Assembly (NCBI RefSeq): GCF_014199615.1
Contig: NZ_JACHOB010000001.1
Coordinates: 1,054,001 to 1,118,000 of the forward strand
From: Parvularcula dongshanensis
GTDB taxonomy: Bacteria; Pseudomonadota; Alphaproteobacteria; Caulobacterales; Parvularculaceae
DNA: 64,000 bases
Direction of reading: 5' to 3'
Shown here: in pieces, positions 1 to 64,000 of the stretch
How positions within the stretch are numbered: the stretch's first letter is position 1
Layout of the letters: every line of letters begins with the position of its first letter
Position numbers and translations under genes: made by a program
Notes under the pieces: model-generated
Seen by the model: only the letters and a program-made list of their open reading frames with translations
What the model was told of the DNA's origin: nothing
Database searches by the model: none

Positions 1-132
1 GTCGACCGCGACACGCTCGTCATTCACGCCCTGACCGAGGCGTTGGCCGATCAGGACGCCATCGGCGACATGGGCGACCGCGTCACCGCGTTCGACCGAG
101 CCGAGCCGAGAACGCAGGCGGTGAAGTGTTGA
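1..132 (+). CDS. mnhE: C-terminal end of MnhE-like antiporter subunit (partial)
   Basis: Open from the first base of the window to a TGA at 130-132, leaving 43 codons of a gene that begins upstream. The visible tail contains DRDTLVIHALTE, which resembles the cytoplasmic tail of MnhE/MrpE, a structural subunit of multisubunit Na+/H+ antiporters. The stop overlaps the ATG of mnhF by one base (TGATG), as expected for the E-F-G order of Mrp operons. Identification rests mainly on position, because too little sequence is present for a firm family call. Confidence 0.6.
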   Translation, partial: VDRDTLVIHALTEALADQDAIGDMGDRVTAFDRAEPRTQAVKC

Positions 133-428
133 TGTTTGCCGTCGCAACGGTGGCCGTGGTCGCGGCGATGGCGCTCGTCCTCGTGCGGGCGATCAAGGGG
201 CCGACGCTCTACGACCGGGTGCTGGCGGTGAACAGCTTCGGCACCAAGACCGTGCTGCTCCTGGGCCTGGTCGGGTTCCTGACGGGCCGGCCTGACTTCC
301 TCGACATCGCGCTCCTCTACGCCCTCCTGAACTTCGTCGCGACCATCGCCATCCTGAAGTTCTTCCGTTATCAGGCGCTCGCACCGGTCATGACCGGCGT
401 GGATCGCGAGGAGGACCGGCATGATTGA
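132..428 (+). CDS. mnhF: MnhF: monovalent cation/H+ antiporter subunit F
   Basis: A 98-residue inner-membrane protein with three predicted transmembrane helices. The segment IKGPTLYDRVLAVN is the hallmark of MrpF/MnhF, a small subunit of the Mrp antiporter that couples cation efflux to proton uptake. I start it at ATG 132, which overlaps the upstream stop by one base. An in-frame GTG at 126 would add only two residues. It overlaps mnhG by 8 bases, indicating translational coupling. Its length is normal for the family. Confidence 0.92.
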   Translation: MFAVATVAVVAAMALVLVRAIKGPTLYDRVLAVNSFGTKTVLLLGLVGFLTGRPDFLDIALLYALLNFVATIAILKFFRYQALAPVMTGVDREEDRHD

Positions 429-801
429 CGTGATCCTCGACGTCCTTTCCCGGGGCCTCTTCCTCCTCGGCGGGCTCCTGGTCTTCGCCGGCGCGCTGGG
501 CGTCCTGCGGTTTCCCGACTTCTACACGCGGATGCACGCGGCCGGCGTGACCGATACGATGGGGGCGGACCTCGTCCTCCTAGCCATGGCGCTGCAGGCG
601 GACGACCTCATCACGATCGTGAAGCTGTTCTTCATCTTCGTCTTCCTGGTGCTGACGAGCCCCGTCAGCACGCACGCCGCCGCGCATGCGGCCTTCGTCG
701 GTGGATTGCGGCCCCTGACCGGCGCGGACCTCACGCCCGCCGAGGAAGGCGAGGGACCCCGTCCGGTCCGCGCCGCGCGAAGGACGGAGGGAGCGTCCTG
801 A
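421..801 (+). CDS. mnhG: MnhG: monovalent cation/H+ antiporter subunit G
   Basis: A 126-residue membrane protein with three hydrophobic helices. The motif LGVLRFPDFYTRMHAAGVTDT is represented here by its core FPDFYTRMHA, diagnostic of the MnhG/PhaG family of antiporter subunits. After the third helix comes a charged cytoplasmic tail from about residue 100. The start overlaps mnhF and the stop overlaps the next ATG by one base (TGATG at 799-803), so the gene lies inside one transcriptional unit. Confidence 0.93.
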   Translation: MIDVILDVLSRGLFLLGGLLVFAGALGVLRFPDFYTRMHAAGVTDTMGADLVLLAMALQADDLITIVKLFFIFVFLVLTSPVSTHAAAHAAFVGGLRPLTGADLTPAEEGEGPRPVRAARRTEGAS

Positions 802-1460
802 TGGAGATTCCGTTCGAGCCGGGCTTCAGCTGGACGGTCCTGATCGACCTGTCGCTCCTGACGCTCCTGATGCTGTGCGGCCTCGCCATGGTCCGCATGC
901 GGCGGCTGTTCGGCGTCGCCATGCTGTCGGGCATCTACAGCCTTCTGTCCGCCGCCTTCTTCGTCGTCCTCGACGCGGTGGACGTCGCGTTCACCGAGGC
1001 CGCGGTCGGGGCGGGGGTTTCGACCGTGCTCGTTCTGTCCGGCATGGCGCTGACGTCGAAGCGCGAGCAACGCGTGTCGAGCCGGCGCACCATCCTGCCG
1101 CTCGCCATCGTCGTGATCGTCGGGGCGGCGCTCGTCTACGCGACGATCGACATGCCGGCGATCGGCGACCCCAACAGCCCGGCGAACGCCTATGTCGGGC
1201 AGGCCTATGTCGAGCGGAGCCCCGAAGACATCGGCGTGCCGAACATCGTCACCGGCGTCCTCGCCAGCTATCGCGGCTACGACACGATGGGCGAGACGCT
1301 CGTCGTGTTCACGGCCGGCTTGGCCTGCCTTCTCCTCCTCGGATCGGGATCGATCCGCGGCGGACGGAAGGTGACGGACCCTGCGCCCAGCGAAGACGAA
1401 GCGAGCCCTGTCGGCGAAGCGCCCGCGCCCGCCCGTCCGCTGTCCGACGGTCCGCGTTGA
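801..1460 (+). CDS. MbhD/MbhE-like subunit (MrpA C-terminal domain, DUF4040)
   Basis: A 219-residue membrane protein that corresponds to the C-terminal part of MrpA, encoded here as a separate subunit. Residues 10-75 hold the MbhD/DUF4040 core, including DVAFTEAAVGAGVSTVL. Residues 95-185 resemble MbhE, with NIVTGVLASYRGYDT just before the last helix. In Mrp complexes this part joins the ND5-like channel to the cation-handling MrpB/C/F/G subunits. No full-length MnhA is present in this window, so the A subunit appears split. A GGGAAGG site precedes the next gene, mnhB. Confidence 0.85.
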   Translation: MEIPFEPGFSWTVLIDLSLLTLLMLCGLAMVRMRRLFGVAMLSGIYSLLSAAFFVVLDAVDVAFTEAAVGAGVSTVLVLSGMALTSKREQRVSSRRTILPLAIVVIVGAALVYATIDMPAIGDPNSPANAYVGQAYVERSPEDIGVPNIVTGVLASYRGYDTMGETLVVFTAGLACLLLLGSGSIRGGRKVTDPAPSEDEASPVGEAPAPARPLSDGPR

Positions 1461-1475
1461 GGGAAGGTTGATCTG

Positions 1476-1922
1476 ATGGGCATGGGACACGTCATTCTGC
1501 GGGTCACGATCAAGCTGCTCTTCGCGCCGATCGTGCTCTTCGCCTTCTACGTACAGTTTCACGGCGACTACGGCCCGGGCGGCGGTTTCCAGGCGGGCGT
1601 GATCCTGGCCGTCGCCTTCGTCCTCTACGCGCTCGGCTTCGGCCTGGAGGAGACCAAGCGTGCCATCCCGCCGCGCTTCCTGACCTTCGGCATGGCCTTC
1701 GGCGTGATGATCTACGTCGGGACCGGGTTCCTGACCCTGTTCCTCGGCGGCAACTTCCTCGACTACAACGTGCTGGACCCCGACAGCCACCACAATGCGG
1801 GCCAGCACCTTGGCATCCTGATGGTCGAGTTCGGCGTCGGCATGGCGGTGGCGTCGACCATGCTGCAGATCTTCTACCTCTTCGCGGGCAGGGAGGCGGA
1901 ACCTTCCGACGACGCATGGTAG
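1476..1922 (+). CDS. mnhB: MnhB: monovalent cation/H+ antiporter subunit B
   Basis: A 148-residue protein with four predicted transmembrane helices. The loop GDYGPGGGFQAGVI (about residues 31-44) is the signature of the MnhB domain. It acts in the membrane as part of the Mrp-type antiporter. ATG 1476 is preceded by GGGAAGG at suitable spacing, and the stop overlaps mnhC by 7 bases. Length and motifs are ordinary. Confidence 0.93.
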   Translation: MGMGHVILRVTIKLLFAPIVLFAFYVQFHGDYGPGGGFQAGVILAVAFVLYALGFGLEETKRAIPPRFLTFGMAFGVMIYVGTGFLTLFLGGNFLDYNVLDPDSHHNAGQHLGILMVEFGVGMAVASTMLQIFYLFAGREAEPSDDAW

Positions 1923-2569
1923 ACGTGCTCGACTTCGTGATCGCCCGGTACAACTACTGGATCGTCATCGTTCTGATGATGACCGGCCTCTACATCGTGT
2001 TCAGCCGCGGGAACCTCGTGAAGTCCCTGATCGGGCTGAACCTGTTCCAGACCTCGGTCTTCATCTTCTACATCTCGATCGGCCGCATCACGGGCGGCAC
2101 GGCGCCGATCCTCCTCGAGGGTCACGGTGACGAGCACGACGCGGAAGGGGCTGCCGACCTGCACGGCGCGACCGTCGGCGGGGAGGGCGCTTCGCACGCC
2201 GCGGACGCGCATGCCGGGGCCGCCCACGGCGCCGAGGCCGGGCTTCACCCCCTGGGCAGCGGATCCGCCGACGTCGCGCCCGGCGCCGACCTCCTCGCAA
2301 GCCCCTCGCACGTGCCGGTCGGCGACCCGCCCGGCGTCGACGTCGTGGAGATCACCCGGACCGTCGGTGACACCATCTACTCGAACCCATTGCCGCATGT
2401 TCTGATCCTCACCGCCATCGTCGTCGGCGTCGCCACGACCGCCGTCGGCCTCGCCATCTGCGTGCGAATCAAAGAGGCCTACGGCACGGTCGAAGAGGAC
2501 GCGCTCGAAGCCATGGACAACGCCGCAGAGTACGGTCTGACCGAAGGCCAGGCCGAGGGGGCAGCGTAG
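1916..2569 (+). CDS. mnhC: MnhC: NuoK-like antiporter subunit C with a long His-rich insertion
   Basis: A NuoK-like antiporter subunit of 217 residues, whereas family members usually have about 110-130. Helix 1 (about 10-31) and helix 2 (35-58, SLIGLNLFQTSVFIF) are typical, and helix 3 (about 158-182, PLPHVLILTAIVVG) is too. Between helices 2 and 3 lies an extra stretch of about 90 residues rich in Ala, Gly, Asp and His, with His at nine or so positions. By homology to NuoK the insertion should face the periplasm. The start overlaps mnhB and the stop overlaps mnhD by one base. The reading frame is unbroken, so the insertion is not a sequencing frameshift. Confidence 0.9.
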   Translation: MVDVLDFVIARYNYWIVIVLMMTGLYIVFSRGNLVKSLIGLNLFQTSVFIFYISIGRITGGTAPILLEGHGDEHDAEGAADLHGATVGGEGASHAADAHAGAAHGAEAGLHPLGSGSADVAPGADLLASPSHVPVGDPPGVDVVEITRTVGDTIYSNPLPHVLILTAIVVGVATTAVGLAICVRIKEAYGTVEEDALEAMDNAAEYGLTEGQAEGAA

Positions 2570-4086
2570 TGGCGCTGGTCGACCACCTTCCCGTCCTCCC
2601 CGTCGTCGTCCCGCTGATCTCGGCGCCGGCCTGCGTACTGCTGCCGAAGGGGCGCTTGCCCTGGCTCTTCGCGACGCTCGTCTCATGGGCGACCTTCGCG
2701 CTCGCCGCGACGCTGCTCGGCGTGGTGATGCAAGAAGGGGTGATCACCTACTACCTCGGCGGCTGGTCCGCGCCGCTCGGCATCGTCTACCGGATCGACC
2801 TTGCGACCGCGATCGTCATGGCGCTCGTCTCCGGCATGGCAGCGGTCGTCTTTCCGTACGCCCGCGCGTCGGTCCTGAAAGAGGTGGGGCGCGACCAGAC
2901 GCCGGCCTTCTACGGCGCCTTCCTCATCTGCCTGACCGGCCTCATCGGCGTCGTCGCCACGGGCGACGCGTTCAACGTGTTCGTCTTCCTGGAGATCAGC
3001 TCGTTGTCGACCTACGCGCTCGTCGCGATGGGCGCGCGGCAGGACAGGCGGGCGCTGACGGCGGCCTTCACCTACCTCGTGCTCGGCACGATCGGCGCGA
3101 CCTTCTTCGTCATCGGCCTCGGCCTCCTCTACCAGATGACCGGCACGCTCAACATGCTGGACCTGCATGCGAAGCTCGCAGGCCAGGACAACAAGGTCGT
3201 TCGCGCCGCCTTCGCCTTCATCGTCACGGGGCTCGGGCTGAAGCTCGCCATGTTCCCGCTGCACCGGTGGCTGCCCAACGCCTACACCTACGCGCCCTCG
3301 GCGGTGACGGCCTTCCTCGCTTCGACCGCGACCAAGGTCGCCGTCTACGCGATGCTGCGGTTCCTCTTCACGATCGTCGGTTTCTCCGCGCCGTTTACGG
3401 AGGTCGCGCTCGGCCTCTTCCTCGTCCTCGGCCTCGCCGGCATGTTCGTCGCCAGCCTGATCGCGGTCTTCCGGGACGACGTGAAGCAGATGCTCGCGTT
3501 CAGCTCCGTCGCGCAGATCGGCTACATGCTGCTCGGTATCTCGTTCGCGACGGAGGCGGGGGTGGCCGCCGCGCTGACCCACGTCGTCAACCACGCGCTG
3601 ATGAAGGCCTCGCTCTTCCTGGCGGTCGGCTGCGTCTACTACGCGATCGGGTCGCACCGCCTCTCCGACTATCGCGGCATCGGAAGGACGATGCCCTTCA
3701 CCGCCGCCTGCTTCATCATCGGCGGGCTCAGCCTGATCGGCGTGCCGCTCACGGCCGGCTTCGTGTCCAAGTTCGTCCTGATCGAAGCGGCGCTCGGCGC
3801 GACCTTGGCCGTTCCCTCGCTGCTGATCGTGCTCCTGATCGTCGCCTCTTCCCTGCTCGCCGTCGCCTATATCGGCCGGGTCGCCTATGAGATGTTCCTC
3901 GCAGACCCGCCAGCGGGCGCCCCGGCCGTACAAGGCCGGGCGGTGCCGCTCGGCATGCTGATCCCCATGGCGGTCGTCACCGCGCTCAACGTCTATGTCG
4001 GCGTCGACGGCGAAGGGCTGGTCGCGCTTTGCACCGAGGCGGCCCAAGGCCTCCTCGCGCTCAGCTTCGGCGGGGGGGCGTTCTGA
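2569..4086 (+). CDS. mnhD: MnhD: proton-conducting antiporter subunit D
   Basis: A 505-residue polytopic membrane protein of the NuoL/M/N and MrpA/D family, with about 14 helices. Key proton-channel residues are visible: the Glu of FVFLEISSLSTYALV (helix 5) and the Lys of GLKLAMFPLHRWLPNAY (helix 7). It begins with GTG at 2569, overlapping the mnhC stop by one base (TAGTG), and ends with a one-base overlap into the next paralog. It is the first of three ND-type subunits in this operon. Confidence 0.93.
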   Translation: MALVDHLPVLPVVVPLISAPACVLLPKGRLPWLFATLVSWATFALAATLLGVVMQEGVITYYLGGWSAPLGIVYRIDLATAIVMALVSGMAAVVFPYARASVLKEVGRDQTPAFYGAFLICLTGLIGVVATGDAFNVFVFLEISSLSTYALVAMGARQDRRALTAAFTYLVLGTIGATFFVIGLGLLYQMTGTLNMLDLHAKLAGQDNKVVRAAFAFIVTGLGLKLAMFPLHRWLPNAYTYAPSAVTAFLASTATKVAVYAMLRFLFTIVGFSAPFTEVALGLFLVLGLAGMFVASLIAVFRDDVKQMLAFSSVAQIGYMLLGISFATEAGVAAALTHVVNHALMKASLFLAVGCVYYAIGSHRLSDYRGIGRTMPFTAACFIIGGLSLIGVPLTAGFVSKFVLIEAALGATLAVPSLLIVLLIVASSLLAVAYIGRVAYEMFLADPPAGAPAVQGRAVPLGMLIPMAVVTALNVYVGVDGEGLVALCTEAAQGLLALSFGGGAF

Positions 4087-5570
4087 TGCTGACGCCCGAG
4101 ACCGCGCTCCTCGCGAGCTTGATCCTGCCGCTGATCGGCTTCGTCGGCATCATGCTGACCGACCGCGCGCCGAACCTGCGCGAGGGGATCACGCTGACGA
4201 CGGCCGTCTTGACCTTCCTTTGCGTGCTGACGGTCTTCGTCGGCGTCGCTGGCGGCGCGCGGCCCGAGGTCACGGTCCTGACGATGCTGCCCGGCCTCGA
4301 CGTCGCCTTCTCGGTCGAGCCGCTCGGCGCGCTCTTCGCGCTGATCGCGTCGGGCCTTTGGATCGTGAACTCGCTCTACTCGATCGGTTACATGCGCGGG
4401 AACGGCGAGAAGGGTCAGACGCGCTTCTACATGTGCTTCGCGATCGCGATCACCGCGGCGCTCGGCATCGCCTACGCCGGAAACCTGCTCACCTTCTTCG
4501 TCTTCTACGAGGCGTTGACGCTTTCGACCTTCCCGCTCGTCACGCACAAGCGCGACGCCAAGGCGCGGGCAGGGGGGCGCATCTACCTCGGCATCCTGAT
4601 CGGCACCTCGATCGGCCTCCTGCTGCCGGCGGTGATCTGGACCTACGTTCTGACCGGCACGACGGACTTCGCGCTCGGCGGCATCCTGGCAGACGCGCCG
4701 GACCTGCGCGGGGCGGGGCCGGTGATCCTGCTCGGTCTCTTCGTCTTCGGGATCGGCAAGGCCGCGCTGATGCCGGTCCATCCCTGGCTGCCCAACGCCA
4801 TGGTCGCGCCGACACCGGTCTCGGCCTTCCTGCACGCGGTCGCGGTCGTGAAGGCGGGCGTCTTCGGGGTGCTGAAGGTGTCGCTCTACGTCTTCGGGAC
4901 GGACTACCTGGCCGCCTCGGGCGCGTCCGAGCTCTACATGTGGATCGCGGCGGGCTCGATCCTCCTCGCCTCCGCCATCGCGATGACGCAGGACAACCTC
5001 AAGGCCCGGCTCGCCTACTCGACGGTCTCGCAGCTCTCCTACGTCACGCTCGGCGCGATGATGGCGACCTCGCTCGGCGTCATTGGCGGGGCGACGCAGA
5101 TCGCGGCGCACGCGCTCGGCAAGATGACGCTCTTCATGTGCGCGGGCGCGGTCTACACCGCAGCGCACCACTCGCTGATCTCGGAAATGCGCGGCACGGG
5201 GCGGGCGATGCCCTACACCTGGATCGCCTACATCATCGGCGCGTGCTCGATCATCGGCCTGCCGCCGATGGCGGGGTCCTGGCCCAAGTTCTACCTGATG
5301 ATGGGCGGGCTTCAGGGCGGGCACGGCTGGCTCATCGCGGTCCTGATCGTCTCGAGCCTGATGAACATCGTCTACCTCCTGACCCCGGCGGTGCGCGCCT
5401 TCATGGACCCCGTGCCGACGCCCGCCTCCGGCCACGCGCCGGCCGCGGTCATTGACGAGGCGCCGCTCTTCTGCCTCGTGCCTGCGTGGATCACCGCGAT
5501 CGGCACGGTGCTGCTCTTCTTCTTCATGGGCGACCTCGTGGCCTTCCTCGAACCCCTGGTGGCACGATGA
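4086..5570 (+). CDS. Second ND-type proton-conducting antiporter subunit
   Basis: A 494-residue paralog of MnhD. Conserved residues include Glu in FFVFYEALTLSTFPLV, and Lys in GIGKAALMPVHPWLP followed by a second Lys in AVAVVKAGVF. I start it at ATG 4086, which overlaps the mnhD stop by one base; an upstream in-frame ATG at 4029 lies inside mnhD and lacks family similarity. It probably supplies a further proton channel, filling the role of the ND5-like N-terminal half of MrpA. The stop overlaps the next start (ATGA). Confidence 0.9.
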   Translation: MLTPETALLASLILPLIGFVGIMLTDRAPNLREGITLTTAVLTFLCVLTVFVGVAGGARPEVTVLTMLPGLDVAFSVEPLGALFALIASGLWIVNSLYSIGYMRGNGEKGQTRFYMCFAIAITAALGIAYAGNLLTFFVFYEALTLSTFPLVTHKRDAKARAGGRIYLGILIGTSIGLLLPAVIWTYVLTGTTDFALGGILADAPDLRGAGPVILLGLFVFGIGKAALMPVHPWLPNAMVAPTPVSAFLHAVAVVKAGVFGVLKVSLYVFGTDYLAASGASELYMWIAAGSILLASAIAMTQDNLKARLAYSTVSQLSYVTLGAMMATSLGVIGGATQIAAHALGKMTLFMCAGAVYTAAHHSLISEMRGTGRAMPYTWIAYIIGACSIIGLPPMAGSWPKFYLMMGGLQGGHGWLIAVLIVSSLMNIVYLLTPAVRAFMDPVPTPASGHAPAAVIDEAPLFCLVPAWITAIGTVLLFFFMGDLVAFLEPLVAR

Positions 5571-5920
5571 GCGAGCATCCGAAGATCCGCGAAGACGAGC
5601 ACTCGGTCTTCGAGCGGCCGCGCACGATCCGCATCATCTGGATCGTGCTCATCGCGTCCTGCGTCCTCTTCGCGGCGCTTGGCTTCGTGCTTGCGGCGAT
5701 GCACGAGATGCACCCGCACTTCACGGCGGACGCGTTCCCGGCCTTCTACGCGGTGGTCGGCTTCGTCTCCTTCGCCTTCATCGTGCTGGCCGGGCAGCAC
5801 CTCCGCCGCATCCTGATGCGGCCCGAAGGCTACTATGACGGCGCGGAGGCGGAGCTGCCGCACAACCCCGTCGCGGACGACGCCGTGCGCGTGACCGACA
5901 TGGACGAGGCGAAGGCGTGA
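5567..5920 (+). CDS. Small two-helix membrane protein of the antiporter operon
   Basis: A 117-residue protein of unknown function. A charged N-terminus (about 1-20) is followed by a helix at about 22-44, a short loop containing HEMHPHF, a second helix at about 58-80 and an acidic tail. The ATGA overlap with the upstream ND-type gene and the GTGA overlap with the downstream methyltransferase place it firmly in the antiporter operon. It could be an accessory or assembly subunit, but nothing in the sequence proves this. Confidence 0.75.
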   Translation: MSEHPKIREDEHSVFERPRTIRIIWIVLIASCVLFAALGFVLAAMHEMHPHFTADAFPAFYAVVGFVSFAFIVLAGQHLRRILMRPEGYYDGAEAELPHNPVADDAVRVTDMDEAKA

Positions 5921-6681
5921 GCGCCGAGACGCTCCTCTTCGGCGGCGCGGCGGAGGCCTACGCCCGCTACCGCCCCGGCTACCCGCAGGCGCTTTTCGAT
6001 CTGCTCCTCGCGCGGACGGCCGGGCGGGGCGTCGCCCTGGACCTCGGCAGCGGGACAGGTGCGATGCTGGGTCCGTTGACGGACAGGTTCGAGCGGGTCG
6101 CCGCCGTCGAGCCCGACGCGAAGATGGCGGCGCTCATCGCGCCTGCGCCGAACCTCGACGTGCAGGTCGCTTCCGCGGAGACCGCGCCGTTGCCCGGCAA
6201 GGTCGATCTCGTCACCTGCGGCACGGCCTTCCACTGGTTCGACGGGCCCCGGGTGCTCTCGAGGCTCGCCGAGGTCGCGGTGCCGGGGGCGCTGCTCGCG
6301 GTCTGCACCTACTACCGCCCCGACCCCGGCCCGGCGACCAAGGCGGTCATCGAGGACGAGATCAAGGCGCGGTGGAAGCCGTTCATGCACGACCGCCTAG
6401 GACGCCACGACTACGCCGCGCGGACGCTCGATGCGCATGGGGACTGGACCGCGCCCGAGCGCGTCCGCGTACCGCACCGCTTCGAAATGGCGGCCGAGGA
6501 CCTCGCAGGGTTTCACGCCTCGACCTCTTACGGCAGCGCCTACCTGCGCACGCTCGCCGATCCGCAAGGCTACCTCACGGACTTCGCGGACCGCCTCGCC
6601 GAGGCGAACGGCAGCCGCATGCTGACCGTCTCGCTGCCCGTCGAGACCCTGCTCTCACAGCCCGCCGGGAGGCGCTCGTGA
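5917..6681 (+). CDS. Class I SAM-dependent methyltransferase
   Basis: A 254-residue cytosolic methyltransferase. Motif I is LDLGSGTGAMLGPL (about 41-54), motif II has the acidic VEPDAKM, and VDLVTCGTAFHWFD is the post-I/IV region typical of UbiE/Tam-like enzymes that act on small molecules. It starts with GTG at 5917 in a 4-base overlap (GTGA) with the preceding gene, and its end overlaps the GTG of the third ND-type subunit. The substrate is unknown. Its position inside an antiporter operon is unusual and may reflect co-transcription rather than shared function. Confidence 0.85.
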   Translation: MSAETLLFGGAAEAYARYRPGYPQALFDLLLARTAGRGVALDLGSGTGAMLGPLTDRFERVAAVEPDAKMAALIAPAPNLDVQVASAETAPLPGKVDLVTCGTAFHWFDGPRVLSRLAEVAVPGALLAVCTYYRPDPGPATKAVIEDEIKARWKPFMHDRLGRHDYAARTLDAHGDWTAPERVRVPHRFEMAAEDLAGFHASTSYGSAYLRTLADPQGYLTDFADRLAEANGSRMLTVSLPVETLLSQPAGRRS

Positions 6682-8444
6682 CCCAAGTCCTGCCCGCCGC
6701 CCTCAGCCCCGGCATGGTCCTCATCCTCGCCGGGCTCGTCGCGGCGCTCCTGCCGCGCATGGGCCGGAACGTCGCGGGCGTCGTCGGGGTCGCGATCGCC
6801 TTCGTACACCTTCTCTCCTACGGCAACGCGCCCGTCGGCGAGCCGCTCCTCTTCGCGCAGTCGAGCGTGATGGGCTTCGATCTGACGGGGGTGAGGGTCG
6901 ATCGGCTCTCCTTCATCTTCTCGTTCATCTTTCACGTCGCAGCGGCGCTCAACGTCATCTACGGCTGGCGTCACGCGACGCGGCTCGAGGCGTCGATGGG
7001 CCTCATCTATGCGGGCGCCGCCATCGGCGGCGCGCTCGCAGGGGACCTCCTGACGCTCTTCGTCTACTGGGAGCTCGCGGCGCTCTCCTCCGTGTTCATC
7101 GTCTGGGCCGGGGGCGGGCACGCCGCGTTCAAGGCGGGGATGCGCTACCTCGTGGTCCAGGTCAGCTCCGGCCTCCTCCTCATGGGCGGGATCGCGGTCT
7201 GGGCGGGGCAGGGGAACGACCTCGCCTTCAACAGCTTCGAACTCATCGGCCCTGACGGCCGCGTCGCCCTCGCGCCGCTCCTCTTCCTCCTCAGCTTCGC
7301 GATCAAGGCGGCGTTCCCCTTCCTCCATACCTGGCTTCAGGACAGCTACCCCAAGGCGAGCGCGGTCGGCGCGGTCATGCTCTCGGCGTTCACGACCAAG
7401 CTCGCGATCTATACGCTCGCGCGCGGGTTCGCAGGCACGGACATCCTGATCGTCATCGGCTGCGTGATGACCGCCTTCCCGGTCTTCTTCGCGCTGATCG
7501 AGAACGACCTTCGCAAGGTGCTGGCCTACTCGCTGAACAACCAGCTCGGCTTCATGGTCTGCGCCATCGGCATCGGCACGCCGCTGGCGCTGAACGGCGC
7601 GGCGGCGCATGCCTTCGTCCACATCATCTACAAGGCGCTCCTGTTCATGGGGATGGGCGCGGTGCTGACGCGGGTCGGAACGACCAAGGCGACGGAGCTC
7701 GGCGGGCTTCACAAGTCGATGCCGCTGACGACCGTCTTCACCATCGTCGGGGCCATGTCGATCTCGGCCTTCCCGCTCTTCTCCGGCTTCGTCGCGAAGT
7801 CGATGATCACGCTCGCCGCGGCGGAGCAGCACCACTTCTGGGCCTACCTCGCGCTCCTCTTCGCCTCGGCCGGGGTACTCGAGCACTCAGGGATCAAGAT
7901 CCCGTACTTCGCCTTCTTCGCGCACGACAACTTCGCGCCTTCGATCACCGGGCGGGCACGTCCGAAGGAGGCGCCCCTGCCCATGCTGATCGCGATGGGC
8001 ATCGCCGCGTTCTTGTGCATCTTCATCGGCGTCGTGCCGTCGGCGCTCTACGCGCTTCTGCCGTTCGAAGCGGAGTACACGGCCTATACATCGGCGCACG
8101 TCGTCACGCAGATGCAGCTCTTGATGTTCGCGATCCTGGCCTTCGCGCTCCTCGTGAAGTTCCGTCTGTACCCGGCGGAGGTTCGGTCGGTGAACCTCGA
8201 CGTCGATTGGTTCTGGCGGGTGCCGGGGCGGAAGCTCTTGATGGGCGGCGTCGTCTGGACTTCGGCGGCATGGCGGTCGGTCTGGGGCGGTGCGCGAACG
8301 GGCGCTGCCGGCACGATCCGCCGCCTCTATGCGACGCACGGGCCCGAGGGCGGCTTGGCGCGGACGTGGACGGTGGGCTACACGGCGCTCACGACCGCCG
8401 TCGTCCTCGCGATCACGCTGCTTCTCGTCTTCGCCGCCGGGTAA
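6678..8444 (+). CDS. Third ND-type antiporter subunit (long MnhD-like)
   Basis: A 588-residue polytopic membrane protein of the NuoL/M/N-MrpD superfamily. The helix-5 Glu is in LFVYWELAALSSVF, and lysines occur in SFAIKAAFPFLHTWLQD and AFTTKLAIY. It is about 90 residues longer than the two upstream paralogs because of a C-terminal extension with a last helix at about 565-585. I start it at GTG 6678, overlapping the methyltransferase stop (GTGA); the frame is also open upstream but antisense-like there. It ends the operon, and the following spacer holds two small inverted repeats. Confidence 0.88.
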   Translation: MTQVLPAALSPGMVLILAGLVAALLPRMGRNVAGVVGVAIAFVHLLSYGNAPVGEPLLFAQSSVMGFDLTGVRVDRLSFIFSFIFHVAAALNVIYGWRHATRLEASMGLIYAGAAIGGALAGDLLTLFVYWELAALSSVFIVWAGGGHAAFKAGMRYLVVQVSSGLLLMGGIAVWAGQGNDLAFNSFELIGPDGRVALAPLLFLLSFAIKAAFPFLHTWLQDSYPKASAVGAVMLSAFTTKLAIYTLARGFAGTDILIVIGCVMTAFPVFFALIENDLRKVLAYSLNNQLGFMVCAIGIGTPLALNGAAAHAFVHIIYKALLFMGMGAVLTRVGTTKATELGGLHKSMPLTTVFTIVGAMSISAFPLFSGFVAKSMITLAAAEQHHFWAYLALLFASAGVLEHSGIKIPYFAFFAHDNFAPSITGRARPKEAPLPMLIAMGIAAFLCIFIGVVPSALYALLPFEAEYTAYTSAHVVTQMQLLMFAILAFALLVKFRLYPAEVRSVNLDVDWFWRVPGRKLLMGGVVWTSAAWRSVWGGARTGAAGTIRRLYATHGPEGGLARTWTVGYTALTTAVVLAITLLLVFAAG

Positions 8445-8707
8445 ACGGAAGCTTACAGGCCGCAAGGGTCCGGTAACGACCGGATCCGAACGTTCGGTAG
8501 AAGCAAGCGGCGCGTAGCGGGGCACGGAGCGATTTCCGAGCAGGAACAGACGCTGTTTCTTAATGACGGCTTACTGTAGTTGAATCAGTTCAATTCGAAT
8601 AAAACTGTCCACTAAACCAAGAAAAACTTGTCCCCGTGTAGGTTGTGTCTCGTAAGATGGGACATCCGGAGAGGGTGGTCCGGAACAACCAGGGCAAGGG
8701 CAAAAAC
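8445..8707 (+). promoter_or_regulatory. Intergenic control region with palindromes upstream of the DnaA-like gene
   Basis: Two inverted repeats follow the antiporter operon: TCCGGT-AACG-ACCGGA at 8469-8484 and the perfect palindrome CCGAACGTTCGG at 8486-8497. Next comes an unusually AT-rich stretch (about 8551-8640). It contains TTAA-N7-TTAC at 8560-8574, one base off the TTAA-N7-TTAA pattern of the alphaproteobacterial regulator CtrA, and TTGAA-N4-TTCAA at 8580-8593. The AT-rich part probably carries the promoter of the gene at 8708. Assignments to specific regulators are inference. Confidence 0.45.
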
Positions 8708-9127
8708 ATGACGTTGGAGAGTAGCGGCGCAGGCGCGCCGCAAGACTGGTTCGCGTTCACCGCGAGACGACTGGTCGCAGCGGAGTTTCGCATCGCGGAG
8801 AGCGCGTTGGCCTCGGCGAGCCGGGCCAAGCAGGAGGTCGCCTTCGCGCGGCAGGTGGCGATGTACCTCGCCCATGTCTGCTATCAGCTGACCTATCAGG
8901 AGGTCGCGGACGCGTTCGGCCGGGAGCGGACGACAGTGTCGCATGCCTGTGCCGTCGTCGAAGACGCGCGGGACGAAGGAAACAGGCTCGACGAGCGCCT
9001 CTGCAAACTCGAGGAGCGGCTGCGGGCCCTCGCGAAGCTTCGTACGGGCTGGCCGACCGCGATGCCGCCGAGCGAAGCCAGAAGCGGCGTCATCCCTTTC
9101 TCAGGTCCAACCGGGCGCGAACGCTGA
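8708..9127 (+). CDS. Stand-alone DnaA domain IV-like DNA-binding protein
   Basis: A 139-residue protein whose centre (about residues 48-88) resembles the DNA-binding domain IV of the replication initiator DnaA: RQVAMYLAHVCYQLTYQEVADAFGR, here cited as RQVAMYLAH, then RERTTVSHAC. The Thr-Thr and His of the DnaA-box-reading motif are kept, but the usual Asp-His before TT is Glu-Arg. There is no AAA+ ATPase domain, so it cannot initiate replication alone; it could bind DnaA-box-like sites as a regulator. I chose ATG 8708 near an AGGGCAAGGG purine run. Its 3' end overlaps gluQ by 38 bases tail to tail. Confidence 0.75.
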   Translation: MTLESSGAGAPQDWFAFTARRLVAAEFRIAESALASASRAKQEVAFARQVAMYLAHVCYQLTYQEVADAFGRERTTVSHACAVVEDARDEGNRLDERLCKLEERLRALAKLRTGWPTAMPPSEARSGVIPFSGPTGRER

Positions 9128-9938
9128 GAGGCGTCTCGCCGGCGTCCGCCAGGCTGCGCAGTGTCTTCGACCTGTCCCGCTTCGCGAGCCGCCGCCCCCC
9201 TTCGTCAGTGACGAGGGGGTGGTGCCGGTAGGTGGGCGGGGCGGAACCGAAGAGGGCGTAGAGGAGAACGTGAAGGTCGGCCGCTTCCTTCAGGTCCTCG
9301 CCGCGAATGACGTCCGTCACGCCGGTCGCGATGTCGTCCGTGACCGAGGCGAGGTGATAGCTCGTACCGACATCCTTCCGGGCAAGGACGACATCGCCGT
9401 GACGGGCCGGATCGGCAGCGCGCGTATGCCGGGCGCCGTCCACGATCTCCGTGACAGGAAGCACGCCCATGGCCGCGACCGCTGCGTCCATGTCGAGGCG
9501 CCAGGCGAACGGCTCGTTCGCTTCGAGCCGGGCGGTCTCCTCGGCGGGCGGCAGGGGCGCCCCCTTGAACGCGGACGCAGGACCGTGCGGCGCCGACATC
9601 GCTTCGGCGACTTCCGCACGCGTAAGGAAGCAGCGGTAGACGAGGCCGCGGTCCCGCAGGGCTTCGAGCCCGTCGCGATAAGCAGCCATCCTCTCCGATT
9701 GGCGCAGCAAGGGCGCGTCCCAGCTCAAACCGAGCCAAGCGAGGTCCTCGTAGATCGCCTCTTCGAACTCGGGACGGCACCGGCCCCGGTCGATATCCTC
9801 GATCCGCAGAAGGAACCGTCCGCCATGCGCTCGTGCCGCGTCGTGGTTCAGGATCGCCGAGTAGGCATGGCCCAAATGCAGGAGTCCGGTCGGGGAGGGG
9901 GCGAAGCGGGTCACGATCATAGGAGCGCGAGCCGACAT
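9090..9938 (-). CDS. gluQ: Glutamyl-Q tRNA(Asp) synthetase
   Basis: A 282-residue paralog of the catalytic domain of glutamyl-tRNA synthetase, lacking the anticodon-binding domain. It attaches glutamate to queuosine at position 34 of tRNA-Asp. The class I signature appears as RFAPSPTGLLHLGHA near the N-terminus, and the KMSKS equivalent is RLAKRDRSK near the C-terminus. The zinc-binding cysteines found in some homologs are not obvious. The start at 9938 gives MSARAPM; a second Met seven residues in is also possible. The 3' end overlaps the DnaA-like gene. Confidence 0.9.
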   Translation of the reverse strand: MSARAPMIVTRFAPSPTGLLHLGHAYSAILNHDAARAHGGRFLLRIEDIDRGRCRPEFEEAIYEDLAWLGLSWDAPLLRQSERMAAYRDGLEALRDRGLVYRCFLTRAEVAEAMSAPHGPASAFKGAPLPPAEETARLEANEPFAWRLDMDAAVAAMGVLPVTEIVDGARHTRAADPARHGDVVLARKDVGTSYHLASVTDDIATGVTDVIRGEDLKEAADLHVLLYALFGSAPPTYRHHPLVTDEGGRRLAKRDRSKTLRSLADAGETPLSVRARLDLRKG

Positions 9939-9980
9939 GGCCTTGGCATTGCAACGATCCCGTCAGCACGGAGGCCGTTC

Positions 9981-10433
9981 ATGTTCGAGAAGACCGTCAT
10001 CCGCCAGGGCAAGTCGAAGCTCATGGTAAGTTTGTGCCTGACCGATGGGCGTCAGGTCGAGGGCGAGGTGTTCGTCTGTCCAGGCGAACGCCTGTCCGAC
10101 CTCCTCAACGATTCGCGCGCCTTCGTGCCTGTCGAAAGTCCAGAGGGCGAGATCGAGGTCGTGGCGAAGCAGGCGATCCTGTCCGCCCGCCTGATGGCGC
10201 AGGAGCCCGTCGAGGTTCGGGATCCCTACGGCCTGCTGCGCGTCGAACGAACCGCGACCGATTCCGAGATCCGCACCGCCTGGATGGAGAAGGTCAAAGC
10301 GAGCCATCCGGACAGGCTGGCCAGCCTCGGCATGGACGAATCGGTGGTCTACGCCGCGCGCAAGGTCTGCCAGCGCATAAACGGCGCTTACGACGACATC
10401 ATTCGCCAGCGACGGGGCAGCGCGGCGGCCTAG
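9981..10433 (+). CDS. J-domain protein with N-terminal DUF6812-like region
   Basis: A 150-residue protein. Residues 1-70 form a small beta-rich region resembling DUF6812, and residues 78-145 form a J domain with the catalytic HPD tripeptide in ASHPDRLASLG and a helix-IV region NGAYDDIIRQRR. J domains stimulate the ATPase of Hsp70 (DnaK), so this is probably a specialised co-chaperone. ATG 9981 is preceded by GGAGG at 9970-9974 with ideal spacing. It shares its stop with tldD at CTAG 10430-10433. Confidence 0.82.
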   Translation: MFEKTVIRQGKSKLMVSLCLTDGRQVEGEVFVCPGERLSDLLNDSRAFVPVESPEGEIEVVAKQAILSARLMAQEPVEVRDPYGLLRVERTATDSEIRTAWMEKVKASHPDRLASLGMDESVVYAARKVCQRINGAYDDIIRQRRGSAAA

Positions 10434-11845
10434 CCGCCCGCGCCGCCGACCGTGATGCGGTCGATCTTGCAGCTCGGCTGGCCGACGCCGACGGGCACAC
10501 CCTGGCCGGCCTTGCCGCAGACCCCGATGCCGGGGTCGAGGTCGAAGTCGTTTCCAATCATCGAGATGCGGCGCATGACGGTCGGCCCGTCGCCGATCAG
10601 GGCGACGTTCTTGAGCGGCTCGCCGACCTTCCCGTTCCGGACGCGGTAGGCCTCGGTGCAGTTGAAGACGAACTTGCCGCTCGTGATGTCGACCTGACCG
10701 CCCGAGAAGTTCACGGCGTAGATGCCGTCCTTGACGCTGCCGATCAGGTCGGCGCGGCTGTGCTCGCCGCCGGTCATGAAGGTGTTGGTCATGCGCGGCA
10801 TCGGGGCGTGGGCGAAGCTTTCGCGTCGTCCATTGCCGGTCGGCGCGACGCCCATAAGGCGGGCGTTGAGCCTGTCCTGCATGAAGCCGACGAGGCGGCC
10901 GTCCTCGATCAGGGTCGTGCGCGAGGTCGGGGTGCCTTCGTCGTCGACGGTAAGGGAGCCCCGGCGCCCTTCGAGCGTTCCGTCGTCGACGACGGTGACG
11001 CCGTCCGCCGCGACCTTCTCGCCGAGGAGTCCGGCGAAGGCGGACGTCTTCTTGCGGTTGAAATCACCTTCGAGGCCGTGACCGACCGCTTCGTGCAGGA
11101 GCACGCCGGTCCAGCCGGAGCCGAGCACGACTTCCATCTCGCCGGCGGGGGCGGGGACGGCTTCGAGGTTCACGAGCGCCATGCGCAGCGCCTCGTCGAT
11201 CTGGGCCTGCCAGAAGCGAGGATCGATGAGGCGGGTGTAGGTCTCCCGGCCGCCGGCGCCGGCCGAGCCCGATTCCTGCCGATCGCCTTCGCCCGCCGTG
11301 ACCGCGACGTTGAGGCGCACGAGGGGGCGGACATCGCGGACGATCTGACCGCCGGGGCGGACGATCTCGACCGTGACGTGCTCGCCGGAGAGGCTCGCCG
11401 ACACCTGCCGGACGCGCGGGTCGAGGTCCCGCGCATAAGCGTCGATGTCCTGCAGAAGCCGAATCTTCTTGTCGAAGGCGAGGCCGTCTAGCGGGTTGTC
11501 GGCGGTGTAGAGCGACGTGTTCGTGCGAGCCGGTCCGCCCGCGAGCGTGCCGCCCTGGCCGGTGCGAACGGCCTGGACCGAGGCGGCGGCGCGCTTGAGC
11601 GCGGCCTCAGAAAGCTCCGACGCGTGCGCGTAGGCCGTCGTCTCGCCGAGGACGGCACGCAGGCCGAAGCCCTGCGAGACGTCGTAGCTCGCCGTCTTCA
11701 AGCGTCCGTCGTCGAAGACGAAGGCTTCGGACTGGCTGTGCTCTAAGTAGAGCTCGCCGTCGTCGGCGCCGGAGAGGGCGTCGTCGACGACGCCTTGGGT
11801 CCGGACGGCGTCGAGGTCGGTTCTGTCGAAGAAGAGAGAGGCCAT
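10430..11845 (-). CDS. tldD: TldD metalloprotease
   Basis: A 471-residue cytosolic zinc metallopeptidase subunit. With TldE/PmbA it degrades unfolded peptides and processes some ribosomal peptides such as microcin B17. The metal site HEAVGHGLEGD fits the family motif HExxxH, and the glycine-rich C-terminal region with SMIGNDFDLDPGIGVCGK is characteristic. No partner pmbA is seen nearby. The gene converges on the J-domain gene, and both stop within the same CTAG tetramer. Confidence 0.95.
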   Translation of the reverse strand: MASLFFDRTDLDAVRTQGVVDDALSGADDGELYLEHSQSEAFVFDDGRLKTASYDVSQGFGLRAVLGETTAYAHASELSEAALKRAAASVQAVRTGQGGTLAGGPARTNTSLYTADNPLDGLAFDKKIRLLQDIDAYARDLDPRVRQVSASLSGEHVTVEIVRPGGQIVRDVRPLVRLNVAVTAGEGDRQESGSAGAGGRETYTRLIDPRFWQAQIDEALRMALVNLEAVPAPAGEMEVVLGSGWTGVLLHEAVGHGLEGDFNRKKTSAFAGLLGEKVAADGVTVVDDGTLEGRRGSLTVDDEGTPTSRTTLIEDGRLVGFMQDRLNARLMGVAPTGNGRRESFAHAPMPRMTNTFMTGGEHSRADLIGSVKDGIYAVNFSGGQVDITSGKFVFNCTEAYRVRNGKVGEPLKNVALIGDGPTVMRRISMIGNDFDLDPGIGVCGKAGQGVPVGVGQPSCKIDRITVGGAGG

Positions 11846-11894
11846 GCCCGCAAGTTAGGGTCGGCGGGCCGGGGAGGATAGGGGCCTTCTCGCC

Positions 11895-12392
11895 TCAGCT
11901 CGTGACGGCGCGGTCGAACACGACCTCCCGTTCGATGTAAGGCCTTTCGAGCTGACGCAGGCGTTCGAGCGCGACCTCGTTATCGGGGTCGAGCTTCAGA
12001 GCGCGAGCGTAGTCGGCGCGGGCGAGCCCTTCGAGGTCGAGGTCCGGGCCGGACGCCATCTCCCAAGCGAGGCCCCGGTTGATAAAGACCCGAGCGGTCT
12101 TCATGCCGAAGCCGTCGATCGCGAGCGTGAAGTCGTCCGCCGCGGCCCGGTAGTCACCGAGGCGAAACCGGACGACGCCCCGGTTCACGACCGAAGCGCC
12201 AAGGTTGCCGCGAATGTTCGCTTGGCTCGCGACCGCACGGTCGCAGTCCCTCACCGCATCCTCGTCCGGCATCGTGTCGACCGCGTGCAGGTAGCACCGC
12301 CTCGCCCAGTCCTCCCCGGCGAGGAGGGTGATGCCGGGACCGTCCGTCCGCGGTCCCGCCATGGCGGCCAACGCCAAGACCAACGCGATCAT
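11895..12392 (-). CDS. Exported TPR-repeat protein
   Basis: A 165-residue secreted protein. It starts with a short signal peptide (MIALVLALAAMAG), followed by a region with two Cys (ARRCYLHA and VRDCDRA) and three TPR-like helical hairpins from about residue 60, including NRGVVRFRLGDYRAAADDF and YARALKLDPDNE. I prefer the start at 12392, which has GGGAGG six bases upstream, over an in-frame ATG at 12425. TPR arrays mediate protein contacts; the partner is unknown. Confidence 0.75.
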   Translation of the reverse strand: MIALVLALAAMAGPRTDGPGITLLAGEDWARRCYLHAVDTMPDEDAVRDCDRAVASQANIRGNLGASVVNRGVVRFRLGDYRAAADDFTLAIDGFGMKTARVFINRGLAWEMASGPDLDLEGLARADYARALKLDPDNEVALERLRQLERPYIEREVVFDRAVTS

Positions 12393-12545
12393 CGCAACCT
12401 CCCATGTGATTATTGTTTGCGACAATCATACTCCCGAACCCCGGAAACGACAAACGGTCCGCGTTTGAGGCGCCGGTGTTGATGCGACCATTTTTCCGGC
12501 CCATAAGCGGCGACATCCAGGCAGCCACGGACCTATAAGCCGCCC

Positions 12546-13835
12546 ATGACCGCGCGAACCCTTCTACCCGTTCTAGGCCTCCTGCTGGCGGGCTTCCTAT
12601 TCACGCCGCAGGCCCTCGCGCAGGAGCAGGAGGGTGCCGCTACCGCGACGAGCGAGACGGCCGACGACGTCGGCCCCGCCGACGAGGTATCGCAGGCGGT
12701 CGCCAAGGTCGCGCAGGCAACCGGCGTCGAGGTTTCGACCGAGGCGAACCTGCCCGACCCCACCGGGACGGGCATGCGGGAAGCCGTCACGCCGATCGCG
12801 AACGAGATCCACGCCTTCTACGAGTTCATCCTCCTGCCGATGAAGCTCCTGATCAGCTTCTTCGTGCTCGGCCTGATCATCTGGGTGCTCGTCCGCTACA
12901 ACAAGGTCGCCAATCCGATCCCGCGCCGGTTCAGCCACAACACGCTGGTCGAGGTCGCCTGGACCCTCGTGCCCGTGCTGATCCTCCTGATCATCGCGCT
13001 CCCCTCCTTCGACCTTCTCTACCTCGAAGACACCATGCCGGACGGGCAGAAGGTGGTCGCCGAGCCGGGACAGCGCACGGTCACGGTCGCCAACGACTTC
13101 CCCGACTCCCGCCTGATCGAGACCAACCGGCATATCGAAGTCGCGGCCGTGAACGTCGAGAGCGGCGAGCGCCGGCTTCTCGAGACGGACGAGTACGAAG
13201 TCGAAGGCTTCGGCGAGCCCGAGCTTACCGTGACGCTCGCCGGCGCCTTGCCGCAGACCGAACGTCTCGAGGTCATCGGCGGACGCAGCCGGGTGGGCCG
13301 TAAGCCGATCCTGGGCCTCTTCGGCGCCGACGAATCGCAGATCGTCCCGGCCCCGAGCATGACGATCAAAGCGACGGGTTATCAGTGGGGCTGGAACTAC
13401 TCCTACCCCGACTTCGGCGAGTTCGAGTTCGACGCGCTGATCGCACCGCCGGACGCGGTGCCCTCCGAGCTGTACCGGTTCGCCGCGACCAACGACGTGG
13501 TCGTTCCGGCCGGCGAGACCGTGCGGGTCATCACGACCGGCCGCGACGTCATCCACTCCTGGGCGATGCCGTCCTTCGGCGTGAAGATCGACGCCATTCC
13601 GGGGCGCCTCAACGAGACCTGGTTCTACACCGAGGAACTGGGCACCTACTACGGCCAGTGCTCCGAGATCTGCGGCAAGGACCACGCGTTCATGCCGATC
13701 GCTGTGCGCGTCGTCTCCCGGCCCGAGTTCGAAGCCTGGGTCGACGAGCAGCGCGACTTCAACGGTCTCGAGCCGCTCTTCCAGAATCAAGACCAACTCG
13801 CCGCGGCCGCGCCCGCTACGACCGACCTCAACTAA
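12546..13835 (+). CDS. ctaC: Cytochrome c oxidase subunit II with extended periplasmic domain
   Basis: Subunit II of an aa3-type oxidase, which receives electrons from cytochrome c. It has a signal peptide (cleavage after ALA near residue 25), helices at about 97-117 and 139-158, and a periplasmic cupredoxin domain. The CuA ligands are H337 (DVIHSW), C372, E374, C376, H380 and M383 in GQCSEICGKDHAFM. At 429 residues it is much longer than the usual 270-310. About 105 extra residues (163-270) sit between helix 2 and the KATGYQWGWNYSYPD segment. The gene is followed after 12 bases by ctaD. Confidence 0.95.
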   Translation: MTARTLLPVLGLLLAGFLFTPQALAQEQEGAATATSETADDVGPADEVSQAVAKVAQATGVEVSTEANLPDPTGTGMREAVTPIANEIHAFYEFILLPMKLLISFFVLGLIIWVLVRYNKVANPIPRRFSHNTLVEVAWTLVPVLILLIIALPSFDLLYLEDTMPDGQKVVAEPGQRTVTVANDFPDSRLIETNRHIEVAAVNVESGERRLLETDEYEVEGFGEPELTVTLAGALPQTERLEVIGGRSRVGRKPILGLFGADESQIVPAPSMTIKATGYQWGWNYSYPDFGEFEFDALIAPPDAVPSELYRFAATNDVVVPAGETVRVITTGRDVIHSWAMPSFGVKIDAIPGRLNETWFYTEELGTYYGQCSEICGKDHAFMPIAVRVVSRPEFEAWVDEQRDFNGLEPLFQNQDQLAAAAPATTDLN

Positions 13836-15620
<1,785 letters not shown>

Positions 15621-15643
15621 CCGGTCGATCACCGAACGAACGG

Positions 15644-15668
15644 AAGGGGCGCTTCGGGCGCCCCTTTC
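15644..15668 (+). terminator. Rho-independent terminator after ctaD
   Basis: Stem GGGGCGC / GCGCCCC with a TTCGG loop (15646-15664), extended by AA/TT pairs and followed by TTTCTGTT. It lies 24 bases after the ctaD stop and just before ctaB, so some transcription must read through or ctaB has its own promoter. Confidence 0.8.
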
Positions 15669-15683
15669 TGTTAGAGGCAGCGG

Positions 15684-16628
15684 ATGAACACGAGCGAGCC
15701 GAAGAGCTACAGTCCTGCCGGGCCGCAGACGCCGTTGATGTCCTTATCGACGCCGGGCGACTACTTCGCGCTTCTCAAGCCGCGGGTGATGAGCCTCGTC
15801 GTCTTCACGGCGCTCGTCGGCATGGTCGCGGCGCCCGGGCCCGTCCCGTCCTGGCCGCTCGCGCTTCTCTCCCTGCTCGCGATCGCGGTCGGGGCAGGAG
15901 CGTCGGGCGCCCTCAACATGTGGTGGGACGCGGACATCGACGCCGTCATGAGCCGGACCAAGAACCGGCCAATCCCCTCCGGGCGGGTGCCGCGCGCCGA
16001 GGCGGCAGCGTTCGGCGGCTTCCTCGCGCTCTTGTCGGTCTGGGTGCTGGCGCTCTCGGGACGCGGCTATCTGGGCGCGGGCCTTCTCGCCTTCACGATC
16101 TTCTTCTACGCCGTGATCTACTCGATGGGCCTCAAGCGCCGAACGCCGCAGAACATCGTCATCGGCGGCGCGGCGGGCGCGTTGCCGCCGGTCGTCGGCT
16201 GGGCGGCCGTCACGGGGGACGCCCCGCTCGCGGCATGGCTCCTCTTCGCGATCATCTTCGTCTGGACGCCGCCGCACTTCTGGGCGCTGAACCTTCTGAA
16301 GGCGGGCGACTATGAAGCCGCCGGCATCCCGATGATGCCGAACGTCCGCGGCGCGCCGCATACGCGCGGCCTCATCTGGTGGTACTCGGTCCTGCTCGCG
16401 CCGCTCGCGGTCCTTCCTGTCCTGACGCCCGCGGCCGGATGGCTCTACGGCGTCATCGCCGCCGGCGCCGGGGCGGAGTTTCTGCGCCGGGCCTGGGCCG
16501 TGCGGCGACGCGAGGACGAGGCGGGACAGAACGCCGCCTGCCGATCGCTCTTCGGCTACTCTATCTTCTACCTGTTCGGGCTGTTCGCAGCCCTTCTGAT
16601 CGAACATTGGCTGGGACTGCATGGCTGA
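15684..16628 (+). CDS. ctaB: Protoheme IX farnesyltransferase (heme O synthase)
   Basis: A 314-residue UbiA-family prenyltransferase that adds a farnesyl group to heme B, giving the heme O needed for heme A and the aa3 oxidase. The first Asp-rich motif is [19 protein letters not shown], cited here as [15 protein letters not shown], and the second includes [12 protein letters not shown]. It has about nine helices. RBS-like AGAGG lies shortly before ATG 15684. Its stop overlaps the small CoxF-like gene by 8 bases. Confidence 0.95.
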
Positions 16629-16821
16629 ACAGCACGACTACGCCCGCGAGGGTCTTCCGACCGGCGAGGTCTACGAGCCGACGCCCGAGGAGCAGCGGGC
16701 GCGCAGCAAACGCAACGTCGCCGTCGCGCTCGGCGTCGTCGGGTTCTGCGTGCTCGTCTTCGCCATCACCGTGCTGCGCCTGGCGCAGAGCATCGAAGCC
16801 GGCCGGCTGGCGGGGCAGTGA
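16621..16821 (+). CDS. Small CoxF-like single-helix protein
   Basis: A 66-residue protein with one transmembrane helix at about 34-55 and a charged N-terminal segment. Alphaproteobacterial oxidase clusters commonly carry such a small gene between ctaB and ctaG, sometimes named CoxF, with a presumed but unproven assembly role. It overlaps ctaB by 8 bases and ctaG by one base, so it is certainly in the operon. Function is inferred from context only. Confidence 0.75.
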
Positions 16822-17372
16822 TGACGTCGAACGGACGCGTCGTCCTGATCGTCTGCACCGCCATCGCGGGCATGACCGGCCTCGTGGCGGCCGCGCCGAG
16901 CCTCTACAACACGTTCTGCCGCGTGACCGGCTTCGACGGCACGACGCAGCGGGCGGACGCAGGATCGGACCGCGTCCTCGACCGCAAGGTCACAGTCCGG
17001 TTCGACGGCACGGTCGCCCCCGGCCTGCCGTGGTCGTTCAAGCCGGAGCAGGTCAGCCAGACCCTCCACGTCGGCGAGACGGCCATGGCCTACTTCGCGG
17101 CGACGAACAGCTCGGACACGCCGGTCGTCGGGACGGCGACCTTCAACGTCCAGCCGGCGAAGGCGGGGCTCTACTTCATGAAGGTGCAGTGCTTCTGCTT
17201 CACCGAGCAGCGCCTCGAGCCGGGGCAGAGCGTGTCGATGCCGGTGACCTACTTCATCGATCCGTCGATCGCCGACGACGACAACCTCGACGATGTCCGC
17301 GAGATCACCCTGAGCTACACCTTCTACAGGAACGAAGACGCCGAGGCTAAGCTCGTCGCCTCCGGCGACTAG
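16821..17372 (+). CDS. ctaG: Cytochrome c oxidase copper chaperone CtaG (Cox11)
   Basis: A 183-residue membrane-anchored protein that delivers copper to the CuB site of subunit I. An N-terminal helix (about 7-26) is followed by an immunoglobulin-like periplasmic domain. Copper-binding C124 and C126 are in the CFCF motif, with a third Cys at 33. I start it at ATG 16821, overlapping the previous stop by one base; GTG 16818 is also possible. It shares CTAG at 17369-17372 with sufE as mutual stop codons. No ctaE (subunit III) follows, which is unusual. Confidence 0.93.
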   Translation: MTSNGRVVLIVCTAIAGMTGLVAAAPSLYNTFCRVTGFDGTTQRADAGSDRVLDRKVTVRFDGTVAPGLPWSFKPEQVSQTLHVGETAMAYFAATNSSDTPVVGTATFNVQPAKAGLYFMKVQCFCFTEQRLEPGQSVSMPVTYFIDPSIADDDNLDDVREITLSYTFYRNEDAEAKLVASGD

Positions 17373-17776
17373 CGACCCTCGGCCTTGAGCCTCTTGATCA
17401 TGCTCGCAACGCCGTTCGAGCGTTGCGGCGTGATGTGGTCCTGAAGGTCGAGCTCGCGCAGCTTCTCCTCCGCATCGAGGGCCGAGACCTCCTCGCGCGT
17501 CCTGCCGGAAAAGAGCGAGATCATCAGGGCGACGAGGCCCTTGACGATCGCCGCGTCGCTGTCGCCGCGCACCTGCAACCGGTCGTCGGCTTCGTCGACG
17601 GCGAGCCAGACCTGGCTCGCGCAGCCTCTGACCTTGTGCGTGTCGTCGTGAAGCTCGGCGGGGAGGGGTTCGAGGCGCCGCCCGAGGTCGATCAGGTAGC
17701 GATACTTCTCGTCCCAATCGTCGATGAAGGCGAAGTCCGCCGCGATGTCGTCGAAGGAGGGGGTACCGGGTTCCAT
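17369..17776 (-). CDS. sufE: SufE-family cysteine desulfuration protein
   Basis: A 135-residue cytosolic sulfur acceptor. It takes persulfide from the cysteine desulfurase SufS and passes it to the Fe-S scaffold. The active Cys is C52 in VRGCASQVW, the SufE hallmark, and the C-terminal ITPQRSNGVASMI is also conserved. Other suf genes are not in the window. It converges on ctaG and ends within the same CTAG. Confidence 0.95.
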   Translation of the reverse strand: MEPGTPSFDDIAADFAFIDDWDEKYRYLIDLGRRLEPLPAELHDDTHKVRGCASQVWLAVDEADDRLQVRGDSDAAIVKGLVALMISLFSGRTREEVSALDAEEKLRELDLQDHITPQRSNGVASMIKRLKAEGR

Positions 17777-17822
17777 GCCCGGCAGGTAGCGGCGGGACGG
17801 GCCCGCCGCTAGCCGGGGAGGG

Positions 17823-18794
17823 TCACTCTTTGATGCGGCCCGCGTTCGCGACCCAGCCGACGCAGTAGCTCACGTCGTTGAGCGCGTGCTCGCCGAGGCA
17901 GAAGGCCTCTTCGTAGGGCGTGCGCGTCGCGGCGATGCACTGGTCGAGGTTCAGCTTCGCGTTCACGAGGCACTTATCGGACGTCTTGTTGTCGGCGTAG
18001 AGGTCGAGGTGCTCGGCCGTCAGGTCGTTCGTCGCGTAGCGCGCGGCGAGAACGAGCGCCTTTGTCATCAGGACGCCGGTCCGGTCCGCCTCGGAGGGCG
18101 GGGTCGTATCCACCGACCACATCGGCGTCCAGGTCGCGTCCCCGGCGAGGTTCGGACGGAAGGTGCCGGCCTTGGTCTGCGCCCGGGTCGAAACGGCCAT
18201 GGACGGGTGAGCGCGGGTCTTCGCGTAGGCGAGGGCACTGGCGACGCGTTGCGAGCCGTTGGCCGGAATCTTCTGCTTCGCCCAGCCGAAGGCCTGCATC
18301 TGGTAGGCGTCATCGATGAACTTGTCGCCGAGCGCGTTGATCTTGGTCGCGTCGCGCGCGGCGACGGCGCGGATCGCCGCGATGGCTTCTTCCGAGCCTT
18401 CCATGTTCCGCACGACGGCGGGGTTGTCGCGCAGCTCCTTCAGGAAGGCTTCGCGTTTCTTGGGCTTGTTGGTGCGCTGCTCGATCGCTTCGGCGAAGCT
18501 CGGCGTGTCGGCCGCGACCAGGGCGGCATAGGCGACCCAGCCACGGGCGAGCGCTTCCGGATCGAAGGAAGCCAGGCGGTTGTGCGCTTCGCGCATGCCC
18601 TTGGCGTCCTTCACCGGCGAGCTGCCGATGTAGTCGATGTCCGTGCGCAGGAAGACGTAGTCGGACGCCGTCCTCTCGAGCAGAGAGGAGGCCTCCTGCG
18701 CCGATGCCGTCGGCACCACGGCCTCGCCAGCCGACGCGAATCCCACGATGGCGGCGAGACCGATCGCGCCGCAGATACCTGCCTTCACACCCAT
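17823..18794 (-). CDS. Exported protein of unknown function with C-terminal Cys cluster
   Basis: A 323-residue protein I do not recognise. It has a signal peptide (residues 1 to about 33, ending in ASA) and an alpha-helical body. Four Cys near the C-terminus (DKCLVN, DQCIAA, AFCLGE, SYCVGW) could form two disulfides in the periplasm. I chose ATG 18794 because GGAGGG lies 4-5 bases upstream; an in-frame ATG at 18836 has no such site. It is transcribed divergently from the kinase at 19002 across a spacer with strong inverted repeats. Confidence 0.75.
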   Translation of the reverse strand: MGVKAGICGAIGLAAIVGFASAGEAVVPTASAQEASSLLERTASDYVFLRTDIDYIGSSPVKDAKGMREAHNRLASFDPEALARGWVAYAALVAADTPSFAEAIEQRTNKPKKREAFLKELRDNPAVVRNMEGSEEAIAAIRAVAARDATKINALGDKFIDDAYQMQAFGWAKQKIPANGSQRVASALAYAKTRAHPSMAVSTRAQTKAGTFRPNLAGDATWTPMWSVDTTPPSEADRTGVLMTKALVLAARYATNDLTAEHLDLYADNKTSDKCLVNAKLNLDQCIAATRTPYEEAFCLGEHALNDVSYCVGWVANAGRIKE

Positions 18795-18863
18795 TCTACC
18801 CTCCGAGAAAGCTTCTCGATCCAGTCGTTTCGCCATGATGGACCTGCCCTTCCCATGCTATCA

Positions 18864-18904
18864 CGGTCACTTCATCCTGAGGTCCCGAAACGGGACAGTG
18901 ACCG
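18864..18904. repeat. Nested inverted repeats in a divergent promoter region
   Basis: The outer arms CGGTCACT (18864-18871) and AGTGACCG (18897-18904) are perfect complements. The inner arms GTCCCG (18882-18887) and CGGGAC (18891-18896) flank an AAA loop. The inner hairpin abuts the right outer arm, and a 10-base bulge lies on the left. It could be an operator or a cruciform/RNA hairpin between the two divergent genes. Confidence 0.6.
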
Positions 18905-18972
18905 ATAATTTAGCTCTCGCCGTGCCGCCCTCAGCCCAGTCGGCGACCCTGCCGGCTCTGCCTTCAGCTTCC

Positions 18973-18999
18973 GTTAACAAGCCCGACCGTATCGTTAAC
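18973..18999. promoter_or_regulatory. Paired GTTAAC sites just upstream of the PAS kinase
   Basis: Two identical GTTAAC hexamers lie at 18973-18978 and 18994-18999, exactly 21 bases (two helical turns) apart. The second ends two bases before the kinase ATG. Such phasing suits a dimeric regulator binding one face of the helix. The spacing differs from the TTAA-N7-TTAA CtrA box, so the binder is unknown. Confidence 0.4.
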
Positions 19000-19001
19000 G
19001 C

Positions 19002-20123
19002 ATGCTGGTGAGTCGTTTACGATCAGGACGCGGTTCGAGGCGGCAGAGCGATGCGCTCTGGTCCGGGGGGGGCGGCGACGTGCTCGCTCTGCACGAGCGA
19101 GACGGCAGGTTCCTTCGGGTCTCCGAGGACGCGTCGGCCGTACTGGGCATCGACCCGGCCGCCGTGCGGGGGGCGAGGCTGACCGACGCGATCGCGGCCG
19201 ACGATCACGCCGCGGCGCTGAGCGCCCTGGACGAGGCGGCGCGGACGGGCTTCTCCCGCTTCGAGGCGCGGGCGGCGGGGGGGCGGCCGCTCGAGGTGAC
19301 CCTGACCCGCACGGACAAGGGGTTCCGAAGCGTGCTGCGCGACGTGTCGGACAGGGCGAGCCGCGATGCCGCCCTGCGGGCCGAGAGCCTGGACGCGGCC
19401 TGGTTCGCGGCGAAGCGGACGGAGCACCTCGTCAATGTCAGCCACGAGATCCGCACGCCGCTGGGCGCCGTCATCGGCTTCGCCGACGCGCTGCGCCAGG
19501 ACAGCCTGGGCACGGCGCCCGAAGCGCGCGTGCAGGACTACGCCCGGGTGATCCACGACAGCGGCCAGCACCTCCTCGGGCTCGTCACCGATCTTCTGGA
19601 CCTCTCGAAGGCCGAAGCGAACGAGGTCACGCTGAACCGCGAGCCCACCGATCTCGGAGCGCTCGTCACCGTTTGCGCCGACATCGTGCGGCTCCAAGCC
19701 GAGAGCGCAGGACTCTACGTGCGATGCGACGTGCCGAGCGGCCTGCCGCTCTTGCTCCTGGACCCGAAGATCGTCCGGCAGATCATGCTGAACCTCCTTT
19801 CCAACGCGCTGAAGTTCACCGCGAAGGGCGGCGTCTCGGTGAGGGTCGAACCGCTCGGCGGAGAGATTCGCGTGGTGGTCGAAGATACGGGCGTCGGCAT
19901 GTCGCCGGGGGACCTCAAGCTGGTCGGACGCCGGTTCAAGCAGGCGCGGGCCGAAGGGGTCCGGGGCGCGCGCGGTACCGGCATCGGCCTGTCGCTCAGC
20001 CAAGCACTGGCCCGCGTTCATGGGGGCGAGCTGGAGCTCGCCTCGACCGAGGGGCAGGGAACGACGGCGACGGTGACGCTGCCCTTCGAGGCGGTGGCGG
20101 GCGCGAACCCGCTGCGGGCTTGA
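19002..20123 (+). CDS. Soluble PAS-domain sensor histidine kinase
   Basis: A 373-residue kinase without transmembrane helices. It has a PAS domain at about 22-117, a HisKA dimerisation domain with phospho-acceptor H148 in VSHEIRTPLG, and a HATPase domain with the N box LLSNALKFT, G1 VEDTGVGMS and G2 GTGIGLSLSQ. It resembles cell-cycle kinases of the PleC/DivJ type in its HisKA. No response regulator is adjacent. No clear ribosome site precedes ATG 19002. A DUF1491 gene overlaps its end. Confidence 0.88.
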   Translation: MLVSRLRSGRGSRRQSDALWSGGGGDVLALHERDGRFLRVSEDASAVLGIDPAAVRGARLTDAIAADDHAAALSALDEAARTGFSRFEARAAGGRPLEVTLTRTDKGFRSVLRDVSDRASRDAALRAESLDAAWFAAKRTEHLVNVSHEIRTPLGAVIGFADALRQDSLGTAPEARVQDYARVIHDSGQHLLGLVTDLLDLSKAEANEVTLNREPTDLGALVTVCADIVRLQAESAGLYVRCDVPSGLPLLLLDPKIVRQIMLNLLSNALKFTAKGGVSVRVEPLGGEIRVVVEDTGVGMSPGDLKLVGRRFKQARAEGVRGARGTGIGLSLSQALARVHGGELELASTEGQGTTATVTLPFEAVAGANPLRA

Positions 20124-20425
20124 ACCGCCTCAAGACGCACGTCGTAACCGGCGCGCTGATCCGGCGCGCGCAGGCAGCGGGCGTCTTCGCGACCGTATTG
20201 CACCGGGGCGACCCGGACGCCGGCCTGCTCTACGCCGTCACGCGGGAACCCGGCGGCGTCGGCCTCTACGCCTACCTTCACGACGAAGGCTGGCAGCCGC
20301 GCAGCGAGGAGGGGGCGACGGAGGCGGACGTTGCGTCCCGCATCGAGCAGGAGCGCGAGTTCGACCGCGACCTCTGGGTCATCGAGCTCGACGGCCGCGG
20401 CGCGGCGGCGGTCCTGGCCGAATAA
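20120..20425 (+). CDS. DUF1491 family protein
   Basis: A 101-residue cytosolic protein of the alphaproteobacterial DUF1491 family. It begins NRLKTHVVTGALIRR and contains the conserved RGDPDAGLLY. No function is known. No ATG is available at the right place; TTG 20120, overlapping the kinase stop as TTGA, matches where family members begin. The C-terminal half has a WVIELD strand near the end. It converges on the PBP gene with an 18-base gap. Confidence 0.8.
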   Translation: MNRLKTHVVTGALIRRAQAAGVFATVLHRGDPDAGLLYAVTREPGGVGLYAYLHDEGWQPRSEEGATEADVASRIEQEREFDRDLWVIELDGRGAAAVLAE

Positions 20426-20443
20426 GAGCTGCCGAAGGACCGC

Positions 20444-22642
20444 TCAGCGCTCGACGCCCGGCGCCGCGCGGCCGACGATCCGTCCTTCCTGTCCGAGGCG
20501 GGAAAGGCGTTCGTTGTCCGCGCCGTAGGCGGTTCGGACGAGGTCGCCCCGCAGGCCTGCGTACAGGCCCGCCAGCGGCTCGGTACCGGACAGGCCCGGC
20601 TTGCCCTCGTCGAGGGGAAGAACCGGAAGGCCGCGATGGGCGGCCGTCATGAAGCGCCGCCATATCGCCAGCGGGTAGGACGAGCCTGTGACGCCGTTCA
20701 TCGGGTCGGCCGCATCGTTGCCGACCCATACCCCGGCCGTGAGCTGCGGCGTGTAGCCGATGAACCAGGCGTCCTTCCAATCATTGGTCGTGCCGGTCTT
20801 CCCGGCCGAAGGCCGGTCCGGAAGGCCGGCGGCGCGGCCGGTGCCTCGTTCCACGACGCTCGCGAGCATCCGCGTCATCTCGCCGGCCATGGCCGGTTCT
20901 AGGACCTTGAAGCCCTCGATGTCCGAGAAGGCGTAGAGTTCCTTGCCCGTCCGCGTCTCGACCCGTTCGATCACGTGGCCGGAGACCTCGCTGCCTTGTT
21001 GAGCGAAGGGAAGGTAGGCGGCCGTCAGATCCTCGAGCGTCAATTCGAGCGTTCCGAGCGCCAGCGACGGGAGCGGCTCCAGGGTCCGGCCGATGCCGAC
21101 GCGCCGCGCGGCGTCGACCACGCGCTCGCGGCCGATCGCCTCGCTGACCTGGACCGCCACCGAGTTCGCCGAGGCGGCGACGGCCGAGGATAGGCGCAGC
21201 GGGCCGCGATAGCGGCTGTTGTAGTTGCTCGGCGTCCAGTCGCCGACGCGCACGGGCTGGTCCACCACGATGGTGTCGGGATCGAAGCCCGCCTCGAGCG
21301 CCGCCAGGAAGACGAAGGGCTTGAAGGCCGATCCCGGCTGCCGCTTGGCTTGGCTCGCCCGGTTGAACTGAGACTGCTCGTAGGAGCGGCCGCCGACCAT
21401 GGCCACGATCCCGCCCCGGGCGTCATAGGCGATCAGCGCCGCTTGCCTTGCGCCGCGCTCGACCGCCTCGTCGTCGAGCGACGCAGCGACCGCTTCCTGC
21501 GCCTCGACCTGAAGGCCGAGATCGAGGGTCGTCGTGACGGTGATGTCCTCGGTCAGCCGGCCGAACCGCGCGTAGACGTCCTCCGTCACCCGGTCGAGGA
21601 AGTAGCCGAACCCCGCGCTGCGCTCCCGAAGGGCAAGGTCCGGCGGCACGACCTTGGCGACGTGGGCGGTCATCGGGTCGATCCGGCCGGTCTCGACGAG
21701 GTTGTCGATCACTTCGCGCGACCGCGAGAGCGCCCCTTCCAGGTTCGAGGTCGGGGCGAGCGAGGAGGGCGCCTTGGGCAGCCCGGCGAGGAGTGCCGCC
21801 TCTGCGAGGTTCAGGCTGCGCGCATCCTTCGAGAAGTAGGCGTCCGCCGCCGCTTCGATGCCGTAGGTGCCCGCGCCCAGGTAGATGCGGTTGAGGTACA
21901 AGGAGAGGATCTCTTCCTTGGTCAGCCGCGCCTCGAGCCAGAGCGCGAGCTGCATCTCCGTGAGCTTGCGCATCAAGGTCTGGTCGGCGCTCAGGAAGAG
22001 GTTCTTGGCCAGCTGCTGCGTGATCGTGCTGCCGCCCTCGACCACCGTGCCCGCTTCGAGGTTGGCGACGAGGGCGCGCACGAGGCCCTTGGGATCGAAG
22101 CCCGGATGGTGCCAGAACCGGCGGTCCTCGGTCGCGATGAAGGCGTCGACCACGTAAGGCGGCAGGTCCGAGAGCGGCACCGGGTCGAAGTAGCTGATGT
22201 GAGAGGCGGCGATGCGCCGTCCCGCCTCGTCGTATTCGAGTCCCCGGGTGCCGATGCGCTCGCCGTTCCTGTCGAGGATGGTGAGGCTGATCGGCCGGCC
22301 GGCCGAGAGGAGATCGATGTCCTGGTCGGGCAGCACCGCGGCGGCGAAACGGAGGTTCGCGATCAACGCCACGCAGGCGAAGGTGAGGCCGGCCGACCCC
22401 GCGACGAGCAGGGACCGGGCGAGCCCGGGGAGCAGCAGCCCGGGCAGGAGCGCGGCGGCCCGCCCCGCCCCGCGCCCCGCCAGCGGCAAAGCGGCCCGAA
22501 CGATTCGCCAAGACTGCGCAGACCCGTCGCGCACGGCGACGAGAAGGCTTCGGCCGAAGGCGGCGTGAGAGCGACGGCGATCAGGCAGGATTCGGGCTCC
22601 ACGATTTGCGCGACCATAAGGGGCGGTTGCGCGGAGGGCCAT
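20444..22642 (-). CDS. Class A penicillin-binding protein (PBP1A/1C-like)
   Basis: A 732-residue bifunctional peptidoglycan synthase. A basic cytoplasmic N-terminus and membrane anchor (about 75-100) are followed by a GT51 glycosyltransferase domain with catalytic E172 in ATEDRRFWHHPG and the EGGSTITQQLAKN motif. A transpeptidase domain follows with S438-A-F-K441, SANS and KTGTTNDWKDAWF. It polymerises and crosslinks murein in the periplasm. The start at 22642 lacks a clear ribosome site, and an internal GTG about 38 codons in could be the true start. It lies 18 bases from the divergent YcgN-type gene. Confidence 0.92.
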   Translation of the reverse strand: MALRATAPYGRANRGARILPDRRRSHAAFGRSLLVAVRDGSAQSWRIVRAALPLAGRGAGRAAALLPGLLLPGLARSLLVAGSAGLTFACVALIANLRFAAAVLPDQDIDLLSAGRPISLTILDRNGERIGTRGLEYDEAGRRIAASHISYFDPVPLSDLPPYVVDAFIATEDRRFWHHPGFDPKGLVRALVANLEAGTVVEGGSTITQQLAKNLFLSADQTLMRKLTEMQLALWLEARLTKEEILSLYLNRIYLGAGTYGIEAAADAYFSKDARSLNLAEAALLAGLPKAPSSLAPTSNLEGALSRSREVIDNLVETGRIDPMTAHVAKVVPPDLALRERSAGFGYFLDRVTEDVYARFGRLTEDITVTTTLDLGLQVEAQEAVAASLDDEAVERGARQAALIAYDARGGIVAMVGGRSYEQSQFNRASQAKRQPGSAFKPFVFLAALEAGFDPDTIVVDQPVRVGDWTPSNYNSRYRGPLRLSSAVAASANSVAVQVSEAIGRERVVDAARRVGIGRTLEPLPSLALGTLELTLEDLTAAYLPFAQQGSEVSGHVIERVETRTGKELYAFSDIEGFKVLEPAMAGEMTRMLASVVERGTGRAAGLPDRPSAGKTGTTNDWKDAWFIGYTPQLTAGVWVGNDAADPMNGVTGSSYPLAIWRRFMTAAHRGLPVLPLDEGKPGLSGTEPLAGLYAGLRGDLVRTAYGADNERLSRLGQEGRIVGRAAPGVER

Positions 22643-22660
22643 GCTCGCTAGCTAGTCTTC

Positions 22661-23107
22661 GTGACAGAGCCGTCCCCCTTCTGGAAGACCAAACCCCTCG
22701 AGGCGATGTCCGAGGCGGAGTGGGAGAGCCTCTGCGACGGCTGCGGGAAGTGCTGCATGGTGCTCCTCGAGGACGAAGATACGGGCGAGCTGTACGAGAC
22801 GAGCGTGTCGTGCCGCCTCTTCGATCCCGAGGCCCGGCGCTGTTCGGCTTATGCGGACCGCCTGCGCCTCGTGCCCGGCTGCGTTCAGGTGACACCGAAG
22901 AACGCGGGCACTTTATCCTGGATGCCGCGCAGCTGCGCCTATCGCCGGCTCGCCGAGGGCCGGGACCTCGCCGACTGGCATCCGCTGGTGAGCGGGCGGC
23001 CCGAGAGCGTCGAAGAGGCCGGCGAGGCCGTCTCGAAGGACCTTCGCTCCGAAGCCCGCGTGAAGGCGTCGAAGCTCTGGCGCTACGTCACGCGAGAGCG
23101 CGACTGA
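22661..23107 (+). CDS. YcgN-type cysteine-cluster protein (UPF0260)
   Basis: A 148-residue cytosolic protein of the UPF0260/YcgN family. Conserved cysteines occur in [23 protein letters not shown] and PRSCAYR, a pattern suggesting a bound metal or Fe-S cluster. Homologs start close to the [12 protein letters not shown] block, consistent with GTG 22661. Function is unproven. The stop is followed by the GTA relic. Confidence 0.88.
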
Positions 23108-23173
23108 CGGACTTATCCCCGTAACCTGCCGCTGGCCTAACCTGCGCTCTCCGTAAGCTGAACGGAGGCGCGT

Positions 23174-23617
23174 CTGCCCCCCGATGACGACGATGCGGGC
23201 GCCACCCTCGCGGCGGGCGTCCTGCGCCTGACCTGCGACTACGCGGGTATCCTCCTCGGTCTCGACTGGTCGAAGCCCGAAGACGTCGCGGCTGCGGAGA
23301 AGCGCGGGCGCATCATCAGCACGCACCGTACCAACGTCGAGAAGATCCTGAGCATGGACCTGAATGAACGCGACCGACACCCCGCCCCCGAAGCAGACGA
23401 CGGATCTCGGCGAGAGCTGGAACGCCGACTGCGGCGCCATGCTGCTGCTCTCGGGAAGGGAGAGCTGGCTCGACGGTTGGAGGCCAGAGGCCTGCCGACG
23501 GACCCTGACGCTCTGGAGCGACTGGCGAAGGCTCGATCAGGAGACGCCGCCCGGGGACTGGACGACGTGGCTCCTGCTGGGCGGCCGGGGGGCGGGCAAG
23601 ACGAGGGCGGGCGCTGA
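23174..23617 (+). pseudogene. Remnant reading frame upstream of the terminase fusion (possible GTA g1)
   Basis: The frame is open from 23162 to the stop at 23615-23617 and is strongly coding-like (GC-rich third positions) up to about 23363. This section reads as a 60-residue segment containing AAGVLRLTCDYAGILLGLDW and STHRTNVEKIL. There is no ATG, GTG or TTG before 23354. A perfect GGAGG (23164-23168) stands five bases before CTG 23174, as if the start codon had mutated. Beyond 23364 the frame is only a shadow of the terminase frame. By position it could be the GTA small-terminase gene (g1), but I cannot confirm homology. Probably decayed. Confidence 0.45.
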
Positions 23618-25766
23618 GTGGATCGCGGAGGTCGTGCGCGGCGGGGCGAGGCGGATCGCGCTCGTCGGCGAGACCTATGAGGACGCCCGCGAGGTGATGA
23701 TCGAGGGCCCCTCGGGCCTCGCCCACATCGGGCCAGAGGCGGAGCGGCCGCGCTACGTCTTCTCCCGGCACAGCCTCGTCTGGCCGAACGGGGCGGAAGC
23801 GCACGTCTTCTCCGCCGCCGACCCAGAAGGCCTGCGCGGGTATCAGTACGAAGCGGCGTGGTCGGACGAGATCGGCTGCAGCGCGGCGGACAAGGGCGCG
23901 AACCAGCCCAACGTGTTCGTGGACCCGAAGTCCTCCGAGTCCTTCTTTCCCTACCACTCGGACCGGAACCGCGACGACCTGATCCAGCGGCGGTTCATCG
24001 AGGCGCACCTGTCCTACTGGACGAAGGCGGAGAACAACCCGCTCTCGCCGGTCTACGGCGGGTCGATGGTCGAGCCCTCGCGCGTCTTCCTCTACACCTG
24101 GGACGCGAGGCCCTTCCCGGACTTCCCCGTCCGAAGCGACGTCTGGTCGGACGCGGAGAACTGGACCTATGGGCACTGGCTGAACGGGCGGGCGGGCAAG
24201 GTGCCGCTCGGCGCGCTGATCGAGGAGGTCGCGCGAGCGTCGGGGCTTCACGCCGTCGACGCCTCGGCCTGCGCCGCCCTCGTCACGGGCTACGTCATCG
24301 ACCGGCCGATGCCGGGTCGCGACGCGCTGCAACCGCTCTTCGACCTCTACCAGCTCGATGCGACCGAGCGGGACGGCGTGCTGATCGTGCGGCCCCGGGG
24401 CCGAGACGCGGAGGAAGCGTTGGACCCTCGCGAGCTCGTCGATACCGGAGAGACGATCCTGATCGCGAACCGAGGGGCGCCCGCTGAACGAGCGACGAGC
24501 CTTTCTCTGACCTACACGGACGGGCTTTCGGACTATCGCACCGGCCACGCCGATGCGGCGTTGCCCGACGCGCGGTCGGGGCAGGCGGGTGCGCTCGTCA
24601 CCGCCGTGGTCTTGGAGCAGGGCGAAGCGGAGGGGCGGCTCGCCTGTCTTCTCGCGGAGGCGGCCTCGTCGGACCAAGGGGCCCGCTTCTCGCTGCCGCC
24701 AGGAGACTTACGCTTCGAGCCCGCCGACGTCGTGGCGCTCGAAGGCCGCACGTTGCGCCTGACGGCGGTTGCGGACGGGGACTACCGGGAGGTCGAGGCG
24801 GTCGCGACCGACCCCTCGCTCTACCGCGCGCGCTACACCGGCCTCTCGGGCACGGCGTCGCCGCTGCCTCGGGCGAAGGGGCCGGTGGTCGCCGAGGTGC
24901 TCGACATCCCGCTCCTTCCCGGCGAGCCGGACGGCCTCTTCTTGCACGTCGCAGCCTTCGCCGAGCCTTGGCCGGGGGCGGTCGCGATCCATGCGGGGCC
25001 GGGGGCGGAGGCACCGCGCGCGGCGATGGTCGCCGCGCCCGCGCTGGTCGGGCGCCTCGCGGCGGATTTGCCGCCGGGGCCGACCTCGCGGTGGGACCGT
25101 GCGAGCGTGCTGCGAGTGAGGCTTTCCGCCGGGGCGCTGTCGAGCCTCGATCGCCAAGCCGTCCTGTCGGGCGGCGGCTACGCCGCGGTGCGGGTCGGCC
25201 AGGGGTGGGAGCTGCTCCAGTACCAAGACGCCGTCCTCGGCGAGGACGGCACCTGGCGGCTGACCAGGCTCCTTCGCGGCCAGCGAGGCACGGAGGACGA
25301 GGCGGCGCAGGGGGCGCTGTCCGGTACCCGCATCGTCTTCCTCAGCGGCGCCGAGACGCTGGCGCTGCCCGCGGACGCACTCGGCACGCCAGCAGCCTGG
25401 CAGGCGGGGCCGGCGGGTGCGCAGCCGGGCCGGTTCCCCTTCGCGGAGGTGCCGGTCTCGGTCGCGGGCGTCAGCGCGCGGCCCTTCGCGCCGGCGCATC
25501 TTCGGGCGGCGGCGCGAGACGCGCGGACGCTTCTTTCCTGGGTCCGTCGGAGCCGCATCGGCGGCGACGCCTGGGGTGAGGACACGCCGCTCGGCGAGGC
25601 GGAGGAGCGCTACCGCGTCACCGTCTGGGACGAGGCCGGCGAGCGCTCGCGGACCGAGGTCGGCGCGCCCGAAGCCCTCGTTGACGCGGCGGGGGCCACC
25701 GAAGTCTGGGTTCAGCAGCTCTCCGCTCTCGTGGGCCCCGGCAGGCCCGCACGCCTCCGCCTGTGA
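23364..25766 (+). CDS. Fusion of GTA large terminase N-terminus to GTA gp15-like tail protein C-terminus
   Basis: An 800-residue in-frame chimera. Residues 1-170 are the N-terminal ATPase part of a GTA-type large terminase: GDWTTWLLLGGRGAGKTRAGAEW with Walker A at 73-80, then GYQYEAAWSDEI with Walker B at about 162-170. From residue 171 the sequence switches to the GTA gp15 host-specificity/tail protein: the end of the TIM-barrel domain (DKGANQPNVFVDPKSSES, YGGSMVEPSRVFLYTWDARP, WSDAENWTYGHWLNGR) and then its tail-type and C-terminal domains. The terminase nuclease, portal, capsid and other tail genes normally found between these genes are missing. The ORF has remained open across about 2.4 kb. 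Function, if any, is unknown. Confidence 0.85.
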   Translation: MNATDTPPPKQTTDLGESWNADCGAMLLLSGRESWLDGWRPEACRRTLTLWSDWRRLDQETPPGDWTTWLLLGGRGAGKTRAGAEWIAEVVRGGARRIALVGETYEDAREVMIEGPSGLAHIGPEAERPRYVFSRHSLVWPNGAEAHVFSAADPEGLRGYQYEAAWSDEIGCSAADKGANQPNVFVDPKSSESFFPYHSDRNRDDLIQRRFIEAHLSYWTKAENNPLSPVYGGSMVEPSRVFLYTWDARPFPDFPVRSDVWSDAENWTYGHWLNGRAGKVPLGALIEEVARASGLHAVDASACAALVTGYVIDRPMPGRDALQPLFDLYQLDATERDGVLIVRPRGRDAEEALDPRELVDTGETILIANRGAPAERATSLSLTYTDGLSDYRTGHADAALPDARSGQAGALVTAVVLEQGEAEGRLACLLAEAASSDQGARFSLPPGDLRFEPADVVALEGRTLRLTAVADGDYREVEAVATDPSLYRARYTGLSGTASPLPRAKGPVVAEVLDIPLLPGEPDGLFLHVAAFAEPWPGAVAIHAGPGAEAPRAAMVAAPALVGRLAADLPPGPTSRWDRASVLRVRLSAGALSSLDRQAVLSGGGYAAVRVGQGWELLQYQDAVLGEDGTWRLTRLLRGQRGTEDEAAQGALSGTRIVFLSGAETLALPADALGTPAAWQAGPAGAQPGRFPFAEVPVSVAGVSARPFAPAHLRAAARDARTLLSWVRRSRIGGDAWGEDTPLGEAEERYRVTVWDEAGERSRTEVGAPEALVDAAGATEVWVQQLSALVGPGRPARLRL

Positions 25767-25835
25767 CCGCATCCCTTGAAACTGCGCCCGCTTTCCTAAG
25801 ATATGCGGGGGCAGTTTTCTCGAGGCGAACAGCGA

Positions 25836-26768
25836 TTGGCACAGGATCCCTACAGCGTGCTCGGCGTCGGGCGGCAGGCCTCGGCGGATGAGATCCGCAA
25901 GGCCTATCGCAAGCTCGCCAAGCAGTATCACCCCGACCGCAACCAGGGCGACAAGGCCGCCGAGGACCGATTCAAGGCGGTCTCGGCCGCGTTCGACATC
26001 GTCGGGGACGAAGAGAAGCGCAAACGCTACGACCGCGGCGAGATCGACGCGGACGGGAACGAGCGGGCGCCAGGCTTCGGCGGTGGCGGCGGCAACCCGT
26101 TCGGCGGGCGCTCGGGCGGCTATCGAAGCACCTCTTCGGGCGGCGGCTTCGAGGACATCGGTGACATCTTCTCGGACCTCTTCGGGGCTGGCGGGCCGCG
26201 CGGCCCCCGCGCGCCGCGGCCGCAGAAGGGGCGCGACGTGCGCTACCGCCTGTCGGTCGACTTCCTCGAGGCCGCGCGCGGCGTCACGAAGCGCGTCGCC
26301 ATGCCGGACGGCAAGACGATCGACGTGACGATCCCCGAAGGCCTGCGCGACGGGCAGACCCTGCGTCTGCGCGGCCGCGGCAACCCCGGCATCAATGGCG
26401 GTCCGGCGGGCGACGTCTTCGTCGACGTCAGCGTCAAGCCGCACGGCCTCTTCCGTATCGAAGGCGACAACCTGGCGATCGACGTGCCGGTGACGCTCAG
26501 GGAAGCGGTGCTGGGCGGCAAGGTGGAGGTCCCGACCGTGACGGGCACCGTCGCGATCAGGGTGCCGGCGAACACCTCTTCCGGCACGGCGTTCCGGCTG
26601 CGCGGCAAAGGCCTGAAGAACAGCAAGACGGGGACCAGCGGCGATCTCATCGCCCGTACCCGCATCGTTCTTCCGGAGAAGCCGGACCCGGCGCTCGAAG
26701 CCTTCCTGAAGAGTTGGAAAGAAGGCGAGGCGGACCCACGCGAGGACATGCTCCGCCGCGCTTCCTGA
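25836..26768 (+). CDS. DnaJ-like chaperone without zinc finger (CbpA type)
   Basis: A 310-residue co-chaperone. An N-terminal J domain (DPYSVLGV, with YHPDRNQ carrying HPD) is followed by a Gly/Phe/Ser-rich linker (about 80-130) and two beta-sandwich substrate domains with GRDVRYRLSVDFLEAA and GDVFVDVSVKPHGLFRIEGDNL, cited in part. The CxxCxGxG zinc repeats of true DnaJ are absent, as in CbpA. I favour TTG 25836, where homologs begin, with GAGG ten bases upstream; ATG 25803 would add 11 untypical residues. Confidence 0.88.
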   Translation: MAQDPYSVLGVGRQASADEIRKAYRKLAKQYHPDRNQGDKAAEDRFKAVSAAFDIVGDEEKRKRYDRGEIDADGNERAPGFGGGGGNPFGGRSGGYRSTSSGGGFEDIGDIFSDLFGAGGPRGPRAPRPQKGRDVRYRLSVDFLEAARGVTKRVAMPDGKTIDVTIPEGLRDGQTLRLRGRGNPGINGGPAGDVFVDVSVKPHGLFRIEGDNLAIDVPVTLREAVLGGKVEVPTVTGTVAIRVPANTSSGTAFRLRGKGLKNSKTGTSGDLIARTRIVLPEKPDPALEAFLKSWKEGEADPREDMLRRAS

Positions 26769-26777
26769 TCCGGCGCC

Positions 26778-26796
26778 CTGTTCTACTGTAGGACAG
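26778..26796. repeat. Short inverted repeat after the DnaJ-like gene
   Basis: CTGTTCTAC-T-GTAGGACAG, arms of nine bases with one mismatch, lies ten bases after the stop. There is no T-run, so it is more likely an operator for the degP-like gene than a terminator. Confidence 0.4.
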
Positions 26797-26837
26797 CTTA
26801 CGCAGGTTTAAGCGCGTGGACAGTACCCGTTAAGTTG

Positions 26838-26863
26838 GGAATCGCCACTTTGTAGCCATCGTT
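26838..26863 (+). promoter_or_regulatory. Candidate EcfG-type stress promoter of the DegP gene
   Basis: GGAAT (26838-26842) is followed after 17 bases by CGTT (26860-26863), one base off the alphaproteobacterial general-stress consensus GGAAC-N16/17-CGTT. It leaves a leader of about 30 bases to ATG 26903, consistent with that start rather than ATG 26867. Regulation by EcfG is inference from the motif and from DegP being a stress gene. Confidence 0.4.
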
Positions 26864-26902
26864 CTGATGCGTTCAGTGCAACCCAAAGAAACGGCTTACT
26901 TT

Positions 26903-28432
26903 ATGAACACTTCTGCCCGCCGTGAGACCCTTCTCGCTTCCGCCGGTGCGTTCGCCCTGGGCGCGCTCAGCGTCGGCAGCGTTCAGTTCGCCTCCGCGCA
27001 GAACGACGCGCCTCGGGAAGCGAAGCCGCAGCTGATGCGGCCGGATCCGGGCTTCATACAGCAGCTCTCCTTCGCCGACCTCGTCGAGGACGTGAGCCCC
27101 GCCGTCGTCTCGATCCGCACGACGCAGACACTCGAAGAGTCGACCATGGCGGGCCTCCCGCCGGAGTTCGAGCGCATGCTGCCGCCGCAGTTCCGCGATC
27201 AGTTCCGAGACCGCTTCAGCGGAAACGGTCCCGCCGAACCGCGTCAGGCGATGGGTGAGGGCTCGGGCTTCTTCATCGACGCCAACGGTCACATCGTCAC
27301 CAACAACCATGTCGTGGACGGGGCGGACGAGATCGTGGCCGTGCTGCACGACGGCACCGAGCTTCAGGCGACCCTCGTCGGGACCGACCCCGCCACCGAC
27401 ATCGCGGTCCTCAAGGTCGAGCCTTCCTCGAACCAACGCTACGTTCAGTTCTCGCCCAACGCCGACCTGCGCGTAGGCGACTACGTGCTCGCGGTCGGCA
27501 ACCCGTTCGGGCTCGGCGGCACGGTCACCTCCGGCATCGTCTCGGCGATCGGTGGCGACGAGCTGCGCGATGGAGTCTATAACGACTTCATCCAGATCGA
27601 CGCCTCCATCAACCGCGGCAACTCGGGCGGGCCGACCTTCGACTTGCGCGGCAACGTCGTGGGCGTGAACACGGCCATCATCTCGCCGACCGGCGCGAAT
27701 GTCGGCATCGGCCTCGCGGTGCCGGCCGACACGGCCTCCGAAGTCACCCGCCAGATCATCGAAGAAGGCGGCGTCACCCGGGGCTGGCTCGGCGTCGGCA
27801 TCACCGACCTCGACGATCGCCTGGCCTCCGCCGTCGGCCTCGATGAGGCACGCGGCGCACTCGTCGGCACCGTGCAGGACGACTCCCCGGCGGCCAAGGC
27901 GGGCCTGGAGGACGGAGACGTCATCCTGCGCTTCGGCGACACGGACATCGACTCCGCCACCATGCTGACCCGGACGGTGGGCAGGGCCTCGCCGGGCCAG
28001 CGCGTGCCGGTTCGTGTCCTTCGCGACGGCAAGGAGCGCACCGTCAACGTCGAACTCGAGCGGCGCGACGACGACCGGATCGCCTCCGCGACGACGCCGG
28101 GCGGCCAGCCCGAGGGCGACGACCGCCTCGCCGACAGCCTCGGCGTGACGCTCGCCCCGCTCAACGATGCGGTGCGATCGCGCTACCAGCTCGACGAGGA
28201 CGTGACGGGGGTCCTCGTGACCAAGGTCGATCCCTCTTCCGAGGCGTCGGAGGCCGGTATTCGCGAGGGCATGGTCATCACCGAGGCCGACAACCGGGAG
28301 GTCGAGAGCCTCTCCGACCTCGAGGACGTCGTGAAGATGGCGCGGGACCGCGGCAAGGAAGCCGTCCTCGTCCGGGTTCTCACGGCCCGCGGGCTCGACT
28401 TCCGCGCGCTGCCGGTGACCTCGGACAGCTAA
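26903..28432 (+). CDS. DegP/HtrA-type periplasmic serine protease
   Basis: A 509-residue envelope protease/chaperone of the DegP/DegQ/MucD type. The signal region MNTSARRETLLASAGAF to ASAQ (about 1-33) has a twin-Arg-like start but lacks a full Tat motif. The trypsin-like domain has H136 (TNNHVVD), D166 (ATDIAVL) and S241 (RGNSGGP). Two PDZ domains follow (about 275-365 and 415-500). It degrades misfolded periplasmic proteins. I chose ATG 26903 because the upstream ATG 26867 falls directly behind the candidate promoter. A strong terminator follows. Confidence 0.93.
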   Translation: MNTSARRETLLASAGAFALGALSVGSVQFASAQNDAPREAKPQLMRPDPGFIQQLSFADLVEDVSPAVVSIRTTQTLEESTMAGLPPEFERMLPPQFRDQFRDRFSGNGPAEPRQAMGEGSGFFIDANGHIVTNNHVVDGADEIVAVLHDGTELQATLVGTDPATDIAVLKVEPSSNQRYVQFSPNADLRVGDYVLAVGNPFGLGGTVTSGIVSAIGGDELRDGVYNDFIQIDASINRGNSGGPTFDLRGNVVGVNTAIISPTGANVGIGLAVPADTASEVTRQIIEEGGVTRGWLGVGITDLDDRLASAVGLDEARGALVGTVQDDSPAAKAGLEDGDVILRFGDTDIDSATMLTRTVGRASPGQRVPVRVLRDGKERTVNVELERRDDDRIASATTPGGQPEGDDRLADSLGVTLAPLNDAVRSRYQLDEDVTGVLVTKVDPSSEASEAGIREGMVITEADNREVESLSDLEDVVKMARDRGKEAVLVRVLTARGLDFRALPVTSDS

Positions 28433-28439
28433 GCGTTCC

Positions 28440-28468
28440 GGCCGGGGCCCTGCGCCCCGGCCTGTTCC
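28440..28468 (+). terminator. Rho-independent terminator after the DegP gene
   Basis: A nine-base perfect stem GGCCGGGGC / GCCCCGGCC (28440-28462) with a five-base loop is followed by TGTTCC. The stem is very stable but the T-run is poor. It lies eight bases after the stop. Confidence 0.65.
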
Positions 28469-28533
28469 CTTGCGCCGAACGGCACTAGTTCCGACCTGAA
28501 GATTAACTTGGACGAAGACTCGAGGAGACCCCG

Positions 28534-29211
28534 ATGCGCATTCTAGTCGTCGAGGATGATGCCGATGCAGCCACCTTCGTGGTGAAGGGACTGCGCGAGG
28601 CCGGGCACGCCGTCGACCACGCGCTCGACGGTGATACCGGCAAGAACATGGCCGAGTCCGGCGGCTACGACGCCTACGTCATCGACCGCATGCTGCCGGG
28701 GCTGGACGGTCTCTCCATGTTGGAGCAGCGCCGCGAGGAGGGCGACGAGACCCCGGCGCTCTTCCTCTCCGCGCTCGGCGAAGTCGACGACCGCGTCGCG
28801 GGGCTCCAGGCGGGCGGGGACGACTACCTCGTCAAGCCCTACGCCTTCTCCGAGCTGATCGCGCGCGTCGAGGCGCTCGGCCGCCGCCGGGGTCCGCAGA
28901 ACATCCAGACCAAGTTCTCGGTCGCCGACCTCGAGATGGACATCCTCTCGCGGACCGTGCGCCGGGGCGGTCGCAAGATCGACCTGCAACCGCGCGAGTT
29001 CCGCCTGCTCGAGTACCTGCTGCGCCACTCCGGCCAGGTCGTGACCCGCACCATGCTGCTCGAGAACGTCTGGGAGTATCACTTCGACCCCCAGACAAAC
29101 GTCATCGACGTGCACATCTCCCGCCTGCGGTCCAAGATCGACAAGGGCTTCGACAAGCCTCTGCTGAAGACCGTCCGCGGCGCCGGCTACACGCTGACCG
29201 ACGAAGACTGA
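28534..29211 (+). CDS. OmpR-family response regulator
   Basis: A 225-residue two-component regulator. The receiver domain (1-115) has acidic residues VEDD, phospho-acceptor D51 in VIDRMLPGLDG and Lys in YLVKPY. The C-terminal winged-helix DNA-binding domain (125-225) has REFRLLEYLLRH and the VRGAGYTL end. GAGGAGA lies before the ATG. The cognate kinase starts 16 bases downstream. Position after degP suggests an envelope-stress role, which is inference. Confidence 0.93.
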   Translation: MRILVVEDDADAATFVVKGLREAGHAVDHALDGDTGKNMAESGGYDAYVIDRMLPGLDGLSMLEQRREEGDETPALFLSALGEVDDRVAGLQAGGDDYLVKPYAFSELIARVEALGRRRGPQNIQTKFSVADLEMDILSRTVRRGGRKIDLQPREFRLLEYLLRHSGQVVTRTMLLENVWEYHFDPQTNVIDVHISRLRSKIDKGFDKPLLKTVRGAGYTLTDED

Positions 29212-29227
29212 GCCGAAGCGAGGCGCT

Positions 29228-30808
29228 GTGACGAAGGGCGAGGAGACGCGGCGGCTGACGCGCCTCAGGCTCGTCCCGCGCCTTCTTCGCACCTCCGCGT
29301 TCCGTTACACGCTGATCTATACGACCTTCTTCGTCCTATCGGTCGTGGGGATCGGATACTTCGTGTACGAATCGACCATCGGGCAGACGATGGAGCGCCT
29401 GGACGAGGAGTTGTTCCGCGAGCTGAACCATCTCGCCCGCGTCAACGCCAGCGCCGGTTCGGACGGCCTCGTTGGCCTCAACCGGGTCAACAACGAGGTG
29501 AACCGCCTCAAGATCGTTCAGGACAACGCGCTCTACCTCGTCGTCTATGGCGGGCCGCCCATCCGCATCCTTTCGACCGACTTCATCAACCCGCCGCGCG
29601 AGGTCCTGAACGCGGGGCCTGAGATGTTCGAGTTCGACTACGACGCGCGGGCCGTCGTCGATGGCGTGGTGGTCACCGAGAGCCGCCCCGCCGTCGGGCG
29701 CGTCGCGACCTTTCGTTACGGCACCCCGGACGGCAAGGAGGTGCGGGCGATCATCCTCGCGGCCCGCGACATCCGTGACATCGACCAGATCCGTCAGGAC
29801 GCGCGGAACACGATCCTGCGTCTGGGCAGCGTGACGCTCTTCTTGGGGCTCGTCCTCGGCTCGATCTACTCCGGTGCGTTCCTCCGGCGCGTCGATGCGA
29901 TCGGCCGTACCGTCCGCGCGATCAGGGACGGCGACCTCAGCCGACGCGTCGCGCTGACGGGCTCGGACGACGAGTTCGATACCCTCTCGACCAACATCAA
30001 CGGCATGCTCGATCAGATCGAGCGCCTGATGACCGGCATGCGGCAGGTCTCGGACAACATCGCCCACGACCTTCGCAGTCCGCTGACCCGCATCAAGGCC
30101 CGCCTCGAGACGGCGATGGGCGATCCGCAGGCGGACAAGGACGAGGTGATCGAGCGGACGACCATGGACGTCGAGCGGCTGCTCGCCACGTTCAACGCGC
30201 TTCTCTCTATCACCAGGATCGAGTCCGGGGAGGGCGGGGGCTCCAAAGTGCCCGTCGACGTCGCGGCGGTCGCCGAGGAGATGCTCGAACTCTACGAGCC
30301 AGCCGCCGACGAGGCGGGCTTCGCCCTTCACGGCCACGTAGAGCGTGTGCCGGACGTACTCGGCAACCGGGAGCTCATCAGTCAGCTGATCGCCAACCTT
30401 CTCGACAACGCTCTCAAATACGGGCGCCGACCGACCGAGACGCATCCTGCGATCGAGCTGACCGTCGTGCCGCGGCCGAGCGGGGGCGTGCTCCTGTCCG
30501 TCATGGACAACGGCCCCGGTGTCTCCGAAGGGGATCGGGAACGGATCCTCCAGCGCTTCGTCCGTCTGGAGCGGAGCCGTTCGACGAGCGGAAACGGCCT
30601 CGGCCTCTCGCTGGTCGCCGCGATCGCGCGGCGCCACAACGCGCAGCTGACGATCGGGCGGGGTCTGCCACACGATCCGGACGCGCGGGGGCTCGTACCG
30701 CCCACGGCCTACGGCCTCGGCGTGCGGATCGCCTTCCCGCCGGCGCCGGAGAAGCCGAAGCCGTCCAAACCGGCCTCCCATGGCGCTCTGAGCGAAGCGA
30801 AGGCCTGA
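29228..30808 (+). CDS. Membrane sensor histidine kinase paired with the OmpR-type regulator
   Basis: A 526-residue inner-membrane kinase that starts at GTG 29228. Helix 1 is at about 25-47, a periplasmic sensor domain spans about 48-195, helix 2 is at about 196-217 and a HAMP domain follows. The HisKA domain has H280 in NIAHDLRSPLTRIK. The HATPase domain has LLDNALKYG, MDNGPGV and GNGLGLSLV. The tail is Pro/Lys-rich. It should phosphorylate the regulator encoded 16 bases upstream; the signal is unknown. Confidence 0.92.
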   Translation: MTKGEETRRLTRLRLVPRLLRTSAFRYTLIYTTFFVLSVVGIGYFVYESTIGQTMERLDEELFRELNHLARVNASAGSDGLVGLNRVNNEVNRLKIVQDNALYLVVYGGPPIRILSTDFINPPREVLNAGPEMFEFDYDARAVVDGVVVTESRPAVGRVATFRYGTPDGKEVRAIILAARDIRDIDQIRQDARNTILRLGSVTLFLGLVLGSIYSGAFLRRVDAIGRTVRAIRDGDLSRRVALTGSDDEFDTLSTNINGMLDQIERLMTGMRQVSDNIAHDLRSPLTRIKARLETAMGDPQADKDEVIERTTMDVERLLATFNALLSITRIESGEGGGSKVPVDVAAVAEEMLELYEPAADEAGFALHGHVERVPDVLGNRELISQLIANLLDNALKYGRRPTETHPAIELTVVPRPSGGVLLSVMDNGPGVSEGDRERILQRFVRLERSRSTSGNGLGLSLVAAIARRHNAQLTIGRGLPHDPDARGLVPPTAYGLGVRIAFPPAPEKPKPSKPASHGALSEAKA

Positions 30809-30910
30809 AACGGCTCTGCGAAGCGGGTTTGGTGAATAGGCGTTTGCAAATTCTTCAGACTCACTGCTCCATTCCGGGACGCGGCATCCGCCCCCAACAG
30901 GAGAGAGTCC

Positions 30911-31198
30911 ATGAGCAAGGCCCAGTTCGTCGAGAACGTCGCGAAGTCCGGCAACATGACCAACGCCGAAGCCAAACGCATGGTCGAACTCGTCTTCGGC
31001 GAGATCGAGAAAGGTCTCAAGAAGTCGAAGAAGGAAGGCAAGTACACCATCGGCACCTTCGGGACCTTCACGATCACCAAGCGCGCCGCCCGCAAGGGCC
31101 GGAACCCGCAGACCGGCGAAGAGATCAAGATCAAGGCGTCGAAGTCCCTGCGCTTCAAGCCGTCCTCGAACCTGAAGGCCGCTGCCGGCATCAGCTGA
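30911..31198 (+). CDS. HU-family DNA-binding protein
   Basis: A 95-residue nucleoid protein. The family signature includes IGTFGTFTITKRAARKGRNP, cited here as GTFTITKRAARKGRNPQTG, with the DNA-intercalating NP of the beta arm. It bends and compacts DNA as a dimer. AGGAGAGAG lies 5-10 bases before the ATG. The Lys-rich centre (GLKKSKKEGKY) is typical of alphaproteobacterial HU-like proteins. A hairpin follows the stop. Confidence 0.93.
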   Translation: MSKAQFVENVAKSGNMTNAEAKRMVELVFGEIEKGLKKSKKEGKYTIGTFGTFTITKRAARKGRNPQTGEEIKIKASKSLRFKPSSNLKAAAGIS

Positions 31199-31211
31199 GC
31201 GAGGCTCGCAA

Positions 31212-31229
31212 AGCCCGCCTAAGCGGGCT
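31212..31229 (+). terminator. Hairpin after the HU gene
   Basis: Perfect seven-base stem AGCCCGC / GCGGGCT with a CTAA loop, 14 bases after the HU stop and 13 bases before glnE. No T-run follows, so termination would be weak. Confidence 0.45.
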
Positions 31230-31241
31230 AACGCCGAACGC

Positions 31242-34007
31242 ATGACGAGCTTCGGCGAAGCGCTCTCGCGCCAGATCGACCAAAGGGGACGAGCCGAAGC
31301 GCTCGTCCGCCTGGGCGCATGTTCGGACGGGCCGAAGGTTGGGCAAGCCGGCAGCCAGCTTCGGTCCTTCCTGAGCGGCGTCGCCGAGGCGGCACCTTAC
31401 CTCGCGCGCCTGATGGAACGGCACGACGTCGATGCCGTTCTGGAACGCCCCGAAGACGACGCGCTCGGCACTCGCTTCCTGTCGGACATAGACGCCGGTG
31501 ACGCGGCTCGTGACCTTCGCCGCGCGAAGGAACAGGCGCACCTCGCACTAGCGCTTGGAGACCTTTCGGGTCTTTGGTCCATGTCGAAGGTCACCGCGGA
31601 CCTCTCGGACTTCGCCGACGCCGCGGTCGAGGCGGCGCTCCGCTCGGCCTCGACCGAAGTCCCGGGCGATGCACAGGGCGGTTCCGTCAGCGGTATCACG
31701 CTGATCGCGATGGGAAAGCTCGGCGCGCGGGAACTCAACTACTCCTCCGACATCGATCTCATCGCCGTCTTCGACGCCGAGCGCATGGACGTACCCGCCG
31801 CGAGCCGCCTCGGCGCAAAGGGCGTCGCGGTCCGCATCGTCCAGCGTTTGGCCTCGATCCTCAGCGACCGGACGGCCGACGGCTACGTCTTCCGGACCGA
31901 TTTCCGCCTTCGTCCCGACCCGTCCTCGACGTCGGTCGCCGTGAGCCTCGCTCAGGCCGAGCGGTACTACGAGCAGTACGGTCAGAACTGGGAGCGGGCG
32001 GCGCATATCAAGGCGCGCGCCTGCGCAGGGGATAGGGACGTCGGCGACGCCTACCTCGCCATGATCCGGCCCTTCGTCTGGCGCCGCACGCTCGACTACT
32101 GGGCCTTGTCGGACGTCCGCGCGATCAAGGCGCAGATCCACGCAAAGGTCGGCAACCCCGACATCCGCGTGCCCGGCGGCGACGTGAAGCTCGGCCCCGG
32201 CGGCATCCGCGAAGTCGAGTTCTTCGCCCAGACCCAGCAGCTCATCCTCGGCGGCCGCGATCCGTCCCTACGGGTCCGCGGTACCCTGGACGCGCTGCGG
32301 GCGTTGAGCGCGGCGGGACACGTCGCGCCCGACGTCGCGGCGAACCTCGCCACGGACTACACGACGCTGCGCGACGTCGAGCACCGCATCCAGATGCGGC
32401 AGGACGAGGCGAGCCAAACCCTGCCCGCCGAAGAAGCGCATAGGCGACCGGTGGCGACCCTCTTCGGTGAGGAGGACCTCGCGGCCTTCGACGCCGGCAT
32501 CGCGGCCACGCTCCACCGCATTCACGACACCTATGCCGATCTCTTCGAGGTCCCTGGCGCCGAGCAAGTCGCGCCGGGCAGCCTCGTCTTCACCGGGGTG
32601 GACGACGATCCTCGAACCGTTGGTACGCTGAACGGAATGGGGTTCTCCGATGCCGGTGCGATCATCGGGGCCGTCCGAGGGTGGCACCAAGGAACGCTCG
32701 CGGCGACGCGATCGGTCAGAGCGCGCGAGCTTCTGACCGCCCTCGTGCCGCACATCCTCGCCGCCGCCGCGCGGACCGACGATCCCGATACGGCCTTCGC
32801 ACGGATGAGCCAGCTCTTGGCAGGCCTGCCCTCGGGCGTTCAGCTGTTCTCCCTGTTCACCGCCCACCCCGAAGCGCTAGAGGACGTCGTAACCCTCTGC
32901 GCGGCTTCACCAATGCTCGCGCAGCAGCTCTCCGGGCGGCCTTCCCTGGTCGAAGCGCTGCTCGGCGACGACGAGCCGCCCGTCTTTCCGAACGAGCCGT
33001 CTTTGGAGGGCGCCATGGACGCGGCCCGGCGGGTCGTCTCCGAGGGGCGCCTCCGGCATGCGGCCGAGCTGACCTTGGGCCGGGCGGACCCGGACGCCGT
33101 CGGCGCGGCGCTCTCCGACCTCGCCGATGGGGCGGTGACCTTGCTGTCGGAGAAGGTCCGCGATGCCCTTCGGGCGTCCGGCGTCGACCTGCCCCCGTTC
33201 TGCATCCTCGCCTTCGGCCGTCTCGGCGTCCGCAGCCTGACCGTGACGTCGGACCTCGACCTCGTCTTCGTCTATGACGGGCCGCCCGAAGCGTCCGAAG
33301 CCGTCCTGAAGCGTGTCCGCCGCCTCGTGGCCGCGCTCTCCGCGCCGACCGGTCAGGGCGTCCTCTACGAGATCGACATGAAGCTGCGCCCGTCGGGCGG
33401 CGCGGGGCCTGCGGCGGTCTCCCTATCGGCCTTCAACCGCTATCACCACGAGGCGGCCTGGATGTGGGAGGCGATGGCGCTGACCAAGGCCCGGGTCATC
33501 CTGACCGAAGGCGATCTCGGTACGGAGGTCGAAGCCGTCATCGAAGACGTGCTGGCGAAGCCCCGTGACCCGGCAGAGGTCGCGGCCGCCGTCCGCGACA
33601 TGCGCGGACGGCTCCTCGAGGGACAGCCGCCCAGGAGCCCACTCGACGTGAAGCGGATCGAGGGCGGGCTCACGGATACGGACTTCCTCGCGCAGTACCT
33701 TGCCCTTACCAGGCAGGTGGGCGCCGAGCGGCCGCCCCGCGCCACCCGTGCGGCGCTCGCCTACCATGCCGACGCCGGTGCGCTCTCCGCCGATCTCGCC
33801 GCGCAGGTTGGCCGGGCGCACAGCCTCTTCGAGGCCGTGGCCCAGTACAGCCGCGCCACCTTCGGCGCCGTTCCGCCCGCGGCGCTGACCGCACCGCAAG
33901 AGCGCCGCCTACGACAACTGCCCGGGATCGACGGGTCTGTCCTCGAAGAGGTCGAGGCGGCGGCGGCGGCGGTGCGAGCCGCCTTGGACGTCGTCCTTCC
34001 GTCCTAG
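31242..34007 (+). CDS. glnE: Bifunctional glutamine synthetase adenylyltransferase/deadenylylase
   Basis: A 921-residue regulator of nitrogen assimilation that adenylylates and deadenylylates glutamine synthetase in response to PII and glutamine. It contains two nucleotidyltransferase domains. The N-terminal one has LNYSSDIDLIAVFD (deadenylylation) and the C-terminal one has LTVTSDLDLVFVYD (adenylylation). The linker carries the PII-responsive region. Length is slightly below the usual 945-985. Its stop and that of the convergent kinase share CTAG at 34004-34007. Confidence 0.95.
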   Translation: MTSFGEALSRQIDQRGRAEALVRLGACSDGPKVGQAGSQLRSFLSGVAEAAPYLARLMERHDVDAVLERPEDDALGTRFLSDIDAGDAARDLRRAKEQAHLALALGDLSGLWSMSKVTADLSDFADAAVEAALRSASTEVPGDAQGGSVSGITLIAMGKLGARELNYSSDIDLIAVFDAERMDVPAASRLGAKGVAVRIVQRLASILSDRTADGYVFRTDFRLRPDPSSTSVAVSLAQAERYYEQYGQNWERAAHIKARACAGDRDVGDAYLAMIRPFVWRRTLDYWALSDVRAIKAQIHAKVGNPDIRVPGGDVKLGPGGIREVEFFAQTQQLILGGRDPSLRVRGTLDALRALSAAGHVAPDVAANLATDYTTLRDVEHRIQMRQDEASQTLPAEEAHRRPVATLFGEEDLAAFDAGIAATLHRIHDTYADLFEVPGAEQVAPGSLVFTGVDDDPRTVGTLNGMGFSDAGAIIGAVRGWHQGTLAATRSVRARELLTALVPHILAAAARTDDPDTAFARMSQLLAGLPSGVQLFSLFTAHPEALEDVVTLCAASPMLAQQLSGRPSLVEALLGDDEPPVFPNEPSLEGAMDAARRVVSEGRLRHAAELTLGRADPDAVGAALSDLADGAVTLLSEKVRDALRASGVDLPPFCILAFGRLGVRSLTVTSDLDLVFVYDGPPEASEAVLKRVRRLVAALSAPTGQGVLYEIDMKLRPSGGAGPAAVSLSAFNRYHHEAAWMWEAMALTKARVILTEGDLGTEVEAVIEDVLAKPRDPAEVAAAVRDMRGRLLEGQPPRSPLDVKRIEGGLTDTDFLAQYLALTRQVGAERPPRATRAALAYHADAGALSADLAAQVGRAHSLFEAVAQYSRATFGAVPPAALTAPQERRLRQLPGIDGSVLEEVEAAAAAVRAALDVVLPS

Positions 34008-36259
34008 CTCGCCGCGTAGGCGCGAGGCTTCTCGTTGTGGGCTGCGGACCCGTTCCGCGCGTCCGGCGTCTTCGTCATCACGTGGGTGCTGCCGCCTTTG
34101 AGGATCGAGGGCAGGCGCACAGGCGCGCCGGGGCGGCGGGGCAGGACGAAGGAGACGACGGTGCCGCGCCCGACCTCGGAGGCGATGGCGAGAATGCCCG
34201 ACTGGGCTTCGATCAGGGACTTCGACAGCGCGAGGCCGAGGCCTGAACCGCGCCGCTTGGTCGCGAAATGGTCCTCGAGAAGTTCGAAGGGGGCGCCGAG
34301 CCGCTCGATCTGGGTCGGGGGGATGCCGACGCCCGTGTCGGCGATCATCACCGTGACGGTGTCGAGATCGATCTTGGTCATCACCGTGACCGAGCCGCCC
34401 TGCGGTGTGAACTTCTCTGCGTTGGAGAGGAGGTTGATCAGCACCTGCTTGATCGCGCGGCTGTCGCCCCAGACGCTGGGGACGGGATCGGTCGCGAAGG
34501 CGCGAAGGTGAATGTCGGCTGCGCGTGCCTGCGGTTCGATCAAGCGGAGCGCCTCGTGCAGGAGCCGCTCGAGGTCGATCTGGGTGAAGTTGAGTTCGAG
34601 CTTGCCGGCCTCGATCTTCGAGAGGTCCAAGATGTCGTCGATCAGGGCGAGGAGGTGACGGCCCGACTTGTTCACCTCGCGGACGTAGTCGTCATACTTG
34701 TCGTGCCCAAGCGGACCGTAGAACTCCGCTTCCATCATCTCCGAGAAGCCGATGATCGCGTTTAGCGGCGTGCGAAGCTCGTGGCTCATATTCGCGAGGA
34801 ACTCGGACTTCGACCGGTTCGCCTCTTCGGCGCGGGCCTTCTCGAGCTGATAGCTCTCCATCGCCTCGCTCAGCTCGCGGCGCGACTTCTTGAGGACCGC
34901 GACGGTGGCGCGGAGCTCGCGTTCGCGGATCGCCTTCGCCTCGGCATCGGCCTTCGCGTCGGTCACGTCCGTGCCGATGCAGACCCAGCCGTCGCCCAAG
35001 GTCCGGCGGCGCGTGATCCGCAAGACCCGGTCGTCGGGGAAGGTCGCCTCGGTCTGCACGGAGGCCTCGCTCGGCGGGGCGAAGTAGTCGTGCAGGTAGC
35101 GCGCGTCGATGCTGCAAACCTCCGCGAGGGCTTCGGCGTCCATGCCCTCGCGCATGTCGCCGGCCTTCACCTCGAAGATGATGCGGAACTCGTCGTTCCA
35201 CGCGACCAGCCGTCCGTACGCGTCCCAGAGGAGGAAGGCCTGCGGGATCGCTTCGAGCGTCTCGCGCAGCCGCTGGATCAGCTGCGAGGAGCGGCCGTCG
35301 TCGAGGCCGCGTTCGGACACGGGGACGACGATGCCTTCGGTCACTTCGGGGGTGCGGGTGAGCACGCTCATGTAAACATATTGCCAGTCGCCCGAGCCGT
35401 ACCGCACGCGGCAGCGCAGGTCGTTCAGCTCCTCGGAGCCCGAGGTCAACAACAGCGCGCGAGAGGAATCGCGCTCGTGGAAGGCCTCGCGAACGTCCGA
35501 CTTCCGTACCCGAACGTCCGCCCGCGGACCGCCGAGCTTGGCGATGAGGGCGCCAGGCAGCTCGATCGATTCGCCGTCGGCCCGCCAGATACCGCACCCC
35601 GCGCGCTCGGGTCCCATCAAACGCTTCAACAGCAGCGCCTTCTCGCGTGCGTCGCGCGTGGCTTGTTCCGCGTAACCGCGGAGCGCCGCGAGGAGGGCGC
35701 CGGTGAGGAGCGTGAGAGCGAGCGCCGCCAGGGCATGCGGGAGCCAGACGGGCGGGAAGGCCGCCGGTCCGCCCGGGCGGAGCACGACCACTTCCTGGCC
35801 GCCGGCGACGGGCCGCCGAGCGACGCGAACCCGCTCATCGCCGACGCGCGCCCATCCCTCGATCCGCGTCAGGCCCGAAGGGTCGACATCGAACCGGGCC
35901 GGCGTGCCGCCGAAGAGAAGCGGCCGCCCTTCGTCGTCGAGGAGAAAGGCCATGCCGCCCGGCCCCGCCGCGGTGGAGAGCATGGCCTTCGCGGTCCGAG
36001 GCGGCGCGGCCCCAGGGGTGATCGGCGGGGCGGCCGCCAGCCGGTCAGCCGCCTCGACGGCCGCGAGTTGCACGTCCGCCAAGGGCGCACTGCGCGCCGC
36101 GCGCGTGTCGATCACCGCCCGCATGGTGAGCACACCGAGGCAGACGCCCAGGACAAGCAGAGTCAGCGCCGTGACGCGACGCGGCGTGGGCAGGACCCGT
36201 TCGCCTGGCTGTCGTCGCGCGTCTGGCTTCCCCATCCCTCGTTCCGTGCTTTGGCCCAC
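34004..36259 (-). CDS. PleC-like PAS sensor histidine kinase
   Basis: A 751-residue membrane kinase. Helices lie at about 28-47 and 173-193 and flank a periplasmic domain. A PAS-like domain (about 328-435, ETLEAIPQAFLLWDAYGRL) is followed by a coiled coil (440-485), HisKA with H493 in NMSHELRTPLNAIIGFSEMM, and a HATPase domain (LLSNAEKFT, ADTGVGIP, GSGLGLALSKS). The HisKA region closely resembles Caulobacter PleC/DivJ cell-cycle kinases. The start is GTG 36259, or ATG 36235 with GAGGG adjacent. No partner regulator is adjacent. Confidence 0.88.
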   Translation of the reverse strand: MGQSTERGMGKPDARRQPGERVLPTPRRVTALTLLVLGVCLGVLTMRAVIDTRAARSAPLADVQLAAVEAADRLAAAPPITPGAAPPRTAKAMLSTAAGPGGMAFLLDDEGRPLLFGGTPARFDVDPSGLTRIEGWARVGDERVRVARRPVAGGQEVVVLRPGGPAAFPPVWLPHALAALALTLLTGALLAALRGYAEQATRDAREKALLLKRLMGPERAGCGIWRADGESIELPGALIAKLGGPRADVRVRKSDVREAFHERDSSRALLLTSGSEELNDLRCRVRYGSGDWQYVYMSVLTRTPEVTEGIVVPVSERGLDDGRSSQLIQRLRETLEAIPQAFLLWDAYGRLVAWNDEFRIIFEVKAGDMREGMDAEALAEVCSIDARYLHDYFAPPSEASVQTEATFPDDRVLRITRRRTLGDGWVCIGTDVTDAKADAEAKAIRERELRATVAVLKKSRRELSEAMESYQLEKARAEEANRSKSEFLANMSHELRTPLNAIIGFSEMMEAEFYGPLGHDKYDDYVREVNKSGRHLLALIDDILDLSKIEAGKLELNFTQIDLERLLHEALRLIEPQARAADIHLRAFATDPVPSVWGDSRAIKQVLINLLSNAEKFTPQGGSVTVMTKIDLDTVTVMIADTGVGIPPTQIERLGAPFELLEDHFATKRRGSGLGLALSKSLIEAQSGILAIASEVGRGTVVSFVLPRRPGAPVRLPSILKGGSTHVMTKTPDARNGSAAHNEKPRAYAAS

Positions 36260-36312
36260 ACGGAATCATACGCTGCTTCGCGCACTTGTCACGACGCGTT
36301 CTGACCTATTCG

Positions 36313-38901
36313 TCAGGAAACGAGGCGCTGCGCCGTCTCGTAGAGGTTGTCGGAGAGGCCCTTGCGCTCCGCGAGCGACCGCAGCTTCTTCTCGATCAAA
36401 TCGCGCCGCAGCGGTTCCAGCCTGCGCCAGGACTCCGTCGCCGTCAGGAGCCGGGAGGCGACCTGCGGATTCCTGCCGTCGAGTTCGGACACGAAGTCGA
36501 AGAAGAAGTCGTACCCGCTGCCGTCCGCGGCGTGGAAGGTCGGCAGGTTCTCCATCGCGAAGACGCCGATCAGCGCACGAACCTTGTTCGGGTTGCCCTT
36601 GTCGAACGCAGGGTGCTCCGTAAGCGCTCGAACCTCTTCGAGCGCCCCTGGCCCCGTATAGGCCGCCTGCCAGGCGAACCACTTGTTGAGGACCAGAGCG
36701 TCGTCCTTCCAGCGATCGTAGAAACGGGCCAGCGCCGCTTCGCGCTCGGCCACGGGCGCGTGGGCGAGGGCGGCGGTCGCGGCCGCCTCGTCCGTCATGT
36801 TGTCGGCTTCTTCGGCCTGGCGCAGGGCCCGGCGTGCCGGCGCCTCGTCCGCGTCGGCCAGAAGGAGACGCAGCGCCTCATTGCGCAGCGCCCGGCGCCC
36901 GGCCTGCAGCGCGCCCGGGTCGTAGGGCTCGTCCGACGCGAGGCCGTCATGCAGGCTTTCCAGCACCGGGCGGCAGTACGACAGCACCCGCGAGCGCAGC
37001 ACCTCGCGGCCGAGTTGAAGCTTTTCGGGATCGATGACGCGCGAGGCGCGCGCCAAGTCCGTGAGTGACGGCAGACGCAGCACTTCGGCCCGGAAGGCAG
37101 GTGCGAAGGCCTCGTTCTCGACGCTCTTGGCGATCGCCGCCCCTAGCTCGTCGGCGACGAGTTCGGGGGATTCGAGGTCACCGAGGCCGCCGAGCGACAA
37201 GGCGGCGTCGACGGCGAGGGCGTAGCCTGCCTGCCAGCGCGAGAACGGATCGGTGTCCGCCCGCGCGAGCTTCAGCCGTTCGTCGACGCTGAGGTTCCGC
37301 TCGACGCGAACCGGTGCCGAGAACCCGCGCAGGACCGAGGCGACGGCACCCGGGGTCACGCCTTCGGTAACGACGTTGGCGTGGCCCTCGACCTCGACGA
37401 GGCGCTCCGAGGCGGCTTCGCCGTCCTCGTCGATGAGCGCCAGCCGGACCGGCACGGGACGGTTTCCGGCCTCCGCCGTGAGCGTCAGCGTATGGGTCAC
37501 GCCGTTGCCGCTGGCCTCGCGGGACTCCTCGACGCGCAGGACCGGGGTGCCCGCCTCGGCGTACCAGGCCATGAAGCGCGAGAGGTCGCGGCCCGACGCC
37601 GCCTCGATCGCGCCGACGAAGTCCTCGACGGTGGCGGCCGTGCCGTCGTTCTTCTCGAAGTAGCGGTCGGTCCCGGCGCGGAAGGCCTCGGCCCCGACCA
37701 GCGCCTTCATCATGCGGACGAGCTCTGCGCCCTTGTCGTAGACGGTCGCGGTGTAGAAGTTGTCGATCGCGACGTAGGACGACGGCCGCACCGGGTGGGC
37801 GAGGGGGCCGGCATCCTCCGGGAACTGACGGGCCCAAAGGCGGCGGACGTCCTTGATCCGCTGGACCGCGCGGTCGCGCTGATCGGCGGAGAACTCCTGG
37901 TCGCGGAAGACGGTGAAGCCTTCCTTGAGGCAGAGCTGGAACCAGTCGCGACAGGTCACGCGGTTGCCCGACCAGTTGTGGAAGTACTCGTGCGCGACGA
38001 TCGCCTCGATCGTCTCGTAGTCCATGTCGGTCGCCGTCTCAGGGCTCGCGAGCACGCAGGCGGCGTTGAAGATGTTGAGGCCTTTGTTCTCCATCGCGCC
38101 GAAGTTGAAGTGGTCGACGGCGACGATCATGAAGAGGTCGAGGTCGTACTGCCGGCCGAAGACCTCCTCGTCCCACCGCATCGCCCGCTTCAACGCGTCG
38201 AGCGCGTAGGCGCAGCGTCCGAGGTCCTTCTCGTGCACGAAGATCCGCAAGGTCACCTCGCGCCCCGACATGGTGACGAAGCGGTCATCGAGCGAGGCGA
38301 GGTCGCCGCCTACCAGAGCGAAGAGGTAGGCGGGCTTGGGGTGGGGGTCGTCCCACTCGGCGAAGTGCCGGCCGCCGGGCAGGTCGCCGCTCGCGCCCGG
38401 GTTGCCGTTCGAAAGCAGGACGGGAACGCTCTTCGGCGCCTCGATCCTGACCGAAAAGCGCGACAGCACGTCGGGGCGGTCGGGGTAGTAGGTGATGCGG
38501 CGGAAGCCTTGCGCCTCGCACTGCGTGCAGAACATGCCCGAAGAGAGGTAGAGACCGGACAGCGCTGTGTTCGCCTGCGGGTCGATGGCGACGACCGTGG
38601 TCAGGGAGAAGGCAGCGGGCACAGAAGCGATGACGAGCGTGCTGTCGCTCACCTCGTACTGGTCCGCGCCCAAGTTCCGCCCGTCGATCGCGACTTCGCG
38701 TAAGGACAGCTTCTCTCCGTCGAGAACGAGGGGAGCGTCGTCCGCCGCGCCTTCGCGGCGACGCAGGCTCAAGATCGCCGTCACGACCGTCTCGCGAGGA
38801 TCGAGCGCGAAGACCAGGCGTACCGTTTCGACCTCGTAGTCGGGCGGCGCGTAGTCGGCGAGGTGCTTGACGGTCGGGGCGGCTGCGTCGGTTCTCATCA
38901 T
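36313..38901 (-). CDS. pepN: Aminopeptidase N
   Basis: An 862-residue M1 zinc aminopeptidase that removes N-terminal residues from peptides in the cytosol. Substrate-binding GAMEN is at 268-272. The metal site is H304, E305, H308 and E327 in HEYFHNWSGNRVTCRDW and LKEGF. The C-terminal half contains the Ig-like and helical-bowl domains of the gamma-proteobacterial PepN class. Length matches the family (about 870). It is divergent from nuoG across 214 bases, in which I see no clear promoter. Confidence 0.96.
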   Translation of the reverse strand: MMRTDAAAPTVKHLADYAPPDYEVETVRLVFALDPRETVVTAILSLRRREGAADDAPLVLDGEKLSLREVAIDGRNLGADQYEVSDSTLVIASVPAAFSLTTVVAIDPQANTALSGLYLSSGMFCTQCEAQGFRRITYYPDRPDVLSRFSVRIEAPKSVPVLLSNGNPGASGDLPGGRHFAEWDDPHPKPAYLFALVGGDLASLDDRFVTMSGREVTLRIFVHEKDLGRCAYALDALKRAMRWDEEVFGRQYDLDLFMIVAVDHFNFGAMENKGLNIFNAACVLASPETATDMDYETIEAIVAHEYFHNWSGNRVTCRDWFQLCLKEGFTVFRDQEFSADQRDRAVQRIKDVRRLWARQFPEDAGPLAHPVRPSSYVAIDNFYTATVYDKGAELVRMMKALVGAEAFRAGTDRYFEKNDGTAATVEDFVGAIEAASGRDLSRFMAWYAEAGTPVLRVEESREASGNGVTHTLTLTAEAGNRPVPVRLALIDEDGEAASERLVEVEGHANVVTEGVTPGAVASVLRGFSAPVRVERNLSVDERLKLARADTDPFSRWQAGYALAVDAALSLGGLGDLESPELVADELGAAIAKSVENEAFAPAFRAEVLRLPSLTDLARASRVIDPEKLQLGREVLRSRVLSYCRPVLESLHDGLASDEPYDPGALQAGRRALRNEALRLLLADADEAPARRALRQAEEADNMTDEAAATAALAHAPVAEREAALARFYDRWKDDALVLNKWFAWQAAYTGPGALEEVRALTEHPAFDKGNPNKVRALIGVFAMENLPTFHAADGSGYDFFFDFVSELDGRNPQVASRLLTATESWRRLEPLRRDLIEKKLRSLAERKGLSDNLYETAQRLVS

Positions 38902-39115
38902 CGAGACCTAGTCTCACTCGCCGAGGTGCGTAAGCCCAAGCGCGCAGGCCTCGCGCACACTTCACCACCCTCGGCGGATCCTGCTCGCGGGTGGCCGCGG
39001 AACGGTCCCTCGGAACCGATTGGCGCCGCGAACGCGGGGCTTAGGGTCGCGGCCCCCTTTCGTCGCGCAGCATATGGGCTAGACGGGGAGCGAAAGCCGG
39101 AACACAGAAGCGTCC

Positions 39116-41260
39116 ATGTCAGACACCGCCAAGCCCGCTCCCGCCACGCGCACGATCAAGGTCAACGGCCATGAGGTCGAGGTCGACCCCGCCCTGACCC
39201 TGCTTCAGGCCTGCGAGGCGGCGGGCGAAGAGATCCCGCGCTTCTGCTATCACGAGCGCCTGTCGGTCGCCGGCAACTGCCGCATGTGCCTGATCGAGGT
39301 GAAGGGCGGCCCGCCCAAGCCGGTCGCCTCGTGCGCGCAGAACGTGAAGGACCTGCGCCCGGGCCCGGACGGCGCGCCGCCGGAGCTCTTCACGAACACC
39401 CCCATGGTCAAGAAGGCGCGTGAGGGGGTGATGGAGTTCCTGCTCATCAACCACCCGCTCGACTGCCCGGTCTGCGACCAGGGCGGCGAGTGCGACCTTC
39501 AGGACCAGGCCATGGCCTATGGCCGCGGCGGCACGCGGTTCGAGGAGAACAAGCGCGCGGTCGAAGAGAAGTACATGGGTCCGCTGATCAAGACGATCAT
39601 GACCCGCTGCATCCAGTGCACGCGCTGCGTGCGCTTCGCGACCGAGGTCGCGGGCGTGAACGACCTCGGCCTCGTCAACCGGGGCGAGAACGCCGAGATC
39701 ACCACCTACCTCGAGAAGGCGGTCGACACCGAGCTCTCGGGCAACCTGATCGACATCTGCCCGGTCGGTGCGCTGACGTCGAAGCCCTACGCCTTCATGG
39801 CTCGGCCCTGGGAACTGCGGAAGACCGAGAGCATCGACGTCATGGACGCGATGGGCTCGAACATCCGCATCGACGCGAGGGGGCGCGAGGTCCTGCGCAT
39901 CCTGCCGCGCGTGCATGACGGCGTGAACGAGGAGTGGCTCGCCGACAAGTCGCGGTTCATCTGGGACGGCCTCAGGAAGCGCCGCCTCGACAAGCCCTTC
40001 ATCCGCGAGGGCGGCAAGCTCCGGGCGGCGACCTGGGACGAAGCCTTCGAGGTCGTGCGTGCCCGGCTCGAAGCGACGCCGAAAGAGAAGGTCGGCGCGC
40101 TCGTCGGCGACCTCGTCCCGGCCGAGGCGGTGATGGCGCTTAAGGACCTGACAGACAAGATCGGCACGCCGCACCGCGACTGTCGTCAGGACGGCTCTAG
40201 CGTCGGTGTGCTTCCGAACGGCGAGCGGGCGCCGCGCGGCGCCTACTTGATGGGTTCGACCATCGCGGGCATCGACGAGGCCGACGCGATCCTGCTCATC
40301 GGCACCAACCCGCGCCACGAAGCGCCGCTTCTCAACGCGCGCATCCGCCGCAACTGGCTGAACAAGATGGGCCTGAAGGTCGGTTTGATCGGTCAGGCGA
40401 CGGACCTCACCTACGACTACGAGCATCTAGGCGCAGGCACGGACAGCCTGACCGCGCTGCACGAGGGTAAGATCGGCTTCCTCGACGTCCTGAAGGACGC
40501 GAAGCGGCCGCTCGTTCTCATCGGCAGCGGCGCCCTCGTGCGAGGGGATGCGCACGGCGTCATGAGCGCGGCGCTCAAGCTCGCCGAGGCGGTCGGCGCG
40601 ACCGGCACTGACGGCTGGAACGGCTTCGGCGTCCTGCAGACGGCCGCAGCGCGCGCAGGCGCGCTCGACCTCGGCTTCCTGCCGAGCGCAGGCGGCCGCG
40701 ACTTCGCCGGTATCCTGGACGGGGCCCGCTCGGGCGAGATCGAAGTCGTCTACAACCTCGGCGCCGACGAGTGCGACGTGGAAGCGCTGCGCGACGCTTT
40801 CGTCATCTACCAAGGCAGCCACGGCGACAGGGGCGCCAGCGTCGCGGACGTCGTCTTCCCCGCCGCCTCCTACGCCGAGCAGTCGGGCCTCTACGTCAAC
40901 CTCGAGGGCCGCGTGCAGCAGGCTATCCGTGCCTACTTCCCCTTCGGAGAGGCGCGCGAGGACTGGGCGATCATCCGGGCGCTCTCCGGGCGCCTGGGCG
41001 AAGCTTTGCCCTATGACGACCTCTTCGCTCTGCGTCAGCGGATGATCGAGGAGAACGAAGTCTTCGCGACCCTCGACCTCGCCGAGCCGGGGGCGGCCCC
41101 GTCCGCCTCGCTCTTCGACGGGGCGGGGGCGCTTTCCGGCGACGGCTTCTCTTTACCGATCGGGGATTACTACCTGACCAATCCGATCGCACGGGCATCG
41201 GCCATCATGGCCGAGTGCTCGACGACGTTCGCGAAGCCGAAGGCGCTCGCGGCCGAGTAG
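39116..41260 (+). CDS. nuoG: NADH-quinone oxidoreductase subunit G
   Basis: The 714-residue Fe-S subunit of the complex I electron-input arm. The N-terminal ferredoxin-type [2Fe-2S] site uses C44, C55, C58 and C73. The His/Cys [4Fe-4S] site uses H113, C117, C120 and C126 (HPLDCPVC, GGEC). A further [4Fe-4S] site begins with C165, C168 and C171. The rest is molybdopterin-oxidoreductase-like. Upstream nuoA-F are not in the gap, so nuoG starts this unit. It ends with a strong hairpin, and a protease gene separates it from nuoH. Confidence 0.97.
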   Translation: MSDTAKPAPATRTIKVNGHEVEVDPALTLLQACEAAGEEIPRFCYHERLSVAGNCRMCLIEVKGGPPKPVASCAQNVKDLRPGPDGAPPELFTNTPMVKKAREGVMEFLLINHPLDCPVCDQGGECDLQDQAMAYGRGGTRFEENKRAVEEKYMGPLIKTIMTRCIQCTRCVRFATEVAGVNDLGLVNRGENAEITTYLEKAVDTELSGNLIDICPVGALTSKPYAFMARPWELRKTESIDVMDAMGSNIRIDARGREVLRILPRVHDGVNEEWLADKSRFIWDGLRKRRLDKPFIREGGKLRAATWDEAFEVVRARLEATPKEKVGALVGDLVPAEAVMALKDLTDKIGTPHRDCRQDGSSVGVLPNGERAPRGAYLMGSTIAGIDEADAILLIGTNPRHEAPLLNARIRRNWLNKMGLKVGLIGQATDLTYDYEHLGAGTDSLTALHEGKIGFLDVLKDAKRPLVLIGSGALVRGDAHGVMSAALKLAEAVGATGTDGWNGFGVLQTAAARAGALDLGFLPSAGGRDFAGILDGARSGEIEVVYNLGADECDVEALRDAFVIYQGSHGDRGASVADVVFPAASYAEQSGLYVNLEGRVQQAIRAYFPFGEAREDWAIIRALSGRLGEALPYDDLFALRQRMIEENEVFATLDLAEPGAAPSASLFDGAGALSGDGFSLPIGDYYLTNPIARASAIMAECSTTFAKPKALAAE

Positions 41261-41269
41261 AAGCGGGCG

Positions 41270-41289
41270 CGTCCCGCTCGCGCGGGACG
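41270..41289 (+). terminator. Strong hairpin after nuoG
   Basis: Perfect eight-base stem CGTCCCGC / GCGGGACG with a TCGC loop, ten bases after the nuoG stop. No T-run follows. It may reduce read-through into the protease gene or stabilise the nuoG mRNA end. Confidence 0.5.
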
Positions 41290-41422
41290 TGCCGGCTCGC
41301 GCGGGTGTGAGGCGTCGAAATCGCAATTTCCGTTAACGTTTCCGCCAGTTCGCTTTTGCCGGAGTCTCCGCTCCCTTAGATTCGCTTCATAGCCGTCACT
41401 GGCTACGTGGGCGGAGCGGTGC

Positions 41423-43195
41423 GTGGACTCTTTGAAACCTGGCGGGGCGCAGGCGCCCACCGGAGTCCTCTCCGGTGACGATGCCGCTCGGCTTCCCCAC
41501 TGGACGCTAGGGGCCCTTGCCAGCGACGCCTATGCCGAGGCTCGCAATCCGTTCGCCAAGGTCAGCTACGGTTACGACAAGGCGGCCGCCACGATCTCGC
41601 GCGGCTTCTACAATGACAGCGCCAAGTGGGACGACGGAGACTACGACACCGGCACTTGGGAGAACGGGCGCTACAACCCGCAGGGCTTGGGCAGCCCTGG
41701 CTCCGTCACTTACGGTTACCTGGCGGCGGGGGAGATCACGAACGCGACCGACGGCGTCGATGACCCTTCCGAGCACAGGGCGCTGACCGCTGCCGAGATC
41801 GCGCGCGTCGAGTATGCGATCCAGCTTCTGTCGGAAGTCGCTCGGCTGACCTTCGATAGGGTGGCTGGCGCCGATGGAATTCACGTCGACAATGCGGGCG
41901 CCTCGCAGATCGACATCTTCGGACAGATCGACACGAACGGCGGCAGCACCACCACGCGCGGCTTCGACAGCGAGATCAGCGCCGCAGCCGTGAACATCGG
42001 TGTGGCCGGGCTTTCCTCGCCGGACACCTACGCCTTTACGACGGCCATGCACGAACTCGGTCACGCGATCGGCCTTCTGCACCCAAGCGACTACGACGCC
42101 TCCGACGACACAGAAGCGAGCTACGCGGCTTCAGCCGACTACTTCGAGGACAGCCGCCAGTACACGCTGATGAGCTACTTCTCGGAGAGCTTCACCGGCG
42201 CCGACTTCGGCGGCCGCTGGGCGACCGGACCGATGCTGCACGACGTCGCGGCGCTGCAACGCCTCTACGGCGTCAACACCGAGACCCGGGCGGACGGCAC
42301 GATCTACGGCTTCGGCTCGAACACGAACGATGAGGGCTGGACGCTGAGCGGCCCCGGCGACGCGATGATCGGCGCCATATGGGACGCGGGCGGCGTCGAT
42401 GTGATCGACGCATCCGACTATGCGAACGACCAGGTAATCGACCTTCGGCCCGAAGCGTTCAGCAGCCTCGGGGGCCTGACCTACAACCTCGCCATCGCGA
42501 ACGGCGTCATGATCGAGGACGCGATCGGCGGCGCGGGCGACGACCTCCTGATCGGGAACAGCGCCGACCCCGGCTTCGTCGATGCGATGTGGTTGGGGGA
42601 CGATGGCGAGCCGATCGCGGGAGCGGTCGTCGGCCACAGCGGTTCGAACCTTCTCGACGGCGGCCTCGGGAACGACACCGTCTCCTACGCAGCCGCCCGC
42701 GGCGCGGTCGCGATAGACCTTTCCGATCCCGGCGGGGTGTTCGACCTCGGCACCGAAGGCGTCGACACGCTCCGCAGCATCGAGAACCTGATCGGCAGCC
42801 GCTTCGGAGACAGGCTCTTCGGCGACGCCGGGAACAACCGGCTAGAGGGTGGCGGCGGCGCGGACGTCCTGGCCGGGAACGGCGGCTACGACACGCTGAT
42901 CGGCGGGAACGGCGCCGATACGGTGGACTTGTCGGCCTACATGTTCGGTGTGCACGTCGACCTCGCCGGCAACCTTCTCCTCGATCCTGCCGGGGCGTCC
43001 CTGAGCGAGCTCGAGAGCATCGAAAGCGCTGTCGGCACCGCGTTCGGTGACCTCATCGAAGGCGGGGAGGGCAGGAACGTCCTCGAAGGCGGCGCCGGGG
43101 ACGACGTGCTGATCGGCATGGCGGGCGCCGACGTCCTGTTCGGCGGGGACGGCGACGACGTTATCTGGGGCGATCAGCCGGACGGTGCCGCGTGA
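41423..43195 (+). CDS. Secreted serralysin-like RTX metalloprotease
   Basis: A 590-residue protein. An N-terminal metzincin domain has the zinc motif HELGHAIGLLH (H210, E211, H214, H220) and a Met-turn at M250 in TLMSYF. From about residue 365 the chain is made of calcium-binding RTX nonapeptides (GGxGxD type, for example GGAGDDLLIG and GGDGDDVIWG). There is no signal peptide. Such proteins leave the cell by type I secretion using a C-terminal signal; no ABC exporter genes are adjacent. It starts at GTG 41423 with GGAG upstream. It stands between nuoG and nuoH, an unexpected place for an extracellular enzyme. Confidence 0.9.
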   Translation: MDSLKPGGAQAPTGVLSGDDAARLPHWTLGALASDAYAEARNPFAKVSYGYDKAAATISRGFYNDSAKWDDGDYDTGTWENGRYNPQGLGSPGSVTYGYLAAGEITNATDGVDDPSEHRALTAAEIARVEYAIQLLSEVARLTFDRVAGADGIHVDNAGASQIDIFGQIDTNGGSTTTRGFDSEISAAAVNIGVAGLSSPDTYAFTTAMHELGHAIGLLHPSDYDASDDTEASYAASADYFEDSRQYTLMSYFSESFTGADFGGRWATGPMLHDVAALQRLYGVNTETRADGTIYGFGSNTNDEGWTLSGPGDAMIGAIWDAGGVDVIDASDYANDQVIDLRPEAFSSLGGLTYNLAIANGVMIEDAIGGAGDDLLIGNSADPGFVDAMWLGDDGEPIAGAVVGHSGSNLLDGGLGNDTVSYAAARGAVAIDLSDPGGVFDLGTEGVDTLRSIENLIGSRFGDRLFGDAGNNRLEGGGGADVLAGNGGYDTLIGGNGADTVDLSAYMFGVHVDLAGNLLLDPAGASLSELESIESAVGTAFGDLIEGGEGRNVLEGGAGDDVLIGMAGADVLFGGDGDDVIWGDQPDGAA

Positions 43196-43202
43196 GGTTG
43201 GA

Positions 43203-43221
43203 GCGCGGCTGAAAACCGCGC
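43203..43221 (+). terminator. Hairpin after the RTX protease gene
   Basis: Six-base stem GCGCGG / CCGCGC with an A-rich seven-base loop, just after the stop. No T-run follows, so it is a weak candidate. Confidence 0.4.
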
Positions 43222-43267
43222 CCGGAGAGACTTTGCGGACGCCGCGGCATCCGCTAGGGGCGCGCGC

Positions 43268-44338
43268 ATGGACATCTTCCAAGGCCTCGTCGTCCGCGAC
43301 TGGACGAACCCCTTCGCCGGCACGCTGACGACCCTGTTCCAGATCCTGGCGCTGGTCGTCGTGATCCTGGTCGCGCTCGCCTTCCTGCTGCTCTTCGACC
43401 GCAAGGTCTGGGGCGCGGTGCAGATGCGCAAAGGGCCGAACGTGGTCGGACCCTTCGGCATGCTTCAGTCCTTCGCGGACTTCTTCAAGTTCGTGCTGAA
43501 GGAGGTCGTGATCCCGGCGGGGGCGGACAAGACGGTCTTCCTGATCGCGCCCCTGATCACCTTCATGCTGGCCACGATCTCCTGGGCCGTAATTCCGGTC
43601 GGGGCGGGGCTCGTCGTCTCGAACATCAACGTCGGCATCCTGTACCTGTTCGCCGTGTCGTCCTTGGGCGTCTACGGCATCATCATGGGCGGCTGGGCGT
43701 CCAACTCGAAGTACCCGTTCCTCGGCTCGCTTCGCTCCGCCGCGCAGATGGTGAGCTACGAGGTCTCTCTCGGCTTCATCATCATCTCGGTGCTGCTGCT
43801 CGTAGGCAGCATGAACCTCTCGGACATCGTCAACTCGCAGAACCGCGGGCTCGGCATCCTGAACTGGCACTTCATCCCGCTCTTCCCGCTCTTCGTGATG
43901 TTCTTCATCTCGGCCCTCGCCGAGACGAACCGCCCGCCCTTCGACCTGCCCGAGGCCGAATCGGAACTCGTCGCGGGCTATCAGGTCGAGTACGGCTCCA
44001 CGCCGTACCTCCTCTTCATGATCGGCGAGTACATGAACATCGTGCTGATGTGCGCGATGACGTCGATCCTGTTCCTGGGCGGCTGGCACTCGCCCTTCGG
44101 GAACTTCCTCGGGCTCGAAGCGCTCGGGCCCCTCTGGCTCGCGCTCAAGATTGTCTTCATCTTCTTCCTGTTCGCGATGGTGAAGGCCATCGTGCCCCGG
44201 TACCGCTACGACCAGCTGATGCGCATCGGCTGGAAGATCTTCCTGCCGACCTCGGTCGCCTACCTCGTGATCGTCGCCGGTCTGATGCTGCTGTTCCCGG
44301 CCTTTGCGGACTGGTTCCACTCTTGGAGGGTTTCGTAA
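43268..44338 (+). CDS. nuoH: NADH-quinone oxidoreductase subunit H
   Basis: A 356-residue membrane subunit of complex I that forms much of the quinone site, with eight helices. Conserved segments include [30 protein letters not shown] and [23 protein letters not shown], cited in part. Its stop overlaps the nuoI ATG by one base (TAATG). It lies directly after the RTX protease gene. Confidence 0.97.
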
Positions 44339-44826
44339 TGGCCCGCATCGCGCAGGCGCTCAAAGGCGCTATGATGACCGACTTCCTGTCGGCCTTCGGC
44401 CTCGCGCTGAAGTACTACGTCCGCCCCAAGGCGACCGTGAACTACCCCTTCGAGCGCGGGCCTCAATCCCCGCGCTTCCGGGGCGAGCACGCGCTGCGTC
44501 GTTACCCCAATGGGGAAGAGCGCTGCATCGCTTGCAAGCTCTGCGAGGCTGTCTGTCCGGCCCAAGCGATCACGATCGAAGCCGAGCCCCGCAAGGACGG
44601 CTCGCGCCGCACGACGCGCTACGACATCGACATGACGAAGTGCATCTACTGCGGCTTCTGCCAAGAGGCGTGCCCGGTCGACGCCATCGTCGAGGGGCCG
44701 AACCTCGAGTTCACGACCGAGACCCGCGAAGAGCTCTTCTACGACAAGGAGAAGCTGCTCTCGAACGGCGACCGCTGGGAGCGTCTGATCGCGCGCAACC
44801 TCGAGCTCGACGCCCCCTACCGCTAA
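44338..44826 (+). CDS. nuoI: NADH-quinone oxidoreductase subunit I
   Basis: A 162-residue peripheral subunit with two [4Fe-4S] clusters, bound by [12 protein letters not shown] and [12 protein letters not shown], which carry electrons toward NuoB and quinone. The N-terminal amphipathic segment docks to the membrane arm. I start it at ATG 44338, overlapping the nuoH stop. Normally nuoJ-N follow; here a DsbD-like gene follows instead. Confidence 0.97.
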
Positions 44827-44887
44827 GCGAGTGGGCGCGGCACGGCGCCCCCTCGCGGATCGGATCGGCTTCGCTTAGTTTGATGCC

Positions 44888-46981
44888 GTGATCCGGCTTC
44901 TCTTTCTACTTTGCCTCTTCTGGGCAGCCCCTGCCGCCGCGCAGGTCGGCGCGCCCGTCGAGACTGGCCATGCGACGACGCGGTTGATCGCGGCACGGCA
45001 GGGCGGGGCGCCTGGCGAGACGATCGACCTCGCCGTCTACCAAAGGCTCGATCCCGGCTGGCACGTCTACTGGCAGAACCCGGGCGATTCAGGGCTGCCC
45101 CTCTCGCTCGACTGGTCGCTGCCCGACGGCTTCGAGGCGAGCGAGCCTCTCTACCCCCTACCGCACCGCCTGTCCCTCGGTACGCTCGTGAACTACGGGC
45201 ATGAAGACGAAGCCGTGTTCGTCGTTCCGTTGAGCCTGGCCGAGGACGCAGAGCCCGGCCGGACGGTGCCGCTGTCCGTCGAGGCAAGCTGGCTCATTTG
45301 TAGCGACATCTGCATTCCGGAAAGCGCGACGCTGACGCTCGACCTGCCGATCACGGACGCCCCCGCGCCGCCCGAGCGCCGCTATGGCGGGCTGATCGAG
45401 GAGGCGAGGGCGGTCCATAGGCCTGCAGGGAGCATCGCTGCCCGCTACGCAGACGACGGGACGGGGCCTGTCCTCATCCTGCCTCCGGACCTCGAAGCGC
45501 CCGAGTTCTTTCCCTACGAAGCGAACCTCGTCGAGCCGGCCGGGCGCCACGAGGTGACCGACGGGGACGGCGAGACGCGTATCGCGCTCGACCCTGGCTT
45601 CGCCTACCTCGACGCGCCGCCTGAGAGCCTCGACGGCCTCCTCGTCACCGGTTCCGACGATCGCCGGGTCGGCACGCCGATCTCGGCCGCCCGAACCGGG
45701 GAGGCCCTTTCCGTCGCTCCTCCGGCTTTAACGAGCGACGTGTCCGCCCGGCGGGGCCGGACGCCCGGGCTGGGAGCGATCCTGATGCTCGCCTTTCTGG
45801 GCGGCTTGGTCCTCAACGTCATGCCGTGCGTCTTCCCCATCGTCTTCCTGAAGGCCTCGCAGCTCGCCCGCGCGGCGCAGGCCGACCGGACTGCGTTGCG
45901 GCGGGAGGCGGGGCTCTACACCGCTGGCGTGCTCGTAAGCTTCGCGGTCATGGCTGGTCTCCTCTTCGCGCTCCGCGCGGGCGGCGCGGCGGTCGGCTGG
46001 GGTTTCCATCTACAGAACCCCGTCGTGATCGGGCTCTTCGCGGTCCTGATCTTCCTCATCGGCCTCAACCTTCTCGGCGCCTTCGAAGTCGGCACGAGCG
46101 TTCAGGGACGAGGCCAAAGCCTGGCGGAGCGAGGCGGGGATCTCGGAGCCTTCTTCACCGGCGTCCTCGCCGTCCTCGTCGCGGCGCCCTGCATCGGACC
46201 GTTCCTCGGCGTGCCGGTCGGCGTCGCCCTTACGCAGCCTGCCGCCCTCGGCGTCAGCGTGTTCCTCGCGATCGGCCTCGGTCTCGCGCTTCCCTACCTT
46301 CTGATCTCGCTCCTGCCGGGGCTCGCTCGGTCGTTGCCGCGGCCGGGGCCTTGGATGACGACCCTTCGGCAGCTCTTCGCCTTTGCCATGTTCGCGACGC
46401 TCGTCTGGCTGGCCTGGGTGCTGAGCGTGCAGGCGGGGCCGAACGGCGTGCTGACGCTCGGCATCGCGCTCGTCCTCGCGGGCCTTGCGGGCTGGGCCTT
46501 CGGCCGGGGGCAGGCGGTGGGCGGGCGCGCCTTCAGGATCGTGGCGGCGGCGGCTCTTCTCCTGGCGATCGTTCCGATCGTCCGCCTGAGCGCTGCGGAC
46601 GCCGCACCGCGTTCTTCGGAGGCGGGATCGGTCCTTGACGCCGCTCCTTACGACGAGGCCGTCTTGTCGAGCCTGCGCGAGCGAGGGACGCCGGTCTTCG
46701 TCGACTTCACGGCGGCATGGTGCGTCACCTGCCAGGTCAACAAGCAGACGGTCCTGAACCGCGACGCCGTCGTCGCGGCGTTCGAGGCGAGCGGCACACG
46801 CTACATGGTCGCCGACTGGACGGTGCCCGACCCCGTCATCACCGCCGCGCTCGAACGGCAGGGCCGAAGCGGTGTCCCGCTCTATCTCTACTACGCACCC
46901 GGTGCCGACGCGCCGCGGATCCTGCCGCAGATGCTGTCCGTGAACGGCGTGGTCGCGGTCCTCGAAGGGAGAGAGTCATGA
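44888..46981 (+). CDS. DsbD/ScsB-like thiol-disulfide reductase
   Basis: A 697-residue membrane protein that moves reducing power from the cytosol to the periplasm. A signal peptide (1-19) precedes an N-terminal DsbD-alpha-like domain with a CxxxC pair in WLICSDICIP. The transmembrane domain (about 295-560) has eight or more helices with redox Cys in MPCVFP and APCIGPF. A C-terminal thioredoxin domain has WCVTCQVNK. GTG 44888 is the start. It overlaps the next thioredoxin-fold gene (ATGA), so the two probably act together in oxidative-damage repair or cytochrome maturation. Confidence 0.9.
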   Translation: MIRLLFLLCLFWAAPAAAQVGAPVETGHATTRLIAARQGGAPGETIDLAVYQRLDPGWHVYWQNPGDSGLPLSLDWSLPDGFEASEPLYPLPHRLSLGTLVNYGHEDEAVFVVPLSLAEDAEPGRTVPLSVEASWLICSDICIPESATLTLDLPITDAPAPPERRYGGLIEEARAVHRPAGSIAARYADDGTGPVLILPPDLEAPEFFPYEANLVEPAGRHEVTDGDGETRIALDPGFAYLDAPPESLDGLLVTGSDDRRVGTPISAARTGEALSVAPPALTSDVSARRGRTPGLGAILMLAFLGGLVLNVMPCVFPIVFLKASQLARAAQADRTALRREAGLYTAGVLVSFAVMAGLLFALRAGGAAVGWGFHLQNPVVIGLFAVLIFLIGLNLLGAFEVGTSVQGRGQSLAERGGDLGAFFTGVLAVLVAAPCIGPFLGVPVGVALTQPAALGVSVFLAIGLGLALPYLLISLLPGLARSLPRPGPWMTTLRQLFAFAMFATLVWLAWVLSVQAGPNGVLTLGIALVLAGLAGWAFGRGQAVGGRAFRIVAAAALLLAIVPIVRLSAADAAPRSSEAGSVLDAAPYDEAVLSSLRERGTPVFVDFTAAWCVTCQVNKQTVLNRDAVVAAFEASGTRYMVADWTVPDPVITAALERQGRSGVPLYLYYAPGADAPRILPQMLSVNGVVAVLEGRES

Positions 46982-47577
46982 AACGCATCGCCGCAACCCT
47001 GAGCGCCGCTAGCCTCTTAGCGGGCGCCGCCACGGCCGCGCCGCGGGTCGGCCAGCCCGCGCCGGACTTCTCGGCCCGCACGGCCGAGGGGCAGACCGTC
47101 TCGCTGTCCGACTACGAGGGCAAGAAGGTCGTCCTCGAGTGGACCAACAACGAATGCCCCTTCGTCAAGAAGCACTACGACAGCGGCAACATGCAGGCTC
47201 TTCAACGCCGGGCGACGGCGGACGGGACGGTCTGGCTGTCTGTCATCTCGTCCGCGCCGGGCAAGCAGGGACACGTCAGCGGCGACCGCGCGACCGAGCT
47301 GTCCGCCGAGCGCAAGGCCGCGCCGACGGCGATCCTCCTCGACGAGGACGGCGAGGTCGGACAGCTCTACGCCGCGAAGACCACGCCCCACATGTTCGTC
47401 ATCGATGAGACGGGCACGCTGCGCTACGCAGGTGCCATCGACACGATCCCTTCGGCGGACATCGACGACATCCCCCGCGCCGAGAACTACGTCAGCGCCG
47501 CCCTCGCCAGCCTGCGCAACGATCAGCGCGTGGTGACGACGCAAACCCAACCTTACGGCTGCTCGGTAAAGTACTGA
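46978..47577 (+). CDS. Periplasmic peroxiredoxin-like (AhpC/TSA) protein
   Basis: A 199-residue exported protein with a signal peptide (1-20) and an AhpC/TSA/redoxin fold. The single active-site-like Cys is C60 in NNECPFVKKHY, and a second Cys lies near the C-terminus (YGCSVKY). It is in the same operon as the DsbD-like protein and is likely its periplasmic electron acceptor; that link is inference. A terminator follows. Confidence 0.85.
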   Translation: MKRIAATLSAASLLAGAATAAPRVGQPAPDFSARTAEGQTVSLSDYEGKKVVLEWTNNECPFVKKHYDSGNMQALQRRATADGTVWLSVISSAPGKQGHVSGDRATELSAERKAAPTAILLDEDGEVGQLYAAKTTPHMFVIDETGTLRYAGAIDTIPSADIDDIPRAENYVSAALASLRNDQRVVTTQTQPYGCSVKY

Positions 47578-47620
47578 GGCACTGAGGCTACCGGTTACGC
47601 CCGCGCGCAGCCTTTGTTAC

Positions 47621-47651
47621 AGCCCGCTCGCCCCGCCAGGCGGGCTTCTTT
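47621..47651 (+). terminator. Rho-independent terminator before pgi
   Basis: Stem AGCCCGC (47621-47627) / GCGGGCT (47640-47646) with a 12-base loop, followed by TCTTT. It lies 44 bases after the redoxin gene and just before pgi. Confidence 0.7.
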
Positions 47652-47665
47652 GAATGAGTGAGACC

Positions 47666-49303
47666 ATGACCAGCCGGACCGACCTTTCCGAGTGGCAGAC
47701 CCTACAAACCCTGGCCGGCACCGACGGGCAGCGCCACATGCGCGACCTCTTCGGCAGGGACGAAGGCCGGTTCGAGCGGTACTCGGGCGAGGCGGCCAGC
47801 GTGTTCGTCGACTACTCCAAGACACGCATCACCGATGACGTTCTGGACGCTCTGCTGGCGCTGTCGAAGGCATGCGGCGTGACCGAGCGGCGCGACGCGA
47901 TGTTCGCGGGAGAGCCGATCAACGAGACCGAGGGGCGCGCCGTCCTTCACGCAGCGTTGCGTGGCGGCGATCGCAAGTTCGCCGTCGGCGGCGAGGACGT
48001 CACGGGCGAGGTGAAGGCCGTTCTGTCGCAGATGGAAGCCTTCTGCGCGAAGGTGCATACGGACGAGCATCTCGGCTACACCGGCAAGCCGCTAAAGACC
48101 GTCGTGAACATTGGCATCGGCGGCTCGGACCTCGGCCCCGTCATGGTGACCGAGGCGCTGAAGCCCTACGCGATCCCGGGGCGGTCGGTACACTTCGTGT
48201 CCAACGTGGACGGTACGCACCTCGCCGAGACGCTGAAGGTCATGGACCCCGAGACGACGCTCTTCGTCATCGCGTCGAAGACCTTCACGACGCAGGAGAC
48301 GATGACCAACGCGCAGTCCGCACGGGACTGGTTCTTGTCCAAGGGCGCGGGCGAAGCGGACGTCGCCAAGCACTTCGTCGCGCTCTCGACGAATGAGGAC
48401 GCGGTCAAAGGCTTCGGCATCGAGCCTTCGAACATGTTCCGCTTCTGGGACTGGGTCGGCGGGCGCTACTCGCTCTGGTCGGCGATCGGCCTGCCCATCG
48501 CGCTTCAGATCGGCTGGAAGAACTTCCGCGCGCTCCTGGACGGCGCGGCGGCGATGGACGATCACTTCCGTGGCGCACCGGACAGAGAGAACCTGCCGCT
48601 GCTCCTGGGCTTGATCGGCGTCTGGCACCGAAGCTTCCTCGGCATGCACGCCCATGCGGTCCTACCCTACGATCAGTACCTGCACAGGCTGCCCGCCTAC
48701 CTTCAGCAGGCGGACATGGAGTCGAACGGCAAGTCCGTGACGCTGTCCGGCGAGAAGGTGGCTTACGACACGGGGCCCATCCTCTTCGGCGAGGCGGGGA
48801 CGAACGGTCAGCACGCCTTCTACCAGCTGATCCACCAGGGCACGGACGTCATTCCATGCGACTTCATCGCCCCGGCGCACTCCCACAACGAGCTCGGCGA
48901 TCACCACCCGAAGTTGCTCGCGAACTTCCTCGCCCAGCCCGAGGCCCTGATGCAGGGCCGCACGGCGGAGGAGGCGAAAGCGGAACTGATCGCGGGGGGC
49001 GCGTCGGAGGAAGAGGCCGAACGCCTCGCGCCGCACAAGGCGTTTCCGGGTAACCGGCCGACCGTCAGCATGCTGGTCGAGAAGGTCACGCCGATGACGC
49101 TCGGTGCGCTGATCGCGCTCTACGAGCACGTGATCTTCGTTCAGGGCGCGGTCTGGGACGTGAACTCCTACGACCAGTGGGGCGTCGAGCTCGGCAAGGT
49201 GCTCGCCAAGGCGATCCTGCCCGAACTGCAGGGCGGCGAGGCGGGGACGCACGATGCGTCCACCGCCGGTTTGATCGCGCGGATCAACGGACTCCGCGGC
49301 TAG
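47666..49303 (+). CDS. pgi: Glucose-6-phosphate isomerase
   Basis: A 545-residue enzyme interconverting glucose-6-phosphate and fructose-6-phosphate in glycolysis and gluconeogenesis. Signatures include GIGGSDLGPVMV, VSNVDGTHLAET and the catalytic Glu/His region HQGTDVIPCDF, with GAVWDVNSYDQWGVELGK near the end, cited in part. I prefer ATG 47666, with GAGTGAGA upstream, to ATG 47654, which directly follows the terminator. Its stop shares CTAG (49300-49303) with the convergent GGDEF gene. Confidence 0.95.
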   Translation: MTSRTDLSEWQTLQTLAGTDGQRHMRDLFGRDEGRFERYSGEAASVFVDYSKTRITDDVLDALLALSKACGVTERRDAMFAGEPINETEGRAVLHAALRGGDRKFAVGGEDVTGEVKAVLSQMEAFCAKVHTDEHLGYTGKPLKTVVNIGIGGSDLGPVMVTEALKPYAIPGRSVHFVSNVDGTHLAETLKVMDPETTLFVIASKTFTTQETMTNAQSARDWFLSKGAGEADVAKHFVALSTNEDAVKGFGIEPSNMFRFWDWVGGRYSLWSAIGLPIALQIGWKNFRALLDGAAAMDDHFRGAPDRENLPLLLGLIGVWHRSFLGMHAHAVLPYDQYLHRLPAYLQQADMESNGKSVTLSGEKVAYDTGPILFGEAGTNGQHAFYQLIHQGTDVIPCDFIAPAHSHNELGDHHPKLLANFLAQPEALMQGRTAEEAKAELIAGGASEEEAERLAPHKAFPGNRPTVSMLVEKVTPMTLGALIALYEHVIFVQGAVWDVNSYDQWGVELGKVLAKAILPELQGGEAGTHDASTAGLIARINGLRG

Positions 49304-49917
49304 CGGATCACTCGCATCACGACCTGCGCGTTGTGCAGGTCCGTGGTCCCATGGCTGAGCTGCGTCTCGACGTCCTGATCGGTGACGGGCCGCATGGCGT
49401 AGCGCACCCCGACCTCGAGCGTCTGGCCGTTCCAGCTGAACGGGAGCTCCGACAGCTTGGCGGTCAGGCGCCGCATCTTGCGGTCGGCGCCGTCCTGGTC
49501 GGCAAAGGCGAGGAGCAGTGCGAACTCGTCCCCGCCCAGTCGGCCCGCCGCGTCCGTGGAACGGATTTGCGTCAGGATCGTCTCGCCGAGATGGGCGAGC
49601 ACCGCGTCGCAGGCCGCGTGTCCGTGACGGGCAGCGATCGCGTCTAGGCCTTCGACGTCCAAGGTCACCAGCATGGCGGAGCTGCCGTGCCGACGCTTGG
49701 CCGCGATGGTCCGTGTCATCTCCCTCGCGAAGGCCCGGCGGTTCAGGACGCCGGTCAACGCGTCGCGGTCGGCGAGCCTGTTCAGCTCTTCGATCCGCCG
49801 CTCGGCCCGTGCGAGTTCGTCCTTCAGGAGGGCGATCTCCAACTCCATCTCATCGAATCGACGCATGCCGCTCCCCACATCGGCAAGGGTCAGAATTGTC
49901 CGGTCTACATCGCTCAT
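49300..49917 (-). CDS. GGDEF-domain protein with degenerate substrate site
   Basis: A 205-residue cytosolic protein. A short coiled coil (about 22-50) precedes a GGDEF domain with the intact motif GGDEF at 128-132 and an inhibitory I-site RSTD at 119-122, five residues upstream. The substrate region reads LDVEGLDAIAARHGHAACD, where the Asn and Gly that bind GTP in active cyclases are Ala and Cys, so activity may be lost and the protein may sense c-di-GMP instead. The start at 49917 has AAGGG upstream. The frame is open further upstream, but only as antisense to purE. Confidence 0.82.
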   Translation of the reverse strand: MSDVDRTILTLADVGSGMRRFDEMELEIALLKDELARAERRIEELNRLADRDALTGVLNRRAFAREMTRTIAAKRRHGSSAMLVTLDVEGLDAIAARHGHAACDAVLAHLGETILTQIRSTDAAGRLGGDEFALLLAFADQDGADRKMRRLTAKLSELPFSWNGQTLEVGVRYAMRPVTDQDVETQLSHGTTDLHNAQVVMRVIR

Positions 49918-50136
49918 ATCGACTGCCCTTCGGTCTGCCCCGCAAGCAGACGCTATGAGGAGGCGGGCTGAGGAAGCGTGAAACCCTTCGTTCAGTTTCG
50001 ATGAGATTGCGCGCGATAGCGGACACGCACGCAAAAGCTGTAGGGCATCCTGTGCCGCTTTCTTGCCGCCGGGCGGCCTTGCCGTTACACGCTCCGGCTT
50101 CGGGGCAGGGCCTTTCGGTGGGCAAGAGGAACGGAC

Positions 50137-50640
50137 ATGGCGGCGGGTGAGGCGGCGGTCGCGATCATCATGGGGTCGGTGTCGGACTGGCCGACCATGC
50201 GGCACGCGGCGGAGATTCTCGACGCACTCGGCGTGACGCACGAGGATCTCATCGTGTCGGCGCACAGGACGCCCGACCGCCTGACGAACTTCGCGAAGTC
50301 GGCGCGCGACGACGGCTACAAGGTCGTGATCGCAGGGGCGGGGGGCGCCGCGCACCTTCCGGGCATGGTCGCCGCGATGACGCCTCTGCCCGTCCTCGGC
50401 GTGCCCGTGCAATCGCGCACGCTTTCCGGCCTCGATAGCCTGCTCTCGATCGTGCAGATGCCGGGCGGCGTACCCGTCGGCACACTGGCGATCGGCGAGG
50501 CGGGGGCCAAGAACGCGGGCCTCATGGCGGCAGGCATCCTCGCGCTGTCGGACGAAGCGCTCGCGGGCCGTCTCGACGCGTGGCGCCAAGCCCAGACCGA
50601 CGCCGTCCTCGAGCAACCTCCTTACGAGCCCAGCGAATGA
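50137..50640 (+). CDS. purE: N5-carboxyaminoimidazole ribonucleotide mutase
   Basis: A 167-residue purine-biosynthesis enzyme converting N5-CAIR to CAIR. Hallmarks are [12 protein letters not shown], the catalytic [21 protein letters not shown] and GVPVQS. Homooctameric in relatives. AGAGGAA stands before the ATG. Its stop overlaps the purK ATG (ATGA), and the two enzymes catalyse consecutive steps. Confidence 0.97.
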
Positions 50641-51791
50641 CGCCGCTTCCTCCCGGCTCGACGATCGGCATCCTCGGCACGGGACAACTCGGCCGGATGC
50701 TGGCGGGGGCGGCCGCGCGGCTCGGCTTCGATGTCCACACTTACGGCCCGGACGGGGCGCCCCCGGCGGCCAGGGTCGCGGCGAGGCACACCGCCGCCGC
50801 ATACGAAGACGAGGCGGCGCTTCGCGCGTTCGCTGCCACGGTCGATGCCGCGACCTTCGAGTTCGAGAACGTCCCCGCCGCCTCGGTCGATCTCGTCGCG
50901 GGGCTGACTCGTGCCGCGCCCGACAGCCAGGTTCTCGCCGTCTGTCAGGACCGGCTGGCGGAGAAGCGCTTCCTGTCCGGCCTCGGCATTCCCGTGGCGC
51001 CGCACGAAGCGGTCGACGATGCCGACAGCGCCGAGCGCGCTGCGATCAAGCTCGGGGGCGGCATCCTCAAGACGCGCCGCTTCGGCTATGACGGCAAGGG
51101 ACAGGCTCGCATCGCGTCGGACCGCGACGCACAGGCGGCCTTCTCTGCTTGTGGAGAGAAGGCGTGCATCCTCGAGGGCCTCGTCCGCTTCGACTGCGAG
51201 GTCAGCCAAGTCGCAGCGCGCGGCACGGACGGTTCGGTTGCCTTCTACGACCTCAGCCGCAACGACCACGAAGACGGCATCCTGCGCCGTAGCACCGTGC
51301 CGGCCGGTGTCCCCGACGAGGTCGTGCAGGGCGCAAGGGATGCGACCCGCCGCGTGCTGGACGCGCTCTCCTATGTCGGCGTCCTGACGCTCGAGTTCTT
51401 CTGGTCCGAAACGGACGGCCTGATCGCCAACGAGATCGCGCCTAGGGTCCACAATTCGGGCCACTGGACCCACGAAGCCTGCTTGGTAAGCCAGTTCGAG
51501 CAGCACATCCGCGCCGTCGCGGGCTGGCCCCTAGGCGATCCTGCCCGCCACTCGGACGCTGTCATGGAGAACCTGATCGGTGCCGAGGCGGAAGACTGGT
51601 CGGCGTTGGCGGGCGAGGCAGGCGCCGCGCTCACCCTCTACGGCAAGGTCGGTGCGCGCCCCGGCCGCAAGATGGGTCACGTCAGCCGGATCTTTCCCCG
51701 CCGCCCACGCCGAGGCCTGAACGCCGCGCCTAAGACACCGAAGACCGCCGAGGCGGCGAGCCAGGCCAGGACGAAGCCGCCGCCGGCATAA
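50637..51791 (+). CDS. purK: N5-carboxyaminoimidazole ribonucleotide synthetase
   Basis: An ATP-grasp enzyme of 384 residues that makes N5-CAIR from AIR, bicarbonate and ATP. Signatures are [25 protein letters not shown] and [14 protein letters not shown]. The start ATG 50637 overlaps the purE stop. The conserved sequence ends around GRKMGHVSR; the last 30 or so residues are low-complexity and antisense to the convergent DUF2937 gene (115-base overlap), suggesting loss of an earlier stop codon. Confidence 0.95.
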
Positions 51792-52195
51792 CCGAAGCCC
51801 ACAGGCGTGACGGGCAAGGCGGGCTCGAACTGGTCGAGCGTGCTTTCCGTGACGTCCCGCTCCGGTGATCGGGCCAGAACGAGCGGGCGAACCCAGTCCT
51901 CCGCGGAGACCAGGCGGGCCTGGTGCGCGGACAGCCGCTCGTACCGCGCGATGTCCGCATTGATGCCGCGGCAGAAGACGCCGAGCAGCCGCGTCGCGGT
52001 CTCGCACTCTTCGAGAGCCGAGGCGCGATCGTAGCCGATCCGTACGATCTCCGCGTCGAAGCGGTCGATCACGGTGCGCAGCTCGGCGACGCGCCCTTCG
52101 AGGTTTTGCATGTATTGAAGGGTGAAGCCCGGAGCCTGGCTTGCCGCCACCGCTCCGGCCGCACCGACGACGAACGCAAGGAGCCGTCCGATCAT
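51677..52195 (-). CDS. DUF2937 family membrane protein
   Basis: A 172-residue protein with a hydrophobic N-terminus (MIGRLLAFVVGAAGAV), a central region FTLQYMQNLEGRVAEL, and a second helix near the C-terminus ([20 protein letters not shown]). This architecture matches DUF2937, a family of unknown function common in alphaproteobacteria. GGGAGG lies nine bases before the start at 52195. It is 56 bases downstream of pxpC on the same strand. Its 3' end overlaps purK. Confidence 0.78.
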   Translation of the reverse strand: MIGRLLAFVVGAAGAVAASQAPGFTLQYMQNLEGRVAELRTVIDRFDAEIVRIGYDRASALEECETATRLLGVFCRGINADIARYERLSAHQARLVSAEDWVRPLVLARSPERDVTESTLDQFEPALPVTPVGFGYAGGGFVLAWLAASAVFGVLGAAFRPRRGRRGKIRLT

Positions 52196-52251
52196 GTTCG
52201 AGATCCTCCCTGCCGGAGGATGTGAGGGTCTGAGCCGCCCGGCAAGCCCGC

Positions 52252-53211
52252 TCAGTCGAGCTGAAAATCCTTGCCGATCCATGACGAGAGGAGCGTCGCC
52301 TTCTCTTCCAAGACGGCGCGGGCGTCGTCGGGCGTCCAAAGAAGCAAGCGAACCGCATCGCCGGGTCTTATCTGACCGAAGAGATGCCGGTCCGCGCGGA
52401 TTACCTGCGCGATGCGGGGATAGCCGCCGGTCGTGCCTGAGTCGGGACCGAGCAGGATCGGCGCACCGCCCTCGGGGCATTGCAAGGTCCCGGGAAAGAC
52501 GGGGGCGCTCGGCAACGACCCGACGGACGGAAGCGCGAGGGTGCCCCCATCGGATCGCTCCAGCCTTACGCCGGTGCGGTCGGCTGCCCGTCCCGCGCGC
52601 CAGCCCCCGCCGAACAAAAGCGCGCGGCCGGCCTCGGTCAGTAGCTCGCCCCCGGGCCCGAGGCAGGCCCGCAACGTCCAGTTCCGATCCCAAGGGGGGC
52701 GCAGGGCATCGGGCGTCGAGACGACCTCTACGCCCGATGCGCTGCCGGCCGGCAGGCGGTCTCCACTCCGCAGCGAGCGGCCCTCCAGACCACCGAGCCC
52801 GGCGGGCAGGTAGGTCGAAGCGCTGCCGAGCACGGCAGGAACGTCGATGCCGCCTTCGGCAGCGAGGTAGGTCCGGCAGCCTGCCGACGCTGGACCGAGC
52901 GCCAGCTTCGAACCCCGCTCCAAGCGGAAACCGCGATGCAGCCCGAAGCTGCGCCCATCGACTTGAACGGTGCACGGGGCGCCGGCGATCCCGACCGTCA
53001 GCGTCCTCTCCGCACGGAAGGAGCCGCCCGTCAGGGTGAGCTCGATCGCTGCCGCGTCCCAAGGGTTGCCGACCAAGCGGTTCGCGAGCGCGAGGCTGAC
53101 CGGATCCGCCGCACCGCTCGCGGGCACGCCGAGGTGACGGGCGGCACGCCTTGGCCCTGCCTGCACGGTCGTCTGTAGGCCGGGGTCGAGGACAGTTAGC
53201 GCTGCGGTCAT
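52252..53211 (-). CDS. pxpC: 5-oxoprolinase subunit C (KipA/PxpC)
   Basis: A 319-residue protein of the biotin-dependent carboxyltransferase/KipA family. With PxpA and PxpB it uses ATP to open 5-oxoproline to glutamate. Recognisable segments are LDPGLQTTVQAGPRR, GVPASGAADPVSLALANRLVGN, cited in part, and LLGPDSGTTGGYPRIAQV. It overlaps pxpB by 4 bases. An inverted repeat CTGAGC / GCTCAG straddles its stop. Confidence 0.92.
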   Translation of the reverse strand: MTAALTVLDPGLQTTVQAGPRRAARHLGVPASGAADPVSLALANRLVGNPWDAAAIELTLTGGSFRAERTLTVGIAGAPCTVQVDGRSFGLHRGFRLERGSKLALGPASAGCRTYLAAEGGIDVPAVLGSASTYLPAGLGGLEGRSLRSGDRLPAGSASGVEVVSTPDALRPPWDRNWTLRACLGPGGELLTEAGRALLFGGGWRAGRAADRTGVRLERSDGGTLALPSVGSLPSAPVFPGTLQCPEGGAPILLGPDSGTTGGYPRIAQVIRADRHLFGQIRPGDAVRLLLWTPDDARAVLEEKATLLSSWIGKDFQLD

Positions 53212-53837
53212 GAAGGCTCGAATCGCACGGTTGCGCCCGCTCGCAAGGCGAAGGGATCGTCAGCGCTCGAGTCGAACAACCGCCCGTCCGTCGTCCCGAT
53301 CAGCGGCCAGCCGCCCGGGCCGGGCAGGGCGTAGACGCCGCTTCGTCCGCCCGCGATGCCGACGCTGCCCGCAGGCACTCTGACGCGGGGGCTGGCCAAA
53401 CGCGTCACGTCGGACAGTCGCGCGTCAAGACCGTCCAAATAGGCGAAGCCCGGCGTGAAGCCGAGAAAGGCGACGGTGTAAGTCGCGGCGGCGTGTGCCT
53501 CGACGAGGTCACCTGTGGTCATGTTCGCCATTCGCGCGACCGCTCCGAGGTCCGGCCCGTCATAGCGGATGGGCAGAACGACCTCCTGGGCGACGGCACC
53601 GGGCGGCGGGGCGGGCCGGGCTAGCGCAGCCCGCAACCGGCTCGCCGCTTCGTCCGCTCCGACGCGCAGGGGATCGAAGCGAAGGGTCAGCGTGCCCGTG
53701 GTGGCGAGGACCGCTTCGGCCCAGCCCTCCGCCCGCAGAAGCTCGGCGCGCGCCTCGATCGCCAGGACCGGCTCGGCGATCGCGACGGTCAGAGCGTCGT
53801 CGCCGAACGGCGAGATCGCGTGCTCATCAGCGGGCAT
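53208..53837 (-). CDS. pxpB: 5-oxoprolinase subunit B (KipI/PxpB)
   Basis: A 209-residue protein. Its core, ATYTVAFLGFTPGFAYLDGL and the later VRVPAGSVGIAGGRSGVY, is the signature of PxpB/KipI (allophanate-hydrolase subunit 1-like). It forms a complex with PxpC that works with PxpA on 5-oxoproline, a damaged-glutamine product. It overlaps pxpC by 4 bases and pxpA by 11 bases, indicating translational coupling. Confidence 0.92.
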   Translation of the reverse strand: MPADEHAISPFGDDALTVAIAEPVLAIEARAELLRAEGWAEAVLATTGTLTLRFDPLRVGADEAASRLRAALARPAPPPGAVAQEVVLPIRYDGPDLGAVARMANMTTGDLVEAHAAATYTVAFLGFTPGFAYLDGLDARLSDVTRLASPRVRVPAGSVGIAGGRSGVYALPGPGGWPLIGTTDGRLFDSSADDPFALRAGATVRFEPS

Positions 53838-54582
53838 GGGGCGCTCCGATCTCGATCCCGTCCGCTTCGAGCGCGCTTCGTATCGCCCGCGCGGCGCCGA
53901 TCGCGCCGGGTGTATCGCCGTGAAGACAGAGCGTCTCGACGCGCAGCGTCACACTGCCGCCAGGCGTATCGAGCGGCCGACCGCGCGCGAGGCTCAGAGC
54001 CTGTCGCGCCTGGGCCTTGTGATCCGTCAGCACCGCGCCGGGCCGTCCCCGCGGGGTCAGCGTCCCATCCGCCTGATAGCTGCGGTCGGCGAAGCCCTCG
54101 GCGAGGTAGGCGAGGTCTTCGGCGTGGGCGGCCGCGCGAAGCGCGCCGGTCGGGGGACCGACGAGAGCAAGGCCGTGCGAAGAGGCGATCGTCGCGAGCG
54201 TCGCTGCCACGCGCTCGTCGCGAGCGGCGACATGGTAGAGCGCGCCATGCGGTTTGAGGTGCGTCAGCGCCGTGCCGGTCGCGGCCGCGGCCTCTATCAG
54301 CGCCGTTACTTGCCCGGCGAGCGAAGCGGCGAGGGCGTCGTTTCCGATCTGCACCTCGCGGCGGCCGAACCCTTCGCGGTCGGGGTAAGAAGGGTGCGCC
54401 CCCGGCGCGACTCCGTGCGCCTTCGCGATGGCGAGGGTCCGCCGCATCGTCTCTTCGTTCCCGGCATGACCGCCGCAGGCGACGTTGCAGCTCGACAGGA
54501 GCGGCATGATCGCCGCGTCGAGTGCCGCCCCCTCTTCGCCCGGCAGCTCGCCGAGGTCGGCGTTGAGGTCGATCCTCGTCAC
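53827..54582 (-). CDS. pxpA: 5-oxoprolinase subunit A (LamB/YcsF family)
   Basis: A 251-residue LamB/YcsF protein. The family motif is IDLNADLGE at the N-terminus, followed by SCNVACGGHAGNEETM and HLKPHGALYH. It is the third part of the PxpABC 5-oxoprolinase. I start it at GTG 54582, which overlaps the upstream DUF2842 stop and matches where homologs begin; the frame is open further upstream but only as a shadow of that gene. Confidence 0.93.
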   Translation of the reverse strand: MTRIDLNADLGELPGEEGAALDAAIMPLLSSCNVACGGHAGNEETMRRTLAIAKAHGVAPGAHPSYPDREGFGRREVQIGNDALAASLAGQVTALIEAAAATGTALTHLKPHGALYHVAARDERVAATLATIASSHGLALVGPPTGALRAAAHAEDLAYLAEGFADRSYQADGTLTPRGRPGAVLTDHKAQARQALSLARGRPLDTPGGSVTLRVETLCLHGDTPGAIGAARAIRSALEADGIEIGAPHAR

Positions 54583-54782
54583 GACGCGGCGGGGCTGTTC
54601 ATCCAGCGGAAGACGGGCTTGAGCGGAAACGCCCACGCCGTGCCGGCCACGACGTAGAAGACGAGGTAGATCGCCCAGTGCGAGGGTAGATGATCGGCGA
54701 TCCAAAGCACCAGCCCGACGTAAAGGATCAGTGCGGGCAGGAAGAGAAGCACACCGATCAGCTTCTTCTGACGCGGCTGCAT
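54579..54782 (-). CDS. DUF2842 small membrane protein
   Basis: A 67-residue protein with two transmembrane helices (about 9-29 and 36-56). It ends with PLKPVFRWM, matching the alphaproteobacterial DUF2842 family of unknown function. Its stop overlaps the pxpA start by 4 bases. It is divergent from ctaA across 69 bases. AGGAGGA precedes its ATG. Confidence 0.82.
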   Translation of the reverse strand: MQPRQKKLIGVLLFLPALILYVGLVLWIADHLPSHWAIYLVFYVVAGTAWAFPLKPVFRWMNSPAAS

Positions 54783-54851
54783 CCTATCCTCCTAGCGGGT
54801 TGCGGCATGATCGCCTCTTCCTATGCCGTAAGCGGCGCCTATAGGGAAACC

Positions 54852-55919
54852 ATGTCCGACGCGCCCCGTTCCGTCCGCCTCTGGCTTTTGCTGCTCGCTG
54901 TCCTCGTCGCCGCCATGGTGATCGTCGGCGGTGCGACCCGGCTCACCGATTCGGGGCTGTCCATCACCGAGTGGGACCTCGTCCTCGGCGCCCTGCCGCC
55001 AATGAGCCATGCCCATTGGGAAGAGGCCTTCGCGCTCTACCGGCAGATCCCCGAGTACCACCGCGTCAACGCCGGGATGACCCTCTCCGAGTTCCAAGGC
55101 ATCTACTGGTGGGAGTGGTCGCACCGGAACCTCGGCCGGATCATCGGCCTCGCCGTGTTCGCGCCGCTCTTGTGGTTCAGCGTTCGAGGTACGGTTCGCG
55201 GCCGTCTGCGCTGGCAGCTTTGGGGGCTCTTCGCCCTCGTGTGCCTGCAGGGCGCGATCGGCTGGTACATGGTGTCCTCGGGCCTGTCCGAGCGGGTGGA
55301 CGTCAGCCAGTACCGTCTCGCACTGCACCTCTCGACGGCGCTTCTCCTCTACGCCCTGATCGTGTGGCAGTTCCTCTCCCTTTCCGGATCACGAGCGGTC
55401 GCAGCCGGGTCGAAGCTCGGCGGTTGGGCTTGGGGAATGCTGGCGGCCATCTCGTTGCAGATCGTGCTCGGCGCCTTCGTGGCGGGGCTCCGGGCCGGCA
55501 AGACGTTCAACGATTGGCCGCTCATGGGCGGCAAGATTGTGCCGGAGGGTTACTTCGGCGAGCCGTCCCGCTTCGCGGACCTCTTCGAGCGGGTCGCGGC
55601 GGTGCAGTTCAACCACCGCATCGGTGCCTACCTCGTCCTCGCGTTCGCCATCGCCTTCGCCGTGAAGTGCTACCGGGCGGGGCGAGATACCCGGCGTTAC
55701 GGCGCGAGCCTCCTTGGCGCAGTGACGTTCCAAGCGGTGATCGGCATCGCGACGGTCATGGCCGCCGTGCCGTTATGGCTCGGCCTCGCGCACCAGGCGG
55801 GGGCGCTCGTCGTCGTGACCGCCGCCGTCTGGTCCGTCCACGCCCTGAGCGGCGCTACTCGCCCGGCGCGCCACCCACGCTCGACGGCAGCTCTATCTGC
55901 GGTGCCGCAGGGCCGCTGA
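54852..55919 (+). CDS. ctaA: Heme A synthase (CtaA/Cox15)
   Basis: A 355-residue eight-helix membrane enzyme that oxidises heme O to heme A for the aa3 oxidase. Conserved features are GGATRLTDSGLSITEW, the heme His in WEWSHRNLGRIIG, ALHLSTALL and FNHRIGAYLV. I chose ATG 54852 with AGGGAAA upstream; earlier in-frame Mets lack conservation. Together with ctaB it supplies the cofactor for ctaD. Its 3' end overlaps the convergent lipoprotein gene by 65 bases. Confidence 0.95.
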   Translation: MSDAPRSVRLWLLLLAVLVAAMVIVGGATRLTDSGLSITEWDLVLGALPPMSHAHWEEAFALYRQIPEYHRVNAGMTLSEFQGIYWWEWSHRNLGRIIGLAVFAPLLWFSVRGTVRGRLRWQLWGLFALVCLQGAIGWYMVSSGLSERVDVSQYRLALHLSTALLLYALIVWQFLSLSGSRAVAAGSKLGGWAWGMLAAISLQIVLGAFVAGLRAGKTFNDWPLMGGKIVPEGYFGEPSRFADLFERVAAVQFNHRIGAYLVLAFAIAFAVKCYRAGRDTRRYGASLLGAVTFQAVIGIATVMAAVPLWLGLAHQAGALVVVTAAVWSVHALSGATRPARHPRSTAALSAVPQGR

Positions 55920-56958
55920 CCGCCTCGGCGTTGAGGGTCCGCGGCCCCACCGTCTCGGACTGACCGACGCCGAAGGACCGCGACAGGCCGACCCAGGGAA
56001 CGAGCTTGAGCGTCTGGCCCTGATCGAGCACCGCCAGGACGCCGTCGCGGTAGATGCTGCCGTAATTGCCCGAGCCCGCCGCCAGCGCGCCGATGCCGGC
56101 GCGTCCGCGCTCTTGTGCCGAGGCGAGCGAGACGAGCGGTGCGTTCGCCTGGGCGAGGCGGAACCTGTCTTGCTCGTCGAGCGCGATCAGGAGCGCTTCG
56201 TCTTCGTCCGCGGAGAGGGCGACGAGGTCGGTCACTCGACCCTCGCCGAATGCCTCCTCATAGGTCGCGTCGAGGTCGCCCATGTCGTCCAGCGTCGCAA
56301 CGAGGCCTTCTTCGGAGAGAACGAAGAAGCTCGAAGCCGCCGCCGCGCAGGACGTCGCGAATCGCAACGGCGTCTCTTCCGTCCGCACCGCGCGCCCGTC
56401 GCCGATCTCGATCCTGCTCAAGGACACCCGGCCTCCGCCGTCGGCACGAAGGAGGAGGTCGCCGCGTGCGCACAGCGCGCGCGTGCCGTCCGGCGCCGGC
56501 AGCCGACCGACCTCGTTGAAGGCTCTGGTGTCGGGGTCGATGTCGAGGAGGACGATCTCCTCACCCGACGCAGCGGCCACGAGCGTGTTGGAGGGATCGC
56601 CGTCGTCCGGGTAGCTGACCGCGACCGGGCCGTCGAAGGTCCCCTCGACCGTGCTCATCGCAACGTCGCTGTCGATCGGCACCACGGCTAGGCCTGCATC
56701 GCCGTTCGCGACCAGGACCGCGCCCTCGAAGGAGAGCGTCGGGTGCGCCCAGACCGCCATGCCGTAGGTCTCGCCGCCGAAGCTGCCGAGCACGTCGCTG
56801 ACAGCGACCTCCGCCTGCGGCGCCTCGCGGGCGCTCTCGCTTTCGGCCGGGGCGGGGGCCGCAGCCTCTTCGGGCACCGGCGGCACCTCGGCCTCCCGGT
56901 CGCCGCAGGCGGAAAGGAGGGCGGCGGTGGCCGCGGCGAGCAGAAGGGATCTCGTCAT
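55855..56958 (-). CDS. Putative lipoprotein, possible beta-propeller (phytase-like)
   Basis: A 367-residue protein with a lipobox LLSAC (C18), so probably anchored to the outer membrane. An acidic, Pro/Ala-rich linker (about 20-50) is followed by a repetitive beta-rich body. The segments GMAVWAHPTL and GAVLVANGDAGLAVVPID recall the first blades of beta-propeller phytases, but catalytic residues cannot be checked by eye. Function is unknown; the propeller idea is inference. Its 3' end overlaps ctaA. Confidence 0.72.
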   Translation of the reverse strand: MTRSLLLAAATAALLSACGDREAEVPPVPEEAAAPAPAESESAREAPQAEVAVSDVLGSFGGETYGMAVWAHPTLSFEGAVLVANGDAGLAVVPIDSDVAMSTVEGTFDGPVAVSYPDDGDPSNTLVAAASGEEIVLLDIDPDTRAFNEVGRLPAPDGTRALCARGDLLLRADGGGRVSLSRIEIGDGRAVRTEETPLRFATSCAAAASSFFVLSEEGLVATLDDMGDLDATYEEAFGEGRVTDLVALSADEDEALLIALDEQDRFRLAQANAPLVSLASAQERGRAGIGALAAGSGNYGSIYRDGVLAVLDQGQTLKLVPWVGLSRSFGVGQSETVGPRTLNAEAVSGPAAPQIELPSSVGGAPGE

Positions 56959-57032
56959 GAAGGTCTCGTTCGAACGTCCTCGCCATGTAACACGCGGAAA
57001 CCGTTCGGCTATCCCGCCCCAGCCGTAAGTGT

Positions 57033-57046
57033 GGTATGATCATACC
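57033..57046. repeat. Perfect 14-base palindrome upstream of rplM
   Basis: GGTATGATCATACC lies about 100 bases upstream of rplM, between it and the divergent lipoprotein gene. It could bind a dimeric regulator. No further function is evident. Confidence 0.5.
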
Positions 57047-57085
57047 GTGTGGCTAAGCCGCTGTCCGACTTGCGACTTTCAGACG

Positions 57086-57117
57086 GTTGTTGACAACAAC
57101 GTCCATGCTGCTATCCG
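57086..57117 (+). promoter_or_regulatory. Candidate rplM-rpsI promoter embedded in an inverted repeat
   Basis: GTTGTTG-A-CAACAAC (57086-57100) is a perfect inverted repeat that contains TTGACA at 57090-57095, a consensus -35. TATCCG follows after 16 bases (57112-57117) as a weak -10. The predicted leader is only about 25 bases. A protein binding the repeat would block the -35. Confidence 0.5.
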
Positions 57118-57148
57118 CCCCGCTTCCGAACAACCCTCAAGGGACGCC

Positions 57149-57631
57149 ATGCAGACCGAGGCCAGCAAGACCTACAACACGAAGGCGGCCGACGTGCAGA
57201 AGCGGTGGGTGGTGATCGACGCGGAGGACCTCGTGGTCGGCCGCGTGGCTTCGATCATCGCCATGCGCCTGCGCGGCAAGCACCTTCCGACCTACACGCC
57301 CTTCGTCGACGACGGGGACAACGTCATCGTCGTCAACGCGGAGAAGGTCGCCTTCACCGGCAACAAGCGCCAGACGCAGACCTACTACAAGCACACCGGC
57401 TATCCGGGCGGCCTCAAAGCCACCACGGCTGACAAGGTGCTCGAAGGCCGCTTCCCTGAGCGCGTGCTGACCAAGGCGGTCGAGCGGATGATGCCGAAGG
57501 ACAGCCCGCTCGCGCGCCGTCAGATGAAGAACCTGCACGTCTACGCCGGGCCCGAGCATCCGCACGAGGCGCAACAGCCCGAGACGCTCGATGTCGCCGC
57601 CATGAACTCCAAGAACAAGCCGAGGCGCTAA
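57149..57631 (+). CDS. rplM: 50S ribosomal protein L13 (uL13)
   Basis: A 160-residue ribosomal protein of the large subunit. Signatures are [35 protein letters not shown]-like text ([17 protein letters not shown]) and [20 protein letters not shown] start it at ATG 57149 with AAGGGA upstream. The two-base gap to rpsI shows the conserved L13-S9 operon. Confidence 0.97.
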
Positions 57632-57633
57632 GC

Positions 57634-58137
57634 ATGTCCGAGACCACCACCGGCCTCGAAGGCCTGAAAGACGCCGCCGCGGAAGCGGGCGTCATCGACG
57701 CGGACGCCGTTCAGGACGACTACGTCCCGGCCGAGCCGAAGATTGACGACCTCGGCCGCTCCTACGCGACCGGCAAGCGGAAGACCGCCGTCGCGCGCGT
57801 CTGGATCAAGCCCGGCAACGGCAAGATCGTCGTCAACAAGAAGGACTACACCGAGTACTTCGGCCGTCCCGTCCTTCAGATGGTTCTGCGCCAGCCCCTC
57901 GAAGCGGCCGAGCGCAAGGACCAGTTCGACGTGTACTGCACGGTCAAGGGTTCCGGACCGTCCGGCCAAGCCGGCGCCGTCCGCCACGGCATCGCCCGTG
58001 CGCTGACCTTCTACGAGCCGAGCCTGCGCCCGGTCCTCAAGAAGGGCGGCTTCCTGACCCGCGACAGCCGCGCCGTCGAGCGTAAGAAGTACGGCAAGGC
58101 CAAGGCCCGCCGCAGCTTCCAGTTCTCCAAACGCTGA
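57634..58137 (+). CDS. rpsI: 30S ribosomal protein S9 (uS9)
   Basis: A 167-residue small-subunit protein with an acidic N-terminal extension of about 40 residues, common in alphaproteobacteria. The conserved core runs from [14 protein letters not shown] to [17 protein letters not shown], whose C-terminal Lys-Arg tail reaches the P site. It is two bases after rplM and ends at a strong terminator. Confidence 0.97.
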
Positions 58138-58162
58138 CAGCTCCCGTCAGTCTACGGAGGTC

Positions 58163-58189
58163 AGGCCCCGCTTCGGCGGGGCCTTTTTT
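58163..58189 (+). terminator. Rho-independent terminator of rplM-rpsI
   Basis: Stem AGGCCCCGC / GCGGGGCCT with a TTCG tetraloop, followed by six T. It is 25 bases after rpsI and textbook in form. Confidence 0.92.
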
Positions 58190-58576
58190 GTGGCGCTACC
58201 GGCGGGCTGACCGCCCGCCGGAGTCTTTTGCGGCGCTACCGCTCGCTGGCGCTCGCTACTTGAGCGCTTGCTGGCGGCACGGGCCTTCGGCCTGTGCGCA
58301 GCGGGTTCGGCGCCAGCGAATGTCACGTTGGCCGTCGGGCACGCCGAAGCGCCCGCCCGTAGCGAGTTCCATGAACCCAGGCGGGAGCCCGCACGCGGGT
58401 CGCCGCAGCGAAAGGCGTTGGGTTTGTACCGGGCCGCGACGTTCGGAGGTCCGGACCCCGAGATCGCGCGGTCGCGCGGCGTCTCGGCAAGGACCCGTCT
58501 GAAGCTCCCCGCGCCCATTCTTATCGCCGAAGGAGGAAGAGAACGGCGAACCGCCCGAAAGAGCCGTTCTTCGCGG
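58190..58576. repeat. Hairpin-rich spacer between rpsI and radC
   Basis: There is no convincing gene in these 387 bases. A nine-base perfect stem CCGGCGGGC / GCCCGCCGG lies at 58199-58221, followed by AGTCTTTT. An imperfect hairpin lies at 58277-58297. GGCGCTACCG occurs at 58192 and 58232, 40 bases apart, and the longer GGCGCTACCGCTCGC (58232-58246) recurs at 61606-61620 after the tRNA. The region looks like an extragenic palindromic repeat element. Confidence 0.5.
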
Positions 58577-59278
58577 TCAGAGCAAACCCAAGCTCTTGAA
58601 GCTCACCTCGCGCCCGCGACCGATGATGAGGTGATCGTGCACGCGGACGTCGACGCTCTTCGCCGCGTCGACGATGCGCTTCGTCACCTCGATGTCGGCA
58701 CGGGACGGCGTGGGGTCGCCCGAAGGGTGGTTGTGAACGAGGATGAGGGCGGCGGCGTCGAGAGCGAGGGCGCGTTTTACGACTTCCCTCGGATAGACGG
58801 GCGTGTGATTCACCGTGCCCTTGCTTTGGGCCTCGTCCGTAATCAAACGGTTCTTCGCGTCGAGGAAGAGCACGTGGAACTCTTCGGTCGTGTTGTAGGC
58901 GAGGTGGGATCGGCAGTAGCTGAGGAGGTCCTGCCAGGACGACAGGACCGGACGCTTTAGGACGTTGTCCTGCATCATTTGGAGCGCCGCGGCGCGGGTG
59001 AGCGCGAACTCGTCGCAAGCGCGATCGGTCATCTTCAGCGGAGGCTTCCCCTCGACAGGCACCGTCAGCTCGCAAAGCCGCCCTCGCGGGGCGGCGAGGG
59101 CGTCTGCAAAGCTGCCGAAGGTGGCGATCAGCGCCTTGGCCAGCGGCTTCACGTCGCGCTGGGGGATCGCGTTGAAGAGGATCAGCTCCAGGAGCTCGTA
59201 GTCCTGTAGGCCTTCGGACCCGGCGCGGCGGAAGCGCTCCCGCAGGCGCTTCCGGTGCCCCGCATTCGGGTTCGGCAC
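58577..59278 (-). CDS. radC: RadC/JAB-domain protein
   Basis: A 233-residue protein. A helix-hairpin-helix-like N-terminal part (RLRERFRRAGSEGLQDYELLEL, cited in part) is followed by a JAMM-like domain with HNHPSGDPTPSRAD. Annotated as the DNA-repair protein RadC, though the biochemical role in the family is unsettled. I start it at GTG 59278; TTG 59284 is an alternative. It follows map after eight bases, so the two are probably co-transcribed. Confidence 0.88.
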   Translation of the reverse strand: MPNPNAGHRKRLRERFRRAGSEGLQDYELLELILFNAIPQRDVKPLAKALIATFGSFADALAAPRGRLCELTVPVEGKPPLKMTDRACDEFALTRAAALQMMQDNVLKRPVLSSWQDLLSYCRSHLAYNTTEEFHVLFLDAKNRLITDEAQSKGTVNHTPVYPREVVKRALALDAAALILVHNHPSGDPTPSRADIEVTKRIVDAAKSVDVRVHDHLIIGRGREVSFKSLGLL

Positions 59279-59286
59279 GCTCAAGG

Positions 59287-60150
59287 TCAGCCCGCGTAGG
59301 GTGGACGATCGTACCCTACCGGGCTGCGCGTGAAGACCTCGACGCCGTCCTCGGTCACCGCCACGGCGTGCTCGAACTGCGCGGTCAGCGAGCGGTCGCG
59401 CGTGACCGCGGTCCAACCGTCCTTGAGCACACGCATGTCGGGCTTGCCGGCGCAGATCATGGGCTCGATCGTGAAGAACATGCCGGGCTCAAGCACGGTC
59501 GCAGGGGCGCGGTGCACGCGGCCCGCCAAATCGCGTATCTCGCCGTAGTGGACGACGTTCGGTGCCTGGTGGAACCGCTTGCCGAGGCCGTGGCCGCAGA
59601 AGTCGTGGACCGTGGTGAAGCCGTCCGCCTCGGCCCGGTCCTGGATCGCCTTGCCGATGTCGTAGAGCGTGTTCCCCGGCTTCACCTGGTCGATGCCGGC
59701 CCAAAGGCACTCATAGGTCACGTCGGTCAGGCGCCTCGCCAGCACCTTCGGCTCGCCGGCCCAGTACATGCGGCTCGTATCGCCGTGCCAGCCATCGAGC
59801 ACCACGGTGATGTCGATGTTGAGGATGTCGCCATCCCTCATCGGCTTGGCGTTGACGGGCTTGCCGCCCGGGATACCGTGGCAGATCACATGGTTCGGCG
59901 AGATGCAGAGCGCGTGACCGAATCCGCGATAGCCGACGGTGGCCGAGACCGCGCCGTGGTCGCGGATGAACTGGTAGGCGAGGTCGTCGAGCCGCGCGGA
60001 GTCCGCCCCCGGCTTCACCTCGGCCACGAGCATGTCGAGGCAAGAGGCGGCGAGCTGGCCGGCCTTGCGCATGCCTTCGAAGCCTTCGGCGTCGTGCCGG
60101 ATGATAGAGTCGGGCGCGCGGGCGGTGAGGGTGTCCATGGGACCCGACAT
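59287..60150 (-). CDS. map: Type I methionine aminopeptidase
   Basis: A 287-residue enzyme that removes the initiator Met from new proteins. The metal-binding residues lie in DGDILNIDITVVLDGWHGDTS, cited as NIDITVVLDGWHGDTS, and in FCGHGLGKRFH, EPMIC and FEHAVAVTEDG. I start it at ATG 60150, with AAAGG six bases upstream; homologs begin near MDTLTAR, so ATG 60138 is also possible. It is divergent from the PRC-barrel gene. Confidence 0.96.
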   Translation of the reverse strand: MSGPMDTLTARAPDSIIRHDAEGFEGMRKAGQLAASCLDMLVAEVKPGADSARLDDLAYQFIRDHGAVSATVGYRGFGHALCISPNHVICHGIPGGKPVNAKPMRDGDILNIDITVVLDGWHGDTSRMYWAGEPKVLARRLTDVTYECLWAGIDQVKPGNTLYDIGKAIQDRAEADGFTTVHDFCGHGLGKRFHQAPNVVHYGEIRDLAGRVHRAPATVLEPGMFFTIEPMICAGKPDMRVLKDGWTAVTRDRSLTAQFEHAVAVTEDGVEVFTRSPVGYDRPPYAG

Positions 60151-60332
60151 AGCGTGCCTTTCCGCCCCTTGCGAGGGCAGGGCCCCATTCTGCGCGAGCT
60201 GATGAACATCCTTAAAGGTTGCGAACCCGAGCCTGCCCACACCTGTTGCCTTGATAAGTCCGCGGCTTGCGGACGACGCGGCTTAGGCCGTTGTTTGAGA
60301 ATTCTATTTGGAAGATTTGATCGGAGGACACT

Positions 60333-60671
60333 ATGGCATTGACGCTTTCCGCCACCAGCATCATCGGCGACGACGTCCGCAACGACGCGGGCGAGGCGCT
60401 AGGCAGCATCAAGGACATCATGCTCGACACGAGCACGGGCCGGATCGAGTACGCGGTCCTGCAGTTCGGCGGCGTAATGTTCGTCGGCGACAAGCTATTC
60501 GCCGTTCCGTGGGACCAGTTCACGGTCGACACGGCGAAGAAGGAACTCGTGTTGAACGTGCCGAAGGAGCGCCTGAAGGACGCGCCGGGCTTCGATAAGG
60601 ACAACTGGCCGAACTTTGCGGACCAGGCATACCGGACGGAGCTCAGCGGCTACTACGGCGCGGCTCACTGA
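60333..60671 (+). CDS. PRC-barrel domain protein
   Basis: A 112-residue cytosolic protein with a PRC-barrel-like beta domain (about 5-75), including DAGEALGSIKDIMLDTSTGRI, cited in part, and YAVLQFGG. PRC barrels occur in photosynthetic reaction centres and in RimM, and stand-alone members are often stress-related. The C-terminus has aromatic residues (DNWPNF, GYYGAAH). CGGAGGA precedes the ATG, and an AT-rich promoter-like stretch lies at about 60290-60325. Confidence 0.85.
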   Translation: MALTLSATSIIGDDVRNDAGEALGSIKDIMLDTSTGRIEYAVLQFGGVMFVGDKLFAVPWDQFTVDTAKKELVLNVPKERLKDAPGFDKDNWPNFADQAYRTELSGYYGAAH

Positions 60672-60687
60672 CGAGCCGAGCGATCGC

Positions 60688-61419
60688 TTAGACGAGTTCG
60701 GAGAGGCCCCGCCCCGGCGGGGCCTTCTCATGTTCGGCCTCGTCCACCGTAGGGCCGAAGACCTCTTCCCAGGAGGCACGCAGCGCGGCATCGACCTCGT
60801 CCATGGTAACGGGGCGGCCGAGGTCCACGAGGCTCGTGACGCCCAAGCCCTCTTCTTGGATGCCGCAGGGCGTGATGCCGCCGAAGTGCGTGAGGTCCGG
60901 CTCAACGTTGAGCGCCACGCCGTGAAAGCTGACCCAACGGCGAAGGCGGACGCCGAGCGCGGCGATCTTGTCCTCGCGGCGGTAGCCAGGGCCGGAGCGG
61001 TCGACCCAGACGCCGATCCGTCCGTCGCGAAGCTCGCCCTTCACGCCGAAGCGGTCGAGCGCGCCGATGATCCAGTCTTCGAGGTCCGCGACGAAGCGGC
61101 GGACGTCGCGGGTCCGCTTCGTCAGATCCAGCATCACGTAGGCCACGCGCTGACCGGGTCCGTGATAGGTGTACTGGCCGCCGCGCGCCGAATCGTAGAC
61201 CGGGAAGCGGTCCGGGTCGCGCAGGTCGCAGGGCTTGGCCGACGTGCCCGCCGTGTAGAGCGGCGGATGCTCGAGAAGCCAGACGAGCTCCGGTGCCGTG
61301 CCGGCTTGGATCTCCGCGACCCGCGCTTCCATCGCCTCGACGGCGGTAGGGTAGAGGACGCGCCCCTCGCTTACGCGCCAGGCGACGGGCGTTTCGGTCC
61401 AGTTCGCACGCTCTGTCAT
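60688..61419 (-). CDS. lipB: Octanoyltransferase (lipoate biosynthesis)
   Basis: A 243-residue enzyme that moves octanoyl from acyl-carrier protein to lipoyl domains of 2-oxoacid dehydrogenases. Key features are [12 protein letters not shown], the catalytic Lys in DKIAALGVR and the Cys in GITPCGI. The last 15 residues are encoded by the terminator hairpin and are not conserved. It is divergent from the tRNA gene. Confidence 0.95.
60704..60729. terminator. Bidirectional terminator between the PRC-barrel gene and lipB
   Basis: Stem AGGCCCCGC / GCGGGGCCT with a four-base loop, followed by TTCTC on the plus strand. It lies inside the last codons of lipB on the other strand. Its stem is identical to that of the rpsI terminator. 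Confidence 0.7.
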
Positions 61420-61509
61420 GAAAGGCGTCTAGCGGGGAACGATTGGGCTTCACAGGCCCGCTTCGCTTTGCTATCGGCGCGCTTCCGCGAGGGAGACCCC
61501 CTCGCCAGT

Positions 61510-61596
61510 GCGGTCGTGGCGGAATTGGTAGACGCGCAGCGTTGAGGTCGCTGTCCGGTAACACGGGTGGAAGTTCGAGTCTTCTCGACCGCACCA
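61510..61596 (+). tRNA. tRNA-Leu (anticodon GAG)
   Basis: A complete 87-base class II tRNA. The acceptor stem GCGGTCG pairs with CGACCGC, followed by ACCA, so CCA is encoded. The anticodon stem CAGCG/CGCTG encloses the loop TTGAGGT, giving anticodon GAG for CUC/CUU Leu codons. The long variable arm and the GTTCGAGTC T-loop are typical of tRNA-Leu. Confidence 0.97.
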
Positions 61597-61771
61597 TTTA
61601 CATTCGGCGCTACCGCTCGCGAGTCGAGCGCGATGGCGCCGCGCTGGATACAGATCCCGGACAGGCGTAGAATGGTGTCGCCGCTCTCGCGGACCGATCC
61701 GTTGAGCGGTGGGCCGTCTCGGCCATCTTTCGGCTCGAGGGGCGGCCCAACCCGCACCCGGAGACGGGCCG

Positions 61772-61993
61772 ATGGTCACCGATCCTACGTCAGATCCCCT
61801 TATCCAAAACCGGCGCCGAACGCTGCATCGGTTCTTAGTGATCGAAGTCGAGTACGCGGCGCCGGCCGTCCTGTCCGTCGTGACGCTCGTCGCGATGCTC
61901 CTCGCCCATCGCGGCCTACCGACGGCGCTCGTCTTCGCAGCCCTCGTCTACCTGGTGACGCACACCGTCGCGAAGCGGTTCCTCATTCACTAG
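61772..61993 (+). CDS. Small two-helix membrane protein
   Basis: A 73-residue protein of unknown function. A short polar N-terminus (NRRRTLHRF) precedes two hydrophobic helices (about 22-43 and 48-66) and a basic end. I chose ATG 61772 with GGAG about eight bases upstream; an earlier in-frame ATG at 61709 adds unconserved-looking residues. It lies alone between the tRNA and proS. Confidence 0.6.
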   Translation: MVTDPTSDPLIQNRRRTLHRFLVIEVEYAAPAVLSVVTLVAMLLAHRGLPTALVFAALVYLVTHTVAKRFLIH

Positions 61994-62067
61994 GCGCTAG
62001 CACGGTGAGCGTGGACAGCGGGGCACCGCGCCGATAACTCCGCGCGATGCCTGCCGCGGAGCCTCCC

Positions 62068-63411
62068 ATGCGCCTTTCCCGCTTCTACCTGCCGACCCTG
62101 AAGGAGACGCCGGGCGACGCGCAGATCGCCTCGCACCGGTTCATGCTGCGCGCGGGCATGATCCGTCAGCAGGCGGCGGGCATCTATGCCTGGCTGCCGC
62201 TCGGCCTCCGCGTCCTGCGCAAGATCGAGGCGATCGTGCGGGAGGAGCAGGATCGGGCGGGCGCGGTCGAGATGCTGATGCCGACGATCCAACCTGCGAA
62301 CCTTTGGCAGGAATCGGGGCGCTACGACGCCTACGGCCCCGAGATGTTGCGCATCGAGGACCGCTCGGGTCGGGAGATGCTCTACGGCCCGACGAACGAG
62401 GAGATGATCACCGAGATCGTCCGGGCGGGCACGCGCTCCTACAAGCAGCTCCCGCTCATGCTCTACCACGTGCAGTGGAAGTTCCGGGACGAACTGCGTC
62501 CGCGCTTCGGCGTCATGCGGGGGCGGGAGTTCCTGATGAAGGATACCTACAGCTTCGACCTTACGCCTGAGGACGCGCGGCGGTCCTACCTCAAGATGTT
62601 CGTCGCCTACCTGCGGACCTTCGAACGCATGGGCGTGCGCGCCGTGCCGGTCCGCGCGGATCCCGGGCCGATCGGCGGCGACCTCTCCCACGAGTTCGTC
62701 CTTCTGACCGAGAACGGCGAGTCGGAAGTGTTCCTTCACAAGGGTCTCGCCGACCTGCCCGCGCCCGGCGTGGACACGGACTTCGGCGGTGACCTAGAGC
62801 CGCTCTTCGCCGAGCGGACTTCGCTCTATGCGCGTACGGACGAGATGCACGACGAGGGGCTGTGGGCAGAGGTGGGCGAAGCCGACCGCACGACGCTGAA
62901 GGGCATCGAGGTCGGGCACATCTTCTACTTCGGGAACAAGTACTCCGAGCCGATGGGTGCCAAGGTGCAAGGCCCGGACGGGCAGGAGCACGAGATCGAG
63001 ATGGGCTCTTACGGGATCGGCGTCAGCCGCCTCGTCGGCGCGATCATCGAGGCGCACAACGACGAGGCGGGGCCGATCTGGCCGGTGCCGGTCGCGCCTT
63101 TCCACTGCGGTGTCGTGAACCTGAAGGCGGGCGACGCGGAAGCGGACGCGGCCTGCGAGGCGCTGGTCGCCGAGCTCGAAGGGCAGGGGGTCGAGGTCCT
63201 TTACGACGACACGGGCGACCGGGCGGGCGAGAAGTTCGCGCGGATGGACCTGATCGGTTTGCCCTACGCGGTCACGGTCGGCCCGCGCGGTCTCAAGGAG
63301 GGCAAGGTCGAGGTGAAGACCCGCGCCACCGGCGAGAAGCAGGAGGTCGCGCTCGCAGATGCCGCCTCGATGATCGCCGAGCGGGTCCGCGACGCGTTGG
63401 CGGTTCGCTAG
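62068..63411 (+). CDS. proS: Prolyl-tRNA synthetase (short type)
   Basis: A 447-residue class II synthetase charging tRNA-Pro. Motif 1 lies near [14 protein letters not shown], motif 2 is [27 protein letters not shown], cited as [19 protein letters not shown], and motif 3 is [14 protein letters not shown]. The anticodon-binding domain follows (about 355-447). It lacks the editing insertion, as in most alphaproteobacterial ProRS. I prefer ATG 62068 with GGAG six bases upstream to ATG 62047. Confidence 0.96.
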
Positions 63412-63472
63412 ACTTCGTTTCAAAGCCGAAAGCTTTCTGGCCGCAACGGCGGAGATGTCCCATCTTCGCCCT

Positions 63473-64000
63473 ATGCATCTGACGAGACGCGGCTTCGTGG
63501 CCGCCCTTTCCGCCTCGGCGGTCGCTCCTGGCTGCTCCCGCGCCGAGACCACGGGCCTTTTTGCGAGCCTGCTCGACCAAGCGTTCGGAGAGGCGGCGAC
63601 GCTGCCGCAGCTTCGCTCGATGATCGTCGCGCGCGACGGCGCCGTGGTGCGAGAGCGGGTGTTTCAAGGGCCGAACCTTGACACGCCGGTCAACATCAAG
63701 AGCGCGTCGAAGTCCGTCCTCTCCGCGCTCGCCGGAGTGGCGATTGGGCAGGGCGTTCTGTCCGGCGTCGACGCGCAGATCGCGCCGCTACTCGGTGAGC
63801 GCGTCCCGCAGGACGCCGACCCCCGAATCTCCGAGATCACCATCGAGGACCTGCTGACGATGCGCGCAGGGCTAGGCTCGACCTCGAGCCGGAACTACGG
63901 CCCATGGGTCGTGAGCGAGGATTGGGTCGCATACGCGCTCGAGCAGCCCTTCGTGGCCGATCCTGGCGGACGGATGATCTACTCGACTGGCAGCTCGCAC
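63473..64000 (+). CDS. Serine hydrolase of the beta-lactamase/DD-peptidase family (partial)
   Basis: The first 176 codons of a gene that runs off the window. The N-terminus combines a Tat-like RRGFVAA with a lipobox-like APGC (C21), so it is probably exported and perhaps lipidated. The catalytic SxxK is S77-A-S-K80 in IKSASKSVLS, and YST (170-172) may be the YxN-type motif. Such proteins include class C-like beta-lactamases, carboxypeptidases and esterases, so the substrate is undecided. No good ribosome site precedes the ATG. Confidence 0.82.
   Translation, partial: MHLTRRGFVAALSASAVAPGCSRAETTGLFASLLDQAFGEAATLPQLRSMIVARDGAVVRERVFQGPNLDTPVNIKSASKSVLSALAGVAIGQGVLSGVDAQIAPLLGERVPQDADPRISEITIEDLLTMRAGLGSTSSRNYGPWVVSEDWVAYALEQPFVADPGGRMIYSTGSSH

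Follow-up and report, generated by a model that had tools for sequence, protein, structure and literature searches.

Gene transfer agents (GTAs) are very long-lived and yet repeatedly lost, and their upkeep is an open question (PMC10883770). In the RcGTA system the small terminase gp1 binds the ATPase domain of the large terminase, TerL, at residues 27-258 (PMC6854486), and the domain limits of the tail protein gp15, or megatron, have been described (PMC7296036). TerL ATPase domains have seven known intein sites, the Walker B motif of phage TerL1 proteins is occupied by inteins in some cases, and cleavage of intein-free terL is reported for two TerL inteins located elsewhere (PMC5050341); a hidden, out-of-frame HNH has been found in an insertion in a phage methylase (PMC11855218). 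Here we describe a GTA locus in which the large terminase and gp15 have become one gene, and relate its joint to a break site that recurs among other genomes and to inteins of GTA-like viral terminases.

The locus lies in a 64,000-nucleotide stretch of the genome of Parvularcula dongshanensis, a marine bacterium (the window), where a single open frame of 800 codons (23364-25766, forward strand) joins the large terminase (gp2) in frame to gp15, as a first-pass annotation had proposed from the sequence. Residues 1-170 are the terminase part: Pfam places Terminase_6N on residues 71-170 (profile positions 2-105 of 215, E = 1e-13), the Walker A (GGRGAGKT) and Walker B (AAWSDE) motifs are both there as claimed, and identity to residues 18-165 of gp2 from the intact cluster of genome G004 is 65%. 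In terminase motors the ATP-coupling motif is placed after Walker B. No terL sequence is left beyond that point in the fusion, by Pfam or by comparison with G004 gp2, and Terminase_6C was not found by Pfam at E values up to 0.1, so that the nuclease part is gone; with both Walker motifs present but terL ending at the second, the frame falls short of a functional terminase motor. The remainder is the end of gp15, as the annotation had proposed from motifs. GTA_TIM covers residues 165-255 (the last third of its profile, 209-299 of 299, E = 4e-38), Phage-tail_3 residues 313-469 and Rcc01698_C residues 560-658; residues 163-797 are matched by the PHROG 4271 tail protein, and residues 162-798 align with residues 646-1300 of the RcGTA megatron (PDB 6tba_8A, E = 3e-111). 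The C-terminal ~640 residues of gp15 are kept and its N-terminal half is absent, short of a full-length megatron: by published domain limits (PMC7296036), the fusion retains the end of the peripheral domain with the central and fibre-binding domains, and is without the iris, the adhesin-like domain and most of the peripheral domain. Within its own genome the fusion protein has one match only, with no second copy.

At the joint the sequence reads GCG TGG TCG GAC G^AG ATC GGC TGC (^ marks the break), with the codons of both genes in one register, as had been suggested. The last terminase base (Table 1) was set by the same reading rule as in the other cases below, and bases shared by both partners leave it uncertain by a few nucleotides. 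The YcgN-like and DnaJ-like genes between which the annotation had placed the fusion also border the intact cluster of G004, marking the conserved chromosomal locus of the family; a YcgN-like homologue is close to the GTA locus in G066 as well. The predicted loss of portal and HK97-type capsid was borne out, since Phage_capsid and Phage_portal (Pfam) and the GTA portal all went unmatched in the genome. The fusion is most likely the scar of a recent deletion, ~10.6 kb in comparison with intact G004, that took the C-terminal part of gp2 through the N-terminal half of gp15 from an RcGTA-type cluster in a Parvularcula relative.

Table 1. Positions of the fusion parts, their neighbours and the viral HNH frames (window coordinates unless a viral contig, L191 to L194, is given).
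Feature	Coordinates	Strand	Evidence
YcgN-like gene, left flank of GTA locus	22661..23107	+	Homologues precede terL in intact G004 as well as in G025, G072, G080
gp1 (small terminase)-like frame	23162..23617	+	Identity 52% to P. oceani frame, 36% to intact G004 gp1
N-terminal ATPase half of the gp2 terminase, ending with GAC G in Walker B	23364..23868	+	Terminase_6N, identity to G004 gp2
TGG TCG GAC G, Walker-B bases forming left deletion edge	23859..23868	+	Junction listing; TGG NNN GAY G in 8 other genomes
C-terminal part of gp15/megatron: TIM-like peripheral domain (its end only), central domain, fibre-binding domain	23869..25766	+	Pfam, 6tba_8A
DnaJ-like gene, right flank of GTA locus	25803..26768	+	Downstream of gp15 in intact genus members
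Nested HNH frames of viral inteins	L191:3216-3941; L192:1785-2072; L193:3213-3932; L194:242-958		Out of frame within inteins

The gp1-like frame precedes the fusion and overlaps its start by ~250 nt. Walking back through its start codons, we found no in-frame ATG, GTG or TTG before 23354, and the ATG at 23184, which follows a GGAGG stretch, belongs to a different frame; the 5' end of gp1 therefore looks frameshifted just after its likely start, and the small-terminase frame of the window seems already broken. The corresponding frame of Parvularcula oceani has a TTG start available. The TerL region that gp1 binds in RcGTA is only partly present in the fusion.

Unlinked to the GTA cluster, a DUF2793 gene lies on the minus strand around 9965-10231 of another locus of the same genome (L072, G000:C2). 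DUF2793 (PF10983), presumably a GTA fibre or spike domain, was found in 18 of the 22 genomes asked and was absent only from four picked as GTA-less; all 18 hold some piece of a GTA. As a date marker of GTA loss it was rejected, being kept in collapsed and decayed genomes. DUF6456 (PF20057), which we take to be linked with GTA regulators, proved uninformative as a marker of such regulators at unlinked sites, with no match in any of the 22 genomes, intact ones included. Non-Rhodobacterales have been described as without a TspA homologue (PMC13420450).

Within the genus, P. oceani JLT2013 has the same joint, at 65% identity over ~780 residues. Terminase and gp15 are separate genes in the other eight genomes, their parts ~10-11 kb apart on one contig in seven of these intact members while in G001 they lie on different contigs. 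Flanking genes and gp15C both place the two fused species as sisters at 100% support, and by parsimony the fusion arose once, in their common ancestor. In that case their gp15 parts have diverged by 0.65 substitutions per site since the fusion, which argues for selection on the chimera. The frame holds no stop at that 65% identity, where neutral simulation predicts 6-11 stops at half the divergence, and NG86 dN/dS is 0.35 (third positions 0.45 versus 0.26 and 0.22). At one terL position, where 28 intact terminases all have F, both sisters differ (F to Y and F to H). These observations fit a single ancestral collapse whose product has been retained in a new capacity, such as that of a fibre-binding or surface scaffold that uses the fibre-binding domain of gp15. 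The F to Y and F to H hint is weak, however, as among the 28 intact terminases 8 likewise deviate at one or more positions that are invariant in the rest. The terminase half, moreover, ends at Walker B, the window gp1 looks frameshifted, and the strong constraint between the sisters, whose reading as purifying selection after the fusion depends on when the fusion arose, is of the kind seen in intact gp15. Regional identity of the fused pair follows that of intact pairs, including the destroyed TIM-barrel stub (0.78 versus 0.69-0.82 in 8 intact pairs). In the terL part, dN/dS is 0.29 for the fused pair versus 0.06-0.15 across six intact pairs, which speaks for relaxed constraint on the terminase; dS is low in the fused pair, and we suspect base composition.

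The other collapsed genomes bear on this. Eight gp15 remnants were tested, those of both fused sisters and of six other collapsed genomes, and no stop was found in the matched gp15 stretch of any of them. None has a changed residue at the 48 columns invariant in 38 intact gp15s, gaps being confined to nine cells (one in G014, eight in G338); at 70 columns conserved to 95%, five of the eight are without change and G014, G392 and G338 have two each. Three remnants (G300, G089 and G392) do not share the reading frame of the terminase, which leaves no fusion protein to protect their gp15, and they are equally undamaged. A clean frame is therefore how a young scar looks, and the collapses look young: the absence of stops bounds the mean neutral age at 0.020 substitutions per site for the three out-of-frame cases, and at 0.0074 for all eight if their ages are equal. 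The annotation had held the open frame to be either recent or kept for a new role; the former fits better, and the latter, with constraint matching intact gp15 down to the TIM-barrel stub and the 48 invariant columns, and with out-of-frame remnants just as clean, we consider unlikely. We read the open frame as the outcome of a young event in which the joined codons happened to share register, rather than as proof that the chimera has a job, and the remnant is probably for the most part without function.

Searching with the fusion in the window's family gave matches in 55 of 62 genomes, and searching with an intact GTA terminase in three more families gave matches in 112 of 137, 50 of 60 and 82 of 105; the matches listed from a search across 398 genomes of the taxonomic order served only for choosing loci. 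From these we read 11 independent collapses with a legible terminase end, counting the two sisters once, a set that is not a full census. In eight of the 11 the break can be placed within the Walker-B codons, directly after one and the same base, TGG NNN GAY G^ (the P. dongshanensis/P. oceani pair G000/G002, G014, G074, G072, G300, G089, G392 and G338). The chance of eight of 11 falling in one 9-nt window of terL is ~1e-12 by a union bound over windows, a figure to be read with the choice of loci, which in a second look at families f2 and f4 took matches ending near residue 165 and so favours Walker B, while in f1 and f5 it did not depend on residue 165 alone; the Walker-B edge is found in 8 of 10 collapses in the two families read most fully, and likewise in 8 of 10 without the f2 case. 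The edge is exact in G392 and blurred by a few nucleotides of shared bases in several other joints. Exceptions are G025 and G309, which break elsewhere in terL, and G393, ~20 nt further on. On the gp15 side the partner point varies (G004 numbering): ~512 in G014, G074, G300 and G089, ~630 in G000, G002 and G392, ~648 in G338 and ~991 in G072. Frame is kept in four of the eight Walker-B collapses and lost in the other four. Selection for in-frame joints was considered and rejected: seven of 11 are in frame (P = 0.039) in a set that includes G056 and leaves out the out-of-frame G393, but only 4 of 8 among Walker-B cases (P = 0.26), and 7 of 12 once G393 is added.

These collapses have separate origins. 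In gp15 trees G014 groups with G026, G074 with G075/G077, G300 with G303, G089 with G164 and G392 with G344, every partner being intact and every grouping supported at 98-100%; G072, which is outside the trees, and G338, with no intact sister in them, each join gp15 at a point that no other collapse uses. Transfer of a single deletion allele between lineages was rejected on this ground, as the trees set five remnants beside close intact relatives; among plasmids no match was found. A GTA-like portal was found in none of 14 collapsed genomes, several of them incomplete drafts, versus all 8 intact ones (G004 being the source of the query and the G301 copy holding a stop); G014 and G300 gave only matches elsewhere, at 30% and 26% identity. 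Several of these assemblies are fragmented, with contigs of G074 and G338 starting within terL, and G239 and G147, both dropped, have runs of N at the locus, all of which would suit an artefact of assembly or database. Against that, G300 is a single contig with a like joint, the P. oceani contig, with the same joint as the window, has the same size in two collections, joints vary by 0-2 bases and by partner, and related genomes hold intact clusters, in G004 at the same locus with the same flanks. An artefact is very improbable, and the collapse is almost certainly real.

Several loci stand outside the 11. Besides G239 and G147, these are decayed clusters whose joint was not read (G412, G066), a rearranged one (G101), one with tail genes lost (G022), one with the terminase lost (G093), a capsid-gp15 case (G056) and cases at contig edges (G428, G017, G080). 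Partial terminase matches outside the sequence-level reading occur in G276, G356, G362 and G389, in further genomes of which some have a full copy alongside (G088, G094, G100, G106, G139, G145, G165, G169, G173, G175, G183, G209, G213, G215, G247, G263, G267, G330, G354, G450), and in split-contig genomes such as G036, G062, G068 and G078. Individual loci show other arrangements: the terminase-gp15 joint of G309 (L108, 1005-2342) is in frame, at terminase residue ~280 and gp15 residue ~1068; in G056 (L039, ~10786-11919) the N-terminal part of the capsid is joined in frame to the C-terminal part of gp15; in the 20 kb read of G022:C1 (L036), matches run from gp2 to gp9 and the later tail genes have none; and Faunimonas pinastri has two gp15-like loci at contig ends in one genome (L041 and L042).

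The annotation had attributed the joint to a microhomology deletion, and a few shared bases are indeed present at some joints. By eye, few to ~10 shared bases are possible at several, for example between TGG NNN GAY G and gp15 LW(A/S)D, or between GAG and TE(I/L)G or SSE, as expected if slippage or end joining at short microhomologies recurred, with no nuclease, wherever Walker-B and gp15 codons share bases by chance. But the Walker-B/gp15 pairs are not strong repeats in intact relatives, which we ranked in place of the lost ancestral sequences: 11 pairs, in 9 of 12 clusters, rank from 65 to 10,171 among direct repeats, and many better repeats stay unused. Microhomology alone thus fails to explain repeated use of one spot in the terminase. 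Compared with intact sisters, the left edge is constant while the right edge lies at different places or is without 1-2 bases (one missing at the G392 joint, two at G300 and probably at G089), and G072 shares the left edge with no right-partner similarity seen. A constant left edge with a varying right edge or lost bases fits a fixed cut with imprecise repair. We therefore hold slippage at microhomologies to be unlikely, and a site-specific break at the terminase edge to be the favoured, reasonably likely reading. Walker B is conserved at the protein level, so most GTA clusters would offer a nuclease its target at this place.

Scanning IMG/VR for A-W^C followed by an intein start, a pattern aimed at Walker B, returned 34 stretches, two of them in GTA-like TerLs; a search with that intein added two more among 7 loci, giving four (L191-L194), all on viral contigs. 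In all four the insert splits W-C-D-E after the W and ends LVHN^C; the insertion point is 7 nt to the left of the deletion edge. All four carry intein splicing motifs, CLxGD[TA] ... LVHN^CDE, with Cys at the N-terminus and, at the C-terminus, His-Asn ahead of a further Cys; two were scanned, and in these TIGR01443 (C-terminal) was above its cut-off and TIGR01445 (N-terminal) and Pfam Intein_splicing were below theirs. Nested in the +2 frame of each is an HNH_3 domain (PF13392) above cut-off, at 2e-13 to 1e-19, the frame in L192 being split by a stop after the HNH part. An out-of-frame HNH within an intein is possibly a new intein arrangement in its own right. By our own estimate, given the seven sites known in TerL ATPase domains, an intein site so close to the edge might arise by chance in perhaps about one case in ten. 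A control scan for P-loop inteins, using a similar though not strictly equivalent pattern, gave 27 stretches with none matching GTA TerL; no intein was seen in cellular GTA terL, and no two-piece TerL match, the sign of an intein, among the 60 best and 60 evenly spread of 210 phage records. A further pattern, with the intein placed directly after the D codon, had no match. The annotated large terminase of Caulobacter phage CcrBL10 (L198) has an intein-like insert after a P-loop-like GHAK; it was set aside as lying near the P-loop and not at Walker B.

Most likely, we infer, a sequence-specific double-strand cut at the Walker-B codons initiates the collapse, which illegitimate joining of the broken end to gp15 sequence further downstream would complete. 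An HNH homing endonuclease is the best candidate for the cutter, because GTA-like phage terminases carry an HNH intein 7 nt away, and we name it tentatively as the source of the break. A little more speculative still is the suggestion that a phage intein or its HNH targets the Walker-B codons kept in host GTA terL, so that infection cuts the cluster and survivors, having rejoined the ends, permanently lose GTA production; if so, selfish phage elements would drive scattered GTA loss, leaving footprints that end at one base. Taken as a whole, the account of a young scar at a recurrent break site, made by cutting and illegitimate joining with HNH as candidate, seems to us evenly poised between acceptance and doubt. 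What is new is the recurrence of the terminase break site: among the matches listed in titles and opening lines of abstracts in open PubMed Central, nothing concerned homing endonucleases directed at GTAs, a break site in GTA clusters or fusions of terminase with gp15. With a break site that recurs almost to the base, GTA loss becomes in part a molecular question, namely what cuts there; the site also offers a signature for spotting recent GTA losses in genomes and a specific candidate pair of enzyme and substrate.

The locus resembles the RcGTA-type head-tail cluster in its end genes and, within the family, in its place between YcgN and DnaJ, but portal, capsid and tail genes are gone and the ends are fused. 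It is like the pseudogenised GTA clusters that have been proposed to mark recent cheater lineages (PMC10883770) in the loss of GTA production, the presence of remnants and apparent recency, whereas a fixed break site and terminase-gp15 joints are not among the features described in the available text of that paper. The viral inteins sit in the same large-terminase motif as the TerL1-e inteins in Walker B of mycobacteriophage terminases; those, however, are in Terminase_1 proteins, while the inteins here are in Terminase_6, at W^CDE, with the HNH frame nested out of frame (PMC5050341). They share with the ShiLan domain an HNH in another frame of an in-frame insertion, but that domain lies in a methylase gene and has no splicing domains, whereas the carrier here has intein ends (PMC11855218). 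Finally, as with the intron endonuclease that interferes with a co-infecting phage (PMC11620839), a selfish nuclease would harm a rival genome, the target in the present case being the host's GTA.
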